A stretch of 64,000 bases of DNA from Amphibalanus amphitrite (taxonomy: Eukaryota; Arthropoda; Thecostraca; Balanomorpha; Balanidae): positions 248,001 to 312,000 of the forward strand of contig NW_024882039.1 in assembly GCF_019059575.1 (NCBI RefSeq), read 5' to 3'. Both the position numbers and the translations under genes were made by a program. Positions 1-64,000 of this stretch are shown piece after piece (the first letter of the stretch is position 1; every line of letters begins with the position of its first letter). The notes beneath the pieces are model-generated. The model ran no database searches. It was not told the origin of the DNA and saw only the letters and a program-made list of their open reading frames with translations.

Positions 1-772
1 CTCTGTCCCCTAAAGAAAGGATGTAAGCTGATGACGTAATATTTATTCATATGCCCTCTTGGTTGAATTTGAATTTTCTTGTAGTGAATAACACTCACAG
101 TGTTGATTTCAATTGGAATTTGATATTGTGCTGGATGATTTTTATCAATAAAATCATTCACGAGGCAGTAGTTTGCAGTCCTAAAACCTTTTATGCTGTG
201 TTTTAATCAGCTGGTTAAAAACTGTGTTATGGCGCATCTGTTTCGAAATCCTTTGTAACCTTGTGTTTGTTCCCGCGTTTGAGATGGAGGAGGATATTAT
301 ATCGTTTTTATACATATTATTTGGTAACTTCTCAGGACAAGTGAGTTATTAACACATATTTTTACATGATTCGTATCCCACTCACGAGCCAGCAAGCCAT
401 GGCGGATAGGATGGCCTTGGCGGATAGGAAAAGCAGATGTTGATCTCGCTTCCTCAGTTAGGAACATGGCCGAATCTGTAGTTTTTTATATTGTGATTTG
501 AGACTATCTATAGTTTATTATTTGGTTGGTACCTGCAACGTTTTAGGAGAATGTGGAAAAACGCTTGTGGTAAACTGTGCAGTCTTCCAAAACACATTTC
601 TGTAATTCAAGTTCTTTTTGTCCTTGCTTTTTTGATGAATGTGTTAATGTATTTTGTAGGCAATACCTCTTGGATTACCTACAGGTTATAATTTAACAGC
701 TGTAGACTGGAATTGAGTTTCAAAATTGTGGTATGTGTGGGGCCAACTCAGCCAAAATCAGGCTGCTGGTAG

Positions 773-2850
773 CAAGGCTATAGAACTCCAGGTAAGGACA
801 CCAGCCGTTTGACCTTGAACGCCGCCGGCCGGCCGATGACGTCATTGGAGGCAAGCCGGCTCGGCGGACACACAGGGCGAATGCATAACGGAGGGGCGTT
901 GGAACGTTGCGGGAGCCAGGGAGATATTTTAAAGTGGTTGCATACCACCATTGTTTGTTAATTGATCTACAGGCTGCATCCTTTTAAACCTCGATACATC
1001 GTAGGCCTGGATGGTGCGTACATTCGTGGAACGATCACCCCGTCCGACGTCCGTGGTCGAAGCTGTCATAGTAAAGACACTAAGACGGGTGCAATAACGG
1101 CGATCCGATCCCGTCTCTGGCGAATTTAGAGGGGTCGTAAGGACCCAGGCCGAATCTGACCGTCTATTTTTAGGGAAACGGGATGGGTGAATTGACAACC
1201 GATGGCTTAGGAGGAAAAGGGCCACCTTCGTGAAATATGAAGATATCGTTGTTTTTCATTTTGACATTATTATTTTTCATTTTTTTTTTTTAAACTGGTG
1301 CCAGAAGTGCACAATTCGCTAAAAAGTATTTAAAACTATTTAACATATTGGTACTATGTTGATACTCTATACGGCACCTACTGTATGATGGCATAGCGAT
1401 GACGTCACACTCAAGCCAATCAGCGTTCAGAAGACAGACTCGTCGGATTGTGTCAGATAAGCTGATTGGTTAAAGCTGAGCTGGTTGGAGCTGATTGGTA
1501 AAAAAACAAAGCCTCGCCGCGGGTGGCTGTATTGTCGGATAAGAACGCATTCCTGGGATAAGGACGCATTCCTGGCGTATTTCCTTTTAAAATTGCCGAT
1601 AACTACGAATGGAGGCCGAAATCGGCCGTAAGGAGGTAGACAGATAGGTTTTCGGACACGGGCTACAAGATGGCTATCTCAGTTTCAATCCCCATGTTAA
1701 AGGTGGCCCTTTTCCTTTAAGAGATGATGAGAAGGGATCCCGTCGTCGATTGTTGTTTGACAGACAACACATGTTGTACTGGGCGTATGACCATCAGAGG
1801 TAATGCCTGAACGTAGGCAAGCATAATTGGCCTGTCATATTGTTTAGGAATATAAAATGGTAATGGAGATCATTGAGGATATCATCTCTACATTACGGGA
1901 ATTCACTAATTACTACGGCCCATAGGGGCACCGCCGGAGCTGTTGTTTTGCCCAAGTTTTGCCATCGGTCCCAGGCAACTCCAGGGAGCTGCAGTACCCG
2001 GCGGCCAAAGCGGCCACCTCGTCGACTCGCAGGTCCTCTGGGATTCCGTGATGCGTTCGTGCTTCACCCACAAAAGCACGGGCATAGCAGTAGGATGTCG
2101 GGCTAGGTGTCTGTCCACCTCTTCATTCAAAGAACAACGTGTACAGCGCCTGGTCCCGCCGAAGCTCGGTATCGACCGTGACTTATTCACAACTGGCGGA
2201 TCCAGGAAGCGGTATTGGACACTGCGGGGGCTTACCCCAAAAAGGTTTCTCGGAATTAATTTAAAAAACTCGGATTTCGATTCCTTGCGCACTGCTGTGC
2301 GGTGTGATTAACCAACATTTCCTCAGAAAAGTTCATTTATTCTCGAAAATCGATTTCGGGCGCTGCCCTGGTTGTTGGGGAAGACATTTGCCCCAAATGC
2401 CTTCCCCTGGATCCGCCAGTGGCCGTTGCCCCACTCCGAGCTTGACTAAAGACGTCTTCAAACCTCACCAGAAACCGATGGTAAGGTGAATTTAAATCCA
2501 ATAACTCATCTCTGTCTGCCCGCCTAAATATACTAAACATGGTACAGCACCCGGCCCTGTCGGAGCTATGAGCCGATCGTGATATTTTCGGCTTTCCCCA
2601 TCCCAAGCTCGATTAGAAACGTTCTCCTTCCCCACCCGATTGCTGATGTCAATTCAAATTCAATGCCTCATCTCTGTCTGCCCGACCATAACCCATTCAT
2701 TGCACACCGTTCAGCAATCAGCGCCCGGTCCCGCCAGAAGTACCCTAGCGCGCTGAGCAGTTGCCTCCAGCCGCGTCATCGCGAGGCCCCGCGCGGCCCA
2801 TAAATGAATACATTGCGCGAATAGCCGTGTCGCCCCCCTGCTGCTGGTAG
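773..2850. mobile_element. 2.07-kb insertion with 11-bp target duplication, possibly MULE-like
   Basis: Copy B has one GCTGCTGGTAG at this place; copy A has it at 762-772 and again at 2840-2850 with about 2067 bp between. A 9-11 bp duplication is usual for Mutator-like elements. The ends show only weak inverted similarity: CAAGGCTAT at the left against CACGGCTAT at the right, plus a GATGACG/GGAGGCAA block about 60 bp inside each end. No transposase domain is recognisable; open frames near 1906-2311 on both strands match nothing I know. A diverged repeat of about 60 bp occurs at 2480-2520 and 2640-2690. The family is an inference; the insertion itself is certain. Confidence 0.6.
1212..1716. 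mobile_element. Nested MITE with 17-bp perfect terminal inverted repeats
   Basis: AGGAAAAGGGCCACCTT at 1212-1228 is the exact reverse complement of 1700-1716. TTAA follows on the right (1717-1720) and a degraded TTAG lies one base outside the left end, consistent with a TTAA-targeting family. The 505-bp interior is AT-rich and has no coding capacity. Confidence 0.6.
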
Positions 2851-3083
2851 TTTTGGTTGGACAATGGGTGGCTGCTGGGTGGGGCGGTTACTGAAATTAC
2901 CAAAATGTGGCATCTCATGTAGGTGTAAGCCAGAATCAAGAATGCAGGTTTTTTAGTATGCCGGAAATTTGGCGGTTTTTTTGCTTGGGGCGTGGTAGCA
3001 TGCCGGTATCCCAGAAAATTTTTGTGGGGCGGGGCGGTGCCGGTAGCAGCCCATTGGGAAAACTTTGCAACTCTAATACCTAT

Positions 3084-3930
3084 TGATATTTGAGCATGCT
3101 TTTCGCAACATATTGTCCTTTTGGCATCACGATAGGCGTTATCACAGGTGTATTCGCGGCCATTGGGGCGACGTAAGAAAAGAAGAAAACAACTGGCCCC
3201 AAGAACTTTAAATTATCAGTTAGCATGCACCTTTTCCTTGATATGTAGAGAATTTACCATTAATTGTTAGAGAAAATTGCATTTAAAATCTTCCATTTAT
3301 GCTTTTTACATCGTTTGCACAATATGTTCTTTTACTAAGCTAGAAACACTAATTAGAAATAGTTCCTGCATCATCAAGAACAATAGGGCAGGCTTGAAGT
3401 GAATACAATAATATAAACGGTTTTGTAATCTATGTGAAGACACATACATTAGGCACTTCTAAAATTGCCTGTGGAAATATTGAAGGCAAAAGTTCAACTT
3501 TTTCACAAGACGGATGTCTATAAACCTATTCAACGTGTGACAACTCAGCCGGTATTTCGTCGCCTAAAGCCCAGCTTTCCCTAGTGACCGATAGAGGCGC
3601 TGCTATCGATGTCCACCCGTGCCGCGTAACGAACCTTTCACCGGAAAACGAAAAAAACCTGCCTATGATTTCAAGAATGTCTTGGACAGCTCGTTGAATC
3701 AAAAATTATTACACTTTTACAAGACGCAATTTTGAAACGGGCCATCGGGCGATTTCAATAAAAATTACATTTTTGGAATTAACTCGCCGTCAGCTTTCGA
3801 ATAGTACATTTCGTTTCTTTTGTGGATGAAATGACTCCGACGCACCGTGTACTTTGAGCCGTGCGCATCTTTCAATCTCCTCAGGATGGTGCCGTTGGAC
3901 CCCCTCCCCGCCCTACCCCCATGAGCTGAG
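3084..3930. other. Unassigned sequence shared by both copies
   Basis: AT-rich at first, then mixed. I see no ORF with recognisable domains, no RNA gene and no clear repeat ends. Copy B carries the same sequence at 44132-44978. Confidence 0.5.
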
Positions 3931-3933
3931 CGT

Positions 3934-4577
3934 AGGCCTGGTCGGAATCGGCTGACAGAACTTTGTCAGCCGAGAATAAGCCCCGCCCACACCACGCTGC
4001 TGACGGGCTTGTTCATAATCGGCTGACAGGAAACGTCAGCCCAGATGGCGCTGAGATGCTAAGATGGCGCTCGACAGATAGGGTTGAGAGTTGAGACTTG
4101 AGGAGAGGTAGCATTTTCGCGCTTTTTTCAACGACTATCTTCCGTTAGTCGTTACATTATATTTCTGAGGTTTATTTGCCGAGGCTATAGAAAAAATTAC
4201 AGGATTGATAATTGAGGCGGTGCTGTCATTCCGATTTGTAGGTACTGTTTTCAGGCTGACTCGCACATTGCGCCATGAAAAAGAAATAATTGCTATCTTT
4301 CGCGAAAAATATTTAATACAAAATACGTCAAAAACATCGTATATAAAAACTAACCACCTGCACTATAAAGCTGCGCTTTGACTTACATGCGCCACTTTCG
4401 AGCCACTTTGAATTTCGGCTGACGTGCTGCTGCCTTCTCCCAGCAGCCGAAAAGCCGGCTGTCAGCAGAGGTATGACGTCACAGCGCGGGAAGGCGTGAT
4501 ACGTCATCAATGTCTCAACCAATCAGGGGCTTGGATCTCAGCTGACAACAGCACAGCAGCCGATTCCGACCAGGCCT
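3934..4577. mobile_element. 644-bp TIR element specific to copy A
   Basis: AGGCCTGGTCGGAATCGGCT at the left end is mirrored at the right end (4558-4577). Flanking CGT occurs at 3931-3933 and 4578-4580, while copy B has one CGT at 44979-44981. This gives a 3-bp (CGT) or 4-bp (CGTA) target duplication depending on whether the terminal A belongs to the element. A 3-bp duplication would suit PIF/Harbinger or a related superfamily. Subterminal copies of TCGGCTGACA occur in both orientations inside. It is non-coding. Confidence 0.75.
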
Positions 4578-4580
4578 CGT

Positions 4581-5406
4581 ATCTGGCGGCCTAGCCGCGT
4601 CATAGTGACGTCACCAGTCGGGGCGGGGCGACTCCCGCAGAGGACCAGTAGCGGCTCGCGGCGGCGGGGTCACGTGCTCGGCGGCACAGCTGCCTCACAG
4701 GGGCGGTCACCGGCCGGGCGGGCGGTCGCCGGCCGCGGACCGCCCAGTCGCCCGCCAGCGGACGCCGGCAGCGGGCGAGCAGCGCTCTGCTGCCCTGTTT
4801 CTAGCAATTTACTTCGTTGTTCTGCTCCACTTTCCACTCGCGCTCGGTTATTCTGTTTCTAGCAATTTATACAGTTCTGCTCCGCTTTCCACTCGCGCTC
4901 GGCTTTTCTATTTCTAATTTACGCATTGGTGTCGGCTGGCGGTGTCGCTCTGTGGGCAGCTGCGGTCCCAGCGAGCTCTAGGGTAGGCTACTGGTCGGAC
5001 CATGCGGCAGGGGGCACGCCCGGAGCTGGCCGAGCTACCCCGCTGTCAGCGTGGTGACTGAACATACATATTCTGTTAAAATGACTGAATAATAATTAGC
5101 TACTTCTAATAAAATTGCACGTTTGGTTCGAGCTGCCTCGAAGGGCGTGCCACGTCACTGGTAGGGGCGAGTTGCAGCCGCCCGGGGCCAGCGTAGGGTG
5201 CGCCTCGGTTGTCCGGTGGATGGTGTCTTCGGTCTGGAGGCGCTGCGCCTCCAGCTCTGAGAGACGCCGCTACAGCTCCCCTCCATCTCCATTCTCCCCT
5301 TCCATCCTGGCTCTCGCTGACGGCGGTGACGTCGCCCTTGCTGGCGGTGACGCTGTGGCGCCTTGGGCAAGCTGTGGCCCGAAGCACCCCGCCAGGCTGA
5401 CTATAC
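4581..5406. other. GC- and CpG-rich stretch with a short tandem duplication
   Basis: Very GC-rich at 4590-4790 and 5150-5400. A block of roughly 57 bp (TGTTTCTAGCAATTTA through CCACTCGCGCTCGG) is repeated in tandem at about 4796-4911, with a third degraded start after it. Overlapping open frames on both strands here are what CpG-rich DNA gives by chance and match nothing. The stretch ends at the insertion site of the Gypsy element. Copy B equivalent: 44982-45807. Confidence 0.5.
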
Positions 5407-5984
5407 TGTTATGTTGTTATGTTATGTCGTTGTTATCTTGTCTCTGTACCTATTCGCTAGTGTATTTGAAATGCCGCAGCTCTGGAGCGGGTCATGTGAC
5501 CACGGCCGACCCCGCGGTGGCGCGGTGGGCGGCGGTCTGCTGTTGTAAATGTCATCACTCTAGTGTGCCTGAAATGCCGCGACTCTAGTCGGGTCACGTG
5601 ACCGCAACTGACCTCAGAGTCGCGCGGCGGGCGGCGGGCAGTCGCGCGCTGGGTGTCCAGCCGTCAGGGTTAGCCGAGCCTCGGGGTACCGAGCTGGGTG
5701 AAGCCCTGCCTTCCTGCCTTGGGACGCCAAGCAGGGTGAGTGTGCCCCGCCCTTAGGAGGAGCGCCGGACGCTACACACACACACACACACACACACTCA
5801 CACCCCTAGGGTCGCGGCAAACGTTCTGAGCTGGTTTTGTGGCCTGTATTGTTGAGCTCGTACCCATATTTTTCTTGTTTTCGTTACGTCATTTTTGCAT
5901 TGTACTTTGCCACAAAAATAAAGGGCTTTGTTTTTGTCCCCAATTCTTTCTCGCGGCTTTGGGTCCGGACAAGCGGACATAACA
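5407..5984 (+). repeat. Gypsy 5' LTR
   Basis: Begins TGTTATG and ends CATAACA, a 7-bp inverted terminus. U3 holds an imperfect repeat of about 106 bp (about 5456 and 5560), each unit containing AAATGCCGC and an E-box. A CA microsatellite lies at about 5774-5797. A polyadenylation signal AATAAA is at 5917-5922. A good splice-donor match (AGG|GTGAGT) occurs at 5733-5741. Confidence 0.95.
5592..5603. promoter_or_regulatory. E-box palindrome GGTCACGTGACC in LTR U3
   Basis: A perfect 12-bp palindrome with a CACGTG core. A one-mismatch version (GGTCATGTGACC) lies at 5490-5501 in the other U3 repeat unit. Both recur in the 3' LTR (12442-12453 for the perfect one). Such sites bind bHLH-leucine-zipper factors of the MITF/TFE/USF type in animals, so they are candidate enhancer sites of the element; this is inferred from the motif only. 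Confidence 0.5.
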
Positions 5985-6000
5985 TTGGTGTCAGAAGTTA
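5985..6000 (+). other. Gypsy primer-binding site
   Basis: TTGGTGTCAGAAGTTA follows the LTR directly. TGGTGTCAGAAGT is the usual form of a tRNA primer site starting with the complement of CCA; it resembles sites assigned to tRNA-Leu, but the exact tRNA cannot be fixed here. A run of A follows at 6000-6010. Confidence 0.7.
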
Positions 6001-6034
6001 AAAAAAAAAACCTTTGCCTGTAGAGTAAAACAAA

Positions 6035-7198
6035 ATGGTTGTCACTCGCGGCTTAAATGCTAAAGAGGAGCAACCTAACAAAAATGAGACCCCCGATGTA
6101 ATGGCAGGGCAGACCTTGGGTGCTGAGGCAGAACGGACAAAATCCAGTGAGTCGGCCGTTCAGTCAGAGACGTTGAGTTTTCTTCTCCAGGCAGTTGAGG
6201 GCATAAACAAAACTATGTCGGATCAGGCTGCACAAAATGCTGCATTGGCACAGCAGGTGGCTGGAGTGTTCGATCTTCTGGGTGGACAGCTGAAAGAGTC
6301 TGCCAGTGTGGCACCAGAGGCCGCTGGTAACGCAGCGCCTCGTTCCGCTGGCGACGATCGGGTGCCGGTGGTGCAGTCAGTACCTAAGCATTTTGCCAAG
6401 CCCCAGGTCTATGACGGTTCCGTTTCATGGGTCGCGTTTCGGACACAGTTTGAGTCAATTGCCTCCATCCACGGATGGACTGATGAAGAAAAACTGGGAG
6501 AACTGGTGGCCTGCCTCAGAGGTTCTGCTCTTGAGGCATTTGCCCATCTTTCAGTTGATGATCGGAACGATTACGCGCAGCTGATGAGCATGCTGGAACA
6601 GAGATTTGGCTGTGGAAAGCAGGAACCTTGGTTTAGGACTCAGTTCCGTCGCAGACGGCGGAATGCTGGCGAGTCCTTGTCAGCGTTGGCGAGAGATATC
6701 GAGAAGCTTTCCTTTCATGCATATCCCGACGCGTCGCGAGAACTCAGAGAGTCTCTGGCGTGTGATCAATTCCTGGATGCTCTGGGTGACGCGGACTTGC
6801 AGATCATTGTACGGCAGTCTCGGCCAGAGTGTCTCCAGGATGCTGTGACTGGAGCGGTGGAGGTTGAGGCCATCAGAAAATCTGTCAAGGCTGCTCATGC
6901 AGACCCTCATCAGACCACTGGGTTCTCATCACGACAGGCAGAGAGCAATACAGGTGCCACTGCGATGCAAACTGACAACCACAGCGGCATAGAACATCGC
7001 CTACATGCTCTAGAAACCTCACTCAGATCGATTCAGAACCAGCGTAAAACTGCACCTCCGCGTACAAGTGGTCAGGGATGGACAAAAGAGATTGAATGCT
7101 GGCTGTGCGGACAACGTGGCCATGTGAGACGTTTCTGTCCTAGCAGGAATGCATCGCAAACACCTGGCGTCCGTCAGCGTTCGGGAAACGAGGAGTGA
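6035..7198 (+). CDS. gag: Gypsy Gag polyprotein
   Basis: 387 residues from the first ATG after the primer site. Gag forms the particle that packages the element's RNA. Residues about 120-265 form a retrotransposon-Gag capsid-type region (FDGS/W-like start at about 130, then helices with conserved Trp and Leu). One CCHC zinc knuckle, CWLCGQRGHVRRFC, lies at about residues 356-369 and would bind RNA. The N-terminal 90 residues are Gln/Ala-rich and probably helical. The frame ends at TGA 7196-7198, seven bases after a slippery heptamer, and pol continues in the -1 frame. No break is seen. Confidence 0.93.
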   Translation: MVVTRGLNAKEEQPNKNETPDVMAGQTLGAEAERTKSSESAVQSETLSFLLQAVEGINKTMSDQAAQNAALAQQVAGVFDLLGGQLKESASVAPEAAGNAAPRSAGDDRVPVVQSVPKHFAKPQVYDGSVSWVAFRTQFESIASIHGWTDEEKLGELVACLRGSALEAFAHLSVDDRNDYAQLMSMLEQRFGCGKQEPWFRTQFRRRRRNAGESLSALARDIEKLSFHAYPDASRELRESLACDQFLDALGDADLQIIVRQSRPECLQDAVTGAVEVEAIRKSVKAAHADPHQTTGFSSRQAESNTGATAMQTDNHSGIEHRLHALETSLRSIQNQRKTAPPRTSGQGWTKEIECWLCGQRGHVRRFCPSRNASQTPGVRQRSGNEE

Positions 7199-7226
7199 CC
7201 GCCCGCCAGGGACAGCAGACGGTCAC
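7183..7226 (+). promoter_or_regulatory. -1 ribosomal frameshift signal between gag and pol
   Basis: The heptamer GGGAAAC (7183-7189) sits in the gag frame as G GGA AAC, the X XXY YYZ pattern. A 5-base spacer follows, then a 7-bp hairpin: GTGACCG (7195-7201) pairs with CGGTCAC (7220-7226) around an 18-base loop. The gag stop lies within the first stem arm. A -1 slip here leads straight into pol. GGGAAAC is a known retroviral slippery site. Confidence 0.8.
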
Positions 7227-10200
7227 CCCACCAGAATCGTCCCAAAGAGTAGCGGTTCTTCGGAGCACGAAACATCCTGACAGCGTACAGGTAAGGGGTG
7301 AGATCAACGGGAAGTCATGGCCGCTGATTGTTGACTCGGGATCAAACCACACACTGCTCCGTCCAGATGTCTTGGGAGGGCTGATGCTGCCGGAGGTCCC
7401 ACAGGGACTCTGTGACGTCACAGGTCGCCGAACAGCGTTACGTGGTCCGACCACGGTGGAACTGGTGGTCGAAGGACATCGAACGATGCTATCGGTCTAT
7501 GTAGCGGATGAACTTGAAGAACCTTGTATCCTGGGTCTTGACTACCTTCAGTTGAATGGTTGCGAGTTGAATTTCGCCTCAATGCAAATGAAGATTAGCG
7601 GTACTTTCGTTCCCCTGCTTCCGGCTGTGGCGGGAAATACTCATGCTGTGACAAGAGCCTTCCGGGTCAGAGTGGCAGAGACGACCAGACTCAAGCCAGG
7701 CTCAGAAACATTCCTCAGATGCAAGCTGGACGGACCGGGTTTCAATTCTCAGGGGATTGTTGAGTCTGGATTGATTAAGCGGTCAGGGGTTTTGGTTGGC
7801 AGGACCATCGTGGACACCCGGAGTCCGACGGTGCCGGTGATGGTCGCTAACTTGTCCGGGTCACCCGTCCGTTTACAAGCGGGTACTTACGTCGGCACCT
7901 GTGAGCCTGTTGACCCTGTGCCCGCCTTCACGGGAAATGTCAGCACACGGGAGGACGAGCAAGGTGTCCTCCCTGCTCACCTCTCAAACCTGATGGAGCG
8001 CTCCTCCGAGGGCCTGACGCCGGGGGAATGCGCCGAGGTAAGAGACCTACTCATTGCATTTGGAGACGTCTTCTCGGCGGGTGATCGCGATATAGGAAGA
8101 ACATCGCTCGCTGAGCATACAATCTCAACAGGTGACTGTCGACCTATCAAGGTTCCTCCGCGACGATTGCCGATCGGAAAACGGCAAGAGGCGGAGGAAA
8201 TGATTGCGGAAATGAACGAGCAGGGCTTAATCGAAAAGTCGAATAGCCCCTGGTCTTTCCCCCTCGTTCTGGTGAGAAAGAAGGACGGAACCCTTCGTTG
8301 TTGCGTAGACTACCGGCTCTTGAACAATGTCACCGTGAAGGATTCATACCCACTCCCCAGAATTGATGAAACATTGGATGCCCTCTCTGGAGCTCGATGG
8401 TTCTCCACTCTTGATCTTAAATCCGGGTACCATCAGATTGCACTTGCAGATAAGGATAAGCCAAAAACAGCGTTCTCCAGTGGCAGCGGTCTCTCTCTTT
8501 GGCAATGGCGTGTAATGCCGTTCGGGCTGTGCAACGCTCCAGCCACTTTCGAACGCTTGATGGAGGTGGTCTTATCGGGGCTGCATTGGAAAGCTCTTTT
8601 GGTCTATTTGGACGACGTCATTGTGTTCGGAACATCATTTCATGAAGAGATCGAACGTCTGCGTGAGGTCTTCGGGAGGATGCGCTCTGCTGGTCTCAAA
8701 CTGAATCCCAAAAAGTGCCATCTCTTTCGGCGTGAAGTGACCTTCCTGGGACATGTGGTGTCAAGCCAGGGTATCGGCACTGACCCTGCCAAAACAGAGA
8801 CAGTTGACAGTTGGCCTGTTCCAAAGAACAAGAAGGAGCTGCGCAGCTTCCTCGGTCTATGCACATATTATCGGAAATTCGTCAGGAATTTCGCCTCGAT
8901 CGCCGCTCCACTTCACTGGCTAACAAGAGATGATGTTGAGTATGTCTGGGACGAAAGCTGTGTCACCGCTTTTAAACTCCTGAAGAGCGCTTTAACACGG
9001 TCTCCCATCCTGGCCTACCCGGAGGCTGGAGGAGAGTTCATTCTCGATACCGATGCTAGCAGCTGTGGCATCGGGGCCGTGCTATCTCAGTTGCAGGATG
9101 GAGTTGAACGTGTGGTAGCGTACTACAGCCGTTCATTGTCTTCCCCCGAGCGGAATTACTGTGCCACACGCCGAGAACTCTTGGCAGTGGTAGACGCTAT
9201 CCGACATTTTCACCATTTCCTCTATGGCACTGCTTTCCGCGTAAGAACCGATCATGCTGCCCTCAAATGGCTTCGCAATCTCAAAGATCCTGAGGGGCAG
9301 CTGGCAAGGTGGCTGACCAGACTGGAGCAGTATCAATTCACGGTGCAGCACCGTCCAGGTATACAACATTCCAACGCCGACTGCCTGAGTCGCCGCCCTT
9401 GTGACACCAAATGCAAACACTGCCACAAGAAGGAAATGCTTTCTGGTTCACACTGCCGGGCTGCTGGATCAGCAACCGTGCAGAATGGCGCGACGTCGTG
9501 TGATGCTGCGGGTCTCGTCAACGACCGTTCAAGCTCGTTGGCGATGGATGTCCGAACCGCTCAAAGAAGGGACAGTGACTTGGCCCCGCTGATCACGTGG
9601 ATGGAGCGCGGCGAGCGACCAACATGGGACGAGGTGAAAGGTGTCAGCGCCACAACCAAGCGATACTGGGCACAATGGGATCTACTTCGCTTGAGGGACG
9701 GAGTCCTTATGCGAGTGTGGGAAACTCCCAGCGGACAGAGCAGCCAGTTGCTGACGATTGCGCCACGAAGTCAGAGGGAAGACATCCTGGTCGAATTTCA
9801 TGGGTCTGTCTCGAGTGGTCATTTTGGGATTAAGAAAACTCTGCTCCGTCTCCGCAAGCGCTTCTACTGGATCAGTATGCGCCGTGACGTTGTCGAGTGG
9901 TGTAGAGTCTGCACAACATGCGCCGCAAAGAAAGGCCCCCACCGCACATCTCGTGCCCCTCTCCAGATCATGAACGTCGGGTCGCCCATGGAACGGTTGG
10001 CTATCGACATTGCTGGACCCCTTCCGATTTCCACAGCAGGAAATCGCTTCATCCTGGTAGTGATGGACTATTTTACTAAATGGCCTGAGGCGTATGCCAT
10101 CCCCAACCAAGAGGCAACTACGATAGCTCAAGTATTGGTTAACGAGTTTTTCTCGCGGTTCGGTGTTCCCTATGAGATCCATTCCGACCAAGGCCGCAAT

Positions 10201-11175
10201 TTTGAAAGCAACGTCTTCAAGGAGTGCTGCAAGATACTCGGTATACGGAAGACGAGAACCACACCAATGCATCCAGAGTCGGATGGGATGGTGGAACGTT
10301 TTAATCGGACTATGGGACAAGAACTCGCGAAGAGGTGCAAAAACGAGCAGGAGGACTGGGACAGGCACCTACCTCTACTTCTCATGGCATACCGCTCAGC
10401 GGAACACGAGTCCACTGGGTATACCCCATCTCACTTGATGACTGGCAGGGAAATGCGGCTTCCGATCGACCTCATGATGGAGCGTCCACCTACTGACGAA
10501 GCCTGCCCAACCGTCACCGACTTTGCACGGGACATCCGCTATCGGCTGGATTTGTCACACGCCCATGTTCGCGAGAACCTCAAACTTTCATCAGATGCAA
10601 TGAAGCTGCGAACAGACGCTCGGGCATCCACTGAGTTGTTGAAGCGTGGCGACCAAGTGTGGCTTCACAATCCACGACGAAAAAAAGGTTTAAGCCCGAA
10701 ACTCATGTCTCCATGGGACGGACCGTATATGATCATCGATCGGCTCTCGGATGTCACGTACAGAATACAGCGAGCGACCGGTGGCCGCATGAAGGTCATC
10801 CATTACAACAGGCTGTGGAAGTATGAAGCTGCATCCAACTTTTCTTGGCACGGCGAGCCCTCGGCGACATGCCCTCGGGAGACGGAGAACAGTGTGAGTG
10901 CTGATGTTCCGGTGGAGAACAATTCCGATTCGGCCCTCCGCGAGCCCTCGGCGACATGCCCTCGGGAGACGGAGAACAGTGTGAGTGCTGATGTTCCGGT
11001 GGAGAACAATGCCGATTCTTCCTTGGTTGAGGCTGCAAAGGAGGGGAGATGTGCTTCAGACTCAGCAGACCCTAGACAGAAGGGAAGCACTCCTAGTCGA
11101 CGATACGAACTACGTAGAGACCGTCGACCACCGTCTCGGTTCAATGACTTCGTCACCTTCGTTTGCAACGTGTGA
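7195..11175 (+). CDS. pol: Gypsy Pol polyprotein (protease, RT, RNase H, integrase)
   Basis: 1327-codon frame in -1 relative to gag. It has no ATG at its start (the first codon at 7195 is GTG), so it is most likely made as a Gag-Pol fusion by frameshifting. Domains by residue from 7195: aspartic protease with DSG at about 44-50; RT from about 320 to 500 with YLDD at about 471; RNase H from about 615 (DTDAS) through TDH at about 685; integrase HHCC zinc finger at about 865-910, core residues Asp in AIDIAGP (about 935), Asp in HSDQG (about 996) and Glu in MVERFN (about 1033); a GPY/F-type module at about 1165-1195. All catalytic residues are present. The C-terminus holds a 29-residue tandem duplication. 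The frame ends at TGA 11173-11175. Confidence 0.96.
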   Translation: MTARQGQQTVTPPESSQRVAVLRSTKHPDSVQVRGEINGKSWPLIVDSGSNHTLLRPDVLGGLMLPEVPQGLCDVTGRRTALRGPTTVELVVEGHRTMLSVYVADELEEPCILGLDYLQLNGCELNFASMQMKISGTFVPLLPAVAGNTHAVTRAFRVRVAETTRLKPGSETFLRCKLDGPGFNSQGIVESGLIKRSGVLVGRTIVDTRSPTVPVMVANLSGSPVRLQAGTYVGTCEPVDPVPAFTGNVSTREDEQGVLPAHLSNLMERSSEGLTPGECAEVRDLLIAFGDVFSAGDRDIGRTSLAEHTISTGDCRPIKVPPRRLPIGKRQEAEEMIAEMNEQGLIEKSNSPWSFPLVLVRKKDGTLRCCVDYRLLNNVTVKDSYPLPRIDETLDALSGARWFSTLDLKSGYHQIALADKDKPKTAFSSGSGLSLWQWRVMPFGLCNAPATFERLMEVVLSGLHWKALLVYLDDVIVFGTSFHEEIERLREVFGRMRSAGLKLNPKKCHLFRREVTFLGHVVSSQGIGTDPAKTETVDSWPVPKNKKELRSFLGLCTYYRKFVRNFASIAAPLHWLTRDDVEYVWDESCVTAFKLLKSALTRSPILAYPEAGGEFILDTDASSCGIGAVLSQLQDGVERVVAYYSRSLSSPERNYCATRRELLAVVDAIRHFHHFLYGTAFRVRTDHAALKWLRNLKDPEGQLARWLTRLEQYQFTVQHRPGIQHSNADCLSRRPCDTKCKHCHKKEMLSGSHCRAAGSATVQNGATSCDAAGLVNDRSSSLAMDVRTAQRRDSDLAPLITWMERGERPTWDEVKGVSATTKRYWAQWDLLRLRDGVLMRVWETPSGQSSQLLTIAPRSQREDILVEFHGSVSSGHFGIKKTLLRLRKRFYWISMRRDVVEWCRVCTTCAAKKGPHRTSRAPLQIMNVGSPMERLAIDIAGPLPISTAGNRFILVVMDYFTKWPEAYAIPNQEATTIAQVLVNEFFSRFGVPYEIHSDQGRNFESNVFKECCKILGIRKTRTTPMHPESDGMVERFNRTMGQELAKRCKNEQEDWDRHLPLLLMAYRSAEHESTGYTPSHLMTGREMRLPIDLMMERPPTDEACPTVTDFARDIRYRLDLSHAHVRENLKLSSDAMKLRTDARASTELLKRGDQVWLHNPRRKKGLSPKLMSPWDGPYMIIDRLSDVTYRIQRATGGRMKVIHYNRLWKYEAASNFSWHGEPSATCPRETENSVSADVPVENNSDSALREPSATCPRETENSVSADVPVENNADSSLVEAAKEGRCASDSADPRQKGSTPSRRYELRRDRRPPSRFNDFVTFVCNV
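10855..11028 (+). repeat. 87-bp tandem duplication inside pol C-terminus
   Basis: Two adjacent copies of an 87-bp unit start at 10855 and 10942 (GAGCCCTCGGCGACATGCCC...). The unit is a multiple of three, so it adds 29 residues without shifting frame. It lies after the integrase GPY/F module in an acidic tail. The copies are nearly identical, implying a recent duplication. Confidence 0.85.
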
Positions 11176-11503
11176 ATACGCGGCGGGAACCGCCCATCTA
11201 TTAACTTGGTGTAGATCGTGTACATGTGTTTATCGGCGTGTCGGTGTTTCTCGGTGTTTATCGGCGGCGGGACCCGCCCATTTATTAACTTGGTGTATGA
11301 TCGTGTGTGTGTGTTTATCATTATCCGTTTTCTATGTCTCTTTCATGTGTCCGTGGCAACGGGTTCCGTTCCAGTAAGACGAATACTGCATGAAACCTTG
11401 GTACCATTTACTTTGCACCTTATGTTTTTTTCGCGGTAAAAAAAAAAAAAATCGCACGCAACTCCCATTTGCTCCTTACCCAGACTCCGTGTTTTTCAGA
11501 CTG
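11176..11503 (+). other. Spacer between pol and esterase ORF with direct repeats and splice acceptor
   Basis: Two diverged direct repeats of about 85 bp start at about 11181 and 11266 (GGCGGGAACCGCCCAT / GGCGGGACCCGCCCAT, then TTAACTTGGTGTA). At 11491-11499 a pyrimidine run ends in CAG (GTTTTTCAG), four bases before the ATG of the esterase ORF. This is a good splice-acceptor match and suggests a spliced subgenomic mRNA, with a possible donor in the LTR at 5735/5736. Confidence 0.5.
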
Positions 11504-12199
11504 ATGGCGGACTGCGAACCGGGCGTCATCCATCTGGATGACTCCGATGTGGACGAGTTGCGTCCTGATGTCGGGGAAGAGTCGAGCAAACAAGAAGTGC
11601 ACCTGCTTCTGGGCGACTCAATCCCGCATCGAATGGGGGAGCGGCTGGATGTCAGCCCTCCCGACATTTTGCTGAACTTTAGCAGCCCTGGAAACACGTG
11701 GGCCAGGCTTGCTACTGACCAGGCACGCCAGGTCGCTGAGTGGCAGGAGGCGGCAAGAGCTTTCGGGTGCACTTTGGGGACATGCATCGTATGGATGACG
11801 GGAAACGATGTGTACCCCCGCGCCCCTGGCGACCCGTCCCATGTCATCCGGCTGGGCGATTTCAAGGAAAATGTGGACGAGGTTCTCAGCTTTCTATGGG
11901 TGGCGGCACGAAACATCCTGGTACTGGGGCCGCTGCCCCGATACCGTCATGATGCTGGAAAATGCTGGGTCAACTGCCCAGCATTCGCGGCTCAGCAGGC
12001 CGCCAAGCGGGTATGTGATGAGTACCTGGGGGTGGAGTTCCTGCCACTTGGGAGGACCTTCACCAAGAACTACAAGAAGTGGCATCTGGTGGGAGAGGAC
12101 AGCCGGCGATTCTTCGCCGCTGACGGCGTACACCTGTCCGCAGCCGGGGAGGAGGCAGTATTGCAGCGCGTCCCTCAGTGGCTGCAGTGGCATGAGTGA
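11504..12199 (+). CDS. SGNH/GDSL-type hydrolase ORF carried by the Gypsy element
   Basis: 231 residues from the ATG at 11504, chosen because it follows a splice-acceptor-like CAG and gives a compact domain; an in-frame ATG at 11390 would add a basic, low-complexity leader. SGNH blocks seen: block I LLLGDSIPHR with nucleophile Ser39; block II-like Gly at SPGNTW (about 63); block III TGND with Asn101; block V DGVHLS with Asp207 and His210. All four SGNH residues are therefore present, predicting an esterase/lipase-like enzyme. No signal peptide or membrane segment is visible, so it is not a typical Env. It sits exactly where env lies in Gypsy errantiviruses. SGNH esterases are known in ORF1 of CR1/L2-type LINEs. 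The role here is unknown; membrane or lipid modification is a guess. Confidence 0.85.
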   Translation: MADCEPGVIHLDDSDVDELRPDVGEESSKQEVHLLLGDSIPHRMGERLDVSPPDILLNFSSPGNTWARLATDQARQVAEWQEAARAFGCTLGTCIVWMTGNDVYPRAPGDPSHVIRLGDFKENVDEVLSFLWVAARNILVLGPLPRYRHDAGKCWVNCPAFAAQQAAKRVCDEYLGVEFLPLGRTFTKNYKKWHLVGEDSRRFFAADGVHLSAAGEEAVLQRVPQWLQWHE

Positions 12200-12243
12200 C
12201 AGCCGACGGGTATACTTCTGCGACAGGTGGAAATTTTTTTTTT

Positions 12244-12256
12244 AAGGGGGAAGCAG
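12244..12256 (+). other. Gypsy polypurine tract
   Basis: AAGGGGGAAGCAG directly precedes the 3' LTR and follows a T-run, the usual form of a plus-strand primer site. Confidence 0.8.
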
Positions 12257-12832
12257 TGTTATGTTGTTATGTTATGTCGTTGTTATCTTGTCTCTGTACC
12301 TATTCGCTAGTGTATTTGAAATGCCGCAGCTCTGGAGCGGGTCATGTGACCACGGCCGACCCCGCGGTGGCGCGGTGGGCGGCGGTCTGCTGTTGTAAAT
12401 GTCATCACTCTAGTGTGCCTGAAATGCCGCGACTCTAGTCGGGTCACGTGACCGCAACTGACCTCAGAGTCGCGCGGCGGGCGGCGGGCAGTCGCGCGCT
12501 GGGTGTCCAGCCGTCAGGGTTAGCCGAGCCTCGGGGTACCGAGCTGGGTGAAGCCCTGCCTTCCTGCCTTGGGACGCCAAGCAGGGTGAGTGTGCCCCGC
12601 CCTTAGGAGGAGCGCCGGACGCTACACACACACACACACACACACTCACACCCCTAGGGTCGCGGCAAACGTTCTGAGCTGGTTTTGTGGCCTGTATTGT
12701 TGAGCTCGTACCCATATTTTTCTTGTTTTCGTTACGTCATTTTTGCATTGTACTTTGCCACAAAAATAAAGGGCTTTGTTTTTGTCCCCAATTCTTTCTC
12801 GCGGCTTTGGGTCCGGACAAGCGGACATAACA
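12257..12832 (+). repeat. Gypsy 3' LTR
   Basis: Matches the 5' LTR throughout by eye, with two bases fewer in the CA microsatellite. AATAAA is at 12765-12770. Target duplication ATAC follows at 12833-12836. Confidence 0.95.
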
Positions 12833-12836
12833 ATAC

Positions 12837-15800
12837 CGTCAGTCGTCACAGACCAGTGGCCACTGCCGTGTAACACCGCCAAAGAAGTCGCTTTCATGCG
12901 GTTGGCACATTGGTGGTTGAGCTCTGCGATTTTGCCGGCGGAACACTTGCACCGTAGACCCAGCTGCTGCTACGGTGCACGATCGTCATTGTAGCGCTGG
13001 ATCGGATCGCCTCCACGCAGCTGGAATAGAAGCAAACATTAAAACTGCATCCAGAATAATATGCGAGCAACTCAAGATCTATGAGGCTCTTGAGGTTCGG
13101 CAGCTGCGTGATCCAGTTGTGCATTGCCGCTCTGATAAGGAAGCTCGTCACGTTGGTGAGGTAGATCTGCCATCGCCTCCTCGTATTCGGCCCACCCCTG
13201 AGCCTCTGGGGATCCGATAGGAGTGATATGGCTATCTCCGGAGAAGACAGTAGAGCTTCCGCCGCTGTCTGGTGGTGTGTCCATCGACCAGCGGCAGCGA
13301 TGAGGTCCGGATGAGTTTGGCGTCCACTCGGCCCGGAAGTACCGGCCGAAGGCCCTGGTCTGCTGGCTTTTAATGAGGTCGTCAGCGAAGCTGGCCATCG
13401 CGCGGTGAGCCTTCTCCAGCGCCTCCTCTTCGCTGGCGACCCCGGCTAGCTGCCACCCGGAGGAGGTGATGAAGGCCTCCAGCTGGGCGGCCATCCGTTC
13501 ACGTTCGTCTCGTGCCTGAAATTTTTTTGGAAGACAACCGAAGTCTTTACGTCGCATGTTAAAGGCTTCATGGTGGCACAGGGTAGTGATAAAGGAAAAC
13601 CAAACCCAGCAATAAACCCATAACATTGTTGAAATCGTTAAAACGCATTGTACCAAAATATGATAAAAAGGAAGAACATTTAACATTGAATAGCTCAATG
13701 ATATTCGCTCTTAAGCAAAATGGCGTCATACAAATTGCGAAAGATGACAAGTAGTTTACAATTATTGTCATAAACCTGAAGTAGCGTTAGCCGCTTAGCA
13801 TGAGCGGTAAGTAGAAGCAAACGTTAACAAAGAACGTAACATACGAATCGAAGAGAAAATTAGATAACGCATCTCAAGCTCGGGCGTGATTTTTTACTGA
13901 GGTCGTATATGCATCCGAATAAACACTAACAATCGCGGCATTAGCCTCTGTAATCTGCCGAGCGAACAGCATGTAAAAATACGGTACCTTTGAGGTTCAG
14001 CCTGCTGCACCAAGCCAGAACTACGTGGAAGGCGCAGAGCGGCTTCGTTGGACGAGGCTAGTCGGCGTCCGTGACGCGTAGCCACGCGGTGTAGAAGGCG
14101 TCTGCGCAGTCCGACATGGAAGTCCTGGGCGCTGGGAACTCAAGGTTGGCGCCCAGGACTGCCTGTTTGAGGCCCTTCAGGAACGCGCTGATGACATTGG
14201 CGTTCTCCCTTGACGAGAGGAGCCACGCCACCGGACAGCCCTGGCCCAGGTTGTCCTCCACTAGGACCAATGTGAGGATGAGTCCCGAACCTGTGCGAAA
14301 ATTGATGACATCAGTTGGCATCAAGAAAAGGAAAGTATCCCTATTTAATCAAAGTGTTAGATTTAAGAGGCTTGCAAAAAAAAAAAAAAATAATAAAGGA
14401 AAAGCGCAAAGCGTGCATATCTTGTATGATATGTCTCAACTTCCAGAAGTGTCTACACTGGGTGGAATAGAGGACAGCCTGCACTCATTGCATACCCACA
14501 TAGCCACGCTCAGATAGTGCTGCAAAGCGTCCTCGGAATTCGGATAATTTCTGGCGTTTTGGATGAAACCATGCATCACATCCTTCACACATGGTGCAGT
14601 CGTCTTTGTCTGTGAGCTAGAGACCACAAACCTGTTCCTCTCCTTTCCATATGTATCTGCCCTTCCTTTTACTGATAACTGGCTATCTTTTACTGAAAAT
14701 CCTGACTTATTTCCTTTGGTCTTTCACCACCTCACCTTCGCTCCTTTTTTCCTCCTTTTTATCCTCACCACGCTGTTTGCCACCTTCCGCGTTCATTCCT
14801 GGCGCCGATTTCGTCGAAGCCGCAGCAGAACAGAGTCCGATTCGTGTCAATCTCCAATAACGGAACAGTTGAGTATTTTATTATTGTCCAATCCTTTAAA
14901 GGGACCCTCCCACCTTAACATTAGATTTGAGTTGAGATAGCCAAAATGGGGTCCCTGGCTCACAATTACCGGTTTCGGCACTCACAACATCGAGAAATGC
15001 CTTAAATCGGAAATATTGAATTTCAAAATTGCAGCATTTTGATTCAGAGGGGCTAATGCTTAGGAATACCCCTCTGAATGTGTGACGTCAGCGCAAATAT
15101 CTAACGATTTTTAAATGTTTGACTAAAACGTTTTTTAGCACGCGGTGGTATATGCTATTTGCGCGCAACATCTGCCGCAAACGCCGCACTTCTAAAATAA
15201 AGTCGCTAGAAACAGCGGAGGTCCCAAAAAAGTAAACAAAAGTAAAAGTCTAATATCTTGAAAACCGGTGAATATTTTTTGGTGAAATTTGGTAGATATT
15301 CGTTTTCGCTCTTTCTGAACCGAGCGACATCACTTTCATGCCAATTCATAAACTTTTTTGAAGGTGGGAGGGTCCCTTTAAAGCTCACGTTCACTATTTG
15401 TTTTCCAACGGATTTTCTCCGGCATCTTTATCTTCCTTTTTGTATCTTGTTTTCTTTTCTGTACCGGCAGTACGACCTCGACCTCGACAATCTCGACGCT
15501 CAACGGGTCAGGACGTGAGCGGAATGGCGCGCGTCCGGACTGGTCGGGAGCAAGGTTAGGAGTAAAAATCAATCTTATACCGGAGCTACGGATAAAACTG
15601 AAGACAGCTTCGAAAAGAGAAATGCCTAGTTGCCGATCACAGCCCCTAGCTGCCGTATTGTGAGTACTGTCCATGCCCACGACGTTTTTGCCGAGGTTCG
15701 ACAGCATTTCCAGCTGGGAGGGATTGATTCGCCCAGCCGCTGGCCAGGTCGGCGCTAGACGATAGCGAGTAGCTCCAGCGTGTGGCACTGGAACTTCTTC

Positions 15801-15960
15801 AGAAACGCAGAGGCCTGGTGGCCAAAGCATGCTCTTTAGGTAGACTTCCCATTGAGCCCGTTATTTGTGACCAATAATTCATGAGTCTTTTTATGGTTGA
15901 AGCACGTTTGATTTGTAAATTTGGTGAACTCTATTGGATCTGTGGATCTTTCAAGCGTAT
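12837..15960 (-). pseudogene. MULE-type transposase gene relic, copy A
   Basis: Minus strand. A first exon at about 15840-15650 encodes a segment ending LGKNVVGMDSTHN, matching the region around the first catalytic Asp of MULE-domain transposases. The next exon (about 14324-14061) continues LTLVLVEDNLGQGCPVAW and MSDCADAFYTAW, with the second Asp region. It then meets an in-frame TAG at 14058-14060; beyond this the same frame continues to an LCAFHV...AW segment (the C-x-x-H motif of the family) down to about 13990. A further open stretch (about 13520-13076) may be a diverged C-terminal exon. The intron between the two catalytic exons holds a TTAA MITE. An upstream open segment (15836-16072) may be an N-terminal exon. 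The stop is shared with copy B, so the gene was already dead before duplication. Confidence 0.75.
14900..15377. mobile_element. TTAA MITE, copy A
   Basis: AGGGACCCTCCCACCTT at the left is inverted at the right (15361-15377). TTAA flanks both ends (14896-14899 and 15378-15381). 478 bp, no coding capacity. TTAA targets are typical of piggyBac and Kolobok families. Same element at 47866-48343. Confidence 0.85.
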
Positions 15961-16101
15961 GAATCAGTGTCACTGTTTGAAAACCTTTCCTCGAGTTTCT
16001 ATCATGGTCTTTTCTGGAAGATATATGTTCGCGTTTGAAGTGTCCGTCCGGACGCAAAGAAAAAAGAAGCAAGCATGGAATATAGTTGTATGGTCAATAT
16101 A

Positions 16102-16900
16102 CCGGGTGGCCCAAAAAAAACGTTCCGAACTTTGGAGTCCCATATCTCAAATTCGAGTGCGAATAACGAGCCAAAATTTTCATCAAGTTTGCGTCACTTC
16201 TATGCGCATTGGTATGCCAAATTATAACACTGTACCATCATTTTCAAGCCAGCAACCTTATGTTGAATTAAGTAAGACATTTTTGCTTTTTTTGCCGTAG
16301 TTGAACGGTAGTACCTAATGATTGGCTTAGGCGTACCATGTTAGAAAAAAAATAAAAAAATAGAACACGTGAATGATACCAGCACGTGTGTTGTTATTTT
16401 TATATTTTTTGTCCCACTATGTGCCAAATATCCAAATACTAAGCCAAAATTGTGTTAATGGATGCCATTCGTTTCAACACAAGTCCTGTTTCGAGGAGAA
16501 GGAGTGGCATGGTGCATGGGTTACAGCTGATCGCCATCCCTTCAAGATCAAATAATAAATCGACCGAATAAGGAAAAAAGCTAGAGGGAATGTGTCACCC
16601 TGAGGCCTGAGCCATCAATGAGACTAGTGCCAGTAGCAGTCACGGCTGCAGGCCGTGGTGCCGAGATGGAAGTGGCCCGTTCACTGACATTTTTAGTAAA
16701 CATCGGAGCAAAAAAGCGATTTTTACATGGCATGCTAGAAACACGAACCGTTTAAAAAGTAACTGACAGAATAACATCAATATCATACCATTTACTGAAA
16801 ATAGATGCCGCATTGACTATTGGAAGTTTCAATGTTGTATCTTTATCACTTTCTGAGAAATATTGATTTAAAATTGGGAACGTTTTTTCTGGGCCACCCA
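16102..16900. mobile_element. Mariner-type non-autonomous element, copy A
   Basis: Left end CCGGGTGGCCCAAAAAAAAC and right end (inverted) TGGGTGGCCCAGAAAAAACG share about 25 bp of imperfect inverted repeat, with TA on both sides (16100-16101, 16901-16902). No transposase domain is recognisable in the 799-bp interior; a short frame around 16373-16555 is not identifiable. Confidence 0.7.
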
Positions 16901-16980
16901 TATTCGATATAGTCAGTCTGATATAATTTTTGTATTGACGGAAACAGACAACTCCGCGACCACAGTATGTACAGCCGTGG

Positions 16981-17126
16981 CTATTCACTGCAATTCACTG
17001 GCGGATCCACAGGGTCTGGCACCCAGGCATCGTAGAACCTCTCACAGAAGTTGTGAAGAATACAGCAGGCCGTGATAACCACTGACACGACCCCGATGCC
17101 CATCTTCATGCGCTTTTGCAGTCACC
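16981..17126 (-). pseudogene. C-terminal exon of a PIF/Harbinger transposase, copy A
   Basis: Minus strand. The reading KRMKMGIGVVSVVITACCIL followed by HNFCERF is the conserved C-terminal signature of PIF/Harbinger (DDE_Tnp_4) transposases, ending at a stop near 16982. A splice-acceptor-like TTTCTTACAG precedes it at about 17127-17136. A TGA just inside the exon replaces what is normally a basic residue in the GRWRCL-type motif, so this is a relic. No upstream exon is recognisable. Confidence 0.7.
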
Positions 17127-19112
17127 ATTCCTGTAAGAAACAGGTGGGTCGGATGTTTTGAGTAAAGTTCGGGTCACAAATCTGACGTATCTGTGACATT
17201 CCTTTTATAAAAATTCTTAGAATTTCGCCTGTAAGGGAAATATTCTCCTTACTAAAACTGGTTATTTTAGAACAATCGTGATATTCCAATTTCAGCACGA
17301 AACTGAAATCAAGAGCCCTGTTCGGGCAGCGCATCCTACCGCAAAATTTTGCACCACGCATGCGCAGTAGGGGTCTCTCGGGTGCCAGGCTCCGCCCCTC
17401 GGCGTATGACGTCACATGTGTGACGTCGGCATTTGCAAAATCTTTCAGTTTTGCGCAACAAGAAAATAGTAGCTGCAGGAGGCGAAAGCGGCGCCAAGAC
17501 AAGTTTGTGTGTCAGCGTCTAACCGTTTAGGATTTCGCTCTGAAGATTGCGGAAGGGGAGAGGTAATTGAATTGGTATTTTTAATGGATAAGATTTTATT
17601 CGCATTTCGCGATTCGCACGCTGCATTTTAGGATATTTATCTGCCCATTGTGATTGTACTTGGCTTGCTGAGTAGAGGGAGCTAAGCGTAGGTACTTGGT
17701 AGGTGCATAATGGTTACAATTTGTAACAATCATGAATCACGTGCAATATTTTGGAAAAATGGAACCATTATTAATGGATCTTAGTTGTGACAACCCACAT
17801 GCTTTGCTCTACGTCATCTGATTAAACATACTTACCAAGTAGATGCGTGCCAAGTAGTTCTCTAAGAGGCAAAGGGAGCAGAATGCTCATAGGATGCTGC
17901 CTCTCTCCGTAGTCTTCTTGATGTGTTTGTCGTACTCAGAGGCGGATCCAGCTCAGAGTTTTTTTTTGGGGGGGGGAACCATAACAATTTATCGATTCTT
18001 TCCATGCATCGTCCATAGGCGTAATGTTAAAATTATGCCGTTTGGGGGGGGGGGGCAAATGCCCATTTTGCCCCCCTGGATCCGCTACTGGTCGTACTTG
18101 TTCTTGAAAATGTTAACATTCTTGCTCGTTACAACTTCTACTCTTTTAAGACAGACTGGTAGAGGAAAAAGCGAGTTTGAAAACAGAAGAAATGTTTGTG
18201 TTCATTTTATTATATGATCAGGTACCTATACCTATCGATATCTGATGGTGAAGGAAGAGCTATTGTGCGAACACACACTAAAGTCACTTTTATATGGAGA
18301 AAGCATATTTCTGAAGGCACCAATGTTGCTGATAACGTTGCTGCTGACCATTGTTGCTGAAAGGCACCAATGTCGCTGGAACACAATGTTGTTGGTGATA
18401 CCAGCTGCGGGCTGGGCGTCAGATGGTTGCTGGTCTGATCCAGCGCACTGGCTGAAGGTTGCCGACCCCTGATATAGAGTATGCACATTTTTTATACACA
18501 GTGGCGCAGACACTTCTTCCAGACTGGGGGGGGGGGGGGGCTGAACTATATTTTAGACATTTTAAACGTGTTTCAGCTCAACATTGTTATAGATTCCCAC
18601 AGGGGTGGAGATCTGTCAAAATGACAGGGGGGTCCAGGCCGGGCAGATGGAGGCGGGCTGGATGTAGTACCATTGACTTACATAGCAGTAATTCGTCTTC
18701 AGGCAGGGGGGGGGGGGTCCTGACCCCCCTGACCCCTCCTGAGATCTCCTCCTCTGGATTCCCATGCACTTCATCAGTTCCACTAGCCAAAACAATTTTA
18801 ATGAACAGGAGAGAATCTTTATACACACATTTTTTCCCAAATAGAGGCTCTGCTAACAACCCTTTCTTTTGTAGCCCTAGTGTGTTCGTTATTAGTTTGT
18901 GTGATTCTAATTCCTACTGCAATGGAAGACAACACTTAAACATGCTTATTATCAAATTTCATTCATTCATGCATCATACATTTTTGAGGAACTGCTATGC
19001 CTGATGTCTTCAATGTACATGCGCGGGAGGGACCTCGTCAACCTCATTGTAACGCAGCATGTCTTCTGCAGGCAAATAATATATTTGAGCGCTAAATGGG
19101 CGCTATGTGAGC
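17127..19112. other. Repeat-rich non-coding stretch, copy A
   Basis: Apart from the hAT MITE at 17937-18090, no gene is seen. An open frame at 17122-17502 (minus) crosses a GC-rich, TGACGTCA-containing repeat and matches no family. Poly(G) runs at about 18521-18540 and 18706-18718 differ in length between copies A and B. A CAGTGGCGCAGACAC motif at about 18499 may be the end of another hAT-type MITE, but its partner end is not clear. Confidence 0.5.
17937..18090. mobile_element. hAT-type MITE, copy A
   Basis: Termini CAGAGGCGGATCCAG and CTGGATCCGCTACTG are inverted repeats; the 8-bp target duplication GTCGTACT lies at 17929-17936 and 18091-18098. The interior is mostly poly(T)/poly(G). Same element at 52726-52883. 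Confidence 0.85.
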
Positions 19113-19113
19113 G

Positions 19114-22100
19114 CTATGTTCCTTCTTGACGGTCTGGGGGGCGTATGTTTTTGCGAGACCAGGGGTTATACCGCAGGTGATCAGCCTGACTAACCTCTCG
19201 GCCTGCTCGACAATTTCGCCAATCTTCCTCCAGCCGTGTAAGATCACTCTGGTCGATCCCATTCTCTTCAGAAGGAGTCGCCAACGTCCCTGGCTTTGCC
19301 GGCAGTGTAACAGGTGAACGTGCACCGTTGTTGCTGCTCTGTGAGGCATTACTCACGGAACGAATGGCAGATTCGTTGCTGAGAGACTGTGAATCGACGC
19401 AGGTGTCGATTTGATCGTCTTCCAAGTTTTGAAGACGATCGATGTTAGGGTGCTCTTTTGTACTTGTGCACTGCCTTGGTGCACGTTTCCAAAATCTGTG
19501 AGCACTTTGGTTCATGTGAAAACGACAGGAGTCTACATACCTTTTGACATCGGAGTATATGTTCCTCCAGTAAAATTGAATGCTAATTTTGGAAAGAATG
19601 TTTCTGAATAACTTTTGTCCTGACGAAAAAGTGTCATGGACTTTCTCAAGCATCAGTTTTTTCATTGAATTTGGAACTACAAGTTGATCTATAAACTGAC
19701 GAATCCTGGAATTTTGTTTGGCTACATGGTAAAGTAGGCCATCTGAACCTAAGAAAAAGTTGGAAAGAGATTCATTCAGCTTCAGATCAGGGCCTTTAGC
19801 TTTCGGTTTCACGAGGCGATCAATGATTGGCATCAAATCTGGGTCTTTTCGCTGTTCAGCTTTGATTTTCTCTTTTGTCCATCCTGCGGTTTCTGCACAG
19901 ACATGGCCAAGAAAGTCTGCTTTGTTTTGTGTATCTAATTCGGCACTAGACGAATGATCAGTTGTAACATTCAAAATACCTGGTAGATAAGTGACATCAA
20001 AATCATACTCTGATAGTTTTACTAACCATTTCTTTAAACGACCGCTAAGATGAGTTGACTCGAAAATACATTTTAATGGTGAATGATCTGTCATGACATG
20101 AGTGACATGACCTAAAAGATAAGATCGCAAATGATCAAAAGACCATGAAATTGCGAGGCATTTCTTTTCTGAAGTAGAATAATTTCTTTCAGCTTTGCTA
20201 AGCTGTCGACTAATAAAAGCAATTGGGTGAAATTCATCACCATATTTTTGTTGTTCAAGTACGCCACTAATGGCGAAATCACTTGTATGTGTAAATAGGT
20301 AGAAGTCTTTTTCGAAATTTGGAAATTTTAATAAAGCGCATTTTCGTAGTGACCTTTTTAACGATGAGAATGCTTTTTCGCACTCTTTTGACCAAATAAA
20401 ATCAACATTTTTCTTTGTCAAATGAATTAACGGAGCAGTAAGCTCAGCCAGTTTTGGAATGTGTCTGCGATAACAGTTCGCAAACCGAATAAAAATACGA
20501 ACATCTTTCGCTGTTTCTGGTACAGGAAAATCTTGTACCGCTTGTAATTTGGATGCATCTGGACGAATTCCATGTTTGTCAAGTATGAAACCCAGATACT
20601 TTACCTGAGATTTCATAAATTCACACTTTTCGGGGTTGATCACAAGATGAATTTCTTCTAAACGAGAACATATATTGTCGAGTTTTTCTAAATGCCTGTC
20701 GTACGTTTTGCTAGCGATAAGAATATTGTCAACATATAAAAATGCATCTATGCCTTGAAGACTACTGAGTGCAATTTGCAACCCTCTGTTGAGAACGGAG
20801 GAACTTGAACGAAGACCCATTGGTTTATCGTTCATATGATAATTGTCGTAATCCTTTGCAAAATCCGTAGAATGACTTGAAGATTCATTCAAAGAAATTT
20901 GGTGGAATGTACTAAGGAAATCCAAGGTAGAGAAAACTTCACAGTCAGAAAGTTGATCTTTTACCTGTGATGTAAATGAACGAGAAAACTTGTCATCCTT
21001 GATTTTGGAGTTGAGAAGTCGCAAATCTGAAACGAGGCGATATTGACCATTTGATTTCTTGATAAGAATGATTGGAGAGTTATATGGTGAAACTAATGGT
21101 TTGATAACTCTGGCTGTTACCATGAGTTTTATATCTTCCTTAGTTATCTCCCGATGAGCAATTGGGAGACTTGTTCGTTGATCAGCCGGAGTGTGGTCTG
21201 TAAATCCATTGTGATTTTTGTAAACCTCTGTGTGTTTTGTGACAGAGATATCGTTTCCAAAAACAGGCTGATGTTTGTCTAAGAGTTCTCGGAGTTTAAA
21301 TCGAAAGTGTACTGGGACATGTTTCAAATCAATGTCACTGACAGACCTGTGCCCTGACGTCCTCGGGATAGAGGTCGTCGGATTGTTTATCTCTGTTCTG
21401 CGTCCGGTGTCTGACGCAGCCAAGTCCGGCTCAGCGACCGTTTTTTGTTGTGGCGAGACGCTGGCGGGATTGGGAACAGACGGCGCTGTTTGACAGGCAC
21501 TGACTGACCCATGGTACTGAGCAAGGTCAGCGTCCTGTCTGATGGGATGGGGTCGGTCTGTGACCTGACTGAAGGGGTACTTTTTGGTCGGATGGGCTTG
21601 TGCGATTCTCTGATTTTTTCTCAAAATGATTGGGTTACTTGAAGCATTAATCACGCGTACAAGCGTGCCTGAACTTTCCAAGAAATTGATAGAACGGGCA
21701 ATCTGAATGTCTCGAATACTTTGATCACAATGCGTTTGAATTAGGTATGGAAATTCATTTGGTTGTAGGAATTGTGGTAATTTTACGCGTACAAATTTTT
21801 CGCCGTAACCAAAAATTTCTACTGTTTGTTTCACGAACAATGGATATGACTTTTCGTCATCAATAGTTAATGCATGTTTTTCTGCGGTTGTGAACATGTC
21901 TACCGTTTTATCAGGATAAACGATTTGATCGACAGATTTTTCATTGTCCTTTGTTGATAAAAGAAAACGTACTCTTTTACGTCTTTTGGGACTCAGACGT
22001 TTTGAGCGTCTTTCGACTACATTGGAAGAAAGAATTGGTTTTAGAAAGTTCACCGTACGACTCGATGGATTGTAAATCAATTTGTGAGCAATGATAAAAT

Positions 22101-22389
22101 CGATTCCGAGAATGATATCGCATTTGAATGGCAAACTTTTTGCTGTAATGAAAAATTTGTGTTGAACTGTTTGACCAAGAATGCTAATATTCAGATTGAC
22201 TTCACCTACAACGTCAATAGGATTTCCAGTAACATCAAGAATAGAGACACTGGGAGGTTCGTAAGCTACTTTTAAACCAGATTTTTGCAGACATTTTTCT
22301 GAAACTAAAGAGACACTACTTCCACTATCATAAAGAGCTGAACAAGTTTGACCCGAAATTTTGACGTCACGTAAAACCGGGGGATGTGC
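19114..22389 (-). pseudogene. Gypsy-like pol relic, copy A
   Basis: Minus-strand frame of over 1000 residues, open from 22389 down to 19114. It starts after an in-frame TAA (22390-22392) that copy B lacks. Domains: aspartic protease (DSGSS at about 22330), RT, RNase H, and the integrase HHCC zinc finger only. The RT motif reads YVDN instead of YVDD, and the first RNase H motif reads THTSD instead of TDASD, so both enzymes should be dead. The integrase catalytic core is absent: the frame passes from the zinc finger region (HRFWKRAPRQ) into an acidic, Ser-rich tail. Two extra residues-worth of difference from copies B and C is a 3-bp insertion at about 20250. No 3' LTR is found below 19114. Confidence 0.9.
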
Positions 22390-22392
22390 TTA

Positions 22393-22962
22393 ACGGTCCC
22401 TGTCATCTGAAGCAACGCTCACGCACTCATCCCCTAGTGCAGTGAGCGGAACCCGTTTGGGCTCAGAGAACGACAGTTTCGACGCGGTGAAAAGTTCCGG
22501 TGACAGCTCGAAAATTCATGGTGATAGGAATTTGAATAAGAATTTGAACAACAATGACTTCTTTCTTGACAACAATGATGCGAAGAGTGAAGTGATTTTG
22601 AGCGAACAGTTTGATAACGGCATTTTTGCTGACGAGATTGACGATCTCGTCCTCGGCTCTGAGATTTTGATAGATTTTGATCTTGTTGAGCAATAAGCTC
22701 TTCTGCTACAGCTAATTCTAAATGAGCAATTCGCCTTAAAATATCTTTCATTTGGGTGTTGTACTCAATACTAAAATTCCTGGTAGCATCTTCCATGGTT
22801 AGCCAAACAAATAATGACAAAAATCATATAGAAAAACGAATAGAACTAAATATAAATCTCAAATTTCAAACATTACAAAAAGCAAATGAAATTAATTTAA
22901 AGAGAACTCACCTGAAGCCAAAAGTCCTCCACCGACAACCAATCACCACCGCTGGCACCAAT
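22393..22962 (-). pseudogene. gag: Gag remnant, leader and primer site of the Gypsy relic
   Basis: A short gag-like start (MEDATRNFSIEYNTQMKD...) reads from about 22796 on the minus strand, then falls into Ser/Arg-rich sequence up to 22434, too short for a whole gag; most of gag is missing. The leader follows to a primer-binding site, TGGTGCCAGC on the minus strand (22951-22960), two bases from the LTR. Only 22393-22575 has a counterpart in copy B, where the LINE begins. Confidence 0.65.
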
Positions 22963-23220
22963 TGTGGGCCGGCCATTTCGGCCGCCCTCGTCGGAGCCGG
23001 GGTCCGCGGATGGTGTTGGCGTCACAGTCGGTAGAGGAGAAGTGAGCGAGTGTATTTAGAGAACATAGGTTTTATGGTGGGTGTCGGGACGCAAGCACGT
23101 GACCGGACGGGCAGCCGGCCAGCGAGCCGGCTGTCCCGTGTCGCTATGCGCCCCAGACACCCAGACAGATACAAAAAATAGGGACAGATATTTGGGGCCT
23201 CCATCGGGAGTGGGAGGCCA
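22963..23220 (-). repeat. Putative 5' LTR of the Gypsy relic
   Basis: Adjacent to the primer site and bounded by TGTGGGCC and GGAGGCCA, about 258 bp. The outer end is inferred from the TG...CA rule only, because no second LTR copy exists in the window to compare with. Confidence 0.5.
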
Positions 23221-26200
23221 TGATTTCCTTCTCCACACAGTTTGTAAATCCATTAGTGATAAGTTTTATTCATTTTGTATGATTCTTTTCCTTAGTAGAA
23301 AAAGTGGCAGGGTCACCATCATCTTCCTTCCAATGAGGAGGGAAAGGGAGCCATTTATCACAATTTCTTCAATATGGATCCTCATAAATGTGACTTATAC
23401 CAGTACCTCCTCAGGCTATTGTTCCATCCATTTGTGCTGCAGATGGCTTTCATATGGTCTTAGTCTGACAAAGCTAGGTGCTAAGAAAGAACAGCTTTGA
23501 AGTGCAATAGTTATTGATGCACATGTCATGTCTCTGAAGATAACTTCCAACAAGGCCCTAAATACACTTCCAATATGCCTGAGATGATTTCAGTCAAATT
23601 TAAGTGCAGGTAGGCTATCCAATGTTCAATGCATGTGTTAAGTGCTTTGAGGCACCTTAGGCTTAGCTTTGTTCTTTCTTAAAGTTGTCGAACTATAGCA
23701 ATAGTCTCCAGTGCTCCCCTCGCCTATATCAGTTGTCTACCCCTGTACTCCTGACTCCCTCTGTCTTTCATTCATCCAGGTTACGCCAATGTTCTGCGCA
23801 TACAGTTGCTGCTTTTTGGTGCGCACACACCCCAGGCACTCCATCTCGTCAACGCCTGAGAAGTTGGTGAAAGCGCCTCCTGCCAGACTTGCTGGATGGC
23901 TACTACCTGCACTTGCTAGCTGAACGGAAGCTCTTCCAACTAGCTGGCATGGCTCTCGGCAGCTTGGCTTACGCGTGGGACGCTGCAGACGCAATCATCG
24001 CCAGCCTCACACATGTCGAAAATCAGGCAAACTACATCAGCTGCTCACTGGTATGGGCCAAAGAAGGTATGGCGTGGCAGAGGCTTGTCTGCTCACCGTG
24101 TGTGCAATACAGAGATATAAGCTCCTAGATAATTAAACAAGTTCTGTGCACTGCTTTCTCAGGTATTTATTTGCTTGCTAGATCTGTGATTTGAGTTTCA
24201 TCATGGACGTTTGCAATCTTGTGTACCGATGAAACCAAGTCTTAGCATAAAAGTTCGCCATTGAGTGCCTGTGGCCGGCTTTGTCGTTTGTATTGCAGGT
24301 AACTATGCTTTGTGGTTTCTGAGTTCTGAACACATTATCCTCCACCAGGCTCGTTGCTGGCGGTGGTTCTGGAGACAACGGTTCGATCCATCTGTAGGAC
24401 GTCACTCGGCAAGAAGTTGTGGAGTGTGATGGTCATCCACGCGGCGCGCGTATCCAGTCACGTTGTCCAGAAACGATCACATTATCTCCAGGTCAGTAAC
24501 TGTGTGAAGCAACGTTTCCACTGCTCAGTCAGCTGTGTCCCGCCACGTCACCAGGTCAGTGACGTGCTTACAATTTTGTGACACGTCGCCGCGTCCCTAG
24601 GTGAGCGGCTTGAGGGAACTTTGTAGGTATGCTACCGGGACGGGATGCCGGCTGATGCGGGTGCCGTTGCCAGTGGCGTGACGTTTGGTGGGTCTCGGAC
24701 TCGCTCGGGCGTCATTTTCTTGAGTGAGAAATGTATTTACAGGCTAATGCACTGTTATTATAGCTGAGTGTGCGACTGGAAACGTTATGAGCCATGAGTC
24801 GTGGTCGCCGTGGCTAGTATTTTACGACCGTGGTGAACAATGTGACGGTCGCCGTGGCTGGTTTTGTGACGGCTGCCGTGACTGTTACATAACGGCCGTC
24901 GGGGCTGAAACGTGACGGTCGTCGTGAGACGTGACGTGCTGCGACTCGCTGTGTTACAGGTCACTCCGTGACTTGCCGGCGCTCGAGCTGACGGTGTCGC
25001 CCGAACGAAGGCTTCACGGCGACAAGTGCTGCCACCGCCTAAGACCATCCGACTCCGAAATGCTGATTGCCGGGCACGAACAAGAGGCTACAGGCATTTG
25101 GGTGCAACACCTGCTCCGAGTGCCCTGTTCTGAGGCGTCATCCGAAGAAGGCCGCATAGTGCACTTAAGGCTGTGTTCGGGTGTTAGTGCACTGCACTGT
25201 CGGATATGATCAAATGGCAGGCCCGTCATAAGATCTCAGTACGAAATTAAGATAGTCAGAGCCGACGTGATCGGTGGATAGTGTGCCAGGGTTGATTGAG
25301 CGTCCATGGGCGTGAGACACCTGGATCTGTGAAGGATACGCCGATACGTGTCCCGGATTCGACATCCCTCCCCCTCCGTCTCAACGGTGTTGGCTGAGAT
25401 TGGGGTATTTTTACGGACTCGCCAATGTCCTGTAATTTCTGTTATGTAATTTGACGATCATGCCGTGGTCTCATTCTGTCTCGATATGCTAATAAATGAT
25501 AAATGTAACAGAGGCTGGAAGTAAGGTGTGAGTGGCTGTAACCGGCAGGTTTTGGCGAGCGTGATATTTGTATCGTGAGGGCGCTAGCTGCAATCAATCG
25601 CGCGTTTTTGCTGAGCATCCGTGAGCGAGAAAATGCCTTCTCTGGAACCTAGCAGTACAGCGTGAAATCTGTGTATCTTTGGATTATGCTAGCATAACGT
25701 AATGTATTTTTGGTGTCCACTGCAGCTTCGGAACAGAAATATGGAGATTGGCTGTTTGCTGAAGCAAGGGTAAGCAATCCGTGCCAAGAATAAAAAACTA
25801 TGTGAATTCAAGTATGTATGTCGCTGTATTTTCCAATTGTGTTACACAAACTACACAGAAATGCGTCAACTACTGATAACACCCGGCTACAAATACTAAA
25901 ATGCTTGCAATGCTATACAAGAAGAGATATTGTAGATAACCTGGCGGCCGACTGGCGCGAAATGGCTACGATCGACTGCACGGACGTTGCTGGTGACTGG
26001 CGGACCAGTGAAAACAGGAAAGAAGATGAATAGCTCTAGCTCTCGTCTGCGCGCGGAAGGGCGCTGATTGGCGTGGCTCACAGACTCCATTGGCTCATCA
26101 GACTGTTATTGGTTTTCTCCCTCCCCTCCCACAGGCGTAACCAGGTATCTTAGTTGTGCGCGGAAGCGAGCGGCCAGAGCGGCGCTAGGTGTCGCCCTCC

Positions 26201-26690
26201 CAGCGACCGGGCAGTGCAGCTGAACGTGCCGCGGATGGTCCGCCTCTGATCTCGGACACTCCATAGAGTTGCATAGCGTCGATAGGCCGTATGGTGTCGC
26301 TATCGTAATTATAAAAGCGTAAGTAGAAGGTTGAAGCAGGATAGAATTCTATCTTCTTCGAGCTTTGTTACGCATAATAAGCATTGGCCGTTTCTTTACA
26401 TATAATATCGCAAAGCACAGCTTTATGCGCTGGCTACGCTATGTGGCTACGCTGGCTACGATATGTGCGCGTCGGTTGCGGCAGTAATCATCGAAGAAAT
26501 ATATGATTTATGAACGTTTCTTGATCATAGAATGATAAAACATTGCAATGTTTGCCTGTTGTGAAGAAAACTCCTATACTGCCGCTCTATCGTCCGGAAT
26601 TATTCGTGTTCGATTACGGTGATTCCGCCACTCTATCAGCTGATTTTTGTTTCCGAGTCACGTGACCAACCGGTGTCTCCCTGCGTCCAG
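23221..26690. other. No gene recognised
   Basis: Mixed-composition intergenic DNA. Open frames of 60-90 codons occur on both strands but none has a recognisable domain. Imperfect repeats built on GTGACGGTCGCCGTGGCTG lie at 24790-24935. Confidence 0.5.
24790..24935. repeat. Imperfect tandem repeat GTGACGG(T/C)CGCCGTGGCTG
   Basis: About four or five diverged units of roughly 30-35 bp, each with a CGTGACGGYCGYCGTG-like core. Degenerate minisatellite. Confidence 0.5.
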
Positions 26691-26696
26691 GTTGCT

Positions 26697-26945
26697 GTCA
26701 CTTGTGCTGGTCTTAGTGCTGCTGATGGCGTACGACCTCAGGTCCTTCCACATGTCCTTGGCAGGCCTCCTGGCCGCGAAGAACTCTGATCGCGCCCTCG
26801 CCAGGCCCGCCCTGAACCTCCTGTAGAGCGAGATGTACCGCTTCCGCGCGTCAGCGGTCCGCTGGGCGTCCCACTCTCTGCGAGCCGTGTCCCTCTGCTG
26901 CTGCAGCTCCAGCAGGTCCTCGCTGAGGGTGAGCCAGGGACACTC
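26697..26945 (-). pseudogene. LINE ORF2 fragment (endonuclease-RT linker)
   Basis: Minus strand, one open stretch of about 83 codons: it opens with ECPWLTLSEDLLELQQQRD and continues through RRFRAGLARARSEFF to MWKDLRSYAISS. PWLT...LL..R and the later Arg-rich helix followed by MWK are typical of the linker between the endonuclease and RT domains in L1/CR1/RTE-type non-LTR elements. Neither flanking domain is present, so it is an isolated fragment. Its clade cannot be assigned. Confidence 0.65.
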
Positions 26946-26974
26946 ACGGTGCCTGAAACGGACGCGCTAGAGCC

Positions 26975-27130
26975 CTGCAATGGCTCCCATGCAGGGCTCC
27001 AGAGCCCCCACGTGGAACTTGGGGCCCCATTGCGGGTTCCTGGTCCCCACGCGAGCTCATGGGGCCCCATGAAGGCCCCACGCAGGCTTCTGGGGCCCCC
27101 ACGCGGGCTCCGAGGCCCCTACGCAGGGCT
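26975..27130. repeat. Degenerate GGCCCCYACGC minisatellite
   Basis: Six or more imperfect units of about 20-27 bp around GGCCCCYACGCRGGCTYC, GC-rich, next to the LINE fragment. Confidence 0.6.
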
Positions 27131-27721
27131 CTTAGAGCGAGTTGAAGGAGGCGTAAGCCAAAAGTTTCTCGGAATTATCGGGTCCTTTCCTTACGATTTT
27201 TTAGATAAACTATAAGAGTAATGCCTTTTCCCTTGTCTCTTAATGATATGTTTAGGAATGTCCCTCAAATCAGTGCTAAAGCATTGTAGACTTGCTCATT
27301 GGGTACCTTTTATATTTTCAATTGTATTTTTCTGCTTCAGTTGAGGATTGCCGGAAAGCCTGGCGTAATATCCGAGATGCCTTCAGTAAAACTTTGCGGA
27401 AAGTTGAGAGCCAGAATCGAAGCGGTGCAGCCAGGGAGGACGTCGTGTCCCACTTCGAGTAGTCGTTGTTAGACTATTACGCCTTGAAAAGATTGAAGTA
27501 AATACAAAATCCTTTCTAGGTGTTATATTTCCTTTTAAAATAAGATGACCTTTATGTAAAAAGTGTATAGGTATACGAATAGCTACTAAGTGGCATCCAA
27601 AAAACTCCACCACGCATACTTTGAAAATAAGTATTTCCGAACTGATGCCGATGTTGCTATAGTTATAGTGCTCAAACCAGCCAGCCAGGAACCGTAATTT
27701 GATTATCTCAACAAAATCTTA
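27131..27721. other. No gene recognised
   Basis: AT-rich intergenic DNA with no recognisable ORF or repeat ends. Confidence 0.5.
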
Positions 27722-28394
27722 TTACGGAGCGAGCGAAGCGAGCGGAGTCTCATACTGAATTAAGGGAAAATCCTGAGTATGAGCGGCCGGCCGGCCGGCC
27801 GGCCGTGGGGACGCTCTTCAAAAGCTAATATCTTAGGAACGGGACATCCGATTGACAAGCGGTCTTCTTTACTGAATGTCACTTGGACGTAAAAGTTCTG
27901 TGGTGTGATGGCCACCATGCGTTCTTACCAACCACCGCACGTGGCGCGTGGTAAAGTTGGACATTTTTTCAGAACCCCCAAAATTGCAACCTCAATAACG
28001 GCACAACGGTTGGGCCGATTGAATTGAAACTCGGTACACAGTTAGGTCTCCATCAGATAATTCATCTGCATGTGTTAAGGTTGGGGTGCTACAGCACGTG
28101 CGCACGTGCAGGGGGCGCTCCCAGATCTCGAGAACGGCTGGGCCGATTGCGCTCAAATTTGGTACACGGTCGGGGACCAGTTAGTAGGGTGCCGTGCAAA
28201 AGTCAGTTTGGACCCCGCTTGCACGTGCGCACGTGCAGTGTGCCGCTTCCAGATCTCGAGAACGGCTAGGCCGATTGCGCTGAAATTTGGCACATCGCTA
28301 AAGACCGGTTAGTAGGGTGCAGTGCACAAGTTAGTTGGAGGTACCCCCTCGCAATTTCGCACGTGCAAGGCCCATCCTCTCGCTCGCTCCGTTG
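27722..28394. repeat. Repeat block with 128-bp tandem units and inverted ends
   Basis: Bounded by ACGGAGCGAGCGA (about 27724) and its inverse TCGCTCGCTCCGT (about 28379-28391). Inside, two good tandem units of about 128 bp carry GCACGTGCGCACGTGC (28094-28109 and 28221-28236) followed by AGATCTCGAGAACGGCT and GGCCGATTGCGCT; a diverged third unit begins at about 27985. A GGCC run (about 27783-27806) lies near the left end. It looks like a non-coding mobile repeat, family unknown. Confidence 0.6.
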
Positions 28395-28903
28395 GTCGCC
28401 CAAAAGGCGTTTTACTGGTGTAAAAATCGGATAGTTACTTTAAAGTGTTTTTGTTTGTCATATACTTGTTCGTCGGCGGCCGCCTGATGGCGGTCCATCT
28501 GGGCGACCTACCTGCCAGGCAACTACCGCCCGATCGTTCGCGATGTACGTTTATATGGTCCAGCCTCCAGATGGTCCAGACAGATGGCTACTCCACTTAA
28601 TTCAATAAAACAAAAAAGAAACTAGTCCTCATGTTGTTTTGTTCGACACAGGCGCACGACGCCATACAAGAACACTGAACACTTATCCCAGCGGCGAACA
28701 CTGAACACTAGCCCCCAAAACCCGCAAGTCAAATCCACGACGGGCGGCGGCCGGCCATTAGAAAACAAACGGTAACGCGTTGCAAGCATGCGTATTGCAT
28801 GCGTCTGGCATGGTCATTGCATTGCCATTGCAGTGTCATGGCCAGTGATTTACAGTCATGTACCCCAAACATCGGAAACATGCCTTCTTGTCGCATTTCC
28901 CTT
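28395..28903. other. No gene recognised
   Basis: Intergenic. A short stretch of GCATGCGTATTGCATGCG- and TCATTGCATTGCCATTGCA-like imperfect repeats lies at about 28785-28835. Confidence 0.45.
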
Positions 28904-30256
28904 TTACACACGGGCTCCGGCCCCTGAGCCCGTACTACCAGCCGATGAACTGATCCATGGCACAGCTCCTTCTCCGCTTAAGTAGTCTGCGAAGTACTCG
29001 CGCACCTCGCGTGCCTGATGACTGTGCATGTTAGAGCATAGCCTAACGTTGAGTTCGCCGAAGGCTCCGTTCTCTGCGCACGCCGTCTGCTCATCGTCAA
29101 ACGTCACGGTGTCTTCCCGGCATTCTGTACCCATGGATTTTCTGCGCAGAAAGTTATGGAGCACACATGCCGCGCGCACAACTCGCCAAGGCCATCTATA
29201 GAAGGTACAGTCACTCCCCCGCCGACCAATCCGAGACAGATCTTGAGTGACCTCACCCCTGATGCTCGCAAGGGGTGCTCCATTCCTTAACAACGTAAAA
29301 ATGACTAACTTCATTTGAAGATTGTTGGGGACACTAAACATATCGCTCAACCGTTGATGTCATTGCAAAGTTCAACTAATTTTCTAGCGATAAAAAAGAG
29401 CAGCAATATGCTAAGAAATGGCCGGTTTTGAAGATATAGACGATTTAAAAATCCTCTGCAGTTGCAGGAAAGCAACGTAAAAACGCATCGAGCTTATATT
29501 TTTACTATGAATAAATCATTTTTCAGTAAGTTTTTAGATATGGTATCGATTTAATCAACAACTTTATTACAATATTTTCGTTACTTTTAACTTTATTTCA
29601 AAATAATATTTTCAAAAATGGCAACTGTTGGTAAGTAGCTTTGAAGCGATTGTGGCGCACCGCGCCATAATTGTCCTGAGGCCCCCTTATGATGTCATCA
29701 AAAGTGGAGTGACATGGGCCTGCAACTCGCGATGCGTTCAGCGGCTCCACTTGAAAAGGCGCTCGGAAGCACCGGAACCGTTGTGCAAAAATCACAAACG
29801 CACACCCCACAACCATCCTAGCACGAGACAGACGCTTGTTGAAGGTATGACACTAGGATCGGAGATCCTAGTGCCTGGGTAGGGACGCAGCAAGTAGGGC
29901 TTCATTGGGAAGGCCTCATCTCCCACGATCAGGAGCGGCATGCTCTGCGGCGCGCACTCTCCGATGCTGGTAGTTTTCGGCGCAGGGAGTCCAAGGCGGC
30001 CGGCTTGTAACCTTCGGCCCAGATCTGAGTCGGCAAAGATCCCTGCGTCGCCCTCCTTCCCTGCACTACCCACAAAAATGTATCGGAAACAGTAGGATCC
30101 GTCTACAAGTGCCATAAGCACGGTAGAAAAGGTCCCCTTATAGTTATAGAAGACGCTGCCGGTGTTCCGGGGACACTGATTCTGGACATGTTTGCCGTCT
30201 ACCGCCGCAACGCAATTTGGGAAGTTCCACCTTCCTAGGTGTGTCCATATGGTGTC
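28904..30256 (-). pseudogene. PIF/Harbinger transposase relic, main part
   Basis: Minus strand. From 30256 downwards: a segment WNFPNCVAAVDGKHV with the first catalytic Asp, then FNYKGTF-like and LVDGSYCFRYIFVG, GDAGIFADSDL with the second Asp, and GDEAFPMKPYLLRPYPG (the GDxAFPL..NLMRPYPG motif). After a frameshift at about 29850, RARMVVGCAFVIF follows; the position of the catalytic Glu (normally VVECAFG) holds Gly. A final part (about 29220-28904, after an intron-like gap) has RVVRAACVLHNFLRRK. The frameshift and lost Glu make it inactive. The gene is cut at 30256 by the BEL element and continues at 36740. Confidence 0.85.
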
Positions 30257-30577
30257 TGTTTCGCTCGCGAAAGTTACGTTTGATTAGTTGAGCGTCAGAC
30301 ACTGTGTGCGATTTAGATATTCGTTTTGGGCAGTGTTTTAGAGGCGCGATTGCGTCAGCTGGCCGACGCGTGGCAGGTATACTAAAACCTTGGTTGTTTT
30401 GTTTTTAAAAAAAGGTGAGCCACGCCCCGCGCTGAATGTGTGAAGATATAGAGGGTACGGCTGCTATAGTAATTTAAACCCACGGTCAGATGTGGTAATT
30501 TCATTTTTGTTGTGTTGGTTGAAAACTGTAGAAGCCGTCAGTCATGATTGCAAGCTGAATACATGGCCAGCGATACA
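30257..30577 (+). repeat. BEL 5' LTR
   Basis: Begins TGTTTCGCTCGCGAAAG and ends GCGATACA; TG...CA bounded, 321 bp. Contains TCGCGA near the start and a stretch GCTATAGTAATTTAAA (30463-30478) complementary to the primer site. No AATAAA is evident. Confidence 0.95.
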
Positions 30578-30593
30578 TTTAAATTACTATAGC
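30578..30593 (+). promoter_or_regulatory. BEL primer-binding site, self-complementary to the LTR
   Basis: TTTAAATTACTATAGC starts at the first base after the LTR and is the exact reverse complement of LTR bases 30463-30478 (repeated at 36625-36640). It does not begin with TGG, so it is not an ordinary tRNA primer site. Orientation is right for priming: the 3' end of the LTR-derived RNA would pair with 30578 and be extended into the LTR. Self-priming of this kind is established for Tf1; here it is an inference. Confidence 0.7.
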
Positions 30594-30938
30594 CATTCGG
30601 TTTGAAGTTTGAGCAGCCAGTTCAAGCTACAGTTTGGTTTGTTGAAAGCTCTGACTTGATTTTCATGAAAGGCCGTGTTGTTTTGATTGCCTAGTCAAGC
30701 TGGCAATGAGTTGTGTCAAGACAGATGTTGTGATGAGTGATACGGCAAAGTTGGCTCGCTGCCAAGACAAGGTGAATGCCTCTCAAAAAAGTGCAAGATG
30801 TGGAGAAAAGGTTCTAATGTTGATGTTTAATCTAATGGTGTTCTGTTCCTGAAAAAGTATATCCTTGTGGTGTCACATTTTATTTGTCATTGAAAGTTTG
30901 CTCTGGTAAAGCTCGGTTCACGTGTTGAAGTCTCTAAA

Positions 30939-33900
30939 ATGGAGAAGGAAAAGCTGAAGTTAAGGACGTCAGCAAAGAGAGCTTTTACTAGGCTAAACAA
31001 TGACATCACAGAGACTATTGAGCAGGAAGGTGATTTTGAACTCATTACAGAGATGTTTCAAAATCTGAAGGAAGCATGGGCTAAAGTGCAGGAACAGCAT
31101 GAACAGTATGTGAGCTTTCAAGACGAAGAGGATGATGACTGGCTTGAGGACGTGTACCAAAAGTTCAGTGAAACTCAGAAGAAGTTTTTCTGTGCTAAGA
31201 AGGAAGAAGAAGGGAAGAAGGCAGAGGCAGTGAGGAAGGATCAGAGAAGCAAAATCCAGCTGAAGCCTGTTGATTTACCAAAGTTCAGTGGAAAAGTGAG
31301 AGATTACCCTCGCTTCAAAGCTGACTTCTTGAAGTATGTGCTTCCACACACAGATGAAGAAGCAGCCGCATTCACACTGCGCATGTGTCTCTCTGAAGAT
31401 GCACGGGACAAGGTGTCACTGTTAGATGAAGTGAAGGACATGATGGACAAACTCGATGAGGAATATGGGGATCCATCTGCACTGACCGATCTGGTGATGA
31501 ATGAGATCAAGAGGTTTGACATGAAAGGAAGCAGGAAGCTGATTGATTTCATCGATGTTGTTGAGAAGGCGTACTTTGATCTCAAGAATCTTAACATGGA
31601 GAAAGAGATATCGAACACGACCATTGTCAGCATCATTGAGATGAAGCTACCAGAAGATGTGAGAAGAAAATGGGCTGAACGAGTGAACATGGATGACAGT
31701 CCTGTAGACAAATCTGACAAATTCCCTCACTTGTTAAAGTACCTGTTAGAAGTCAGAAGAACAATGAAGTATCTGTCTGCAGATCTGAGGGATCCTGTCC
31801 CAGCTGCCAGGAAAGGTCAGGTTCACAACGTGATGTCCAGCAATGTGACGGCAAAACCAAGAGCGACAAAACAAATGTGTTGGTTACATAACAGCAGCAC
31901 TCACTCCATTGAGGAATGCAAGGTGTTCTTGAACATGAACATGGAGAGAAAACAGCAGGTGGTGACAGAAAATGGAGTGTGTCGAAGCTGCTTGAAGCGT
32001 GGCCACAGGCAGCAGGAATGCAGAATCAGGAAGAGGTGTGAGGTCAGGAACTGTGCAGGAAACCACCACTCTCTTCTGCACCTGGAGAAGAAAGCCACAG
32101 GAGCTGCCTCAACTGTGATGGTGGCTACAGATGCAAGTGAGGACATTTGTTTACTACAGATCATGGAAGTGGAAAGTGTCCAGAGGACAAAGCTGAGTGT
32201 TCTATGGGATGGGGGAGCCACTATCAGCCTCATCCGGAATGAGCTTGCTGAAGAGCTCGGACTGGTTGGGACGCCCTGTCAGCTCTCTGTTATGGGTGTC
32301 GGCTGTGTCCGGAAAGTGATTCCCTCTAAGAAGTACATCCTTCCTCTGGTGGACACACAGGGAGAAGTGGTTGAGCTTGTGGTGTATGGGATTGAAAAAA
32401 TCTCTGGTGCCATAGACCCAGTGGACGTGAGCAGGATCAAGGAGCTGTCTGATCTTCACATCAGGAGACCGACTGGAGAAGTGGATGTGCTGATCGGATA
32501 TGAATATGCTGGATATCATCCAACAGTTCAGGATTCAGTGGGACATCTGCTGGTGCTGGAAAGCAGGTTCGGGAGGTGCCTCGGAGGATCTCATCCGAAG
32601 CTGAGAGATCTAACAAGAAGAGTGCAACCGCAGGGTCAAATTCTGCACATACGAGCAGATGAGGTAACCTTGCAGGACTTCTTCAGCACTGAGTCCCTGG
32701 GAGTGCAGTGTTCACCAAGGTGTGGAGGATGCCGCTGTGGACGTTGCCCGCCTGGAGGAAAGGACTACACTCTCAAAGAAGAGCGCGAGCTGAAACTCAT
32801 CGAAGTGGGTCTGAGCTACGATCCAGAACAGAAATGCTGGGTAGCCAAATACCCCTGGATCAAGGATCCAAAGCAGTTGCCAGACAACAGGATGACGGCA
32901 GAAGCCATCATGAAGTCAACTGAAAAGCGACTGAAGAGGAAGCCAAAGCATGCCAACGTGTATCAAGCTCAGATCGAAGACATGGTACAGAGAGGAGCTG
33001 CGAGAAAGTTGACTGAAGAAGAGCTGAGAAGCTACAACGGTCCAGTCCACTACGTCAGCCATCACGAGGTCATCAAACCTGACTCCAAGTCGACGCCATG
33101 TCGCATTGTCTTCAACGCCTCAGCAAACTACAAGGGTCATGTTCTTAATGACTACTGGGCGAAGGGACCTGATCTGCTGAACAACCTTCTTGGAGTACTG
33201 CTCCGGTTTAGAGAGAGATACGTCGGAGTGACAGGGGACGTTAAGAAGATGTACCACTCGGTAAGCATCTCGACCCTTGATCAACATATGCACAGGTTCC
33301 TGTGGAGAGACCTGGAAGAGCGTCGCAGCCCTGACACCTATGTGATGACGGCAGTCTCGTTCGGCGACAAGCCAGCTGGAACGATCGCCACACTGGCGTT
33401 ACGGAAGACTGCTGTGATGGGTCAGGATGAGTTCCCTGAGGCTGCGAAAGCCATCATCCGAAACACGTACATGGACGACGTACTCGTCAGCGTCGACTCA
33501 AGGAAAGAAGCTGTCAAGTTCACAAAAGAAGTTGAAGAGCTGCTGGACGCAGGAGGGTTCAAGATGAAGAGCTGGATCGTCACAGAGAATCCGAATCAAG
33601 AAGAGAGAGACGGCGCAAGCGAAGACGTCCAGAGGAAAAGACGAGACCGCCAGCAAGAAGAGCTGAGTGCAGACACTAAGGCGGCGAAGTGTGCAAACGA
33701 AGAGCTTGAGAGGACAAACGAATCTGAAGCGAAGAGAAGTCAAGCCAAACAGGAAGAAACCCCAAAGAGTGGTCAACCGAGAAGCGAAGAGGGCACACAT
33801 GTGAAAAGGGATGAAGAAGAGAAGGGGCCAAGCGAGAAAGGCCGCAGAAGAGAAGATGCAGCGAACCGAGGAAGTCCTGAAGAGAAGTCTGGGCAAGGGA

Positions 33901-36374
33901 AGTTCTTGAATTCAGATACTCAGGAACAAAAGGTCCTCGGAGTAAGATGGGACAAGGGACAAGACTGCTTCTGGTTCAAGGTTGGGCTGAACTTCTCGCC
34001 TAAGAGCAGAGGTGTTAAGATAGGTCCTCCCTTAACTCTGTTTCAGCTGCCTCAAGGTGTACCTAGCGTGCTGACGAAGAGGATGGTGCTCGGGCAGGTG
34101 AACAGCGTCTATGATCCGCTAGGACTGGCTTCACCGTTCCTGATCAAGATGAAGGTTCAGTTGAGAAACCTGTGGAGCGAAGCGAAGCATCTGGACTGGG
34201 ACGACCCTCTCAGCGACAGCATGCGAGACGAATGGGTGAGCCTGTTCCGCGAGCTGTATGAGATGGAGAAGATCACCTTCCCAAGATCAGTGAAACCTGA
34301 AGGTGCTGTCGGAAACCCGTCTCTGATCATGTTCAGTGACGGATCCAACGATGCCTACGGTACCTGTGCCTACGCGCGTTGGGCACTCACGGACGACACC
34401 TTTGCCTGCAGGCTGATCTGTGCCAAGAGTAGAGTGGCACCCTTGAAGCGTCAGACAATCGTTCGGATCGAGCTGTGTGGAGCTGTGCTAGCTTCCAGGC
34501 TCGCCAAGTTCCTGCAGCAAGAGATGGAAGTCACATTTGAAACTGTGATGTTCCTGGTGGACTCAGAAATAGTGAGATCAATGATCCAAAAGGAATCGTA
34601 TGGCTTCAACACCTTCACAGCGGTCAGGGTCGGAGAGATCCAAGAAAACACCGACCCCTCTAAATGGTTCTGGGTTGAAGGAAAGCAAAATGCTGCAGAC
34701 TGCATCACGAGGGGAAGCAAGCCGAGTCAGCTCGACCAACACAGCGTCTGGCAAGAAGGGCCGAAGTTTCTCCAGGCACCGATACCGGAGTGGCCGGTGA
34801 AGCAGACGTCAGTCCAAGATCTGCCTGAGAGGAACGAAGTGATTCTGACCCTCGCATGTGAGCGCCGAGACACCCTTGCACAGCGAATCGACATCACTCG
34901 ACATTCGAAGTACTCGAAACTCCTCAGAGTAACAGCAAGAGTGTTGAGCATGTATAGCAAGGAACCGGCTATCACGTTCAGAAACGCTGCACGAGTGCCA
35001 GACTGTACTGCGCTGGAAGCCGCCGAAGTCTTCTGGGTCAAAGAAGCGCAGACGACCATCATGGACGGCTTCAAGAACGGCAAGTTCAGACGCCTCCGCC
35101 CCCGGATGCGTGAAGACGGGATCGTGACAGTAGGCGGTCGCATGCATCAGGAGGAAGCCACCTACAATCAACAGGAGCTGCCTCTTCTTCCTGCCAGCCA
35201 CCGTCTGTCCCTGCTGTATGTACAGCATGTCCATAACCAAGGCCACCTCGGAGTCTCAGCAACGGCAAGTAAAGTACGAGAACGATTCTGGATCGTGAGC
35301 TTGACGCGGCTCACAAAGTCTGTGCGCTACAAGTGCGTCACATGCAAGAAACTCGACAAGCGAACGGAAGAGCAGATGATGGGATCGTTACCAGCTGAGA
35401 GACTGAAACCGGCGCCTGCTTGGACCTATACATCGCTCGACTACTTCGGTCCATTCTGGATCCGCGGTGAAGTAAACAAGCGCTCACGCGGAAAAGGCTA
35501 CGGAGTCATCTTCAACTGCTTGCTGACAAGGGCGGTACATCTTGATTTGGCAGCAGACTACTCGACGGCAGGATTCATGCAAGTGTTCAGGCGTTTCACA
35601 TCGCTGCGTGGATACCCTTCCGTCATGTACTCGGATCCCGGGTCACAATTGACAGCATCCAGCAAGGAGCTTCGCGCTGTCACACAAGGGATCGACCGAG
35701 ATACGCTTCAGGCTCAGGGATCGAGTCACGGTCTGACATGGAAGTTCAGCGCTCCGGATGCCCCATGGCAAAACGGCTGCTCAGAGGCTCTGATCAAATC
35801 GGTGAAGCGAGCACTTCAGAGTGTCATCGGAGAGCAGGTGCTAACGTTCCCGGAGCTCCAGACCGTGCTCTGCGAGGTAGCGAACCTACTGAACGAGCGG
35901 CCAGTAGGACGACATCCAAAAGACATCGAGGACGGTACTTACCTCTGTCCGAACGATCTCCTGCTCGGGCGAGCCAGCGGCAGAGCGCCCTCCGGGCCCT
36001 GGTGTACTTCAGCTACATCGGCTCAGCGACTGGTCTTCGTCTGGAGACTGGTGGACGACTTCTGGAGAAAGTGGACGAGGGACTACTTTCCGTCCCTGCT
36101 GGTGTGTCCTAAGTGGCACACTGAGCGTCGTAATGTGTGTATAGGTGACATTGTTATGTTACAGAGTTCGAACGTACTGCGCGGCACCTGGCGTCTGGGT
36201 CGTGTGACTGCGGTGTTCCCCGGCCGAGACGGCCGGATAAGGACGGTGAACGTGCGGTGCGGCTCCAGTGATGGCAGCGGAGCGTCGCGCTCTGCCGGAT
36301 GTGTGGAGCTGACTCGTCCAGTCCGGAAGCTCGTCGTACTGCTTCCGGTGGAAGAGAGCTGTGCTGCTGACTGA
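30939..36374 (+). CDS. gag-pol: BEL/Pao Gag-Pol polyprotein
   Basis: 1811 residues from the first in-frame ATG, 361 bp after the LTR. Order by residue: basic/acidic helical N-terminus; DUF1759-type Gag from about 108 (LPKFSGKVRDYPRF) to 270; zinc-knuckle region about 314-385 (CWLHN...C, CRSCLKRGHRQQEC); protease about 420 with WDGGATISLI, where the usual Ser/Thr after Asp is Gly; RT with Asp in GDVKKMYH (about 766) and YMDDVL (about 844); a highly charged Glu/Lys/Arg insert about 885-990; VLGVRWD at about 995; RNase H from FSDGS (about 1132) to AADCITRG; integrase HHCC about 1430-1475, core Asp in SLDYFGP (about 1499), Asp in YSDPGS (about 1564), Glu in CSEALIKS (about 1614); DUF5641-type tail about 1675-1785. 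No stop or frameshift. Confidence 0.96.
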   Translation: MEKEKLKLRTSAKRAFTRLNNDITETIEQEGDFELITEMFQNLKEAWAKVQEQHEQYVSFQDEEDDDWLEDVYQKFSETQKKFFCAKKEEEGKKAEAVRKDQRSKIQLKPVDLPKFSGKVRDYPRFKADFLKYVLPHTDEEAAAFTLRMCLSEDARDKVSLLDEVKDMMDKLDEEYGDPSALTDLVMNEIKRFDMKGSRKLIDFIDVVEKAYFDLKNLNMEKEISNTTIVSIIEMKLPEDVRRKWAERVNMDDSPVDKSDKFPHLLKYLLEVRRTMKYLSADLRDPVPAARKGQVHNVMSSNVTAKPRATKQMCWLHNSSTHSIEECKVFLNMNMERKQQVVTENGVCRSCLKRGHRQQECRIRKRCEVRNCAGNHHSLLHLEKKATGAASTVMVATDASEDICLLQIMEVESVQRTKLSVLWDGGATISLIRNELAEELGLVGTPCQLSVMGVGCVRKVIPSKKYILPLVDTQGEVVELVVYGIEKISGAIDPVDVSRIKELSDLHIRRPTGEVDVLIGYEYAGYHPTVQDSVGHLLVLESRFGRCLGGSHPKLRDLTRRVQPQGQILHIRADEVTLQDFFSTESLGVQCSPRCGGCRCGRCPPGGKDYTLKEERELKLIEVGLSYDPEQKCWVAKYPWIKDPKQLPDNRMTAEAIMKSTEKRLKRKPKHANVYQAQIEDMVQRGAARKLTEEELRSYNGPVHYVSHHEVIKPDSKSTPCRIVFNASANYKGHVLNDYWAKGPDLLNNLLGVLLRFRERYVGVTGDVKKMYHSVSISTLDQHMHRFLWRDLEERRSPDTYVMTAVSFGDKPAGTIATLALRKTAVMGQDEFPEAAKAIIRNTYMDDVLVSVDSRKEAVKFTKEVEELLDAGGFKMKSWIVTENPNQEERDGASEDVQRKRRDRQQEELSADTKAAKCANEELERTNESEAKRSQAKQEETPKSGQPRSEEGTHVKRDEEEKGPSEKGRRREDAANRGSPEEKSGQGKFLNSDTQEQKVLGVRWDKGQDCFWFKVGLNFSPKSRGVKIGPPLTLFQLPQGVPSVLTKRMVLGQVNSVYDPLGLASPFLIKMKVQLRNLWSEAKHLDWDDPLSDSMRDEWVSLFRELYEMEKITFPRSVKPEGAVGNPSLIMFSDGSNDAYGTCAYARWALTDDTFACRLICAKSRVAPLKRQTIVRIELCGAVLASRLAKFLQQEMEVTFETVMFLVDSEIVRSMIQKESYGFNTFTAVRVGEIQENTDPSKWFWVEGKQNAADCITRGSKPSQLDQHSVWQEGPKFLQAPIPEWPVKQTSVQDLPERNEVILTLACERRDTLAQRIDITRHSKYSKLLRVTARVLSMYSKEPAITFRNAARVPDCTALEAAEVFWVKEAQTTIMDGFKNGKFRRLRPRMREDGIVTVGGRMHQEEATYNQQELPLLPASHRLSLLYVQHVHNQGHLGVSATASKVRERFWIVSLTRLTKSVRYKCVTCKKLDKRTEEQMMGSLPAERLKPAPAWTYTSLDYFGPFWIRGEVNKRSRGKGYGVIFNCLLTRAVHLDLAADYSTAGFMQVFRRFTSLRGYPSVMYSDPGSQLTASSKELRAVTQGIDRDTLQAQGSSHGLTWKFSAPDAPWQNGCSEALIKSVKRALQSVIGEQVLTFPELQTVLCEVANLLNERPVGRHPKDIEDGTYLCPNDLLLGRASGRAPSGPWCTSATSAQRLVFVWRLVDDFWRKWTRDYFPSLLVCPKWHTERRNVCIGDIVMLQSSNVLRGTWRLGRVTAVFPGRDGRIRTVNVRCGSSDGSGASRSAGCVELTRPVRKLVVLLPVEESCAAD

Positions 36375-36404
36375 GTGTATCGGCGAACTGGTATGTAGAG
36401 AACC

Positions 36405-36418
36405 AGCGGGCGGCGGAG
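36405..36418 (+). other. BEL polypurine-like tract
   Basis: AGCGGGCGGCGGAG directly before the 3' LTR is purine-rich but includes cytosines; it is the likely plus-strand primer by position. Confidence 0.45.
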
Positions 36419-36739
36419 TGTTTCGCTCGCGAAAGTTACGTTTGATTAGTTGAGCGTCAGACACTGTGTGCGATTTAGCTATTCGTTTTGGGCAGTGTTT
36501 TAGAGGCGCGATTGCGTCAGCTGGCCGACGCGTGGCAGGTATACTAAAACCTTGGTTGTTTTGTTTTTAAAAAAAGGTGAGCCACGCCCCGCGCTGAATG
36601 TGTGAAGATATAGAGGGTACGGCTGCTATAGTAATTTAAACCCACGGTCAGATGTGGTAATTTCATTTTTGTTGTGTTGGTTGAAAACTGTAGAAGCCGT
36701 CAGTCATGATTGCAAGCTGAATACATGGCCAGCGATACA
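36419..36739 (+). repeat. BEL 3' LTR
   Basis: 321 bp, one substitution relative to the 5' LTR. Followed by target duplication GTGTC. Confidence 0.95.
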
Positions 36740-36860
36740 GTGTCGAGGGTGCTGTAGACGCATTGAGCGCATGTGCTGTCGCCTGTCGCCCATGTGAAAG
36801 GATCGGGCGATAACGTTGAAGGTGTTGCTGGTTGCTAGATATCTGAAGCAAACCAAGTAT
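36740..36860 (-). pseudogene. PIF/Harbinger transposase relic, upstream part
   Basis: Minus-strand continuation of the relic beyond the BEL insertion: CFRYLATSNTFNVIARSFHM, then a segment reading YSTLDTIWTHLG across the target site. RYLATG.TF..... SF.MG.ST is a conserved N-terminal motif of these transposases. A 7-bp tandem duplication (GGCGACA twice, about 36775-36790) shifts the frame between the two segments, so the gene was broken independently of the BEL insertion. A splice-acceptor-like TGCTTCAG precedes RYLA. Confidence 0.75.
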
Positions 36861-37493
36861 TCAAACTGAATTCATAAAGTCACATATTGTGCACTATCCA
36901 AAAAGATGATAAATTTTACTTTGATCTGACCCGTGACGTCATCGCTGACCACTGTTTTTGAGATCCGCCCCTCAGGATTTTCTGGAATATCTCCAAAACG
37001 GCTGGAGATAAGATGCTGAACTTTTCCGACTTTTTCTACAACTCAAATGGACACAATGGTAAACCGACACCGCTGATGAAGACACTTATTCACAGTCCAA
37101 AGCTCACAACGCAATCAGACCAACGCCACCGGAGTTCTGTAGCCTTGAATCAGACACAACACACCACTCAGGCCCGAATACTTGCGATCGATACGCATAG
37201 AAACGTCATTCACGGTGGCTGATTAGATACCGCTTGATTGCAGTTTTCAGGCCCATGTCTTCCCCTATCTCCCTGTGTGTCCAATATCACAGATGACGTC
37301 ACACGAAGGGGCGGAGTCGGGGGCGGAGCCTAGCGCAACGGCCGCCATATTTGAATTTGTTTTATAAGGATGTGTTCTATATTTTGGGTTTAAGTCGATT
37401 GTCATCCATATTTTAATAAAAGGTTAGCTGGAATATAAGTGATTTCTAAAGAAACAAAAACATATTCTGCTTGCGATCTCGATTTAAGTCCGA
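36861..37493. other. No gene recognised
   Basis: Mixed sequence with TGACGTCA-like and GGGCGGAG motifs at about 37290-37335; an open frame at 37013-37222 has no recognisable domain. Confidence 0.45.
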
Positions 37494-37562
37494 CCCGCGC
37501 CTAGATTCGAACGCACAATCTTTGGATCACGGTGCAGGCAGGCATCCTAACCACTACCGCGG
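37494..37562 (-). repeat. tRNA-like sequence (SINE head or tRNA pseudogene)
   Basis: On the minus strand, TAGTGGTTAGGA fits an A box and GTTCGAATC fits a B box at a tRNA-like spacing of about 35 bases. The acceptor and anticodon stems do not pair well, so a working tRNA is unlikely. The combination is typical of a tRNA-derived SINE promoter; the SINE body would extend towards lower coordinates but is not recognisable. Confidence 0.5.
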
Positions 37563-38498
37563 CGGCGCAGCGGCCGGCGGAAGGGAGGCTGCGGAGGCAT
37601 GTGGACTTTTTACGCATTTTTGGAAAACTAATGGGTTTAATGAAAAACTGTTCTTAGATGATTCAAAGAAAATGTCGCGTCTTTCCGATGATGGACCTAG
37701 TTTTGTGCTAGCTCTAGCAGAGTTTGTTCTACAGCGCTTCAGAAACCGCCCATTTACATGGGACTCAAATGGGACTTCAAGACTTGTCCCCAGATGACGT
37801 CACGATCAGGTAGAATCGCCGGACGACCCTACATGGTATAAAGGGCCTTGGCAGTTTTGAAAGACATTCTGGGCGGTCTCGGTACGTCGTTGTATGCCTT
37901 CACAGGACCGTAGCACGAAGGTCTGCGTCCTGCCCAATGCTATATATAAACCAGGTAGAACGCTCCCGACGAAAAAGTGGTGACAAGCGGTAATTAGCTG
38001 CCGCGACCGTCACTTGTTCATGGATATACCTAAGCGCAAGCGGCATTTACGTGCTAGCGGAAATCGACCAATCAAGCGTTCAGTAATACTCGACGCTGAT
38101 TGGCTCTTCGCTCGTGACGAAATTACGGGGGGCTGCAGTTATTTCCTATGGCGTTTAACTCTCGCCCTGGCAGGGGCGGGGGGTCGATGCGACCCCCCCT
38201 AAGGTTTTTCGAAGATAGCGTAACAACGGCGGCGCGCAGCGCCGCCAAATGTGGCACAGCCTATGAGGCAACCTTTTTACTAATGACCTGAAAATTTCAG
38301 GTCCGGGTGACCTTGGGTCAGGTCACCAGGTCAGAAAAACCGGTACAAGGTCATGGTCAAATTTCAATTTTCTTTTTGCACCTGTCCAACTCACAGTTTT
38401 GGACTGATTTCCTTCAAACTTTCAGGATGGTGTTGACGAGGATGGATTACGGCTGATCGGGGTCATATATGCCGGTATATGGTCGTACGAGTTTCATG
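37563..38498. other. No gene; one MITE-like end
   Basis: TTAACTCTCGCCCTGG (from 38155) followed by GGGGGGTCGATGCGACCCCC and GGTTTTTCG resembles the left end of the TTAA element at 39581 and is probably a diverged relative whose right end I cannot place. At 38285-38365 five AGGTCA/TGACCT hexamers occur. Confidence 0.45.
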
Positions 38499-38500
38499 TA

Positions 38501-38732
38501 CCGTAAGGTGGGGCTATTTGAGACAGTGGGGCTATTTGAGACAGGATTTAAAATCGCTATAAAATGAAAAACGTTTGATTCTTTTGTGATATTTTTCCTC
38601 GGGGAGGTGTAGAATCGAGCAGTAAATCGCCTGGCCAAAAATTGAGCATAAATTTTAAATGGTTTTTATTTTATAGCAATTTTAAATACTGTCTCAAATA
38701 GCCCCACTGTCTCAAATAGCCCCACTTTACGG
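38501..38732. mobile_element. Mariner-type MITE, 232 bp
   Basis: Ends CCGTAA(G/A)GTGGGGCTATT are inverted over about 75 bp with few mismatches, and TA lies on both sides (38499-38500, 38733-38734). Each arm contains a direct repeat of GTGGGGCTATTTGAGACA. Only a short unique centre remains. Non-coding. Confidence 0.88.
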
Positions 38733-38734
38733 TA

Positions 38735-39114
38735 GTGTAGGCCCATCTAGAACCGAAAAAGGCCGATATGGGGCCAGCGTAGCCCCATCAGAGTCCGAAT
38801 TGGGCAATAAGGGGCCGGTGAAGATCGATAAGGGCCGGTCAAGAAGTGAAATAATATGAGGTGGAGGAATTTCGGGGGATATGACATTTTAGGCTGGCCA
38901 GGGACCAGTTAGAACCAATTAGGCTCATTAATGTCCCATATTAATCAGGGAGGTTTTTAGACCAATCAGGGTACAGTGTAGGTTCATCATGGGTCGATAT
39001 AGCGCCATCAGAGTCCCGGGTGTAGGTCTACATCATGGGTGTCACTGTCCCCCCAACATGGGCATTGAGCCGAGACCCGTCTGAGAATGGTGTCAGATCA
39101 GATTCAGGACCCCG
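38735..39114. other. No gene recognised
   Basis: Repetitive-looking GGGGCC(A/G)G- and GGCCCATC-containing sequence, no ORF or clear ends. Confidence 0.4.
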
Positions 39115-39118
39115 TTAA

Positions 39119-39560
39119 AGGAAATAGTTCACTTTTAACATGGGGTTTTGAGCTGGAATAGCAGTTTCGTAGCTTGAGCTGAGACTAGCACAATTCAGGA
39201 GCTTTTACGGCTCAACGATCACCCTAGACGAAGATATTCCATTTCTCGTTCCGAAAAGAGTGCCTTGTAGAGTAATGCGTGCCTTGCACAGGAATGCAGC
39301 CACGTCATCGTCAGCCAATCAGCGTGCTGCTTACAGCCAATGCAGTATTCGTAGGTTTGAGCTACGCAATATGATTGGTCAATGCGTAATAAGCTTCCGC
39401 GTCAAACATTATTTTACATAAAATATAGTTCGTCCTATATTGAAATATAGAAAATAATTGTTTTTACAAAAAGGTTTTATTTTATTTCATGATTATTTTG
39501 AGCATAAAAAATCACAAATCAATAGCAAAATACTGATTTCAGGAAAGTGGACTGTTTCCT
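39119..39560. mobile_element. TTAA MITE, 442 bp
   Basis: Left AGGAAATAGTTCACTTTTAA and right (inverted) AGGAAACAGTCCACTTTCC, with TTAA at 39115-39118 and 39561-39564. Non-coding, AT-rich on the right. Confidence 0.8.
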
Positions 39561-39580
39561 TTAAGATCTATGACTGTTAA

Positions 39581-40474
39581 CCCTCGCATGTGTAGGGGGG
39601 GGGGGTCGGATGGACCCCCCATGGTTTTTCGCGAATAACTCGCGTAAAAAGCGGCCGATCGCGACGAAACTTTCAGTACCCTCGCATTGATCAATTTGAC
39701 ACCTACCCTGAAAATTTCATGACCCTGACCCAAATGACCTTTGACCTGTGACCTCTTTTCCGAGACCATGTTTGGCCGGAATCGCGATTCGGCGTACGTC
39801 GGCTAGCATTAGCCGCGCGTTTGCAAGCTTTTCGTGGTTTCAAACGTTCAAACATGTGATTTGATGTTGCTCCCATGCATAAGGATGGGTGTTAAGGTCA
39901 CCTGAAGGTCATGTTAGGTCATTGACCTTTGGTGACCTCGGGTGACCTCGGTTCACTTTTTCGAGTTTTACATGTTTCTAGGCTAGTTTTTGGAGCTGAA
40001 TTCGAATTTAGCAACCATTTGAACATTTACGAAGTAGTTTTGGTGCCTTCGTAACATGTTACGAAGCTGTCAGAGGCGGTTGACACGTACTACGAATACC
40101 CGTCACGACGCCTACTGATTGACCTGACCTGACCTGACCCGACCTGGTCTAAATGCTCAAAGACATCATCTGTGATCAAAACTACACGATATTCGTGATC
40201 AGCACCCCGAAAAACCCCTTAGCAGCCACACTTTACGACTTTCTAATAGGTCCCGATTTTCCCGACTTTGGGTCATTGACCTGACCTGGAAGGTCAACCA
40301 ATGACCTAGGACCTTAAAATTGGGTATCATCGGCTTCCTCTCGTCACGGGCAACACGCTCGTTTTTTCTGCGAAGCTCTAGCTCGATCAGGGGCCAAACG
40401 GCAAGGGGGGGGGGGTCCAACCGACCCCCCCCCCTACACATTAGAAGCTGGAAAACGCCGCACACATGCGAGGG
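39581..40474. mobile_element. TTAA MITE rich in AGGTCA half-sites, 894 bp
   Basis: CCCTCGCATGTGT at the left end is inverted at the right end (ACACATGCGAGGG), with TTAA at 39577-39580 and 40475-40478. Each end carries a poly(G) run and GGTCGG...GACCCCCC. Between about 39720 and 40320 I count about 16 AGGTCA/TGACCT hexamers, many in short direct or inverted spacing. No ORF of interest. Confidence 0.85.
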
Positions 40475-40478
40475 TTAA

Positions 40479-41029
40479 GACCCATCCATTGCCATTAAGG
40501 CCAACTGAAGTTGCATCGTTTCAAAATTACGGTAGTGACCATCACCGCTGCCGAATGGGCCTACGGCGGGCGGCAGGCGCGGGCGGATCTAAGTTCGGAA
40601 TCTGTTCAAGTGACGAGCAGGCTACAGAGCTGGTTGAATCGTTGGTCCTTGTGAATGCCCATCATCTCATACAGTACACGTCATAAGTGTCGGTTGCTCG
40701 GTTGTATCATTCAAATCACGATCACGACATCACGACAAACTGAGCCTGAGGTTTTATGGTCGACAAGGCAAGTAACTTAAACCACAGCATAGCAAATGAC
40801 ATATTGTAAAGCTCGGGCAACTACTGAGAGTTGAACAACAATCAAAAGACAAAACAAAAAACACGCTTAAAACACGGCAGAGCGCAAGAGAACTATAGGT
40901 AATCACTTTCTGAAAAAGCAAATAAAAAACGTGCAACGATCCCAATCAGTATCCAGGAGCGATCACCATCACTGTCTGTTCGCCAATCACCCATTGCGCG
41001 AGGCTCGCTCATTGATCTACATTCTACAG
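40479..41029. other. No gene recognised
   Basis: Intergenic; short open frames only, without recognisable domains. Confidence 0.45.
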
Positions 41030-42082
41030 GGTGGAGCTGGCATGCTGCCGGGGCTGTCTTGCAGCACGACGCAGCACCGCTTCAGCTTTTTTTCCCCTCA
41101 TTGAGCCACCGGATGCGCAGCCACATACGAGTGCTCACATACTGCTGTGCCATACGCCTGTGCAGTCCGGGGAAGCAGGCCTCCACACAGGCTGTCAGGT
41201 AGGACTTCAGTCCGTTCCTGCTGGAGTACCGGCTTCCCTTTTCCTCCCGGCCGGAGCATTTCCCCAGTTGCCGAGCGGTGGCGTACCAAGTCTCGCTGGG
41301 GATGGTGAGGTTTCCGCGGCTCAGAGCTCGAATCCAGGCAGCTGGCTGAGTGAGACCCAGCAGACACTGGCGCCACAGAAGTTTTACTGTCCAGGGTGGG
41401 GTCGAAACGGTGACACTAGGCAGCCACGTAGCCCGCCACGAAGGACAGCGCCTCCTCCAGTCGCTCTCCGGGGATGCCAGGAACTTTGGAGGCCTGGTCC
41501 TTCATCGGGTCGCAGGGAAGCGACTCGAGATCCTCAAAAACGATCTCCATATCATCGACTGTGTGGATCACTTCCTCTTGAGGCGCACCCAGGGCAGCCA
41601 TAGCCTCGTCCGATAGGAATGGCGCGGTGTCCCCAGGCTGCGTTGTCGTCGGCCTCTCCTGGGCAGAGGTTCAGGGTCTGCCCAGTTAGGAACTGAGCCC
41701 GCTGGCGGTCCGGCTGTTCCATTTGGATGGGCGTGCTGCTCGCAGAGCCCGTCCTCACCGCGATGAGAGGCAGTGCGGCGCCATCATCAGGTACCGTAGG
41801 CGCGTCTGCATCTCCACGGCGCCATCATGTCAGGTACCGTAGGCGCGTCTGTATCTCCACGGCGTTGGAGTGGGTGTTAGCGCCGGACATGGCGCGAAGC
41901 TGAGAGAAGCAATTCTCCACCAGGTCCTGGTTTACCCGCGCCATTTTCAGGTAGTTCACTCCAAGGTCACGGACGTCTGACAGTAGGCCTGGCAGGGAGC
42001 GGCAGTTCCAGATGATTCCGTCTTGGATAAAATGACCTCTTCTCTCAACTTCACATATTATTTTTTCATCAACATCGATCAA
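41030..42082 (-). pseudogene. P-element/THAP9-like transposase relic
   Basis: Minus strand. About 42082-41828 reads VNQDLVENCFSQLRAMSGAN followed by an RLRYL segment, close to the VNQD.LENFF..IR..GG motif of P-element and THAP9 transposases. Further down, RLEEALSFVAGYVAA (about 41450-41416) matches the LSYVAGYVA motif, and STRMWLRIRWLN (about 41130-41095) matches the C-terminal R..FRIR.LN helix in another frame. A tandem duplication of about 50 bp at 41770-41860 (GTACCGTAGGCGCGTCTG twice) introduces a stop. The gene is broken in several places. Confidence 0.75.
41769..41862. repeat. Tandem duplication of about 50 bp in the P-like relic
   Basis: GGCGCCATCAT(GT)CAGGTACCGTAGG...CTCCAC occurs twice in a row with two differences. 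It repeats the codons for QTRLRYL and breaks the frame. Confidence 0.75.
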
Positions 42083-42406
42083 TATCGATCATTTCCGAAT
42101 GCCTCAATTTAAAGTTCCAGCTTCAGGCCACAAAACAAACTACCATACAAATAACGGGCATATTAAAGCTGGCTTCTTCTTACACCAAGTGGCAGCACTT
42201 CTTTTCGAATCAGTGCTTATCTTTCCAAAATATTGATTACCTCGCTAAGGAGTGAAATCGGCTTCATCGTTGTCAAAAATAGCAGAATCGTTGCCAGTTT
42301 TGGCACGTGTGACAAAAATAGCACGTGTTAAAAATGACAACAATTGACCAAACCTCCCCCGACTGATATACCCGTGAGAGTGAGAGAGCTGTGAGAGTGA
42401 GAGAGC
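42083..42406. other. No gene recognised
   Basis: AT-rich flank; GTGAGAGTGAGAGAGC repeated twice at about 42374-42406. Confidence 0.45.
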
Positions 42407-42414
42407 ATACCTAT

Positions 42415-44123
42415 TAGAGTTGCAAAATTTCCCTACCGCGCTACCGGCATGCCGGTAATTTTTCACTACCGCAGGTTTTTTCGTGGTATCTGGCATGTCT
42501 TGCCGGTAGCATGCCGGTATTTCTGATTTTGCACAAAAAAAAATATCAGCATATGATTCAAACTTTGGACACTAGGAGGCTATATTGAATTGTAATAACA
42601 GCAATCTTAGCCACTGCAAAATACATTTTGTGATAGAAGTTCCATTGCTAATGGTAGGGGTAAACAGTGAAAACACATGAACCTCAGCATTTCACAGGTT
42701 GGCTCTAAAATTGGAATTGTCAAGAATCTACTGTGGTCTATTAAAGGAAGAATACTCATTCATGTTGCAAAAGCACAACCAATTAGTAAGTCTTATGGTA
42801 GGTAATAGGCATAATACTATAAAATAAATAAATGTTCATGGCAACATTCCCTAGGCAAAAGGCAGAATCAAAACAACACAAAACACGGAAACTTGAACTG
42901 GCCTTGAGTCCTGAGATGTGGTCTGAGATGCTCTACAAAGAATTTGACACTGAAAATCCGGCTGAAAAGGCAGGTGTTAGGTAGCCCTGAGCCTAACTGG
43001 TCCCAAAATGAAATGAAAATGAATTAAACTGGCATTTTGTCGTATCTTTGCAAGAAAACACAACATGCAGACGAAATGAATACAACGTGGCGCAATATGA
43101 TCTCCAAGGATTGACTTTTAAGATCCTCTGTCCCCTAAAGAAAGGATGTAAGCTGATGACGTAATATTTATTCATATGCCCTCTTGGTTGAATTTGAATT
43201 TTCTTGTAGTGAATAACACTCACAGTGTTGATTTCAATTGGAATTTGATATTGTGCTGGATGATTTTTATCAATAAAATCATTCACGAGGCAGTAGTTTG
43301 CAGTCCTAAAACCTTTTATGCTGTGTTTTAATCAGCTGGTTAAAAACTGTGTTATGGCGCATCTGTTTCGAAATCCTTTGTAACCTTGTGTTTGTTCCCG
43401 CGTTTGAGATGGAGGAGGATATTATATCGTTTTTATACATATTATTTGGTAACTTCTCAGGACAAGTGAGTTATTAACACATATTTTTACATGATTCGTA
43501 TCCCACTCACGAGCCAGCAAGCCATGGCGGATAGGATGGCCTTGGCGGATAGGAAAAGCAGATGTTGATCTCGCTTCCTCAGTTAGGAACATGGCCGAAT
43601 CTGTAGTTTTTTATATTGTGATTTGAGACTATCTATAGTTTATTATTTGGTTGGTACCTGCAACGTTTTAGGAGAATGTGGAAAAACGCTTGTGGTAAAC
43701 TGTGCAGTCTTCCAAAACACATTTCTGTAATTCAAGTTCTTTTTGTCCTTGCTTTTTTGATGAATGTGTTAATGTATTTTGTAGGCAATACCTCTTGGAT
43801 TACCTACAGGTTATAATTTAACAGCTGTAGACTGGAATTGAGTTTCAAAATTGTGGTATGTGTGGGGCCAACTCAGCCAAAATCAGGCTGCTGGTAGTTT
43901 TGGTTGGACAATGGGTGGCTGCTGGGTGGGGCGGTTACTGAAATTACCAAAATGTGGCATCTCATGTAGGTGTAAGCCAGAATCAAGAATGCAGGTTTTT
44001 TAGTATGCCGGAAATTTGGCGGTTTTTTTTGCTTGGGGCGTGGTAGCATGCCGGTATCCCAGAAAATTTTTGTGGGGCGGGGCGGTGCCGGTAGCAGCCC
44101 ATTGGGAAAACTTTGCAACTCTA
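42415..44123. mobile_element. Non-autonomous hAT-type element, complete copy
   Basis: TAGAGTTGCAAAATTTCCC at the left and its inverse GGGAAAACTTTGCAACTCTA at the right; 8-bp target duplication ATACCTAT at 42407-42414 and 44124-44131. 1709 bp. Subterminal GCATGCCGGTA repeats occur at both ends. No transposase domain. From 43126 on it belongs to duplication copy B and matches 1-3075. Confidence 0.88.
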
Positions 44124-44131
44124 ATACCTAT

Positions 44132-45807
44132 TGATATTTGAGCATGCTTTTCGCAACATATTGTCCTTTTGGCATCACGATAGGCGTTATCACAGGTGTA
44201 TTCGCGGCCATTGGGGCGACGTAAGAAAAGAAGAAAACAACTGGCCCCAAGAACTTTAAATTATCAGTTAGCATGCACCTTTTCCTTGATATGTAGAGAA
44301 TTTACCATTAATTGTTAGAGAAAATTGCATTTAAAATCTTCCATTTATGCTTTTTACATCGTTTGCACAATATGTTCTTTTACTAAGCTAGAAACACTAA
44401 TTAGAAATAGTTCCTGCATCATCAAGAACAATAGGGCAGGCTTGAAGTGAATACAATAATATAAACGGTTTTGTAATCTATGTGAAGACACATACATTAG
44501 GCACTTCTAAAATTGCCTGTGGAAATATTGAAGGCAAAAGTTCAACTTTTTCACAAGACGGATGTCTATAAACCTATTCAACGTGTGACAACTCAGCCGG
44601 TATTTCGTCGCCTAAAGCCCAGCTTTCCCTAGTGACCGATAGAGGCGCTGCTATCGATGTCCACCCGTGCCGCGTAACGAACCTTTCACCGGAAAACGAA
44701 AAAAACCTGCCTATGATTTCAAGAATGTCTTGGACAGCTCGTTGAATCAAAAATTATTACACTTTTACAAGACGCAATTTTGAAACGGGCCATCGGGCGA
44801 TTTCAATAAAAATTACATTTTTGGAATTAACTCGCCGTCAGCTTTCGAATAGTACATTTCGTTTCTTTTGTGGATGAAATGACTCCGACGCACCGTGTAC
44901 TTTCAGCCGTGCGCATCTTTCAATCTCCTCAGGATGGTGCCGTTGGACCCCCTCCCCGCCCTACCCCCATGAGCTGAGCGTATCTGGCGGCCTAGCCGCG
45001 TCATAGTGACGTCACCAGTCGGGGCGGGGCGACTCCCGCAGAGGACCAGTAGCGGCTCGCGGCGGCGGGGTCACGTGCTCGGCGGCACAGCTGCCTCACA
45101 GGGGCGGTCACCGGCCGGGCGGGCGGTCGCCGGCCGCGGACCGCCCAGTCGCCCGCCAGCGGACGCCGGCAGCGGGCGAGCAGCGCTCTGCTGCCCTGTT
45201 TCTAGCAATTTACTTCGTTGTTCTGCTCCACTTTCCACTCGCGCTCGGTTATTCTGTTTCTAGCAATTTATACAGTTCTGCTCCGCTTTCCACTCGCGCT
45301 CGGCTTTTCTATTTCTAATTTACGCATTGGTGTCGGCTGGCGGTGTCGCTCTGTGGGCAGCTGCGGTCCCAGCGAGCTCTAGGGTAGGCTACTGGTCGGA
45401 CCATGCGGCAGGGGGCACGCCCGGAGCTGGCCGAGCTACCCCGCTGTCAGCGTGGTGACTGAACATACATATTCTGTTAAAATGACTGAATAATAATTAG
45501 CTACTTCTAATAAAATTGCACGTTTGGTTCGAGCTGCCTCGAAGGGCGTGCCACGTCACTGGTAGGGGCGAGTTGCAGCCGCCCGGGGCCAGCGTAGGGT
45601 GCGCCTCGGTTGTCCGGTGGATGGTGTCTTCGGTCTGGAGGCGCTGCGCCTCCAGCTCTGAGAGACGCCGCTACAGCTCCCCTCCATCTCCATTCTCCCC
45701 TTCCATCCTGGCTCTCGCTGACGGCGGTGACGTCGCCCTTGCTGGCGGTGACGCTGTGGCGCCTTGGGCAAGCTGTGGCCCGAAGCACCCCGCCAGGCTG
45801 ACTATAC
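44132..45807. other. Copy B counterpart of 3084-5406, without insertions
   Basis: Matches copy A closely. Contains the unoccupied sites of the 644-bp TIR element (44979-44981) and the Gypsy element (ATAC, 45804-45807), and the 57-bp tandem duplication at about 45197-45312. Confidence 0.85.
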
Positions 45808-47865
45808 CGTCAGTCGTCACAGACCAGTGGCCACTGCCGTGTAACACCGCCAAAGAAGTCGCTTTCATGCGGTTGGCACATTGGTGGTTGAGCTCTGCGA
45901 TTTTGCCGGCGGAACACTTGCACCGTAGACCCAGCTGCTGCTACGGTGCACGATCGTCATTGTAGCGCTGGATCGGATCGCCTCCACGCAGCTGGAATAG
46001 AAGCAAACATTAAAACTGCATCCAGAATAATATGCGAGCAACTCAAGATCTATGAGGCTCTTGAGGTTCGGCAGCTGCGTGATCCAGTTGTGCATTGCCG
46101 CTCTGATAAGGAAGCTCGTCACGTTGGTGAGGTAGATCTGCCATCGCCTCCTCGTATTCGGCCCACCCCTGAGCCTCTGGGGATCCGATAGGAGTGATAT
46201 GGCTATCTCCGGAGAAGACAGTAGAGCTTCCGCCGCTGTCTGGTGGTGTGTCCATCGACCAGCGGCAGCGATGAGGTCCGGATGAGTTTGGCGTCCACTC
46301 GGCCCGGAAGTACCGGCCGAAGGCCCTGGTCTGCTGGCTTTTAATGAGGTCGTCAGCGAAGCTGGCCATCGCGCGGTGAGCCTTCTCCAGCGCCTCCTCT
46401 TCGCTGGCGACCCCGGCTAGCTGCCACCCGGAGGAGGTGATGAAGGCCTCCAGCTGGGCGGCCATCCGTTCACGTTCGTCTCGTGCCTGAAATTTTTTTG
46501 GAAGACAACCGAAGTCTTTACGTCGCATGTTAAAGGCTTCATGGTGGCACAGGGTAGTGATAAAGGAAAACCAAACCCAGCAATAAACCCATAACATTGT
46601 TGAAATCGTTAAAACGCATTGTACCAAAATATGATAAAAAGGAAGAACATTTAACATTGAATAGCTCAATGATATTCGCTCTTAAGCAAAATGGCGTCAT
46701 ACAAATTGCGAAAGATGACAAGTAGTTTACAATTATTGTCATAAACCTGAAGTAGCGTTAGCCGCTTAGCATGAGCGGTAAGTAGAAGCAAACGTTAACA
46801 AAGAACGTAACATACGAATCGAAGAGAAAATTAGATAACGCATCTCAAGCTCGGGCGTGATTTTTTACTGAGGTCGTATATGCATCCGAATAAACACTAA
46901 CAATCGCGGCATTAGCCTCTGTAATCTGCCGAGCGAACAGCATGTAAAAATACGGTACCTTTGAGGTTCAGCCTGCTGCACCAAGCCAGAACTACGTGGA
47001 AGGCGCAGAGCGGCTTCGTTGGACGAGGCTAGTCGGCGTCCGTGACGCGTAGCCACGCGGTGTAGAAGGCGTCTGCGCAGTCCGACATGGAAGTCCTGGG
47101 CGCTGGGAACTCAAGGTTGGCGCCCAGGACTGCCTGTTTGAGGCCCTTCAGGAACGCGCTGATGACATTGGCGTTCTCCCTTGACGAGAGGAGCCACGCC
47201 ACCGGACAGCCCTGGCCCAGGTTGTCCTCCACTAGGACCAATGTGAGGATGAGTCCCGAACCTGTGCGAAAATTGATGACATCAGTTGGCATCGAGAAAA
47301 GGAAAGTATCCCTATTTAATCAAAGTGTTAGATTTAAGAGGCTTGCAAAAAAAAAATAATAAAGGAAAAGCGCAAAGCGTGCATATCTTGTATGATATGT
47401 CTCAACTTCCAGAAGTGTCTACACTGGGTGGAATAGAGGACAGCCTGCACTCATTGCATACCCACATAGCCACGCTCAGATAGTGCTGCAAAGCGTCCTC
47501 GGAATTCGGATAATTTCTGGCGTTTTGGATGAAACCATGCATCACATCCTTCACACATGGTGCAGTCGTCTTTGTCTGTGAGCTAGAGACCACAAACCTG
47601 TTCCTCTCCTTTCCATATGTATCTGCCCTTCCTTTTACTGATAACTGGCTATCTTTTACTGAAAATCCTGACTTCTTTCCTTTGGTCTTTCACCACCTCA
47701 CCTTCGCTCCTTTTTTCCTCCTTTTTATCCTCACCACGCTGTTTGCCACCTTCCGCGTTCATACCGGGCGCCGATTTCGTCGAAGCCGCAGCAGAACAGA
47801 GTCCGATTCGTGTCAATCTCCAATAACGGAACAGTTGAGTATTTTATTATTGTCCAATCCTTTAA

Positions 47866-48343
47866 AGGGACCCTCCCACCTTAACATTAGATTTGAGTTG
47901 AGATAGCCAAAATGGGGTCCCTGGCTCACAATTACCGGTTTCGGCACTCACAACATCGAGAAATGCCTTAAATCGGAAATATTGAATTTCAAAATTGCAG
48001 CATTTTGATTCAGAGGGGCTAATGCTTAGGAATACCCCTCTGAATGTGTGACGTCAGCGCAAATATCTAACGATTTTTAAATGTTTGACTAAAACGTTTT
48101 TTAGCACGCGGTGGTATATGCTATTTGCGCGCAACATCTGCCGCAAACGCCGCACTTCTAAAATAAAGTCGCTAGAAACAGCGGAGGTCCCAAAAAAGTA
48201 AACAAAAGTAAAAGTCTAATATCTTGAAAACCGGTGAATATTTTTTGGTGAAATTTGGTAGATATTCGTTTTCGCTCTTTCTGAACCGAGCGACATCACT
48301 TTCATGCCAATTCATAAACTTTTTTGAAGGTGGGAGGGTCCCT
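47866..48343. mobile_element. TTAA MITE, copy B
   Basis: Same element as 14900-15377, TTAA at 47862-47865 and 48344-48347. Confidence 0.85.
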
Positions 48344-48713
48344 TTAAAGCTCACGTTCACTATTTGTTTTCCAACGGATTTTCTCCGGCATCTTTATCTT
48401 CCTTTTTGTATCTTGTTTTCTTTTCTGTACCGGCAGTACGACCTCGACCTCGACGATCTCGACGCTCAACGGGTCAGGACGTGAGCGGAATGGCGCGCGT
48501 CCGGACTGGTCGGGAGCAAGGTTAGGAGTAAAAATCAATCTTATACCGGAGCTACGGATAAAACTGAAGACAGCTTCGAAAAGAGAAATGCCTAGTTGCC
48601 GATCACAGCCCCTAGCTGCCGTATTGTGAGTACTGTCCATGCCCACGACGTTTTTGCCGAGGTTCGACAGCATTTCCAGCTGGGAGGGATTGATTCGCCC
48701 AGCCGCTGGCCAG

Positions 48714-50526
48714 TAGGGTTGTTCAAAAAAACCGAATTTGGGAAAAGTATACGGGCTCATAGCTCATGTGGTGCGGTATTCTTTGCTGAGTCCAATGATG
48801 CCCTTTTTTCTGAAAAGTATCAACTGTTAGGGGTTCCTCAAACGGCTTAAAGAGGACCATGTTACGTCCGCCTACCGGCCGGTGTCCATAAGGGCGAGAA
48901 TTCGACGCCGCGCACGGGCGGCAGCGCCTTATCGGCACCGCGCGCCACGACATCTGCCGGGCGGCCGGCCGGGCGGTGGGAAGTTATAAGTGGGTGGTCT
49001 TTATCACGCGATAGGGGTGCGCTATCCCATGTTTTCGGGGCGGAAAGTTTCAGTGCAGCATCGGTGCGTCTGCCACCGGGTGGTCTGTGTCGATGGTACA
49101 GAAAATAAGTCAAACAGAGCTAGAAAAGAGTGAGTGGTTCTGGGTGGTTGCCCCGAAACAATCCGTTTCAATAATACAGCTGCCTTCTTAACGTACTGTA
49201 TCACTTTTTAATTCTTCAAAAAGCAAGCTCTGAGCAATAACAGACTTCTTTGCATTGCTGTTGACAATTCAAGCCGCTTTTGGACGGTGGCTCGCAGCCC
49301 CAATATGCTGCCGCGTAACTCTATTCCAACGACGAAACGGCAACTTAGCGAGAATCGAAAATTTAACGAAGTAGGTACAACAAGAGCTGGCAAGGCTCCT
49401 GCATTGGTCTATCCGTCATGAGTGACACACCGGGGTAATGTGTCACGTCAGGGCAGAGCTGTGTTCTATGCCGGGTCTGGATTCGGGTCTTGATCGGCAT
49501 CGGTGGGCACGGCCGCCCTGGCCGGACTGCCGGCGTCGCTTATGCTCGAAGGATTGGATAAACGGCGCTTGATTTATATGAGTAGGTACTCCGGCTAATG
49601 TCTCTACTCATGTCTCACTTCGTCACACTGTCAGGGTGGCCACCCTGTCATTCCCAGACATGTTATGTTTTCTTTCGACCTGCTAATCTAAGTTAAACCC
49701 TGGCGTCGATTCTGTTGCCCCAGCATCTATATCAACGTATCTGAAGAATAATGACATTGGTGACGCCTATGCTCGTCAAAGCCACCTCCAAACTTGGGCC
49801 GATGACTGTCGGGTCTCCTCTAAATTATGTCCTTGTGCATACTGCATTGCCAGCCCCTGCTGTACGTATATCGTGAATTTTCGATTCTCGCGAAGTTGCC
49901 GTTTCGCCGTTTGAATAAAGTTGGGCGGCAGCATATTGGGGGTGCGAGCTACCGTCCAAAACTAACGTAAATTGTCAACAGCAATGCAAAGAGGTGTGTT
50001 ATTGCTCAGAGTTTGCTTTTTGAAGAATTAACAAGTGATACGGTACGTTAAGAAGGCAGCTGTATTCTTAAAAAGGACTGCTTCGAGGCAACTACCCAGA
50101 ATCACTCACTCTTTTCTAGCTCTGTTTGACTTATTTTCTGTACCATCGACACAGACCACCCGGTGGCAGACGCACCGATGCTGCACTGAAACTTTCCGCC
50201 CCGAAAACATGGGATAGCGCACCTCTATTGCGTGATAAAGACCACGCACTTAAAACTTCCCACCGCCCGGCCGGCCGCCCGGCAGATGTCGTGGCGCGCG
50301 GTGCCGATAAGGCGCTGCCGCCCGTGCGCGGCGTCGAATTCTCGCCCTTATGGACACCGGCCGGTCGGCGGACGTAACATGGTCCTCTTTAAGCCGTTTG
50401 AGGAGCCCCTAACAGTTGATACTTTTCAGAAAAAAAGGACATCATTGGACTCAGAAAAGAATACCGCACCACATGAGCCATGAGCCCGTATACTTTTCCA
50501 AAATTCGGTTTTTTTGAACAACCCTA
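48714..50526. mobile_element. hAT-type fold-back element with about 650-bp inverted arms
   Basis: Terminal TAGGGTTGTTCAAAAAAACC is mirrored at the right end; 8-bp target duplication CTGGCCAG at 48706-48713 and 50527-50534, single copy at 15740-15747 in copy A. The inverted repeat is not confined to the ends: 48714-49363 pairs with 49876-50526 over roughly 650 bp with moderate divergence, leaving a 512-bp centre. Open frames in the arms are mirror images and match no transposase, so the element is non-autonomous. Confidence 0.92.
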
Positions 50527-50888
50527 CTGGCCAGGTCGGCGCTAGACGATAGCGAGTAGCTCCAGCGTGTGGCACTGGAACTTCTTCAGAAACGCAGAGG
50601 CCTGGTGGCCAAAGCATGCTCTTTAGGTAGACTTCCCATTGAGCCCGTTATTTGTGACCAATAATTCATGAGTCTTTTTATGGTTGAAGCACGTTTGATT
50701 TGTAAATTTGGTGAACTCTATTGGATCTGTGGATCTTTCAAGCGTATGAATCAGTGTCACTGTTTGAAAACCTTTCCTCGAGTTTCTATCATGGTCTTTT
50801 CTGGAAGATATATGTTCGCGTTTGAAGTGTCCGTCCGGACGCAAAGAAAAAAGAAGCAAGCATGGAATATAGTTGTATGGTCAATATA

Positions 50889-51689
50889 CCGGGTGGCCCA
50901 AAAAAAACGTTCCGAACTTTGGAGTCCCATATCTCAAATTCGAGTGCGAATAACGAGCCAAAATTTTCATCAAGTTTGCGTCACTTCTATGCGCATTGGT
51001 ATGCCAAATTATAACACTGTACCATCATTTTCAAGCCAGCAACCTTATGTTGAATTAAGTAAGACATTTTTGCTTTTTTTTGCCGTGGTTGAACGGTAGT
51101 ACCTAATGATTGGCTTAGGCGTACCATGTTAGAAAAAAAATAAAAAAATAGAACACGTGAATGATACCAGCACGTGTGTTGTTATTTTTATATTTTTTGT
51201 CCCACTTATGTGCCAAATATCCAAATACTAAGCCAAAATTGTGTTAATGGATGCCATTCGTTTCAACACAAGTCCTGTTTCGAGGAGAAGGAGTGGCATG
51301 GTGCATGGGTTACAGCTGATCGCCATCCCTTCAAGATCAAATAATAAATCGACCGAATAAGGAAAAAAGCTAGAGGGAATGTGTCACCCTGAGGCCTGAG
51401 CCATCAATGAGACTAGTGCCAGTAGCAGTCACGGCTGCAGGCCGTGGTGCCGAGATGGAAGTGGCCCGTTCACTGACATTTTTAGTAAACATCGGAGCAA
51501 AAAAGCGATTTTTACATGGCATGCTAGAAACACGAACCGTTTAAAAAGTAACTAACAGAATAACATCAATATCATACCATTTACTGAAAATAGATGCCGC
51601 ATTGACTATTGGAAGTTTCAATGTTGTATCTTTATCACTTTCTGAGAAATATTGATTTAAAATTGGGAACGTTTTTTCTGGGCCACCCA
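50889..51689. mobile_element. Mariner-type non-autonomous element, copy B
   Basis: Same as 16102-16900 with two single-base insertions; TA on both sides. Confidence 0.7.
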
Positions 51690-51769
51690 TATTCGATATA
51701 GTCAGTCTGATATAATTTTTGTATTGACGGAAACAGACAACTCCGCGACCACAGTATGTACAGCCGTGG

Positions 51770-51915
51770 CTATTCACTGCAATTCACTGGCGGATCCACA
51801 GGGTCTGGCACCCAGGCATCGTAGAACCTCTCACAGAAGTTGTGAAGAATACAGCAGGCCGTGATAACCACTGACACGACCCCGATGCCCATCTTCATGC
51901 GCTTTTGCAGTCACC
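51770..51915 (-). pseudogene. C-terminal exon of a PIF/Harbinger transposase, copy B
   Basis: Same as 16981-17126, including the internal TGA. One base differs just upstream, at the acceptor-side CAGG(A/T)ATGG. Confidence 0.7.
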
Positions 51916-52725
51916 ATACCTGTAAGAAACAGGTGGGTCGGATGTTTTGAGTAAAGTTCGGGTCACAAATCTGACGTATCTGTGACATTCCTTTTATAAA
52001 AATTCTTAGAATTTCGCCTGTAAGGGAAATATTCTCCTTACTAAAACTGGTTATTTTAGAACAATCGTGATATTCCAATTTCAGCACGAAACTGAAATCA
52101 AGAGCCCTGTTCGGGCAGCGCATCCTACTGCAAAATTTTGCACCACGCATGCGCAGTAGGGGTCTCTCGGGTGCCAGGCTCCGCCCCTCGGCGTATGACG
52201 TCACATGCGTGACGTCGGCATTTGCAAAATCTTTCAGTTTTGCGCAACAAGAAAATAGTAGCTGCAGGAGGCGAAAGCGGCGCCAAGACAAGTTTGTGTG
52301 TCAGCGTCTAACCGTTTAGGATTTCGCTCTGAAGATTGCGGAAGGGGAGAGGTAATTGAATTGGTATTTTTAATGGATAAGATTTTATTCGCATTTCGCG
52401 ATTCGCACGCTGCATTTTAGGATATTTATCTGCCCATTGTGATTGTACTTGGCTTGCTGAGTAGAGGGAGCTAAGCGTAGGTACTTGGTAGGTGCATAAT
52501 GGTTACAATTTGTAACAATCATGAATCACGTGCAATATTTTGGAAAAATGGAACCATTATTAATGGATCTTAGTTGTGACAACCCACATGCTTTGCTCTA
52601 CGTCATCTGATTAAACATACTTACCAAGTAGATGCGTGCCAAGTAGTTCTCTAAGAGGCAAAGGGAGCAGGATGCTCATAGGATGCTGCCTCTCTCCGTA
52701 GTCTTCTTGATGTGTTTGTCGTACT

Positions 52726-52883
52726 CAGAGGCGGATCCAGCTCAGAGTTTTTTTTTTGGGGGGGGGGGGAACCATAACAATTTATCGATTCTTTCCATGC
52801 ATCGTCCATAGGCGTAATGTTAAAATTATGCCGTTTGGGGGGGGGGGGCAAATGCCCATTTTGCCCCCCTGGATCCGCTACTG
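52726..52883. mobile_element. hAT-type MITE, copy B
   Basis: Same as 17937-18090, four bases longer in homopolymers; GTCGTACT at 52718-52725 and 52884-52891. Confidence 0.85.
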
Positions 52884-53903
52884 GTCGTACTTGTTCTTGA
52901 AAATGTTAACATTCTTGCTCGTTACAACTTCTACTCTTTTAAGACAGACTGGTAGAGGAAAAAGCGAGTTTGAAAACAGAAGAAATGTTTGTGTTCATTT
53001 TATTATATGATCAGGTACCTATACCTATCGATATCTGATGGTGAAGGAAGAGCTATTGTGCGAACACACACTAAAGTCACTTTTATATGGAGAAAGCATA
53101 TTTCTGAAGGCACCAATGTTGCTGATAACGTTGCTGCTGACCATTGTTGCTGAAAGGCACCAATGTCGCTGGAACACAATGTTGTTGGTGATACCAGCTG
53201 CGGGCTGGGCGTCAGATGGTTGCTGGTCTGATCCAGCGCACTGGCTGAAGGTTGCCGACCCCTGATATAGAGTATGCACATTTTTTATACACAGTGGCGC
53301 AGACACTTCTTCCAGACTGGGGGGGGGGGGGGGGCTGAACTATATTTTAGACATTTTAAACGTGTTTCAGCTCAACATTGTTATAGATTCCCACAGGGGT
53401 GGAGATCTGTCAAAATGACAGGGGGGTCCAGGCCGGGCAGATGGAGGCGGGCTGGATGTAGTACCATTGACTTACATAGCAGTAATTCGTCTTCAGGCAG
53501 GGGGGGGTCCTGACCCCCCTGACCCCTCCTGAGATCTCCTCCTCTGGATTCCCATGCACTTCATCAGTTCCACTAGCCAAAACAATTTTAATGAACAGGA
53601 GAGAATCTTTATACACACATTTTTTCCCAAATAGAGGCTCTGCTAACAACCCTTTCTTTTGTAGCCCTAGTGTGTTCGTTATTAGTTTGTGTGATTCTAA
53701 TTCCTACTGCAATGGAAGACAACACTTAAACATGCTTATTATCAAATTTCATTCATTCATGCATCATACATTTTTGAGGAACTGCTATGCCTGATGTCTT
53801 CAATGTACATGCGCGGGAGGGACCTCGTCAACCTCATTGTAACGCAGCATGTCTTCTGCAGGCAAATAATATATTTGAGCGCTAAATGGGCGCTATGTGA
53901 GCG

Positions 53904-56900
53904 CTATGTTCCTTCTTGACGGTCTGGGGGGCGTATGTTTTTGCGAGACCAGGGGTTATACCGCAGGTGATCAGCCTGACTAACCTCTCGGCCTGCTCGA
54001 CAATTTCGCCAATCTTCCTCCAGCCGTGTAAGATCACTCTGGTCGATCCCATTCTCTTCAGAAGGAGTCGCCAACGTCCCTGGCTTTGCCGGCAGTGTAA
54101 CAGGTGAACGTGCACCGTTGTTGCTGCTCTGTGAGGCATTACTCACGGAACGAATGGCAGATTCGTTGCTGAGAGACTGTGAATCGACGCAGGTGTCGAT
54201 TTGATCGTCTTCCAAGTTTTGAAGACGATCGATGTTAGGGTGCTCTTTTGTACTTGTGCACTGCCTTGGTGCACGTTTCCAAAATCTGTGAGCACTTTGG
54301 TTCATGTGAAAACGACAGGAGTCTACATACCTTTTGACATCGGAGTATATGTTCCTCCAGTAAAATTGAATGCTAATTTTGGAAAGAATGTTTCTGAATA
54401 ACTTTTGTCCTGACGAAAAAGTGTCATGGACTTTCTCAAGCATCAGTTTTTTCATTGAATTTGGAACTACAAGTTGATCTATAAACTGACGAATCCTGGA
54501 ATTTTGTTTGGCTACATGGTAAAGTAGGCCATCTGAACCTAAGAAAAAGTTGGAAAGAGATTCATTCAGCTTCAGATCAGGGCCTTTAGCTTTCGGTTTC
54601 ACGAGGCGATCAATGATTGGCATCAAATCTGGGTCTTTTCGCTGTTCAGCTTTGATTTTCTCTTTTGTCCATCCTGCGGTTTCTGCACAGACATGGCCAA
54701 GAAAGTCTGCTTTGTTTTGTGTATCTAATTCGGCACTAGACGAATGATCAGTTGTAACATTCAAAATACCTGGTAGATAAGTGACATCAAAATCATACTC
54801 TGATAGTTTTACTAACCATTTCTTTAAACGACCGCTAAGATGAGTTGACTCGAAAATACATTTTAATGGTGAATGATCTGTCATGACATGAGTGACATGA
54901 CCTAAAAGATAAGATCGCAAATGATCAAAAGACCATGAAATTGCGAGGCATTTCTTTTCTGAAGTAGAATAATTTCTTTCAGCTTTGCTAAGCTGTCGAC
55001 TAATAAAAGCAATTGGGTGAAATTCATCACCATATTTTTGTTCAAGTACGCCACTAATGGCGAAATCACTTGTATGTGTAAATAGGTAGAAGTCTTTTTC
55101 GAAATTTGGAAATTTTAATAAAGCGCATTTTCGTAGTGACCTTTTTAACGATGAGAATGCTTTTTCGCACTCTTTTGACCAAATAAAATCAACATTTTTC
55201 TTTGTCAAATGAATTAACGGAGCAGTAAGCTCAGCCAGTTTTGGAATGTGTCTGCGATAACAGTTCGCAAACCGAATAAAAATACGAACATCTTTCGCTG
55301 TTTCTGGTACAGGAAAATCTTGTACCGCTTGTAATTTGGATGCATCTGGACGAATTCCATGTTTGTCAAGTATGAAACCCAGATACTTTACCTGAGATTT
55401 CATAAATTCACACTTTTCGGGGTTGATCACAAGATGAATTTCTTCTAAACGAGAACATATATTGTCGAGTTTTTCTAAATGCCTGTCGTACGTTTTGCTA
55501 GCGATAAGAATATTGTCAACATATAAAAATGCATCTATGCCTTGAAGACTACTGAGTGCAATTTGCAACCCTCTGTTGAGAACGGAGGAACTTGAACGAA
55601 GACCCATTGGTTTATCGTTCATATGATAATTGTCGTAATCCTTTGCAAAATCCGTAGAATGACTTGAAGATTCATTCAAAGAAATTTGGTGGAATGTACT
55701 AAGGAAATCCAAGGTAGAGAAAACTTCACAGTCAGAAAGTTGATCTTTTACCTGTGATGTAAATGAACGAGAAAACTTGTCATCCTTGATTTTGGAGTTG
55801 AGAAGTCGCAAATCTGAAACGAGGCGATATTGACCATTTGATTTCTTGATAAGAATGATTGGAGAGTTATATGGTGAAACTAATGGTTTGATAACTCTGG
55901 CTGTTACCATGAGTTTTATATCTTCCTTAGTTATCTCCCGATGAGCAATTGGGAGACTTGTTCGTTGATCAGCCGGAGTGTGGTCTGTAAATCCATTGTG
56001 ATTTTTGTAAACCTCTGTGTGTTTTGTGACAGAGATATCGTTTCCAAAAACAGGCTGATGTTTGTCTAAGAGTTCTCGGAGTTTAAATCGAAAGTGTACT
56101 GGGACATGTTTCAAATCAATGTCACTGACAGACCTGTGCCCTGACGTCCTCGGGATAGAGGTCGTCGGATTGTTTATCTCTGTTCTGCGTCCGGTGTCTG
56201 ACGCAGCCAAGTCCGGCTCAGCGACCGTTTTTTGTTGTGGCGAGACGCTGGCGGAATTGGGAACAGACGGCGCTGTTTGACAGGCACTGACTGACCCATG
56301 GTACTGAGCAAGGTCAGCGTCCTGTCTGATGGGATGGGGTCGGTCTGTGACCTGACTGAAGGGGTACTTTTTGGTCGGATGGGCTCGTGCGATTCTCTGA
56401 TTTTTTCTCAAAATGATTGGGTTACTTGAAGCATTAATCACGCGTACAAGCGTGCCTGAACTTTCCAAGAAATTGATAGAACGGGCAATCTGAATGTCTC
56501 AAATACTTTGATCACAATGCGTTTGAATTAGGTATGGAAATTCATTTGGTTGTAGGAATTGTGGTAATTTTACGCGTACAAATTTTTCGCCGTAACCAAA
56601 AATTTCTACTGTTTGTTTCACGAACAATGGATATGACTTTTCGTCATCAATAGTTAATGCATGTTTTTCTGCGGTTGTGAACATGTCTACCGTTTTATCA
56701 GGATAAACGATTTGATCGACAGATTTTTCATTGTCCTTTGTTGATAAAAGAAAACGTACTCTTTTACGTCTTTTGGGACTCAGACGTTTTGAGCGTCTTT
56801 CGACTACATTGGAAGAAAGAATTGGTTTTAGAAAGTTCACCGTACGACTCGATGGATTGTAAATCAATTTGTGAGCAATGATAAAATCGATTCCGAGAAT

Positions 56901-57362
56901 GATATCGCATTTGAATGGCAAACTTTTTGCTGTAATGAAAAATTTGTGTTGAACTGTTTGACCAAGAATGCTAATATTCAGATTGACTTCACCTACAACG
57001 TCAATAGGATTTCCAGTAACATCAAGAATAGAGACACTGGGAGGTTCGTAAGCTACTTTTAAACCAGATTTTTGCAGACATTTTTCTGAAACTAAAGAGA
57101 CACTACTTCCACTATCATAAAGAGCTGAACAAGTTTGACCCGAAATTTTGACGTCACGTAAAACCGGGGGATGTGCTAAACGGTCCCTGTCATCTGAAGC
57201 AACGCTCACGCACTCATCCCCTAGTGCAGTGAGCGGAACCCGTTTGGGCTCAGAGAACGACAGTTTCGACGCGGTGAAAAGTTCCGGTGACAGCTCGAAA
57301 ATTCATGGTGATAGGAATTTGAATAAGAATTTGAACAACAATGACTTCTTTCTTGACAACAA
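53904..57362 (-). pseudogene. Gypsy-like pol relic, copy B
   Basis: Minus strand, same domains and same defects as copy A (YVDN, THTSD, no integrase core). It differs in stops: the TAA present in copy A is TTA here (57177-57179), but a TGA at 56499-56501 replaces an Arg CGA codon between protease and RT. Thus the protease part (to 57209) and the RT part (from 56468) are separate frames. The gag end is cut at 57362 by the LINE. Confidence 0.9.
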
Positions 57363-57591
57363 GATTTTATTTATTTTTATTTCTTCCTTGACCCTTGCCC
57401 CGGGTGGACGTGTTTTGGAGAGCTCTGGGTTTGCGTGACATTTTTCAAGCTGAAGCTTCAAGTTTTTGGAAGTGGATTCAAGACTGCTTAAGAAATAATA
57501 TTTCTGTGTTTACCAATATTAGAAGACAGACAACATCTCTGAATTTTGGTAAATCATATTGAGCTTTTCAAATTACCCGTGAGGTGCGCGC

Positions 57592-59604
57592 ATGAATCGG
57601 CGCGCAGCCATGCCAAGTAGTGGCAAGCCATTACTGTCTCAAGAGCGCCAAAAACAGAGAAGTGGATCTGAAGGAAGTCCAGTGGTGATGCCAAGGCAGC
57701 AAAACAAAAGGAATTTGAAATCTAAACCAAAGCTGGGGACAGGTAACGTCAAGGCCGGTAACGTGGCCAACACCCCACCTGCTGCCCCTGGAGCCGAGGT
57801 AAGCCAAAATGCTGACTCTGATGCCAGCCAGGGTGTTGTCAACTGTGATGCCACCATAGTTCAGGGAGATAAGGATGGGGTAGGGAGCAAGAAGTTAGAC
57901 CCCAAGGCGATCGCAGCTGGGGAGCCATCGATTTTTGATGATACCTCAGAGAGCGAACCTGAATCCGAGGGCACATCACTCAATGTTCAGCCAAGTAAAT
58001 TACGCAAGAAGCTCGGAGATGTACACAAGCTTGCAGATGAAGTTTACAGACCCTTTGGTCCTCGTTCTAGGGCAGGGAGCACTGCTGACAGTGATGCTTC
58101 TTTCTGCAAGGGGGGCCCTACCAAGGAGTGTGGGGCAGTGGTAGGTGACAGAGAGGAGGCCCTTCAGTGTGACAGGTGTGACCAGTGGTTTCACTGCGCT
58201 TGCCAGGGGGTACCATCAGCCACATACAGAGTTGCTGGTTTGCACAAGGCCCTGTCTTGGCTGTGCTCATACTGTAAACCATTAATCCGCAGCCCCTCCA
58301 GTTGCTGCAAAACTGTGAAGGAGAAACTGAGGGAACTCGAGACAGCCATCCAAACGCAGCTGGATACACTGATGAACGTGCAGGAGTCTCACACAGAGAG
58401 ACTGATCCAGGTAGCCAAGGAACACTCCGAAACACTTGAGAAAACACTGCAGCTCCATATGCAGGCACTGAAACAAACAAGCACCAAACAGGTCCAGATC
58501 CTGACAGAGCAGACCAACCTGAACAAAGCCATAGTGAGCAATCACAAGCTGCTAACCAAGGAACAAGAAAAACAGAAAGCTACTTATGCAGACATTGTCA
58601 AAAGTCAGTGCCAGGAAGTCAAGAGGTCACTTGAAATTACAATGGAGAAGCTCCCAAGCAGCTCTAAGCACAGTGGGCCCTCAGGGGCAACCAAGGAGGT
58701 TGCCAGCTTCCTGGATGCATTCATGGACAAGGAGAGGCGCAAGTGCAATATTGTGGTGCACAACCTCAGAGAGGCCGAGGGGGACACTCATGATGACAGG
58801 ATGGCAGCTGACAGGGCTAGACTGGTAGCTTTGTTTAGAGAAACTCTCAGGCTGAAGGTCAGTATCACTAACTCATTCAGGGCTGGCAAATTCAACCCAG
58901 ACAGGCCCAGACTTCTTATTGCCACTGTGGACTCTGAAGCGACCAAGTGGGAGATCATCAAGCTGGCGCCACAGCTGAGAAACAGCCCAGGATTTTCCAA
59001 CATCTATGTAAACCCGGACAGAACAAAGGAAGAAAGAGAGCAGGGGAAAAAACTGCGGCAGGAGCTGGCCACCAGGAGAGCAAATGGTGAAGAAAACCTG
59101 GTGATTAGAAGGGGAAAGATCATCCCACTCGCTGGCCACCCTGCAGGTGCCGCCCCTAGCCAGGGTCTGGTGGGCCCCGGGTCTCCTCTGCCGGCGGACG
59201 TTGGAAACCGGCGCGAGCTGGCGGACGGCGGTGCTGAAAACCGGCATGTACCGGCGGACAACGGTGCTGAAAACCGGCGTGCGCCGGCGGGCGGCGGTGC
59301 CGGGAGCCGGCGTGTGCCGGCGGGCGGCGGTGCTGGAAACCGGCGTGTGCCGTCGGACAGCGATGCTGGAAACCGGCGTGTGCCGGCGGACAGCGATGCT
59401 GGCGGCCGGCGTGTGCCGTCGGAGAGCGATGCTGGCAGCCGGCGTGTGCCGGCGGACAGCGATGATGGCGGCCGGCGTGTGCCGGCGGGCGGCGGCGCTG
59501 GGGACCGGCCTGTGCCGGCGGACGGCGGCGCTGGGGACCGGCGTGTGCTAGCTGACGGCGAAACCGCTGCCACCGACGGCGATCGGCAAACGCAAGGGAT
59601 ATGA
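57592..59604 (+). CDS. LINE ORF1 protein (PHD-type finger, coiled coil, RRM-like)
   Basis: 670 residues, start at the first ATG of the frame. ORF1 proteins bind the element RNA. A Cys/His cluster at about 172-228 (C...C, CDRCDQWFHCAC, WLCSYC) is PHD-like. Residues about 235-345 are Glu/Lys/Gln-rich and probably coiled coil. About 384-511 is the conserved ORF1 C-terminal module: KCNIVVHNLREAEGDTHDD, then FRAGKFNPDRPRLLIA, ending VIRRGKIIP. Residues 540-660 are eleven 11-residue repeats. The frame ends in TGA 59602-59604; ORF2 continues in the same frame. Confidence 0.9.
   Translation: MNRRAAMPSSGKPLLSQERQKQRSGSEGSPVVMPRQQNKRNLKSKPKLGTGNVKAGNVANTPPAAPGAEVSQNADSDASQGVVNCDATIVQGDKDGVGSKKLDPKAIAAGEPSIFDDTSESEPESEGTSLNVQPSKLRKKLGDVHKLADEVYRPFGPRSRAGSTADSDASFCKGGPTKECGAVVGDREEALQCDRCDQWFHCACQGVPSATYRVAGLHKALSWLCSYCKPLIRSPSSCCKTVKEKLRELETAIQTQLDTLMNVQESHTERLIQVAKEHSETLEKTLQLHMQALKQTSTKQVQILTEQTNLNKAIVSNHKLLTKEQEKQKATYADIVKSQCQEVKRSLEITMEKLPSSSKHSGPSGATKEVASFLDAFMDKERRKCNIVVHNLREAEGDTHDDRMAADRARLVALFRETLRLKVSITNSFRAGKFNPDRPRLLIATVDSEATKWEIIKLAPQLRNSPGFSNIYVNPDRTKEEREQGKKLRQELATRRANGEENLVIRRGKIIPLAGHPAGAAPSQGLVGPGSPLPADVGNRRELADGGAENRHVPADNGAENRRAPAGGGAGSRRVPAGGGAGNRRVPSDSDAGNRRVPADSDAGGRRVPSESDAGSRRVPADSDDGGRRVPAGGGAGDRPVPADGGAGDRRVLADGETAATDGDRQTQGI
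59209..59571 (+). repeat. 33-bp coding minisatellite in LINE ORF1
   Basis: Eleven in-frame units of 33 bp encode variants of RRVPADSDAGN. The array is GC-rich, lies between the RRM-like module and the stop codon, and would be a flexible charged linker. Its length is probably variable between copies. Confidence 0.88.
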
Positions 59605-59610
59605 CAATCA
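59602..59610 (+). promoter_or_regulatory. Candidate stop-codon readthrough site between LINE ORF1 and ORF2
   Basis: TGA CAA TCA matches the stop-CARYYA context known from tobamovirus-type readthrough. The frame after it stays open through all of ORF2 and encodes endonuclease residues upstream of the first ORF2 ATG (59713). An ATG overlapping the stop (59601-59603) is in another frame that closes after about 24 codons, so simple ATGA reinitiation does not serve ORF2. Confidence 0.65.
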
Positions 59611-62460
59611 CGTGGGAAACGAGCACTGTCGATCCTGTACACCAACGCCGACCAGTATTTAAACAAGCGTGATGATCTTTGTGCGCGGATAGCTGGGACG
59701 GAGCCTGACATCATGCTCATCGCAGAAGTTTTACCCAAAGTCCAGGTCTCCGCGGTGTCTGCTGTACGCCTTGCCATTCCTGGTTACAAAGTTTATTTAA
59801 GTTTCATTCCTGATGTTCTATGTTTAAGTACTGTAAGGCCCCGTGGCATCTGCATTTATGTTCGCGACTCCTTGCCCTGTTCCGAAGTTAAGTTTCTTGC
59901 CAGTCCTTTCCGCGAACAACTGTGGGTGAACATCCGCCTGGCAGGCAGCGACATTCTGTTGATTGGGTGCATATATAGGAGCCCATCCAGCCCACTGGAA
60001 TCAACCAGCCAGCTGAGCCATCTGTTGGATCTCGTCGCCGCCTCACGACCTACACACCTGCTGATTACCGGCGACTTCAACGCTCCCGACATCGACTGGG
60101 CGGCTGAGGTTTCAAGGGCACCAACTGGGCATTGGTCGCACGAGCTTCTAGAACTCTTTAGGGACCACTACCTCACTCAACACGTGCTGTCCCCAACGAG
60201 ATACCGCCCCGGACAGACGCCGCACGTCCTGGACCTCGTGCTGACCAACGAGGAAGGCATGGTCCTCGACCTCCGCAGCCATCCGCCACTCGGCAGTAGC
60301 GACCACGTCGTCCTGACGTTCACCCTGCGGTGTTACGCTGAAGTCGAGCAAGTGACAACACTGAAACCGGCACTCCACCGCGGCGACTATGGGGCGATGG
60401 TCCAAATGGCGCGAGAGGCGACCTGGCCTGTCTCTGATGGCTGCACCGTTGACCAACACTACCGAGCGTTTCAAGAAGTCCTGGACGGCATCTGCGAGCG
60501 CGGCATCCCTAGGCAGCACCCAGGTGGCAGGAAGCGAAACCTGTACATGACGCGCGAGGCCCTGACGCTGCAGAACCGTAAGAAGAGAATGTGGAAGAGA
60601 TACCTACTAACCCAAGATACCCTGGACTACTGCCGATTCTCTCGAACCAGGAACCAGTTGAAGGGACTGGTTAGACGTCTCCGCAGGAATTTTGAGCGGC
60701 AACTGGTGGAGAACCTGCCGGAAAACCCGAAGGCATTTTGGCGTTATGTGCACTCCCGCCTGACCACCAGAACAAGAGTGGACGACCTCGTCACTGAGAA
60801 TGGGGATATGGCGTGCACGGACGCAGCTAAAGCTAGGGCTCTGGCGGAAGCTTACAGCAGTGTGTACTGCTGGGATGAAGACCCGGCTGACGTTCCAGCA
60901 ATGAATCCCCAGTATGGAGGCCCAACGTTGGAGGAGCTGCGGGTGACGCCGGGGCAAGTGGAGGGTAAACTCCGCGACCTACGCCCGGCAGCATCACCAG
61001 GCCCTGACGCAGTCCATCCTAGGGTGTTGCGCGAGCTGGCTGCCCCCCTGTGTGGTCCCTTGACAGACCTCTTCAACCACTCCTTGGCAGACGGAAGAGT
61101 CCCAAGAGATTGGAAGCTAGGTCAAGTTGTCCCCATTTATAAAAAGGGACCTCGTAGCGATCCTTCCAATTACCGTCCCGTCAGCCTGACGTCCGTGACG
61201 GCGAAAGTGTTGGAGTCGCTCGTGCGTGACGCCCTGTTCGAGCACATGACAGTGACAGGCCAGCTAACTGAATGCCAGCACGGGTTCCGCCCGGGGCGCT
61301 CCTGCGCAACGCAGCTTCTCAGCACACTCGAGGAGTGGACTTGGCTGATGGAGGAGGGCGAGCCGGTTGACGTCGCATACTTGGACTTCCGACGCGCCTT
61401 CGATTCGGTGCCTCACCTGCGGCTTCTCCAGAAGCTCCACGACATGGGCGTTAGGGGACGCCTCCTCGAGTGGCTTCGCTCTTTCCTGACAGAGAGAAAG
61501 CAAAGGGTCACTGTCAACGGCAGCTTCTCGGACTGGGTCGCAGTCGGCAGCGGTATCCCGCAGGGCACAGTTTTGGGACCAGTGCTCTTCATCGCTTTTG
61601 TCAACGACCTACCTGGCTGCGTAGAGAGCGCATGCAAGCTCTTCGCTGATGACACGAAGGTGTACGTCGGAGCGGGCACCGAGATCGGCCGCAGAAGGCT
61701 CCAGCAGGATTTGGACGCCCTGGCGGCCTGGTCTCGGAAGTGGAAGCTGCCGTTCAACCCATCCAAGTGCACAGTGCTTCACCTGGGCAGCCAAAACGTG
61801 CGGGCGAAGTACACGATCGAAGGTGCTGCATTGAAGACTGTTGACACGGAAAGAGACTTGGGGGTCCAGATGGACAGACTGCTTAAATTCAGGGAGCAGG
61901 CGGCGACCGCCATTGGCAAGGCCAACAGAACCCTCGGCCTGATCAAGCACAGCTTCGTCCACATCGATTCCAAGACACTTCCTCTGCTGTATAAGACAAT
62001 GGTTCGCCCGCACCTAGAGTACTGCAATCAAGTATGGGGCCCGTTCAACACGACCGACGTGAGGCTGGTGGAGCGGGTTCAGCGACGGGCTACGCGCCTT
62101 GTCCCTGGACTTCGGCATCTGCCTTACGAAGAACGACTGAAGAGTCTTAAACTTCCCTCCCTCCAGTACCGCCGTCGACGCGGAGATATGATCACGATGT
62201 TCAACATCATGCACGGACGCTCCGGCCTGGACAAGGACGACTTCTTCTCGCCCGCCCATAGTACACGCACCCGCGGCCACCGACTGAAGGTCGCCAAGAA
62301 GCCAGCGGTCAGCCGCGTCCGGCGCAACCACTTCGCCACCCGGGTTGTGTCGGACTGGAACGCTCTACCAGAGGAAATCGTCTGCTCGCCATCGACCAAT
62401 GTTTTCAAGAACCGGCTGGACAAGCACTGGACGAACTATGCCTTCGTCGTTCCACAATAG
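59605..62460 (+). CDS. LINE ORF2 protein (endonuclease, reverse transcriptase)
   Basis: Open from just after the ORF1 stop; the first ATG is at 59713 (915 residues). The endonuclease begins before that ATG, with ILYTNADQYLNKRDDL holding the conserved Asn; it continues with the Glu in IMLIAEV, GCIYRSP, LITGDFNAPDIDW and the His of GSSDHVVL. RT follows: VVPIYKKGPRSDPSNYRPVS, HGFRPGRS, AYLDFRRAFDSVPH, GIPQGTVLGP and the catalytic FADDTK at about residue 640 from 59713. A C-terminal region with YCNQVWGP and R.TRLVPGLR is typical of CR1-group elements. No break is seen. Confidence 0.93.
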   Translation, partial: QSRGKRALSILYTNADQYLNKRDDLCARIAGTEPDIMLIAEVLPKVQVSAVSAVRLAIPGYKVYLSFIPDVLCLSTVRPRGICIYVRDSLPCSEVKFLASPFREQLWVNIRLAGSDILLIGCIYRSPSSPLESTSQLSHLLDLVAASRPTHLLITGDFNAPDIDWAAEVSRAPTGHWSHELLELFRDHYLTQHVLSPTRYRPGQTPHVLDLVLTNEEGMVLDLRSHPPLGSSDHVVLTFTLRCYAEVEQVTTLKPALHRGDYGAMVQMAREATWPVSDGCTVDQHYRAFQEVLDGICERGIPRQHPGGRKRNLYMTREALTLQNRKKRMWKRYLLTQDTLDYCRFSRTRNQLKGLVRRLRRNFERQLVENLPENPKAFWRYVHSRLTTRTRVDDLVTENGDMACTDAAKARALAEAYSSVYCWDEDPADVPAMNPQYGGPTLEELRVTPGQVEGKLRDLRPAASPGPDAVHPRVLRELAAPLCGPLTDLFNHSLADGRVPRDWKLGQVVPIYKKGPRSDPSNYRPVSLTSVTAKVLESLVRDALFEHMTVTGQLTECQHGFRPGRSCATQLLSTLEEWTWLMEEGEPVDVAYLDFRRAFDSVPHLRLLQKLHDMGVRGRLLEWLRSFLTERKQRVTVNGSFSDWVAVGSGIPQGTVLGPVLFIAFVNDLPGCVESACKLFADDTKVYVGAGTEIGRRRLQQDLDALAAWSRKWKLPFNPSKCTVLHLGSQNVRAKYTIEGAALKTVDTERDLGVQMDRLLKFREQAATAIGKANRTLGLIKHSFVHIDSKTLPLLYKTMVRPHLEYCNQVWGPFNTTDVRLVERVQRRATRLVPGLRHLPYEERLKSLKLPSLQYRRRRGDMITMFNIMHGRSGLDKDDFFSPAHSTRTRGHRLKVAKKPAVSRVRRNHFATRVVSDWNALPEEIVCSPSTNVFKNRLDKHWTNYAFVVPQ

Positions 62461-62535
62461 TGAAGACTGTTGACGCTACCCGAGCTCTTTACGACGGATC
62501 CACCGGGCAATCCTAGTGCCTTCAATGATCCCCAA

Positions 62536-62592
62536 ATATCAGGTATCAGGTATCAGGTAACAATGGGTAACAATCAGGTAACAATTGGATGA
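62536..62592 (+). repeat. LINE 3' tail of short repeats
   Basis: Repeats of ATCAGGT and then GGTAACAAT(CA), imperfect, in place of poly(A). It joins the Gypsy relic at about 62592. Confidence 0.7.
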
Positions 62593-64000
62593 TTGGCATC
62601 AAATCTGGGTCTTTTCGCTGTTCAGCTTTGATTTTCTCTTTTGTCCATCCTGCGGTTTCTGCACAGACATGGCCAAGAAAGTCTGCTTTGTTTTGTGTAT
62701 CTAATTCGGCACTAGACGAATGATCAGTTGTAACATTCAAAATACCTGGTAGATAAGTGACATCAAAATCATACTCTGATAGTTTTACTAACCATTTCTT
62801 TAAACGACCGCTAAGATGAGTTGACTCGAAAATACATTTTAATGGTGAATGATCTGTCATGACATGAGTGACATGACCTAAAAGATAAGATCGCAAATGA
62901 TCAAAAGACCATGAAATTGCGAGGCATTTCTTTTCTGAAGTAGAATAATTTCTTTCAGCTTTGCTAAGCTGTCGACTAATAAAAGCAATTGGGTGAAATT
63001 CATCACCATATTTTTGTTCAAGTACGCCACTAATGGCGAAATCACTTGTATGTGTAAATAGGTAGAAGTCTTTTTCGAAATTTGGAAATTTTAATAAAGC
63101 GCATTTTCGTAGTGACCTTTTTAACGATGAGAATGCTTTTTCGCACTCTTTTGACCAAATAAAATCAACATTTTTCTTTGTCAAATGAATTAACGGAGCA
63201 GTAAGCTCAGCCAGTTTTGGAATGTGTCTGCGATAACAGTTCGCAAACCGAATAAAAATACGAACATCTTTCGCTGTTTCTGGTACAGGAAAATCTTGTA
63301 CCGCTTGTAATTTGGATGCATCTGGACGAATTCCATGTTTGTCAAGTATGAAACCCAGATACTTTACCTGAGATTTCATAAATTCACACTTTTCGGGGTT
63401 GATCACAAGATGAATTTCTTCTAAACGAGAACATATATTGTCGAGTTTTTCTAAATGCCTGTCGTACGTTTTGCTAGCGATAAGAATATTGTCAACATAT
63501 AAAAATGCATCTATGCCTTGAAGACTACTGAGTGCAATTTGCAACCCTCTGTTGAGAACGGAGGAACTTGAACGAAGACCCATTGGTTTATCGTTCATAT
63601 GATAATTGTCGTAATCCTTTGCAAAATCCGTAGAATGACTTGAAGATTCATTCAAAGAAATTTGGTGGAATGTACTAAGGAAATCCAAGGTAGAGAAAAC
63701 TTCACAGTCAGAAAGTTGATCTTTTACCTGTGATGTAAATGAACGAGAAAACTTGTCATCCTTGATTTTGGAGTTGAGAAGTCGCAAATCTGAAACGAGG
63801 CGATATTGACCATTTGATTTCTTGATAAGAATGATTGGAGAGTTATATGGTGAAACTAATGGTTTGATAACTCTGGCTGTTACCATGAGTTTTATATCTT
63901 CCTTAGTTATCTCCCGATGAGCAATTGGGAGACTTGTTCGTTGATCAGCCGGAGTGTGGTCTGTAAATCCATTGTGATTTTTGTAAACCTCTGTGTGTTT
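62593..64000 (-). pseudogene. Gypsy-like pol relic, copy C (partial)
   Basis: Matches copy A from about 19813 and runs to the window end (RT and RNase H region, minus strand). It has the same YVDN and THTSD defects and, like copy B, lacks the 3-bp insertion of copy A. Its 3' part is missing: the frame runs into the LINE tail and stops at about 62546. The frame is open at 64000. Confidence 0.9.

Follow-up and report, generated by a model that had tools for sequence, protein, structure and literature searches.

The window analysed here, a stretch of 64,000 nucleotides from the genome of Amphibalanus amphitrite, contains a long terminal repeat (LTR) retrotransposon with a third open reading frame (ORF3) behind pol, and the locus raises the question of what this frame encodes and how it might serve the element. 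The reading that we prefer, with a probability of roughly 0.55, is that ORF3 is a kept accessory gene of LTR elements and that its product is an intracellular, catalytically equipped GDSL/SGNH hydrolase, made from a spliced RNA and acting on acyl esters at membranes. The element consists of the following features:

5403..5406, left target-site duplication ATAC, read from the sequence
5407..5984, + strand, 5′ LTR of 578 bp, TG...CA
5986..5999, + strand, primer-binding-site-like sequence TGGTGTCAGAAGTT, one base past the 5′ LTR
6035..7198, + strand, gag, 387 aa, with Pfam matches to PNMA (E 5e-5) and a CCHC knuckle (E 0.006), both under the cut-off
7195..11175, + strand, pol, 1326 aa, with aspartic protease (just over the cut-off), reverse transcriptase (RT), RNase H and integrase (Pfam)
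11484..11499, + strand, 3′ splice-site-like sequence (pyrimidine-rich tract and CAG), 4 bases ahead of the ORF3 ATG
11504..12199, + strand, ORF3, 231 aa, predicted GDSL/SGNH hydrolase with Ser39, Asn101, Asp207 and His210 (profile and alignment)
12244..12256, + strand, polypurine tract AAGGGGGAAGCAG, the 13 bases before the LTR, with one C within
12257..12832, + strand, 3′ LTR of 576 bp
12833..12836, right target-site duplication ATAC, read from the sequence

The two LTRs differ by no substitution, the 3′ copy being one AC unit shorter. The order protease, RT, RNase H and integrase, together with the LTRs, the primer-binding site, the polypurine tract and the short target duplication, places the element in Ty3/Gypsy, an assignment made from domain order and element ends rather than from a tree of reference elements. 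No dUTPase family was among the Pfam matches of pol at E ≤ 1. When used as a query against the genome (an 807.55-Mb assembly of 2644 contigs), the 5′ LTR matched six places, its own two included; the family comprises one complete copy, one more LTR (93%) and, beyond these, three LTR matches that are partial or diverged. A tandem duplication lies close to the end of pol (10853-11018, 87 bases apart).

ORF3 is intact from ATG to stop, and the surrounding frame is open from 11378. Its best Pfam match was Lipase_GDSL_2 (E 2.3e-5, 25.4 bits, under the cut-off of 32.9), followed by Lipase_GDSL (E 2.7e-4, 21.6 bits, under the cut-off of 23.6). Relatives from the same genome passed these cut-offs, L030 (39.6 bits) and L029 (34.1 bits) for the former and L049 (24.8 bits) for the latter, and 13 of the 16 rows of an alignment of related proteins (A2) matched Lipase_GDSL_2 at E ≤ 0.01. 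Matches to PDB profiles were weak: 2hsj, a putative platelet-activating-factor protein (0.019), and 4c1b, an ORF1-encoded protein (E 0.03) which we take to be the ZfL2-1 esterase. NCBIfam profiles gave no match at E ≤ 0.1, and a search for relatives in viral and bacterial/archaeal contigs found none. Ser39 (in GDS), Asn101 (in TGND) and Asp207 and His210 (both in DGVHL) are invariant across the 16 rows of A2. By profile and motifs, ORF3 is a predicted GDSL/SGNH hydrolase. The preliminary description, which had reported an intact 231-residue SGNH frame after pol within the LTRs of a young Ty3/Gypsy element, is borne out with regard to the frame, the near-identical LTRs and the positions of all four residues; an SGNH/GDSL profile search, which it had proposed as a check, recognised the family with the window protein under the cut-off and two relatives over it. 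Ahead of the SGNH domain, the N-terminal columns of A2 also show, by eye, a short motif that is acidic and ends hydrophobically; it recurs among both Gypsy and BEL types and may serve in binding.

Among 29 SGNH domains, hand-picked from loci fetched out of the source genome, S39, G63 and H210 were present in 29, G100 and N101 in 28 and D207 in 27. The exceptions are L035 and L021, in which Asp207 is missing at the aligned place and an Asp stands nearby within a longer DRLG.H stretch, L036, in which the aligned Gly100 differs, and L050, in which the aligned Asn101 differs. Such deviations would suit a non-enzymatic scaffold, whose SGNH fold would serve for binding RNA, lipid or Gag irrespective of catalysis, as in Oskar, whose SGNH-type domain is named non-catalytic in PMC3905857, whereas the retention of Ser39, Gly63 and His210 in every one of the 29 domains speaks for a working enzyme, and we give the scaffold a minor share of the probability.

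How ORF3 is expressed is constrained by its location. It begins 328 bases past the pol stop at 11175, in a frame different from that of pol and upstream of the 3′ LTR, and simple read-through can therefore not produce it. In errantiviruses and other env-bearing Ty3/Gypsy elements, a third ORF likewise lies behind pol and is probably expressed from a spliced message. A pyrimidine-rich tract followed by YAG was found 0-12 bases upstream of the ORF3 ATG in eight of ten groups at a pyrimidine share of at least 0.6, compared with 89 of 1386 ATGs (6%), and in six of ten compared with 22 of 1386 at a share of at least 0.7. The 1386 background ATGs came from the same sequences and include the ten ORF3 starts; L035, whose start is unclear, was left unscored. 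This enrichment is descriptive, since the cut-offs were chosen after viewing the sequences. The 3′ splice-site-like sequence was missing before the ORF3 ATG in two of the ten groups (family B, defined below, and L030). GTRAGT-like sites in or near the LTRs were considered as 5′ splice donors and not used, as they occur elsewhere too and are unspecific. From the 3′ splice-site-like sequence, we infer that ORF3 would most likely be translated from a spliced subgenomic RNA, like retroviral env.

The env position claimed in the preliminary description is correct by place; the protein itself carries no clear envelope sign, as judged by hydropathy, N-terminus and N-glycosylation sequons. Its highest hydropathy over 19 residues is 1.54 and its N-terminus is acidic, and it differs from the third ORF products of errantiviruses in lacking clear membrane-glycoprotein features. 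Among eight related proteins, two exceed 1.6, that of family E (1.93) and L032 (1.81), both inside the SGNH domain, and the number of sequons is 0-3 per protein. We think it improbable that the ORF3 product is a conventional envelope. An SGNH-type domain is also present in viral haemagglutinin-esterases, and ORF3 might be an extracellular entry or release factor, an envelope substitute akin to the SGNH-type esterases with which some RNA viruses destroy receptors. The place behind a 3′ splice-site-like sequence and the two relatives above 1.6 are compatible with such a factor, the low hydropathy maximum and acidic N-terminus of the window protein and the few sequons across the eight proteins count against it, and we consider it unlikely. 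Accessory genes of mobile elements often serve anti-defence, and for this general reason ORF3 might instead help the element to evade silencing by deacylating or deacetylating a host factor, or else RNA or protein, which we regard as quite unlikely. As a kept accessory enzyme, on the other hand, the ORF3 protein would stay inside the cell, and its most likely substrate would be an acyl ester, in a lipid or an acylated protein, at sites of contact between membranes and particles or RNPs. Cleavage there would serve assembly, transport or release, as has been proposed for the ZfL2-1 LINE esterase; a lipid role for a transposon SGNH esterase is raised in PMC3905857.

ORF3 is not confined to the window element. 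A search of the genome scored 150 matches of 312 candidates at 28-100% identity, and the matched part contained no stop in 141 of these 150, although best-scoring matches favour intact ones. In 15 of 20 fetched loci of 10 kb, pol precedes ORF3 on the same strand (L012-L020, L022-L024 and L026-L028; the pol matches of L019 and L020 fall into two pieces), and gag is present as well in 14 of them, L012 being the exception; no pol was seen in the 10 kb of L009, L010, L011, L021 and L025. Including the window, the resulting 16 elements form six Gypsy families with ORF3 in the same position: A (the window), B (L012-15), C (L016-20 and L024), D (L022-23), E (L026-27) and F (L028). A family LTR pair with 99.0-100% identity flanks 14 of the 16, the exceptions being L012, whose repeat is not the B-type LTR, and L024, for which none was shown. 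A 4-bp duplication was found at four of six loci checked at their edges (L013, L016, L023 and L027), as well as at L029 and the window element; the edges of L028 and L012 had none. In one B-type copy, L015, the middle part of pol is gone, and ORF3 and identical LTRs remain. Among eight further loci, ORF3 stands behind more distant Gypsy pol (28-49% identity) in L030, L034, L035 and L036 and behind rearranged gag and pol pieces in L033, and no recognised pol precedes it in L029 and L031.

A profile search of proteins found 74 among the best 8000 candidates, and the six named ones are from Amphibalanus amphitrite. The top matches in the respective lists for ORF3 (P0002, 93%) and for the integrase region (P0077, 96%) are both listed on a 5632-base contig outside this assembly. 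Two further pairings, 7011 (P0009/P0092) and 6938 (P0018/P0121), were set aside, because chance pairing is possible among the 74 and 120 listed rows. Pieces of 82-93% identity on C556 and C1335 were considered as exons of a host gene, and this was rejected after DNA comparison, which identified them as pieces of a window-type element inside another repeat; they run from ORF3 residue 111 onward, once into the LTR. Such a piece, with ORF3 from residue 111, lies within another repeat at four places (L009, L010, L021 and L025).

To relate ORF3 to the element types of the whole genome, we compared integrase coordinates with those of 164 ORF3 places (148 of the 150 scored rows, leaving out two second pieces, and 16 further places), counting an SGNH match as linked when it lay at most 3.5 kb downstream of an integrase on the same strand. 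Near Gypsy integrases (at least 54% identity) had SGNH downstream in 31 of 43 rows, which correspond to 30 distinct ORF3 places, with C1338 split into two rows. Further Gypsy integrase rows had it in 7 of 28 at 43-46% identity and in 0 of 51 at 38-43% (7 of 79 together). BEL integrases had it in 16 of the 84 rows used, one of them doubtful at 3.4 kb, and most were without; these 84 were taken from 123 rows, leaving out 36 rows below 50% identity and 3 second pieces. By this method, 111 of the 164 ORF3 places received no superfamily label. The ORF3 counts are lower bounds and missing ones are no proof of absence, because the searches score best candidates only.

The remaining 12 of the 43 near integrase rows had no ORF3 match within 3.5 kb, and nine of these belong to a sister family, G (54-55%). 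In one copy of this family, L037, the end of pol is present and no SGNH frame was found in the next 3.7 kb. The preliminary description had named, as evidence against its proposal, other copies without the ORF or with a decayed one alongside conserved gag-pol: ORF3 is indeed kept where gag-pol is young, but these 12 rows, family G foremost, do lack a match. In the integrase tree, one family-G row falls outside the six SGNH families (87/96), so that a gain after G and a loss in G both fit. Behind the pol of this SGNH-less family, L037 contains low-complexity lysine-rich frames (1312-1873, − strand).

ORF3 relatives also occur in a second LTR superfamily. L058 and L059 carry BEL/Pao pol with Peptidase_A17, RT and integrase (Pfam), and by coordinates the SGNH match starts about 300 bases after pol in the former and 200 bases in the latter. 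L032 has a BEL-type gag-protease frame followed by SGNH; neither RT nor integrase was matched in it, and there is hardly space for them. Its ends are a 404-bp repeat, 100% identical and cut by the locus edge. A small element, L029, is 2814 bp long and flanked by TTAT on both sides. Its 245-bp LTRs differ by one substitution, and inside it lie a short stretch with CCHC and a single long ORF, which is intact and includes SGNH. Eighteen rows match similarly to L029 (query 2-237 or 2-236, 39-40%, no stop), and of these we read L029 alone. Its ORF is identical to the Amphibalanus amphitrite protein P0011 (FJT64_016629) in 373 of 375 aligned residues, besides a 28-residue gap in a repeated stretch. 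A protein of this species annotated as SGNH hydrolase-type esterase may therefore be a retroelement gene, P0011 being the one case seen. A BEL/Pao-like element is also present in the window itself (30257-36718, ORF 30939-36374); its terminal repeat is 100% identical over at least 300 bp, and the element has no space in which an ORF3 could lie.

In an SGNH tree of 29 rows, five rows labelled BEL and five unlabelled rows form one group (98/98), which adjoins the Gypsy rows L038, L040, L046 and L047 (92/94); L040 and L046 owe their label to near-identity to L038 and L047. On this tree, which is unrooted and has 10 of 25 inner branches open and long branches for L029 and L036, Gypsy and BEL labels change once, and all three labels together three times. 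The simplest reading would be one transfer of ORF3 between the Gypsy and BEL/Pao superfamilies; alternatively, there may have been two captures from related sources. Across the six families, ORF3 and integrase identities are not significantly correlated (Spearman 0.29, p 0.30; E and F are closest in both), and ORF3 may thus have been swapped. We tentatively propose, and would not back at even odds, that SGNH is a transferable module of LTR elements, which passed at least once between Gypsy and BEL/Pao, is kept by selection and is useful enough for the 2.8-kb element to persist with it as the sole long intact ORF. On this view, the enzyme might by itself assist the RNA from which it is made.

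Comparable genes are known from other retroelements. The Vesta elements of bdelloid rotifers are counted as Ty3/Gypsy. The preliminary description knew of no LTR lineage with an SGNH enzyme as third ORF, which the published account of Vesta contradicts: these LTR elements have PR-RT-RH-IN order and a GDSL esterase ORF3, which is common to Penelope-like Athena elements (PMC5408684). The authors' suggestion there is help in membrane crossing or an auxiliary role. As Vesta is described there, the window element resembles it in gag, PR-RT-RH-IN, a GDSL/SGNH ORF3 behind pol with the invariant residues kept, young LTRs, and an ORF type common to different retroelement classes. By the same description (PMC5408684), it differs in belonging to another phylum, in the dUTPase that all Vesta members have between PR and RT and that Pfam did not show in the window pol, in ORF length (0.7 kb for the window type, as against GDSL clones of 1.3 kb in bdelloids) and in the sharing, with Athena there and with BEL/Pao here. 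The esterase of the CR1/L2 LINE ORF1 (ZfL2-1) is likewise a retrotransposon-encoded SGNH hydrolase, to which the weak 4c1b match points, but there it takes a gag-like pre-pol place in a non-LTR element and is joined to a coiled coil, whereas here it stands behind integrase in LTR elements (PMC3905857; for LINE esterase ORF1 see also PMC4120745 and PMC5478143). Ngaro-like DIRS elements have an additional SGNH ORF after the recombinase, but are tyrosine-recombinase elements with split direct repeats and without LTR or integrase (PMC9210276), and PMC9025612 cites an SGNH gene of fish that a Helitron has mobilised. No arthropod or BEL/Pao case of an SGNH ORF3 was found within one open-access collection. 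Our results suggest that enzymatic ORF3s are no peculiarity of bdelloids, as young elements from two LTR superfamilies carry one in an arthropod genome, and the intact copies make it testable why retrotransposons carry lipolytic esterases.

Selection on ORF3 was estimated by Nei-Gojobori counting. dN/dS was 0.34 for L049-L050 (dS 0.35), 0.23 for L049-L055 and 0.24 for L050-L055 (dS about 1.0), and 0.23 for L051-L055 (dS 1.8); L049 and L055 lie behind BEL integrase, and L050 and L051 group with them in the SGNH tree. Higher ratios were obtained for family F versus the partial L052 (0.75) and for L030-L034 (0.74), and within families, where copies differ by few changes, the ratios range from 0 to 2.3. 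Selection is supported for the ORF3 type through four BEL-type or near-BEL pairs and not for the window's own family with its one complete copy, so that the earlier suggestion of an ORF still under selection holds for the type alone. It is highly improbable that ORF3 is a passenger, derived from a host esterase gene or part of one that a single element captured and carried unused: the single complete copy of the window family, the near-neutral changes within families and the bdelloid ORF3s, which in PMC5408684 have no significant departure from neutrality within a genome, would fit it, but it is opposed by the constant position and shared catalytic residues across six Gypsy families, the relatives in BEL/Pao and the small LTR element, the predominance of stop-free matches (even if best-scoring ones favour intact frames) and the low dN/dS of the four pairs. 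With relatives in two LTR superfamilies, ORF3 looks like a kept accessory gene.

The window contains further repeats besides these elements. At 57592-62460 there is a LINE-like ORF pair, which by eye has a PHD-finger-like stretch in the first ORF and an endonuclease and RT in the second. Another Gypsy-type pol occurs in three stretches on the − strand with frames of differing length (19114-22134, 53904-57209 and 62546-63886), and a 208-aa frame is present twice as a repeat, at 13072-13698 and at 46043-46669 (− strand).
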